Source of the DNA: Anaerolineae bacterium
GTDB taxonomy: Bacteria > Chloroflexota > Anaerolineae > B4-G1
Assembly: GCA_030612585.1 (NCBI GenBank)
Contig: JAUWNP010000096.1
Location: 1 to 16,520, forward strand
Direction: 5' to 3'
Length of the DNA stretch: 16,520 nucleotides
A program made the translations under genes and the position numbers. Every line of letters starts with the position of its first letter. Positions within the stretch are counted from its first letter, which is position 1. Below are positions 1 to 16,520 of the stretch, one piece after another. Below the pieces are notes generated by a model, which saw only the letters and a list, made by a program, of their open reading frames with translations, was not told the DNA's origin and did no database searches.

Positions 1-444
1 ATTGAGATCATTGACAACGGCAAAGGGATGGACGAGGAAACGCTGGCCCGCGTGCTCGACCCCTTCTTCACCACGCGCCAGACGCGTCACGTAGGATTGG
101 GGCTGCCGCTCTTCGCCGCCGCCGCCGAACGGTGCAACGGCGAATTGCACATCGAATCGCAGGTGGGGCAAGGGACGCGGGTGACCGCCACCTTCCAGCA
201 CGGCCACATTGACCGCGCCCCGTTGGGCGACGTCAAGGGCACGCTGCTGGCATTCCTAATGACCGAGCGGCCCGTTGACCTACACTACGTCCACCGGGTG
301 AACAGCCGCACCTTCGAGTTCGACACGGCGGAGTTGCTGGCCGAGTTGGGCGACGTGCCGCTCACCCACCCGGCCGTGCGGCGCTGGCTGGGGGAGTTCA
401 TCACCGAAGGGGAGGGTGAACTGCGGGTCACGTCTTGCACTTGA
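1..444 (+). CDS. Histidine-kinase-type ATP-binding protein, C-terminal part (5' end outside window)
   Basis: The frame is open from the first base, so only the last 147 residues are visible. They start inside a GHKL/HATPase domain: IDNGKGMD is the G1 (DxGxG) box, DPFFTTR the F box and GLGLPL the G2 box, followed by the closing GQGTRVTATF strand. A tail of about 85 residues follows (from HIDRAPLGD to ELGDVPLTHP) that I recognise from HATPase proteins encoded beside NADH-linked hydrogenase operons. All ATP-binding motifs in view look intact. The probable role is a sensor or anti-sigma-like kinase that works with the SpoIIE-type protein at 1921. The partner relationship is inferred from gene context. 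Any N-terminal sensor or phosphoacceptor domain lies outside the window. Confidence 0.85.
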   Translation: MEIIDNGKGMDEETLARVLDPFFTTRQTRHVGLGLPLFAAAAERCNGELHIESQVGQGTRVTATFQHGHIDRAPLGDVKGTLLAFLMTERPVDLHYVHRVNSRTFEFDTAELLAELGDVPLTHPAVRRWLGEFITEGEGELRVTSCT

Positions 445-521
445 CGATCAAGGTCGTAAAAACGGAAGTTAGGGCGAAACCGCCGCGATGTGCTCAGTGG
501 AGGATCTGAGGAGGAATTACT

Positions 522-1271
522 ATGAGTAAGGATGAGAACAAGACATGTTTTGTAATCGCGCCGATCGGCGAAGCCAATTCAGAAGTCCGGAAGCGGTCCG
601 ATCAGGTTTTACGACACATCATTCAACCTTCAGCCAGTGTCTGTGGTTACGAAGCAATACGAGCTGATCAGATCTCCGAGCCGGGCATCATTACCAGTCA
701 AATTATTCAGCATGTTGTGAATGACCCCATGGTCATTGCTGATTTGACCGGTCGGAACCCAAATGTCTTCTATGAGCTTGCTATCCGTCATGCTGTCAAG
801 AAGCCTCTCGTCCAAATCATCAAAAAAGACGAGCAGATACCCTTCGATGTTGCGGCTACCAGGACTGTTGAAGTGGATATTCATGATTTGGACAGCGTGG
901 AGGGAGCCAAGGCCGAGATTATCCGACAGATGAAGTCGCTCCAAGAGGGCGTAGCGGAAGTCGATAGCCCGATTTCCGTTGCATTGGACCTTCAAGTACT
1001 TCGCGAAAGTGGAAAGCCTGAAGAAAGACAGCTTGCTGATGTGCTCGACGCAATCAATGAAATCCGGTCAGATCTGGCGTCGGTGAAAAAGAGATTGAAT
1101 GATATGGCTGACGTCCCCCTGCTCCCCAGGCGTAGGCTTGTACCCAAGGAGGAGGTGCAAGCCCTCCTAGATGCGCTGCAGAAGAAACCGGCCGACCTGC
1201 GGGAGATTATTGAAGAGGAGCTTCCGTTATCGCTTCAAATTCGCCAGTTAGAAGGTGCCCAGGCACGCTAA
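522..1271 (+). CDS. NDT/TIR-like nucleotide-processing domain protein with C-terminal coiled coil
   Basis: This 249-residue protein starts at ATG 522 behind a strong Shine-Dalgarno (GAGGAGG, 508-514). Residues 8-110 resemble the nucleoside 2-deoxyribosyltransferase/TIR-like fold: a CFVIAPIG first strand, then ADLTGRNPNVFYELAIRHA with Glu85 in the position of the usual catalytic glutamate. Residues 150-249 are charged and helical, probably coiled coil, and include a PRRR stretch. There are no membrane segments. Proteins of this layout are widespread, mostly uncharacterised, and some related folds act as NAD-consuming or nucleotide-sensing defence effectors. That function is an inference here. 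The coding sequence is visibly lower in G+C than its neighbours and separates two regulators that usually accompany the same redox operon, which suggests horizontal acquisition. Confidence 0.7.
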   Translation: MSKDENKTCFVIAPIGEANSEVRKRSDQVLRHIIQPSASVCGYEAIRADQISEPGIITSQIIQHVVNDPMVIADLTGRNPNVFYELAIRHAVKKPLVQIIKKDEQIPFDVAATRTVEVDIHDLDSVEGAKAEIIRQMKSLQEGVAEVDSPISVALDLQVLRESGKPEERQLADVLDAINEIRSDLASVKKRLNDMADVPLLPRRRLVPKEEVQALLDALQKKPADLREIIEEELPLSLQIRQLEGAQAR

Positions 1272-1610
1272 GACATCGGTTTACACTTCCTGACCCGCTT
1301 CTAACCTGCTGGTGCTTGCAGGAAGCCTATCGCTGCCTACATGTGGACCACACAGTTGTTTTGCCGGTATATATGTCGGTGACGCCGAGAGTCAGCTATC
1401 CACACAGCGCGTTGAAAGTGTAAACCCGCTGTTTAGGCTGTTGAAACGATACCGAGATTCCTTTTTAAGGAGGCCTCAAGCACGCGTTGTCTTCCATGAA
1501 CTTGTGCGGGAATAGGGGGCGCCGCGGCATCGCCTAGCACGGGCCATATACTGCACTCCCTTTCGTCGCTGGGCTTCGCCACATTTCGTCTTCAGCGAAA
1601 CGTCGCATAG
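1272..1610. other. Gene-poor spacer
   Basis: This stretch of about 340 bases lies between the NDT/TIR-like gene and the antitoxin-like ORF. I see no supported gene. A 67-codon open frame across 1312-1515 has no ribosome site and no recognisable protein character. Together with its low-G+C neighbour it may be scar DNA of an insertion, but no terminal inverted repeats or target duplications are visible. Confidence 0.5.
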
Positions 1611-1895
1611 CTCGAATACGTTGCAACGCATACCTTGGAAATCACACGCCAGTTTGTGCCAGCACCCGGTGTCGAGATAGATATGCAGCGAGTTCTGACG
1701 ACCCAAATTCGACTGCGGATGAATCGCTACGAACTGATGGACCGCCGCTTCCGCCACAAGTACGGGATACGCTTCGAGGAGTTCCGGGACCGGCGCGTGG
1801 TCGAGAAGCAAGGATACAGCTTCGAGGTGAAGGCCAATTATTGCGACTGGGAGATGGCCGTTACAGGGCTTGCCGCGCTGAGGGAGCATTGGTAG
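1611..1895 (+). CDS. Small antitoxin-like orphan protein
   Basis: The frame is open from 1611 (after TAG 1608-1610). TTG 1635 is the first plausible start and gives 86 residues, though no clear Shine-Dalgarno decides it. The text resembles small antitoxin-like proteins encoded beside DUF6516/TumE-type toxins: an amphipathic N-terminus, then HKYGIRFEEFRDRR, then an aromatic-rich end (NYCDWEMAVTGLAALREHW). The match is to general character (K/RYGxxFEEF followed by xDxxEWExL-like text) and was not confirmed by alignment. No toxin ORF is adjacent, so it is an orphan or a remnant. The stop codon TAG (1893-1895) lies inside a GGTAGATTGGT repeat unit, so the repeat may have replaced the original C-terminus. 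Confidence 0.4.
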   Translation, partial: LEYVATHTLEITRQFVPAPGVEIDMQRVLTTQIRLRMNRYELMDRRFRHKYGIRFEEFRDRRVVEKQGYSFEVKANYCDWEMAVTGLAALREHW

Positions 1896-1909
1896 ATTGG
1901 TGATTGGTT
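1889..1909. repeat. Short tandem repeat, GGTAGATT type
   Basis: Units GGTAGATT, GGTGATT and GGTT run from the end of the antitoxin-like ORF toward the SpoIIE-like start. The 11-mer GGTAGATTGGT recurs exactly in the array at 13300-13382, so both belong to one dispersed repeat family. Confidence 0.7.
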
Positions 1910-1920
1910 GAGAACGGACT

Positions 1921-3078
1921 GTGAACCTGTGGATTGAAACCGCGCATCAGGGCCTCGCCAGAGTCGGCGAGGAGGTATGCGGGGAAGCGGTAAGAACTTT
2001 TCAAACCGAAGAGCGTTTTTTTGTTATCCTTGCCAGCAGCCCACAGGGTGGGGCGGAGGGATCCGCCCGGGCCGACGCGACGGCGGAGCGCGCCATGGAG
2101 ATGGCGCAAGCGGGAGATGCGCCTGACCGCGTGGCGGAGGCCCTCATAGTCGCACCTCCCGCCAGCGAGGAGATCACTTTTTCCATTCTGCAAGTATCGG
2201 ACGGAGACCGGGCCCACCTGGTGGAGTGCGAAGCCTTGCCCCTATGCCTGATCCGGCGCGGCGAGGTGGAGTTCCTGCCGCTGAGTGAAGAGGTTGCCCA
2301 CGGGCGGCTACTACGCGAGTGTTACTTCTGGCTGCAAGATGGCGACTATATGGTGATGGTCAGCCAGGGCTACCTGCGCCCCCGACCCCCCCATCCCCCC
2401 TATCGGGGGGACAGAGGGGGGTGGGGGTGGAACTGGACCGACGTCGCCGTCGCCGTGCGACGCTGGACAGACACCCGCTGTGACGCCGACGAACTGCTGG
2501 GCGCACTGGTGCGCACCTACCGCCGCCTGAACCCCGAAGCGCCCCGGCAGGACGTGACCGTCGTCGCTATGCAAGCCCGCCCTGTGCGTACCGTCATGGT
2601 GTGGACTGGACCGCCGGTTGACCCGGCACAGGACGAGGTGGCGTTGAGAAAATTGATGGCTGAGCCAGGTACGCGGGCCATCTGCGGCGACACCACCGCC
2701 CAGATCGCCGCCCGGCTGCTGGGGGCCGAACTAGAGATGGAGCCCCGCCCCGAAGACGGCTGGGCGGAGGTGCCGCCCGTCGCACGCCTGGAGGGAATGG
2801 ACCTGGTCACGGAGGGGTTGGTGACGATGGGCAAGGCGCGGGAGCGTATGGCAGGGGCAAAGCGGGTGCGCGATCTCCCCCGGGGGGAGGACGGAGCCAC
2901 GCGGTTGGCCCGTGCATTGCTGGCAGCCGACAGGATCCACTTTATCGTCGGCTTAGCAGTTAACCCGGCTCAGGCTGCCGACGCCGCCCGCACTGTCCCG
3001 CTACGGCAGGCAGTGGTGGAGGAATTGATGCACGACCTGAAGGCGCGGCGTAAGTTGGTGTCGGTTGAATACTTGTAA
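1921..3078 (+). CDS. SpoIIE/PP2C-family protein, probably catalytically degenerate
   Basis: This 385-residue protein starts at GTG 1921. The start is chosen because MNLWIETAHQGLARVGEEVCGE matches the usual beginning of the SpoIIE-like phosphatases beside hydrogenase operons; the Shine-Dalgarno is weak. Later family text includes FSILQV, LVECEALPLCLIRRGE, GWGWNWTDVAVAV, LVRTYRRLNPE and QDVTVVAMQARPVR. Active members have metal-binding Asp in an LSDGLGSG-type motif, in a VSDG motif and in DDATV. Here these positions read LASSPQGG, VSQGYLRP and QDVTV, so two DG motifs are gone. It may therefore act as a binding or scaffold pseudophosphatase that partners the kinase-type ATPase upstream. A proline/glycine-rich stretch at residues 153-166 comes from an inserted G/C repeat. 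It lies just upstream of the HdrA/Nuo/Flox operon. Confidence 0.75.
   Translation: MNLWIETAHQGLARVGEEVCGEAVRTFQTEERFFVILASSPQGGAEGSARADATAERAMEMAQAGDAPDRVAEALIVAPPASEEITFSILQVSDGDRAHLVECEALPLCLIRRGEVEFLPLSEEVAHGRLLRECYFWLQDGDYMVMVSQGYLRPRPPHPPYRGDRGGWGWNWTDVAVAVRRWTDTRCDADELLGALVRTYRRLNPEAPRQDVTVVAMQARPVRTVMVWTGPPVDPAQDEVALRKLMAEPGTRAICGDTTAQIAARLLGAELEMEPRPEDGWAEVPPVARLEGMDLVTEGLVTMGKARERMAGAKRVRDLPRGEDGATRLARALLAADRIHFIVGLAVNPAQAADAARTVPLRQAVVEELMHDLKARRKLVSVEYL
2378..2430. repeat. G/C-run inverted repeat inside the SpoIIE-like gene
   Basis: Runs of five to seven C (CCCCCGACCCCCCC, then ATCCCCCC) are followed after TAT by matching G runs up to GGGGGTGG, an imperfect foldback. It is translated in frame as a Pro/Arg then Gly/Trp-rich segment between the family blocks GYLRP and GWGWNW. 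A related element closes the window inside hypF. Confidence 0.75.
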
Positions 3079-3141
3079 CGAATTTACGAATCTACGAATC
3101 TACGAATTTACGAATTTACGAATTCACGAATCTACGAACCC
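3078..3141. repeat. 8-bp tandem repeat array, 8 units of ACGAATYY
   Basis: Eight uninterrupted octamers of consensus ACGAAT(T/C)(T/C) begin at the last base of the SpoIIE-like stop codon and end at a CCAGGAG ribosome-site-like sequence. The last unit is ACGAACCC. The array fills nearly half of the leader of the hdrA operon. It has no visible coding function. Confidence 0.9.
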
Positions 3142-3152
3142 AGGAGATGTGT

Positions 3153-3213
3153 ATGACAGCGAGGTATCACCAATAGTATGGATAAATTTTACTATCACAG
3201 ACGAGAGGTGTAA
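3153..3213 (+). other. Two micro-ORFs in the hdrA leader
   Basis: ATG 3153 sits seven bases after CAGGAG and encodes the 7-residue peptide MTARYHQ (stop 3174-3176). ATG 3178 follows at once and encodes MDKFYYHRREV, stopping at 3211-3213, two bases before the hdrA ATG at 3216. The tight spacing would allow translational coupling or a leader-peptide role, but chance is a fair alternative for ORFs this short. GAGAGGTG, at the end of the second micro-ORF, serves as the hdrA Shine-Dalgarno. Confidence 0.3.
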
Positions 3214-3215
3214 AT

Positions 3216-4061
3216 ATGGAGCAACCTAAAATCGGCGTATACATCTGCGAATGCGGCATCAACATTGCCGCCACGGTCAACGTACCGGAGGTAGTCACCT
3301 TCGCCAGCCGGTTGCCCAACGTGACCGTCGCCCGCCAATACAAGTACATGTGCTCCGAGCCCGGCCAGAACATGATCAAAGACGACATTCGGGAGTTGGG
3401 CCTCACCCGCGTGGTGGTCGCTTCCTGTACCCCACGCATGCACGAGCCCACCTTCCAGACCGCCGTCGCTGAAGCCGGCCTCAATCCCTACTACTTTGCC
3501 ATGGCCAACATCCGCGAGCACTGCTCCTGGATCATCAAGGACATGGGGCTGGCGACGGCCAAGGCGAAGCGGTTGGTCAGTTCGGCCATCTATCGGGTGG
3601 TCTACCAGGAAGCACTGGAGTCACACAAGGAGCCGGTCACCCAAGCGGCGCTCGTCGTCGGTGGGGGCATCGCCGGCATCCAGGCGGCGCTCACGATGGC
3701 GGATGCTGGCTACCCGGTCTACCTGGTTGAGCGGGAGCCCTCCATCGGCGGCCACATGGCCGAACTGGACAAGACCTTCCCCACCCTTGACTGTAGTACC
3801 TGAATTCTCGGCCCCAAGATGATGGATGCCGGTCGGCATCCCAACATTACGCTCCTGAGTTACAGTGAGGTCGAGGAGGTTTCGGGCTATGTGGGCAACT
3901 TTAAGGTCAAGGTGCGCAAGAAGGCCCGCTACGTAGACGAGGACAAGTGCAACGGCTGCGGCCTGTGCTGGACCGAGTGTATGACGCGGCGCGTCCCGTC
4001 CCTGAAACTGATCAAGATGGGCGAGATGAGCATTGGGGAGAGGAGGCCCGGAGAGCGATGA
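3216..4061 (+). CDS. hdrA: HdrA N-terminal half, probable selenoprotein (UGA 3801 = Sec196)
   Basis: HdrA is the FAD-binding bifurcating subunit of heterodisulfide reductase complexes. With UGA at 3801-3803 read through, the product is 281 residues, against roughly 650 or more for a complete HdrA. In order: the N-terminal HdrA Fe-S domain (Cys11, 13, 46, 71 in ASCTPRMHEP, 103), the dinucleotide motif GGGIAG (149-154), REPSIGGHMAELDKTFPTLDCST, Sec196, then ILGPKM, and the first cluster of the inserted ferredoxin domain (Cys245, 248, 251, 255). It stops soon after that cluster. The complementary half is fused to the NuoG-like protein at 6720-8492. HdrA proteins have Cys at residue 196; some methanococcal and deltaproteobacterial HdrAs have Sec. 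The stop at 4059-4061 overlaps the nuoE ATG (ATGA), which is strong evidence that the frame downstream of the UGA is translated. The Shine-Dalgarno is GAGAGGTG. Confidence 0.9.
3801..3841 (+). promoter_or_regulatory. Sec UGA codon and bacterial SECIS-like hairpin
   Basis: UGA (3801-3803) is followed 27 bases later by a GGUC apical loop (3831-3834) closed by a perfect 7-bp stem, GGATGCC (3824-3830) with GGCATCC (3835-3841). An outer ATG/CAT pairing is possible across a small internal loop. The E. coli fdhF SECIS has the same GGUC tetraloop, with G-U recognised by SelB. The loop distance falls within the spacing I know for bacterial SECIS elements, though it is longer than in fdhF. The hairpin lies wholly inside coding sequence, as expected for bacterial selenoproteins. 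Confidence 0.8.
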
Positions 4062-4531
4062 GCCTGGATCAAGTCAACGAGATCATTGATCGCTATGGCG
4101 CTGACCGGGCGGTCAGCCTGGCTGTGCTGCAGGACATCCAACGGGAGTACAACTACCTGCCACGCGAGGCACTGGAACTGGTGGCCGAGCGGCTGAGTAT
4201 ACCTCTGGGCGAGGTCTATCACATAGCCACTTTCTACCGCAGTTTTACTCTCAGACCGAAGGGGGAATATTGCATCCGCGTGTGCATGGGCACCGCCTGC
4301 TACGTGCACGCTGGTCCGCTTATCCTAGAAGCGTTTGAGCGAGAATTGGGAATCAAGGCCGGCGAGAGCACTTCCGACGGCAAGTTCTCACTGGAGGCGA
4401 CCTCCTGTCTGGGAGCCTGTGCGCAGGCACCTCTTGTGATGGTCAACGAGGAACCGTATGCCAAGATGACCACCGATCGTGTCAGCGAAGTGATAGAGAC
4501 GTGCAGTTGCGCGCTTCCAGAGGCAGCATAG
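4058..4531 (+). CDS. nuoE: NuoE/HydC-like [2Fe-2S] thioredoxin-fold subunit
   Basis: This 157-residue protein has the usual length of the NuoE/HoxE/HydC family. The N-terminal helical part (AVLQDIQREYNYLP, then EVYHIATFYRSF) leads into a thioredoxin-like domain whose [2Fe-2S] ligands are Cys76 and Cys81 (CMGTAC) and Cys117 and Cys121 (CLGAC). In NADH-linked hydrogenases and complex I this subunit docks on NuoF. Its ATG overlaps the hdrA stop (ATGA), so it is translationally coupled to the Sec-containing gene; GAGAGGAGGCC upstream supplies the Shine-Dalgarno. The pairing with the nuoF-like gene at 4921 implies an NADH-oxidising or NAD-reducing module built into an Hdr complex. Confidence 0.93.
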   Translation: MSLDQVNEIIDRYGADRAVSLAVLQDIQREYNYLPREALELVAERLSIPLGEVYHIATFYRSFTLRPKGEYCIRVCMGTACYVHAGPLILEAFERELGIKAGESTSDGKFSLEATSCLGACAQAPLVMVNEEPYAKMTTDRVSEVIETCSCALPEAA

Positions 4532-4546
4532 GGAGGAGATAACACA

Positions 4547-4918
4547 ATGCCTAGACTTAAGAGTTTAGAAGAACTGCAGAAGTTGCGCCAGCAATTGCAG
4601 AAAGACATCAAGGCCCGCACCGAGACAAGCACAACCATCACGGTAGGCATGGGCACCTGTGGCATCTCGGCCGGGGCGCGGGAAACGATGCACGCCATTT
4701 TGGCCGATCTAGAGGCGCGCAACATTGACGCTCACGTGACCACCGTCGGCTGCATCGGCATGTGTTCGAAAGAGCCGCTGGTGGACATCCAGCAGGGCGG
4801 CGAACCCCGCATCACCTACGGCAACGTCACGCCCGCCATGGTACCGCGTATCATCGAGGAACACGTGGTACAGGGCAACGTGGTGGAAGAGTGGGCCGTC
4901 GGGCGGGTAGGAGGATGA
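4547..4918 (+). CDS. Thioredoxin-like (2Fe-2S) ferredoxin of the Hyd/Hnd type
   Basis: This 123-residue protein starts at ATG 4547 behind GGGAGGAG. After a helical N-terminus (LEELQKLRQQLQKDI) comes the ferredoxin core: VGMGTCGISAGARETM with Cys38, and VGCIGMCSKEPLVDI with Cys69 and Cys73. Only three cysteines are visible, as I recall for this family. Such genes lie between the hydC- and hydB-like genes of multimeric [FeFe] hydrogenase and NAD-linked dehydrogenase operons, exactly as here. It probably relays electrons near the NuoF flavin. Its stop overlaps an ATG at 4915, but the better nuoF start is 4921. Confidence 0.88.
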   Translation: MPRLKSLEELQKLRQQLQKDIKARTETSTTITVGMGTCGISAGARETMHAILADLEARNIDAHVTTVGCIGMCSKEPLVDIQQGGEPRITYGNVTPAMVPRIIEEHVVQGNVVEEWAVGRVGG

Positions 4919-4920
4919 GA

Positions 4921-6705
4921 ATGGCTGAACGATATCGTGTCGACGTACTGGTCAGTTGCCTGCACGACCGCGCACCGGACCTGATACCGGCGCTTGAAGC
5001 GGAGGTGAAACGGCGTGGCCTGGAGGGAGAGGTCAGAGTGGTCGAGGCCGGCTGCCGGGGCTTTTGCTCTATGGGGCCGGTGCTCCTGATCCAGCCTGAT
5101 GGCATCTTTTACATCGGGGTGCAACCCGCCGACGTGCCCGAATTGGTGGAGGAGACACTAGTCAAGGGCCGGGTCGTCGAGCGACTAACATACAGAGAAC
5201 CGACGACACGCAGACGCATTCCTTACTACGAGGACATCCCTTTCCACGCTAAGCAGATGCGCATCGTCTTACGCAACTGCGGGATGATCAACCCTCAGTC
5301 CATCGAAGAGTACATCGCTGTCGGCGGCTACCAGGCGCTGGCAAAGGCACTCACCTCAATGACTCCTAAAGAGATCATCGAGGAGGTCAAAAAATCGGGG
5401 TTGCGGGGCCGTGGCGGGGCCGGCTTCTCCACCGGCCGCAAGTGGGAGTCCGGCCGTAAGGCCGAGGGCGACCCTAAGTACGTCATTGTCAACGGTGACG
5501 AGGGCGACCCCAACTGCTTTATGGACCGCGCGCTGATGGAGGCTGACCCGCACAGTATCCTGGAGGGGCTAGTCATCGGCGCCTACGTCATCGGTGCTCA
5601 CCAGGGGTTCTTCTATATTCCTTACGAGCACACGCTGGCGGTGAGGAGCGTGAGGACCGCTATCGAGCAGGCGCGAGAGTATGGACTGCTAGGCGAGGAC
5701 ATCCTGGGCTCCGGCTTCGATTTCGACGTGGAACTCAGGCTTGGGGCCCACTCCTTCGTAGGTGGCGAGTCCACCGCGCTGATGCACGCCGTGGAGGGCA
5801 GAGTCAGCGAGCCACGCCCCAAGCATATCCACACCACCGAGAAAGGGGTGTGGGGCCAGCCCAGTTGTCTGAACAACGTCAAGACCTTGAACATGGTGCC
5901 GGAGATCATCAATCGCGGCGCCGAGTGGTTCGCCAGCATTGGCACCGAAACCAGCAAGGGGACACAGGTCTTCTCGCTGGCCGGCAAGGTCAACAACGTG
6001 GGACTGGTTGAGGTGCCGATGGGTACCACCATCCGCGAATTGGTCTTCGACGTGGGTGGTGGCGTTCCCAAGGGGCGGGAGTTCAAAGCAATTCAGATCG
6101 GCGGCCCTTCGGGGGGCTGTGTCCCCGCCAGCCTGCTGGATATGCCTATGGACTACGAGACGTTGGCCGAGGCAGGCTCAATGATGGGTACCGGCGGGGT
6201 GATCGTCTGGGACGACCGCATCTGCGTGGTAGACGTCGCCCGCTACTTCCTCGACTTCCTGCGAGACGAATCCTGTGGCAAATGTACGTCCTGTCGTGAG
6301 GGTATCCGGCGTATGCTGGAGATCCTGACCCGCATCACCGAGGGACAGGGGAAGATGGCCGATCTGGAGACGTTGGAGACGCTAGGGCGGGTGGTAAAAT
6401 CGGTCTCGCTGTGCGGCCTGGGCAAGACGGCGCCCGATCCCTTCCTCAGCGGCCTGCGCTACTTCCGCGATGAGTACGTGGCCCACGTCGTGGACCACAA
6501 GTGTCCGGCCGGCGTCTGCAAGGCACTGATCGAGTACTACATCATCGAGGACCTGTGCACCGGCTGTGGTCTTTGCCGCCGCAAGTGCCCGCAGGAGGCA
6601 ATCAGCGGGGAGAAGAAGGAGCCACACGTCATTGACCCGGCGCTGTGCATCAAATGTGGCATCTGTCGCGACGTCTGCAAGTTCGACGCGGTGGGCGTGA
6701 GATAA
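4921..6705 (+). CDS. nuoF: NuoF/HydB/HndC-like NADH:FMN oxidoreductase subunit
   Basis: This 594-residue protein has the layout of HydB-type subunits. Residues 1-90 are a thioredoxin-like [2Fe-2S] domain with Cys13, 45 and 49; the fourth ligand expected near residue 17 is absent (SCLHDRA). The FMN/NADH core follows, with LRGRGGAGFSTGRKW and NGDEGDPNCFMDRALMEADPH, then the [4Fe-4S] ligands Cys452, 455, 458 and 498 (ESCGKCTSCREG, SLCGLGK). The C-terminus adds two ferredoxin motifs (CTGCGLCRRKC, CIKCGICRDVC). It exchanges electrons between NAD(H) and the Fe-S chain, and in some hydrogenases this subunit hosts flavin-based bifurcation. ATG 4921 is chosen over ATG 4915 because TAGGAGG (4908-4914) would leave no spacing to 4915 but six bases to 4921. 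Confidence 0.93.
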   Translation: MAERYRVDVLVSCLHDRAPDLIPALEAEVKRRGLEGEVRVVEAGCRGFCSMGPVLLIQPDGIFYIGVQPADVPELVEETLVKGRVVERLTYREPTTRRRIPYYEDIPFHAKQMRIVLRNCGMINPQSIEEYIAVGGYQALAKALTSMTPKEIIEEVKKSGLRGRGGAGFSTGRKWESGRKAEGDPKYVIVNGDEGDPNCFMDRALMEADPHSILEGLVIGAYVIGAHQGFFYIPYEHTLAVRSVRTAIEQAREYGLLGEDILGSGFDFDVELRLGAHSFVGGESTALMHAVEGRVSEPRPKHIHTTEKGVWGQPSCLNNVKTLNMVPEIINRGAEWFASIGTETSKGTQVFSLAGKVNNVGLVEVPMGTTIRELVFDVGGGVPKGREFKAIQIGGPSGGCVPASLLDMPMDYETLAEAGSMMGTGGVIVWDDRICVVDVARYFLDFLRDESCGKCTSCREGIRRMLEILTRITEGQGKMADLETLETLGRVVKSVSLCGLGKTAPDPFLSGLRYFRDEYVAHVVDHKCPAGVCKALIEYYIIEDLCTGCGLCRRKCPQEAISGEKKEPHVIDPALCIKCGICRDVCKFDAVGVR

Positions 6706-6719
6706 GGGAGGGATACGAT

Positions 6720-8492
6720 ATGGCTACACTGATCATTGACGGACAAAAGGTCCAAGCCGAAGAAGGGCAGACTATCCTTGAGGTCGCCCGGCAGGCAGGG
6801 ATCGAGATTCCCGCTCTATGTTATCACCCACTCCTGGAGCCCTACGGCGCCTGCCGCCTCTGTGTGGTAGAAGTGATCCGCAGGGGTTGGTCCAGGATAG
6901 AGACATCCTGCACGTATCCCGCGTGGGATGGACTGGAGGTCAAGACCCGCTCCCCGGCCATCATCGAGGCCCGCAAGGTCGTCCTGGGGTTGCTGCTCTC
7001 GCGCTGCCCCAACGTGCCGGTCATCCAGGACCTGGCGCGGGAGTACGGGGTCACAGAGCCACCTTTCCCAGTAGACGATCCGGACGAGAAATGTATCCTC
7101 TGCGGCCTATGCGTGCGCACGTGCCACGAACTGGTGAAAGCCGACGTGTTGAACTTCTCCCAGTCCGGTGTTGAGCGGCGGGTTGGGCCGCCCTTCCTGG
7201 AAAAGACCCGCCAGTGCATCGGCTGTGGGGCCTGCACCATTATGTGCCCCACCGGTGCTATCGAGATCGTACTGGAGAAAGAGGCGGTCTACAAGGAAAA
7301 GCCGCTGGGGCCGACCTCGGCTATCTGGGTGCCATCGCTGCAAGCGGTGCCCCGCGTGCCGGTGATCGACACCGACGCCTGCATCCGTTTCCGCCAGAAC
7401 GACCGCAGCAACGGTGAAATCGCGGATGCCTGCGGGGTCTGCGACATGGTGTGCGAGGCCGGCGCGATCAACTTTGACCAACAGGACGAGGTGCTGGAAC
7501 TGGACGTGGGAACCATCATCGTCGCCACCGGCTTCGAGATGTGGGACCCCCACCAACTCTCACAATACTCCTACGGCAAGTCGCCCAACATCATTACCGG
7601 CCTCGAGTTCGAGCGTCTCTCCAACGCCGGTGGCATCACCGGCGGCGAGATCCTGACCGCTGAAGGGAAGAAACCCGAGCGCGTGGCGATCATCCACTGC
7701 GTCGGCAGCCGGGATCACAACGCTCATCCCTACTGCTCCCGCATCTGCTGTATGTACTCACTCAAGCAGGCCCACCTGGTGCGCGACAAGACCGGGGCCG
7801 ATGTGTACGAGTTTTACATGGACATGCGCGCCTTCGGCAAGGCCTACGAAGAGTTCTACGAGCGGGTGCAGAAGGAGGGCATCTGCATGGTGCGCGGTCG
7901 CGGCGCCGAGGTGGAGGTGCTCCCTGACGGCAAACTGCGCGTCAAGGGGGAGGACGCCAACCTGGGCCGGATGGTGCAGGCGGACGTGGACATGGTGGTG
8001 CTCAGCACGGCCATCGAAGCCCCGCACGACGCCAGTCGAGTGGCTTCTCTCTTTGGCCTGAGCCTCTCTGAGGACGGTTTCTTTGCCGAAGCGCATCCCA
8101 AAATGCGCCCGGTGGAGACCAACACCGACGGGGTGTTCCTGGCCGGTGTCGCCCAGGGCCCCAAGGACGTGCCGGATACGGTGGCCCACGCCGGCGCGGC
8201 GGCGTCTATGGCGCTGGCGCTGCTGGACAAGGGCGAGGTTACGATCTCACCGACGGTTTCGCATGTGTTGACTCGCTATTGCACGGGATGTGGCAAATGC
8301 GTCGTTGTCTGTCCATACACGGCCATCAGTCTGGGCGAAGACAGTAAGGCGAACGTCAACGCTGCACTGTGCAAGGGGTGTGGCTCCTGCGCCGCAGCCT
8401 GCCCGTCAGACGCCATCACGCCGCTACACTTTACCGATGACCAATTGGTCGGGCAGATTATGGGGGTGCTCTATGAGCAAATCGTCATCTAA
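6720..8492 (+). CDS. Fusion: NuoG/HoxU-like Fe-S module + HdrA C-terminal half
   Basis: This 590-residue protein starts at ATG 6720 behind AAGGGAGGG. Residues 1-75 are a NuoG/HoxU-type [2Fe-2S] domain (Cys34, 45, 48, 64). The His-ligated cluster motif of true NuoG is replaced by LSRCPNVPVIQDLA. Two [4Fe-4S] clusters follow (Cys125-135 and Cys166-176). From about residue 195 the text is HdrA: IWVPSLQAVPRVPVID, a cluster at Cys221, 238, 241 and 245, LELDVGTIIVATGFEMWDP, VAIIHCVGSRD with PYCSRICCMYSLKQ, FYMDMRAFGKAYEEFY, the FAD-closing NTDGVFLAGVAQGPKDVPDTV, and a C-terminal 2x[4Fe-4S] ferredoxin (Cys521-531, 551-561). It complements the HdrA half at 3216-4061 almost exactly, so one FAD site would be shared by two chains. 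The total is about seven Fe-S clusters. Confidence 0.9.
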   Translation: MATLIIDGQKVQAEEGQTILEVARQAGIEIPALCYHPLLEPYGACRLCVVEVIRRGWSRIETSCTYPAWDGLEVKTRSPAIIEARKVVLGLLLSRCPNVPVIQDLAREYGVTEPPFPVDDPDEKCILCGLCVRTCHELVKADVLNFSQSGVERRVGPPFLEKTRQCIGCGACTIMCPTGAIEIVLEKEAVYKEKPLGPTSAIWVPSLQAVPRVPVIDTDACIRFRQNDRSNGEIADACGVCDMVCEAGAINFDQQDEVLELDVGTIIVATGFEMWDPHQLSQYSYGKSPNIITGLEFERLSNAGGITGGEILTAEGKKPERVAIIHCVGSRDHNAHPYCSRICCMYSLKQAHLVRDKTGADVYEFYMDMRAFGKAYEEFYERVQKEGICMVRGRGAEVEVLPDGKLRVKGEDANLGRMVQADVDMVVLSTAIEAPHDASRVASLFGLSLSEDGFFAEAHPKMRPVETNTDGVFLAGVAQGPKDVPDTVAHAGAAASMALALLDKGEVTISPTVSHVLTRYCTGCGKCVVVCPYTAISLGEDSKANVNAALCKGCGSCAAACPSDAITPLHFTDDQLVGQIMGVLYEQIVI

Positions 8493-8928
8493 CGCAATCG
8501 AGGGATTTGAACCCAAGGTTGTCGCGTTTCTGTGTAACTGGTGTTCCTACGCCGCGGCCGACAGCGCTGGCGTGGCGCGGATACCGTCGCCGCCCAACGT
8601 CCTGCCGGTGCGCGTGATGTGTTCTGCGCGCGTCTCGGCCGAGTTGATCCTGAAAGCGTTCATGTCTGGCGCCGACGGCGTAATCGTGCTGGGGTGCCAC
8701 ATCGGTGACTGCCATTACGATAGTGGCAACCATCGCACGGTCAAGCGCATCCCGCTCTTGCACAAGTTGCTGATCTACATGGGTGTCGAGCCTGATCGGC
8801 TGCGGCTCAAGTGGGTTTCCGCCGCCGAGAGCCCACAATTCGCCCAGGTGACTAACGAGTTTGTCGAAGACGTGCGCGCATTAGGGCCGCTTTCGGCGCC
8901 GCTACGAATGGAAGGAGGTGCGCCTTGA
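8473..8928 (+). CDS. MvhD/FloxD-like [2Fe-2S] protein
   Basis: This 151-residue protein is the usual MvhD length. The ATG overlaps the preceding fusion gene by 20 bases, with GGGGGTG as Shine-Dalgarno. Diagnostic text is FLCNWCSYAAADSAGVAR (Cys21, 24), VMCSARV (Cys50) and LGCHIGDCHYDSGN (Cys75, 80). MvhD transfers electrons from a hydrogenase, formate dehydrogenase or Flox module to HdrA. In some methanococci the homologue carries Sec, but here the usual positions are Cys. Its place directly after the HdrA C-half and ahead of the FloxCBA-like genes fits a docking subunit between the Flox module and the split HdrA. Confidence 0.93.
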   Translation: MSKSSSNAIEGFEPKVVAFLCNWCSYAAADSAGVARIPSPPNVLPVRVMCSARVSAELILKAFMSGADGVIVLGCHIGDCHYDSGNHRTVKRIPLLHKLLIYMGVEPDRLRLKWVSAAESPQFAQVTNEFVEDVRALGPLSAPLRMEGGAP

Positions 8929-9788
8929 TCGAAGAACTCTGTGCCAAGGTGCGGGAACTGCTAGAAAATGAGACGGTAGAATGTGTGATCGGCTACGAGG
9001 TCGGGCCGACGGGCCGTGTGCGCCCGGCGTTCATCCACGAGCCAGACGAGGTTGGCCGGCTGATCTTTAACACCCGGTGTGACCATAATCTGGTCACCTA
9101 CCTGAATCGGCGCAACAAGCCGCGCAAGAAAGGCGAGGAGGTGCCAACCACCGGGATTCTGGTCAAGCCGTGCGATGCGCGTTCGCTGCAGGTGCTGCTC
9201 AATGAGAATCAGGTACAGCGCGACAAGGTTTACATCATTGGCATGGCCTGCCCGGGGATGCAGAATGCCGACGGCACGCTGGAGGCGCGCTGTGCGCGCT
9301 GTGATCAACGAGTGCCATTGCTCTACGACGCGCTCTTCGGCGAACCTCCGGAGGTCTCCGCCGTCGCTGATACCTACACCGACATCGAGGATCTGGAGGC
9401 GCTGCCACGAGATGACCGGCTGGCTTACTGGCTGGGCGAATTCGACCGCTGCATCCGCTGCTACGCCTGTCGTCAGGCCTGTCCTGGCTGTTTCTGCGAC
9501 GTCTGTGAATCTGAACGCGACGACTCGTTGTGGATAGGCATTACCGATGCTATTCCAGAGAAGGCGTTTTTCCACATTACCCGGGCCTTTCACCTGGCAG
9601 GTCGCTGCGGTGAATGTAATGCCTGTGAAATGGTCTGCCCGATGGGTATCCCGCTCAGTCTCCTCAACTGCAAGATTGTCAAGGAGGTCGAGCAAATGAT
9701 GGGAGGCTACCGCGCTGGCTTGAGTGAAGAACCTACGCCTCTGGTCACGAAACTCACAGGCGAGGAGGATATCAATGAGATTCATTAA
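8925..9788 (+). CDS. FloxC-like 4Fe-4S dicluster protein (FrhB/FdhB-like N-terminus)
   Basis: This 287-residue protein uses a TTG start (8925) behind AAGGAGGTG, and TTGA overlaps the MvhD stop. Residues 1-170 resemble the N-terminal part of F420-hydrogenase/formate-dehydrogenase beta-type proteins (ILVKPCDARSLQVLL, VYIIGMACPGM). They contain extra cysteines, including Cys83, 109, 123 and 126. The C-terminal part has two ferredoxin-type clusters: CIRCYACRQACPGCFCDVC (Cys176, 179, 182, 186, with further Cys189, 191, 194) and CGECNACEMVCP (Cys228, 231, 234, 238). The gene order MvhD - this gene - AsrA-like - AsrB-like matches FloxDCBA. I assign FloxC mainly by that order and the dicluster layout. 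It is probably an electron relay between FloxB and HdrA. Confidence 0.75.
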   Translation: MIEELCAKVRELLENETVECVIGYEVGPTGRVRPAFIHEPDEVGRLIFNTRCDHNLVTYLNRRNKPRKKGEEVPTTGILVKPCDARSLQVLLNENQVQRDKVYIIGMACPGMQNADGTLEARCARCDQRVPLLYDALFGEPPEVSAVADTYTDIEDLEALPRDDRLAYWLGEFDRCIRCYACRQACPGCFCDVCESERDDSLWIGITDAIPEKAFFHITRAFHLAGRCGECNACEMVCPMGIPLSLLNCKIVKEVEQMMGGYRAGLSEEPTPLVTKLTGEEDINEIH

Positions 9789-10827
9789 CACACAGGCGTT
9801 ACGTGACTGGCTCGATACCCTGGCCCGGAAGGTGACGCTCATCGCACCAGTGCCGTCCAACATCGGTGAAGCGCCGGGACTGGCCCATCTACCCGCTGCG
9901 GGGATGTATGCGCTCTACCGGCCTGTGGGCAGCGCCGATGAGATCGTGTGGGATTTCCAGCGCACGGTGATATCGGCCCGCGAGTTTCTCTTTCCCAAAA
10001 CCGAAACTCTCTTCACCATCGAGACCGATGTCGGCGGTGAGGTTACACTGCACGAGACCAAGATGGAAGGGCAGCAGGTGATCTTTGGCATCCGCCCTTG
10101 CGACGCACGCGGCATACGCGTACTGGATGCAATCATGCTGGAGCAGGATCCGGCCGATGCCTACTACGCCCAGCGCCGCCGTAATACGACGTTGGTGGGA
10201 CTGTCCTGCCCGGAGATGTGGGAGAACTGCTTCTGCACCAGTGTGGGCGGCGCACCGAATGTCAGTGACGATATGGACATCCTGTTGACTCAGGTCGAAA
10301 GTGGATACGCCGTGGAAATCGTCACCGAAAAGGGAGAGAGACTCGCTCAAGGGATGGCGTTGCAGGAGGTGGAGGGACTGGTGCTGCCGGAGCCGAAACT
10401 CAACGAAACGTTCGAGACGCCGACGGAGCAGCAATGGCTAGACTCGTTCGATGATGTCTACTGGGACAGAGTGGGTGAGCGGTGCCTGAGTTGCCGCGCC
10501 TGTGTCTACGTCTGCCCTACCTGCCGCTGCTTCGACGTGCGCGATGAGAAAGTGGTTCACCCTGACGGCGGGAACATCACGCGGCGGGTGCGCAGTTGGG
10601 ATAGTTGCCAGGGCGTGAATTATCGCACTGTGGCGGGTGGAGCCAACCCGCGGGTCAACCCTGGCCAGCGGTCGCGCAACCGCTTTTACTGTAAATTCTA
10701 CTACGTTCCCACAGATTACAACGTGCTCGTTGGGTGTGTGGGCTGTGGACGATGCATCGCCGTCTGTCCCGTCAACATAGACATCAGTGAGGTGCTACAC
10801 GATCTGGCACAGAGGGGGGAAGCATGA
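9775..10827 (+). CDS. FloxB / AsrA-like 4Fe-4S dicluster subunit
   Basis: This 350-residue protein starts at ATG 9775 behind GAGGAGG and overlaps the previous gene by 14 bases. An alpha/beta N-terminal domain has EFLFPKTETLF, VIFGIRPCDARGIRVLD and GLSCPEMWENCFC, typical of the anaerobic sulfite reductase A/FloxB family. Two [4Fe-4S] clusters follow at Cys237, 240, 243, 247 (CLSCRACVYVCP) and Cys321, 324, 327, 331 (CVGCGRCIAVCP), separated by a loop rich in Arg and Asn. The role is electron transfer from the FAD of the FloxA-like partner next door. The KPCDAR/RPCDAR motif is shared with the FloxC-like neighbour, so the two may be paralogous in their N-terminal halves. Confidence 0.85.
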   Translation: MRFINTQALRDWLDTLARKVTLIAPVPSNIGEAPGLAHLPAAGMYALYRPVGSADEIVWDFQRTVISAREFLFPKTETLFTIETDVGGEVTLHETKMEGQQVIFGIRPCDARGIRVLDAIMLEQDPADAYYAQRRRNTTLVGLSCPEMWENCFCTSVGGAPNVSDDMDILLTQVESGYAVEIVTEKGERLAQGMALQEVEGLVLPEPKLNETFETPTEQQWLDSFDDVYWDRVGERCLSCRACVYVCPTCRCFDVRDEKVVHPDGGNITRRVRSWDSCQGVNYRTVAGGANPRVNPGQRSRNRFYCKFYYVPTDYNVLVGCVGCGRCIAVCPVNIDISEVLHDLAQRGEA

Positions 10828-11681
10828 TGGAAAATCCCAAATCTCAAGTCCCAAATCCCATGCGTCCTTATCTAGGGACTTTGGTTGGCACGAAGGAACT
10901 GGCCACAAACATCCGATTGTTTCAGATTGAACTCAACGACCCCGTAGAGCGGGAGAAGTTCTTCGTCTGGAGACCGGGGCAGTTTCTCTTCTTCTCTGCT
11001 CTTGGCGTGGGCGAAGCGCCATTCGGGTTCGCAAACATCCCCGAGTATGGCCCTGCCATTGAGGTCGCTATCAACGATGTGGGTCACGTGACCCGCCACA
11101 TCCACATGCTGCCATTGGGCTCCACAGTGGGCATACGTGGTCCTTTGGGCAATCACTTCCCAATGGATGAGATCAAGGGGCAGAATATCGTCGTGTTGGG
11201 TGGTGGCATCGGTGGCGCCCCTCTGCGTCCAGTCATTCAGTACATCCTGAGCCATCGCGCCGACTATGGTCATCTGACTATCATCTGGGCGGCGCGCAGC
11301 CCCGATCTGCTGGTCTTCACCGACGAATACGATGAGTGGAGCAATGCGCCCGATACAGAGATGCACGTCACCATTGACCGGCCGGCGGAGGGATGGACGG
11401 GCAACGTAGGGTTGATCACCCAGACTCTGGAGCAAGCCGCCCCGTCGCCAGAGAACACCACATCCATCACCTGCGGTCCGCCTATCATGATCTACTTTGT
11501 CGGTAAGACGCTGAACAAGTTGGGCTTTTCGGAAGACCAAATGTTGATCACGCTTGAAGCACGTATGCACTGCGGCGTTGGCAAGTGTGGTCGCTGCAAT
11601 ATGGGCGAAAAACTCGTCTGCCTGGATGGGCCGGTGTTCCGCCAATCAGAGGTCAGTACGTTCCTGGAGAGTTTCCTGTAA
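10824..11681 (+). CDS. FloxA / AsrB-like FAD/NAD(P)-binding subunit
   Basis: This 285-residue protein of the ferredoxin-NADP reductase superfamily starts at ATG 10824, which overlaps the previous stop (ATGA). The FAD domain has WRPGQFLFFSALGVGEAPFG, the NAD(P) domain has VVLGGGIGGAPLRPVI and SITCGPPIMI, and the C-terminal [2Fe-2S] site has Cys250, 255, 258 and 266 (HCGVGKCGRC...VC). It probably oxidises NAD(P)H, or reduces NAD(P), for the Flox/Hdr complex. It is a second NAD-reactive flavoprotein beside NuoF. Residues 3-12 are encoded by four 7-bp AATCCCA-type units, so the native protein probably began near the internal ATG 10860 (MRPYLGTL). This is the last gene of the overlapping operon. 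Confidence 0.9.
   Translation: MMENPKSQVPNPMRPYLGTLVGTKELATNIRLFQIELNDPVEREKFFVWRPGQFLFFSALGVGEAPFGFANIPEYGPAIEVAINDVGHVTRHIHMLPLGSTVGIRGPLGNHFPMDEIKGQNIVVLGGGIGGAPLRPVIQYILSHRADYGHLTIIWAARSPDLLVFTDEYDEWSNAPDTEMHVTIDRPAEGWTGNVGLITQTLEQAAPSPENTTSITCGPPIMIYFVGKTLNKLGFSEDQMLITLEARMHCGVGKCGRCNMGEKLVCLDGPVFRQSEVSTFLESFL
10833..10860. repeat. 7-bp tandem repeat (AATCCCA type) at the FloxA-like N-terminus
   Basis: Four heptamers, AATCCCA, AATCTCA, AGTCCCA and AATCCCA, sit directly behind the start codon and are translated as ENPKSQVPNP. The array separates ATG 10824 from a second in-frame ATG at 10860. Confidence 0.85.
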
Positions 11682-11685
11682 GGCC

Positions 11686-11730
11686 GGACGACTCGGGTTC
11701 GTCCCCGGGGCAGACACACGGGTCTGCCCC
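11686..11730. repeat. REP-like palindromic element after the Flox-like operon
   Basis: A 9-bp perfect stem, GGGGCAGAC (11707-11715) with GTCTGCCCC (11722-11730), closes a 6-base loop. A weaker 6-bp stem lies just upstream (GGACGA 11686-11691 with TCGTCC 11699-11704). The type is common between genes in repeat-rich bacterial genomes. There is no T tract after it, so it is not a standard intrinsic terminator, though it could stabilise the mRNA 3' end. Confidence 0.65.
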
Positions 11731-11859
11731 TACTACGAGGAGGTGAAGATAGAGAGAGTAGAGAGACGAACACGGCACATCGTTGGGGAACGCTCGAACA
11801 AAATCAGCGTCTCCCGGCATGACAAATTGGATTGAAATAACATAAAAGGAGATTTCAGA

Positions 11860-13197
11860 ATGATAAAGACAGATGCATTGATCATCGGCGGCAGCGCCGC
11901 CGGGCTCGTGGCAGGGATCACCGTAAGGCGTCACTATCCCGACGCCAAGATCACGCTTGTCCGCAAGGAGCAGCAGGTAATGATCCCGTGCGGCATCCCG
12001 TACATCTTTGGCACGGTGGGCTCCACGGACAACAACCTGATCCCGGATGCGGCGCTTTCCAAGAACGGCATTGACCTAATCGTTGACGAGGTCACCTCCA
12101 TAGACCGGGAGGCGAAAACGGTCGCCACGGCCGGGGGAGAGACCATCGGCTACGAGAAACTCTTCCTGGGCATCGGCTCCCAGCCGCTTGTCCCGCCCCT
12201 GCCCGGCGTGGACCTGGAGGGCGTGTTCAGCATCAAGAAGGACGTTCCATATCTGAACAGTCTGCTGGCGGCCCTGGACGAGGCCAAGGACGTGGTTGTC
12301 ATCGGTGGGGGCTTTATCGGGCTAGAGATGGCCGATGAGTGCAAGAAGCGCGGCCTGAACGTCACCGTGGTCGAGATGCTTCCCCACTGTCTCTTTCTGG
12401 TCTTTGACGAGCACATCTGCGTGCGTATGGAGGAGACACTCGCCGAACGGGGCATCAAGGTGATGACGAACAACCAGGCGATGGCCATCCTGGGAGATGG
12501 CAAGGTCGAGGGTGTGAAACTTGGTAACGGCGAGGAATTAAAGGCCGACGTGGTCATCTTTGGAATCGGTGTGCGACCCAACGTGAAACTTGCTCAAGAC
12601 GCCGGGCTAAAGATGGGTGAACGGCGGGACGTATGGGTGGACCGCTATATGCGCACCAGCGACGACGATATCTTTGCCGTGGGAGACTGCGCGGGGAAGA
12701 TGGACTTTATCACCAACAGGCCGTCCGGTCTGCGTCTGGCCTCTATCGCCACGACTGAAGCACGCATCGCCGGGGCAAACTTTGGCGAGTTGAGGCGCGA
12801 GAGCGTGGGCGTTATCGGCGTGTTCTCCACCAAAGTCGGCAACCTGTCGTTGGGAATGGCCGGGATGCGCGCCAAGACGGCTCAGGAAGCAGGTCTCGAC
12901 GTCGTCGTGGGTACGGCAGAGACCATCAACAGGCACCCCGGCGGTATGCCCGGCGCGGCCAAGATGCGGGTAGACCTGGTTTTCCACAAGTGGTCGTGCA
13001 AACTCATTGGCGGCCAGGTCTCTGGCGGCGACAGCGTGGGCGAGTTCGTGAACGTCATCGCGGCTGCCATCGCAGCCGGAGCAACGGCCGACGAAATCGC
13101 AACTTTCCAGGTAGGCACGCACCCTGCACTCACCGCCTCTCCCATCGCTTACCCGCTGGTGAATGCCGCTGAACTGGCGCTGAAGCAGATGCGTTAG
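11860..13197 (+). CDS. CoA-disulfide/persulfide reductase-like (NADH oxidase family) flavoprotein
   Basis: This 445-residue protein starts at ATG 11860 behind AAAAGGAG. It has the family layout: FAD motif IIGGSAAGLVAGI (8-20), the redox cysteine Cys44 in VMIPCGIPYIFG, the NAD motif VVIGGGFIGLEMADE, the second FAD motif DDIFAVGDCAG, and a C-terminal dimerisation domain ending ASPIAYPLVNAAE. Cys44 in this position is typical of CoA-disulfide reductases, NADH oxidases and NADH-dependent persulfide reductases; substrate cannot be read from sequence. It is separated from the Flox-like operon by about 180 bases with a REP-like element, so it may have its own transcript. Its position beside an Hdr-type complex that lacks HdrB makes a thiol/disulfide substrate plausible. 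Confidence 0.88.
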   Translation: MIKTDALIIGGSAAGLVAGITVRRHYPDAKITLVRKEQQVMIPCGIPYIFGTVGSTDNNLIPDAALSKNGIDLIVDEVTSIDREAKTVATAGGETIGYEKLFLGIGSQPLVPPLPGVDLEGVFSIKKDVPYLNSLLAALDEAKDVVVIGGGFIGLEMADECKKRGLNVTVVEMLPHCLFLVFDEHICVRMEETLAERGIKVMTNNQAMAILGDGKVEGVKLGNGEELKADVVIFGIGVRPNVKLAQDAGLKMGERRDVWVDRYMRTSDDDIFAVGDCAGKMDFITNRPSGLRLASIATTEARIAGANFGELRRESVGVIGVFSTKVGNLSLGMAGMRAKTAQEAGLDVVVGTAETINRHPGGMPGAAKMRVDLVFHKWSCKLIGGQVSGGDSVGEFVNVIAAAIAAGATADEIATFQVGTHPALTASPIAYPLVNAAELALKQMR

Positions 13198-13420
13198 CAA
13201 ACGTTGCGTCTCAGCGCTACGCGGCGCGCTGGCCTATCATCACATCACCGATGAGGATAGAAACACGATAAGGCGGCTGACGCAGTTAGTCGAGTAGCCG
13301 GTAGGCTGGTAGATTGGTAGGTTGGTAGCTGGTAGATTGGTCTCCTCGACCAATCTGCCAAATTACCAATTTACCAATCTACATTTTTGAGAGGACGCTT
13401 CTTCAGATAGAAGGAGGGCT
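13198..13420. other. Repeat-rich spacer with a possible coding remnant
   Basis: Between the flavoprotein and the hyp genes no intact gene is seen. At 13219-13296 one frame (GCG CTA CGC to TAG 13294-13296) reads like the end of a protein (ALRGALAYHHITDEDRNT, closing in LTQLVE), possibly a gene remnant, with no start or upstream domain. The repeat array at 13300-13382 follows, then a Shine-Dalgarno (AAGGAGGG) for the next start. Confidence 0.4.
13300..13382. repeat. Inverted pair of 8-bp tandem arrays (GGTAGATT / ACCAATCT)
   Basis: The left arm has five units of GGTAG(A/G)TT type, one shortened. The right arm has four of ACCAATCT type. They meet at a hairpin, AGATTGGT (13334-13341) with ACCAATCT (13349-13356), around a 7-base loop. 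Outer units also pair (GTAGATTGGT 13309-13318 with ACCAATCTAC 13373-13382), giving a long imperfect foldback. ATTTTTG follows at once, so the structure could terminate transcription between the flavoprotein and the hyp operon. Confidence 0.8.
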
Positions 13421-13618
13421 TTGAAGACATTGGTGCTTGGTCTGGGCAACCCAATCCTGACCGATGATGGGGCGGGCATCTACGTCGTGCGGGAGATGGC
13501 GACGCACTGTCAGTGGAATGACGTGACCTTCGGTGAAAGTTGTACGTCCGTGGTTACGGCAGCCATCCCTCGCGCCGTAGAAGCGGTAGTGGCCGAGTTG
13601 GAGACGGGAGAGCAGTAG
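13421..13618 (+). pseudogene. [NiFe]-hydrogenase maturation protease, internally deleted
   Basis: The frame opens with TTG 13421 behind AAGGAGGG and gives 65 residues, against about 150 for HycI/HyaD-type proteases. Residues 1-29 (LVLGLGNPILTDDGAGIYVVREM) match the family N-terminus. Residues 34-61 (DVTFGESCTSVVTAAIPRAVEAVVAEL) match the usual C-terminus. The roughly 85 residues between, which hold the later conserved Asp and His of the nickel-recognition site, are missing. The frame is kept across the joint. The protease normally removes the C-terminal extension of the large hydrogenase subunit after nickel insertion, and this remnant is unlikely to do so. Its stop overlaps the hypA GTG (TAGTG). 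Confidence 0.8.
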
Positions 13619-13959
13619 TGCACGAACTGGCCGTCACCCAGAGTATGCTCAATTTGGCCTTGGAGTATGCCGAGCGGGCGAGCGCTCAGCGCATCACGTG
13701 CATCAACCTGGTCATCGGCGAGTTGTCGGGCATCATGGACGAGAGTGTGCAATTCTACTTCGATTTCGTCAGCAAGGACACACTGGCTGAGGGAGCGCAA
13801 CTGGTGTTCGAGCGCATGCCGGCCCGCTTCCGCTGCCGCGCCTGCGGCCACGAATTCGCGCTGCAGGATGGCAACTGGGCCTGTCCCGCCTGTCAGGAGT
13901 GGGGCGGCGAGATCATCGCCGGGCGGGAATTTTATATGGATAGCATTGAGGTGGAGTGA
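13618..13959 (+). CDS. hypA: HypA, hydrogenase nickel-insertion chaperone
   Basis: This 113-residue protein has the standard HypA length. It uses GTG 13618, overlapping the protease remnant's stop (TAGTG), because that start gives MHELAVTQSML. His2 is the family nickel ligand. The C-terminal part has the zinc site Cys73, Cys76 (CRAC), Cys89 and Cys92 (CPAC), followed by an ending (GREFYMDSIEVE) typical of the family. It delivers nickel with HypB to the hydrogenase large subunit. No Shine-Dalgarno is evident upstream, so it probably depends on translational coupling with the frame before it. This may explain why the deleted protease frame has stayed open. Confidence 0.95.
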   Translation: MHELAVTQSMLNLALEYAERASAQRITCINLVIGELSGIMDESVQFYFDFVSKDTLAEGAQLVFERMPARFRCRACGHEFALQDGNWACPACQEWGGEIIAGREFYMDSIEVE

Positions 13960-13977
13960 GGGGGCAGGAGGCACATT

Positions 13978-14628
13978 TTGAAAGTCGAAATTGTCAAAAA
14001 TATCCTAAGCGCCAACGAGCAGATCGCGCATGAAAACCGGCGGCTGTTTGACGAGAAAGGCATCTTCGTGCTTAACATCATGGCCGCGCCGGGCGCGGGG
14101 AAGACGAGTCTCATTGAGCGCACCATCGAAGTGCTGCGAGACCGTCTGCGCATCGGCATGATTGACGGCGACGTCGCCTCAACCATTGACGCCGACCGCA
14201 TCGCCCGCCTGGGCATTCCGGCGGTGCAGATCAATACCGGCGGGGCCTGTCACCTGGACGCCAACATGGTGCGCGTCGCTTTGCCCAGGCTGCCGCTGGA
14301 CGAGACCGATTTGCTGCTCATTGAGAACGTGGGCAACCTCATCTGCCCCACCGGCTTTGCCCTGGGAGAACACCTCAAGGTAATGATCGCCAGCACACCC
14401 GAAGGGGACGACAAGCCATACAAGTATCCGGGCATGTTCAGCGCGGTGGACGTGCTGGTGCTTAACAAAGTGGATCTGTTGCCCCTGTTGGAATTCGACC
14501 TGGACTACTTCCGCCGTGGCGTCGAGGCATTGAACCCCGACGTCGCCTTCTTCCCCGTGTCCTGCAAGACGGGGGAGGGGGTGCCGGAGTGGGCGGAGCG
14601 GATAGTTGAGAGATATCAGGCAGGTTGA
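13978..14628 (+). CDS. hypB: HypB, nickel-handling GTPase
   Basis: This 216-residue GTPase starts at TTG 13978 behind CAGGAGG. The P-loop is APGAGKTS (37-44), IDGDVAS follows, the metal-site pair is Cys91-His92 in GGACHLDANMV, Cys123 lies in NVGNLICPTGFALGEHLKV, and NKVD (163-166) is the guanine-specificity motif. The N-terminal CxxCGC nickel site and the His-rich stretch of some HypBs are absent, as in many short HypBs. It supplies GTP-dependent nickel insertion with HypA. Its TGA overlaps the hypF ATG (TGATG). Confidence 0.95.
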   Translation: MKVEIVKNILSANEQIAHENRRLFDEKGIFVLNIMAAPGAGKTSLIERTIEVLRDRLRIGMIDGDVASTIDADRIARLGIPAVQINTGGACHLDANMVRVALPRLPLDETDLLLIENVGNLICPTGFALGEHLKVMIASTPEGDDKPYKYPGMFSAVDVLVLNKVDLLPLLEFDLDYFRRGVEALNPDVAFFPVSCKTGEGVPEWAERIVERYQAG

Positions 14629-16520
14629 TGCGGAAGGCGATCAGCGTGCGCGGCGTAGTGCAGGGGGTCGGCTTCCGGCCCTTCGTCTACCGTTTGGCGC
14701 GCGAACATGGCCTGGCCGGCTGGGTGCTCAACCACTCCGGCGGGGTGGAGATCGAGGTCGAAGGCCCAGCAGCCGCGCTGGCGACGTTCGTGCGCGACCT
14801 GGAAGAGAAAACCCCACCGCTGGCGCGTATCGAAGGCATCGAAGTTGCTGATGCGCCGCCGGCCGGCTACACGACCTTCGAGATCCGCCACAGCGTGGCC
14901 CAGGAGGGGCGCTATCAACTCATCTCCCCCGACATTGCCACCTGCTCCGATTGCCTGCTCGAGTTGCTGACCCCGTCCGACCGCCGTTATCGTTACCCTT
15001 TCACCAATTGCACCAACTGTGGCCCGCGCTTCACCATCATCGCCGACATCCCCTACGACCGCCCGCTGACCACCATGCGGGACTTCGTCATGTGTCCGCA
15101 GTGCCAGGCAGAGTACGACGACCCGCTCGACCGACGATTTCACGCCCAGCCCAACGCCTGCCCGGTCTGCGGCCCGCAGGTCTGGCTGGTGTCAAATTCC
15201 GAGTCTCAGATTTCAGATTCTAACCTTCGCAATTCGCAATTCGCAATTCGCAATTCGCATGATGTCGTCGCCCACACTGCACGCCTGCTGCAATCGGGGG
15301 CCATTCTCGCTATCAAGGGGCTGGGCGGCTTCCACCTGGCCTGCGATGGTACTGACGAGACAGCCGTGCGCACGCTGCGGGAGCGCAAGGGTCGCCCAGC
15401 CAAGCCGCTGGCAGTGATGATGGCCACGTTGGAGGAGGTCAGGCAGCACTGCTGGATTTCGGAGGAAGAGGAACGGCTGCTGACCTCGCCCCAATGCCCC
15501 ATCGTGCTCCTACCGTGGAAGCCCGAGTCGCGTGTCTCTCGCTTGGTGGCTCCACGCAACAACTACCTGGGGGTCATGCTCCCCTACACGCCGCTGCACC
15601 ACGTGCTGTTGCGGGACGTGGGCCGGCCATTGGTGATGACCAGCGGGAACCTATCTGAGGAGCCCATCGCTCGCGACAATGACGAGGCGCTGCGCCGCCT
15701 GGCCCACCTGGCCGATTATTTCTTGTTGCACGACCGCGACATTTACGCTCGGTACGACGACAGCGTGTGGTTCGTGCCACGCGTTTCACGTTTCACGTCT
15801 CAATTGGGGGGAGAAACCAGGTTTTCAGGAAAAAACCTGGTTTCTTTGCCCCAGCCGATCCGTCGCTCACGTGGCTATGCCCCCTTTCCCGTGAAACTGC
15901 CGTTCAAGGTCGGGCAGATCCTGGCCTGCGGGGCGGAACTCAAGAATACCTTCTGCGTCACCAGGGACGAATACGCTTTCCTCAGCCAACACATCGGCGA
16001 CATGGAGAACCTGGAGACGCTGGCCCATTTCGAGACCACCATCGAACTCTACAAACGGCTGTTCCGCATTGAGCCGGAGACTATCGCCTACGACATGCAC
16101 CCGGAGTACCTCTCCACCAAATACGCAAAATCTCCAATCTCCAATCTCCAATCTCCAATCTCCATCCAACACCACCACGCCCACATCGCCAGTTGCCTGG
16201 CCGACAACAACTGGTCGCCTGACGACGGCCCGGTCATCGGCGTAGCCTGGGATGGTACGGGCTACGGCAGCGATGGGCACATCTGGGGCGGCGAGTTCCT
16301 GGTAGCCGACTACCGTGGCTTCCGGCGGGCGGCCCATCTGGAATATCTGCCGATTCCCGGAGGCGAAACGGCTATCCGCAATCCCTACCGCCTGGCCACC
16401 GGCTACCTCTATGCGCTCACCGGCAGCTCTCCCTCAATCCCCCCAGCCCCCCCTCGGGCCCCCCCAATCCTGGGGGGGAAGGGGGAGGAAGGACTCCCCT
16501 CCCCCAGAGTTGGGGGAGGG
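14628..16520 (+). CDS. hypF: HypF carbamoyltransferase, 3' end outside window, with in-frame repeat insertions
   Basis: The frame is open from ATG 14628 to the last base (631 codons; complete HypFs are about 750 or more). HypF makes the carbamoyl group that becomes the cyanide ligands of [NiFe] hydrogenases. Domains in order: acylphosphatase (VQGVGFRPFVYR, 11-22); zinc fingers with Cys106, 109, 128, 131 and Cys156, 159, 178, 181; YrdC-like (GLGGFHLACDGTD, RKGRPAKPLAVM, MTSGNLSEEPI); PQPIRRSRGYAP (408-419); and the Kae1-like domain with HHHAH (515-519) and WDGTGYG (Asp542). All active-site motifs in view are intact. Four stretches at residues 189-211, 385-406, 501-513 and 601 to the edge are low-complexity text encoded by repeats, placed in linkers. 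No stop or frameshift occurs in any of them. hypC, hypD and hypE would be expected downstream. Confidence 0.95.
   Translation, partial: MRKAISVRGVVQGVGFRPFVYRLAREHGLAGWVLNHSGGVEIEVEGPAAALATFVRDLEEKTPPLARIEGIEVADAPPAGYTTFEIRHSVAQEGRYQLISPDIATCSDCLLELLTPSDRRYRYPFTNCTNCGPRFTIIADIPYDRPLTTMRDFVMCPQCQAEYDDPLDRRFHAQPNACPVCGPQVWLVSNSESQISDSNLRNSQFAIRNSHDVVAHTARLLQSGAILAIKGLGGFHLACDGTDETAVRTLRERKGRPAKPLAVMMATLEEVRQHCWISEEEERLLTSPQCPIVLLPWKPESRVSRLVAPRNNYLGVMLPYTPLHHVLLRDVGRPLVMTSGNLSEEPIARDNDEALRRLAHLADYFLLHDRDIYARYDDSVWFVPRVSRFTSQLGGETRFSGKNLVSLPQPIRRSRGYAPFPVKLPFKVGQILACGAELKNTFCVTRDEYAFLSQHIGDMENLETLAHFETTIELYKRLFRIEPETIAYDMHPEYLSTKYAKSPISNLQSPISIQHHHAHIASCLADNNWSPDDGPVIGVAWDGTGYGSDGHIWGGEFLVADYRGFRRAAHLEYLPIPGGETAIRNPYRLATGYLYALTGSSPSIPPAPPRAPPILGGKGEEGLPSPRVGGG
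15194..15260. repeat. Two 7-bp tandem arrays in hypF (TTTCAGA type, then TTCGCAA x5)
   Basis: TCTCAGA, TTTCAGA and TTCTAAC (15204-15224) are followed by four perfect TTCGCAA units and a fifth, TTCGCAT (15226-15260). They encode an Asn/Ser-rich loop at residues 189-211 between the zinc fingers and the YrdC-like domain. Confidence 0.85.
15782..15845. repeat. 7-bp array plus 14-bp inverted repeat in hypF
   Basis: CGTTTCA, CGTTTCA and CGTCTCA (15782-15802) are followed by a perfect inverted repeat, AGAAACCAGGTTTT (15812-15825) with its complement at 15832-15845 around a 6-base loop. It is translated in frame as about 22 residues between DDSVWFV and PQPIRRSRGYAP, where I recall the family having only a few residues. 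Confidence 0.85.
16129..16163. repeat. Five perfect AATCTCC heptamers in hypF
   Basis: Five exact copies of AATCTCC encode KSPISNLQSPIS in the linker between HPEYLSTKYA and the metal-binding QHHHAH motif of the Kae1-like domain. They replace the usual linker text. Confidence 0.92.
16432..16520. repeat. C-run/G-run inverted repeat in hypF, running to the window edge
   Basis: CCCCCC runs separated by a few bases are followed by GGGGGGG, then by CTCCCCTCCCCC and TTGGGGGAGGG, which pair with each other. The frame stays open as Pro-rich then Gly-rich text. The type matches the element in the SpoIIE-like gene at 2378-2430. Its end is not seen. Confidence 0.75.

Follow-up and report, generated by a model that had tools for sequence, protein, structure and literature searches.

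A predicted selenocysteine-containing HdrA encoded in two halves around Nuo genes in a Chloroflexota-like bacterium

Introduction

Selenocysteine (Sec) has been reported in HdrA proteins of methanogens, Deltaproteobacteria and Clostridia, and the available portion of the same source also mentions, for Deltaproteobacteria, an hdrA_N-unknown-hdrA_C split (PMC1794560). The first-pass annotation of the DNA analyzed here had named some methanogens and deltaproteobacteria as groups with Sec at this HdrA site. Reviews, as excerpted, list HdrA as a CxxU selenoprotein (PMC13188914, PMC9312934), and the known Sec-HdrA proteins (NF040770/COG1148) have the same CxxU motif (PMC1794560, PMC13188914, PMC9312934, in the sections available) as the window, by which we mean the whole 16,520-nt stretch of DNA that was analyzed. 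Desulfobacterium autotrophicum HRM2 has Sec HdrA/HdrL, a Sec HdrA beside mvhD, and HdrA domains distributed over two or three genes; unlike in the window, a nuoE-nuoF insertion is not described in the accessible text of that report (PMC2702500). Part of another paper notes that gene callers truncate the Sec HdrA of methanogens (PMC12054007). The excerpts at hand of two papers on Chloroflexi report a Sec formate dehydrogenase and do not mention Sec HdrA (PMC4959059, PMC5736913). Searches of the open-licence literature gave us no account of Sec-HdrA in Chloroflexota, nor of a nuoG::hdrA-C fusion.

Among complexes built around HdrA, methanogen HdrA2/HdrABC-MvhAGD (5odc) resembles the window, three genes of which together cover the HdrA-MvhD family model NF040770 nearly end to end. 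HdrA in 5odc is one chain with Cys at position 197 and works with HdrBC, whereas neither HdrB nor HdrC was matched among the operon proteins scanned in the window (3216-13197). The Bfu family (HydABC/NuoEFG-like), including Bam-Bfu, resembles the window in that NuoE, NuoF, and a NuoG-like subunit occur beside an HdrA module, according to the part of the source available (PMC9304861). At the level of domain matches, PF01512, PF10589, and PF01257 are present in the window and would fit a BfuB/BfuC core, NuoF-like with FMN and NuoE-like. In contrast to Bfu, the window joins its NuoG-like subunit to the HdrA C-half in one protein, and the proteins scanned included no catalytic domain of benzoyl-CoA reductase or [FeFe]-hydrogenase. 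The FlxABCD-HdrABC complex, as described in an excerpted report, served as a further comparison system for the operon (PMC6687939). The window differs from it in that hdrBC are missing from the window proteins scanned and nuoEF are inserted in hdrA. We take the likeness gene by gene to consist of MvhD followed by Fe-S and FAD/NAD(P) subunits next to HdrA, the Fe-S protein encoded from 8925 presumably being FlxB-like by its position.

Relative to known Sec-HdrA, the window is distinguished by a Chloroflexota-like host, interruption of hdrA by nuoE-fdx-nuoF, and a nuoG'::hdrA-C fusion. The selenoprotein family itself is known, the lineage has been little described, and the architectural variant seems to be new. 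Here we describe this locus and the comparative evidence that the UGA within its hdrA-N gene is very probably decoded as Sec.

Results

The HdrA reading frame continues across an in-frame UGA

A mechanically called open reading frame at 3216-3803 closes at TGA 3801-3803 after ...PTLDCST, with 195 residues preceding the UGA, and hdrA-N beyond the UGA comprises 85 more residues ending at TGA 4059-4061 (Table 1). Continuation of HdrA text for 85 residues to a stop overlapping the nuoE ATG, as first annotated, is confirmed from the frame. Residues 1-256 of hdrA-N aligned with residues 1-257 of methanogen HdrA (5odc_A) at an E value of 1.8e-105. In this alignment residue 196 pairs with Cys197, and C11, C13, C46, C71, and C103 also correspond to Cys in 5odc_A; an FAD-binding motif was recognized at residues 146-182 (PF12831/PF00890).

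Table 1. Features of the hdrA-N locus and downstream operon in the window
Feature	Position	Strand	Basis
hdrA-N, HdrA N-terminal half read through UGA (N-terminal Fe-S domain, FAD-binding part, first Cys motif of inserted ferredoxin domain)	3216..4061	+	281 aa + stop
UGA codon, proposed Sec196, CxxU motif DCSTU	3801..3803	+	alignment of HdrA-like genes
SECIS-like stem-loop, 7 bp, GGUC loop 3831-3834	3824..3841	+	folding, conservation, covariation
ATGA overlap, hdrA-N stop/nuoE start (ATG 4058-4060)	4058..4061	+	sequence
nuoE/hoxE-like 2Fe-2S subunit	4058..4531	+	PF01257; NF005722 just over cut-off
Small thioredoxin-like 2Fe-2S protein (fdx)	4547..4918	+	PF01257 just below cut-off
nuoF-like FMN/NAD subunit, extra ferredoxin motifs	4915..6705	+	PF01512, PF10589, Fer4
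nuoG-like N-terminal Fe-S domains fused to HdrA C-half	6717..8492	+	Fer2_4, Fer4, NF040770
mvhD/flpD-like subunit	8479..8928	+	PF02662; NF040770 646-773
Fe-S protein	8925..9788	+	Fer4 motifs; 71% identical in L011
Sulfhydrogenase beta/AsrA-like Fe-S protein	9769..10827	+	NF040829, TIGR02910, both below cut-off
Sulfhydrogenase gamma/AsrB-like FAD/NAD(P) subunit	10824..11681	+	PF00175, PF10418; NCBIfam below cut-off

We scanned genome contigs for relatives and found 132 stretches encoding one, the best 80 of which gave 78 loci. These derive mostly from MAGs titled Chloroflexi/Chloroflexota, Anaerolineae, Thermoflexales, or Dehalococcoidia, together with one Deltaproteobacteria and one Acidobacteriota MAG. 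Among the 89 aligned HdrA-like genes of the window and the 78 loci (one further match, in L022, lacks residue 196 and was dropped), codon 196 is TGA in 70 and Cys in 16, bearing out the annotated TGA at the Cys position of HdrA (DCST-x-ILGPKM). The three genes with other residues are distant paralogues of 38-45% identity, and TAA or TAG was found at this codon in none of the 89. With UGA in 70 of the 86 Sec or Cys genes of this mostly Chloroflexota set, Sec-HdrA is not unusual in the lineage, contrary to the initial impression. Close relatives keep both the TGA and an intact downstream frame; varied disrupted codons with decay downstream, one of two outcomes named at the outset as refuting, were not seen. 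The other, a genome devoid of Sec machinery, did not appear among the UGA genomes of relatives searched (see below). Elsewhere, the in-frame TAA reported for L182 and L183 proved to sit just before the start Met, with Cys at site 196, and L127 is a distant paralogue whose TGA lies at residue 13 and not at site 196.

Database proteins present the same alternation. After 8000 homologues had been scored, 109 of the 120 matches listed have Cys at site 196, and the remaining 11 stop exactly after DCxx, as foreseen for standard gene callers, which would cut the protein at 195 residues; these 11 share 91-98% identity with the hdrA-N product of the window across 69% of its length. Two 281-aa database proteins carry Cys at the site: P0004 (78% identical) has the same peptide in the hairpin region described below, and in P0005 (75% identical) that peptide is altered.

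According to the available portion of a structural report, Cys197 of HdrA ligates the N-terminal [4Fe-4S] cluster across protomers (PMC9012536). Since residue 196 corresponds to this trans ligand, Sec196 would most likely ligate the [4Fe-4S] cluster across the dimer, and from this structural analogy we favor, with reasonable though not strong confidence, a role as its selenolate ligand. The papers retrieved by one literature search for Sec as an iron-sulfur ligand concerned formate dehydrogenases. Alternatively, Sec196 could be a redox-active selenol that forms a CxxU selenenylsulfide with Cys193, which would change its role and not its decoding. The excerpted reviews place the CxxU of HdrA beside redox-active selenoproteins, but the described function of the aligned Cys197 as a cluster ligand speaks against a redox selenol, which we regard as a rather unlikely role for this residue.

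A conserved stem-loop follows the UGA

Bacterial SECIS elements are stem-loops located shortly after the UGA, with G or GU in the apical loop. The window has a stem-loop that fits this description, in which GGATGCC (3824-3830) and GGCATCC (3835-3841) form 7 bp around a GGTC loop 27 nt past the UGA. The hairpin was correctly described in the first-pass annotation except for its distance, as the 27 nt hold for the loop and the stem itself starts 20 nt after the UGA. Its folding energy was not remarkable either over 50 nt (z -1.10; 26 of 200 shuffles as good) or over 30 nt (z -2.02; 11 of 200 as good). Rfam gave no SECIS family match in the window and 11 weak hits elsewhere in it, with E values up to 5 and all below gathering scores. 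It is the comparison among relatives, and not the folding energy, that takes the hairpin far beyond chance.

The codons for D204-A205-G206-R207, GAT GCC GGT CGG, are identical in all 70 UGA genes of the window and the 78 loci, and CAT follows them in 69 of the 70. Over residues 150-255, 38 other degenerate columns with the same residue in at least 95% of sequences had codon entropies of 0.37 to 1.80 bits. The locus scan used the peptide KMMDAGRH among six patterns, so this peptide was favored among the loci, whereas its codons were not. On both strands of the window and 106 loci (1.2 Mb in all, with overlap between a few loci), we counted 71 exact copies of the stem-loop 18-mer, and a TGA lies 20 nt upstream of every copy. 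We also scanned for the 18-mer pattern in 297 genomes of the phylum of G034, a MAG titled Deltaproteobacteria; 13 were positive, one of them G034 itself, in which the hairpin was already known and around which the group had been drawn, and a reversed-pattern control gave one in 297. In all 13 positive genomes a TGA lies 20 nt upstream of the 18-mer in the HdrA frame, and the peptide before the hairpin varies among them (MADAGRH, MTDAGRH, LLDAGRH).

The hairpin distinguishes UGA genes from Cys genes

For comparison of UGA and Cys genes, we pooled 166 matches, of which four with other residues were set aside and none was too short. GGTC in register with six or seven of the seven pairs was present in 84 of 99 distinct UGA 50-mers and in none of 30 Cys sequences (p 1.7e-18, kinship ignored). 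Thirteen loci had been fetched by the hairpin and most later ones for a reported TGA (two for TAA); because of this selection, these counts do not measure how common the hairpin or the TGA is. Without the loci fetched by hairpin, 72 of 87 UGA sequences carry it (p 4.9e-17, kinship again ignored), and in the window and the 78 loci alone the hairpin occurs in 51 of 51 distinct UGA sequences versus 0 of 13 with Cys.

Among further UGA HdrA genes, from the G034 phylum and Chloroflexota genomes, the sixth stem pair is C-G, U-A, or U-G, and the change from C-G to U-A, with U-G as intermediate, replaces Ala by Val on one side and is synonymous, in an Arg codon, on the other. When 54 of the 84 hairpin sequences were aligned, 98.9% of cells paired and 14 cells were changed on both sides, a number reached in none of 500 shuffles; shifting the partner by one to three columns lowered pairing to 21-57%. 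Compensatory variation is confined to one of the seven stem pairs, five being invariant and one broken in four sequences, and neither the number of covarying pairs nor that of pair types rose above the shuffles. Judged by this comparison of codons and pairs, selection acts on the hairpin at the RNA level.

Three distinct Cys sequences (L070, L073, L104) have six of seven pairs without the GGTC loop. Two of these, L070 and L073, retain the peptide MMDAGRHP; their stems contain a C-C mismatch, their loops read GGCC and GGGC, and they fold at -5.0 and -8.1 kcal/mol versus -12.3 kcal/mol. In the tree described below they group with the UGA gene of L103 (support 89), and for this reason the Cys genes L070:8501 and L073:10574 may preserve decaying traces of a Sec site that was lost. 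Conversely, 15 of the 99 distinct UGA sequences have no GGTC hairpin and have other short hairpins instead, as seen by inspection and partly from folds. These include GGGCG-AGGT-CGCCC, GGTGC-AGGTTA-GCACC and like forms, and TTGACGC-GG-type stems, and a GGAGTCATCCC group of UGA sequences has GGATG..GGAG..CATCC-type hairpins closer to the UGA. Different short hairpins, some in another register, were observed in L122-L124, L126, L173, L175, L177, L180, L184-L188, L192, and L195-L198. Variant hairpins of this kind are possible further SECIS types of the Sec-HdrA family.

The UGA could also separate a functional gene pair, in which translation stops at the UGA and restarts at the ATG codons 15 and 18 nt beyond it (codons 202-203), and the two polypeptides assemble, HdrA being already split elsewhere in the operon. 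Such an arrangement leaves unexplained the exclusive use of UGA, the frozen third-codon bases in the hairpin, and the existence of continuous Cys homologues without a GGTC hairpin, and the CxxC site would be left without its second residue. We consider a gene pair very improbable here, and decoding of the UGA as Sec the preferred reading.

Genomes of relatives encode selenocysteine machinery

Components for Sec insertion were sought in the genomes of relatives, first in 46 genomes behind 47 of the 78 loci and then in 16 more from the phylum survey. We designate these as UGA or Cys genomes by the locus that brought each one in, whatever other HdrA genes are present. First-batch genomes come from records titled MAG and may be incomplete. 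Among the 35 UGA genomes of this batch, SelB was over cut-off in 32, SelA in 31, and SelD in 29, and tRNA-Sec scored above 66 bits in 28; SelA or SelB was found in 35 of 35 UGA versus 6 of 11 Cys genomes. In the second batch, both SelA and SelB were found in four of five UGA and 9 of 11 Cys genomes, and machinery was not associated with UGA versus Cys in this batch alone. For both batches together, SelA or SelB was present in 39 of 40 UGA versus 15 of 22 Cys genomes (p 0.0021). With machinery also in 15 of the 22 Cys genomes, the association is modest overall, and having been strong in the first batch and absent in the second, it was rejected as proof.

Of 38 SelD matches over cut-off, 36 themselves contain an in-frame TGA. 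G074, a UGA genome, yielded neither SelA nor SelB and a tRNA-Sec at 69.7 bits. The MAG of the closest relative (G001) has SelA, SelB, and a UGA-containing SelD, with no tRNA-Sec above 50 bits. ARAGORN detected tRNA-Sec with anticodon TCA at L081 and L082 but not at L079 or L080, where the selB genes of G001 and G004 lie. There are no tRNA genes in the 16,520-nt window.

Altered genetic codes exist in some bacteria, and reading of the UGA as Trp, Cys, or Gly, by such a code or by near-cognate read-through, would likewise restore HdrA. However, none of the 15 other window genes checked is interrupted by an in-frame stop, hdrA-N itself terminates in TGA, Cys in homologues at this site is the expected partner of Sec, and in relatives a SECIS-like element and SelA, SelB, SelD, and tRNA-Sec accompany the UGA. 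A reading by altered code or read-through thus appears scarcely credible beside decoding as Sec.

Split hdrA with inserted Nuo genes is a conserved arrangement

The NF040770 model (777 positions) is covered from 1 to 254 by hdrA-N, from 264 to 641 by the C-terminal part of the 6717-8492 product, and from 646 to 773 by the 8479-8928 product, with scores of 368, 442, and 161 bits (sum 972; whole-protein cut-off 1100). Between the HdrA halves lie nuoE, the 2Fe-2S protein gene, nuoF, and the NuoG-like start of the fusion. As judged from these model matches, hdrA is interrupted inside its inserted ferredoxin domain.

The split had been thought unusual, but it is a conserved arrangement: the 85-residue ending followed by nuoE recurs in 15 other loci (L001-L014, L017), that is, in 16 of 16 split Sec genes including that of the window. 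That the TGA is an ordinary stop created by nonsense mutation, assembly error, or gene decay, with the rest untranslated, agrees with the mechanical frame, the 11 of 120 listed database matches that end there, and the hairpin's unremarkable folding energy alone. Against it, 69 further aligned genes have TGA at this codon and a frame that continues, TAA and TAG are lacking among the 89, the synonymous sites in the hairpin are frozen, and the 85-residue ending is exact in all 15 other split Sec loci. An ordinary stop is therefore extremely improbable.

The order nuoE-fdx-nuoF-nuoG::hdrA-C-mvhD is kept in all 10 loci whose contigs reach mvhD, with an additional 192-residue ORF ahead of nuoG in L001. 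ATGA occurs at the hdrA-N/nuoE junction in 15 of the 16 split Sec loci, and the junction ATG is the best-aligning nuoE start in 11 of the 16. A Cys version of the split has the same order, through nuoG::hdrA-C and mvhD in L121 and to nuoF, where the contig ends, in L120; the genomes of both also contain SelA and SelB.

In a quick tree whose root was not inferred, the split Sec genes fall inside a supported all-Sec group of 43 rows, and on this ground the split probably arose in a Sec-bearing lineage. The tree leaves out matches under about 200 residues, identical rows, genes with other residues at 196, and later loci, most of which were fetched for a reported TGA (two for TAA). The 16 split Sec genes as one clade were not rejected (p 0.93), with a likelihood better than that of the free tree, and one origin of the split Sec and split Cys forms gave p-AU 0.27. 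That every Sec HdrA row of this tree shares a single origin was rejected (p-AU 0.0002).

Genes after mvhD differ among relatives

After mvhD, both the window and L011 have Fe-S and FAD/NAD(P) subunits that resemble the beta and gamma subunits of sulfhydrogenase. In three relatives (L001, L008, L013), mvhD is followed by a formate dehydrogenase-type molybdopterin oxidoreductase, in the place where the Flx-like subunits sit in the window. From this gene content we infer that HdrA-Nuo-MvhD forms a fixed core with an exchangeable electron partner. The formate dehydrogenase-like gene of L013 (L013:16629-18716) has its own in-frame TGA (CARL-TGA-HAPTV) and is likely, from its sequence, a second selenoprotein of the operon. 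The L008 copy has two in-frame stops.

Elsewhere in the window, hypA, hypB, and hypF of [NiFe]-hydrogenase maturation occupy 13540-16520, and a hydrogenase catalytic subunit was not found among the window proteins scanned. Two 7-base arrays (15226-15259 and 16129-16164) lie inside the hypF frame. A long imperfect inverted repeat with GGTTGGTAG-like units lies at 13292-13400, between the reductase gene and hypA, and its Rfam matches were chance-level microRNA models only. Upstream of hdrA-N, a tandem 8-base unit, ACGAATTT, is present in 7.6 copies at 3078-3138. The gene at 1921-3078 encodes a 385-residue protein with no Pfam match, a relative of which is encoded upstream of hdrA-N in 12 of 15 other split loci; this protein is possibly a regulator of the complex.

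Discussion

The first-pass reading of hdrA-N as a selenoprotein gene is supported by the position of the UGA at a CxxC/CxxU site, a conserved and covarying hairpin, Cys homologues without this hairpin, and SelA or SelB in 39 of 40 UGA genomes of relatives. On the proposed mechanism, a complex of SelB and Sec-tRNA, steered by the stem-loop at 3824-3841, would read UGA 3801 as Sec196, and the ribosome would continue to the UGA at 4059, which overlaps the start of nuoE. The product would be the N-half of HdrA, the C-half being made as a fusion to the NuoG-like domain. With MvhD, NuoE, NuoF, and the 2Fe-2S protein, the halves would constitute an HdrA-type electron-bifurcating complex tied to NAD(H), a presumed route of electron flow in which Sec196 would provide selenolate ligation of the N-terminal cluster across the dimer.

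Since nuoE starts at a stop reached only by ribosomes that decode Sec, the UGA might act as a selenium gate. Coupling of nuoE translation to Sec decoding is a tentative proposal that we hold at somewhat less than even confidence. The combined proposition that Sec196 is a trans selenolate ligand, that the cut in hdrA fuses the electron-output module to the NuoG-like subunit, and that the UGA is a selenium gate is, taken as a whole, unlikely to hold in every part.

Relative to the literature found, the breadth of Sec-HdrA in Chloroflexota and the Nuo-wired split form are what appears new, neither having been found in print. Our findings extend the known range of Sec-HdrA to a large bacterial group that is mostly uncultured. 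As protein databases include truncated copies, a key bifurcating subunit can be overlooked when domains are counted or metabolism is reconstructed in anaerobic Chloroflexota, and the frozen, covarying hairpin offers a clean signature for finding further members of the Sec-HdrA family. If the proposed ligand role is right, the Sec and Cys versions of the gene would be a natural test set for the effect of selenium on an iron-sulfur cluster. If the selenium gate is true, the bifurcating complex would be built only when selenium is available.
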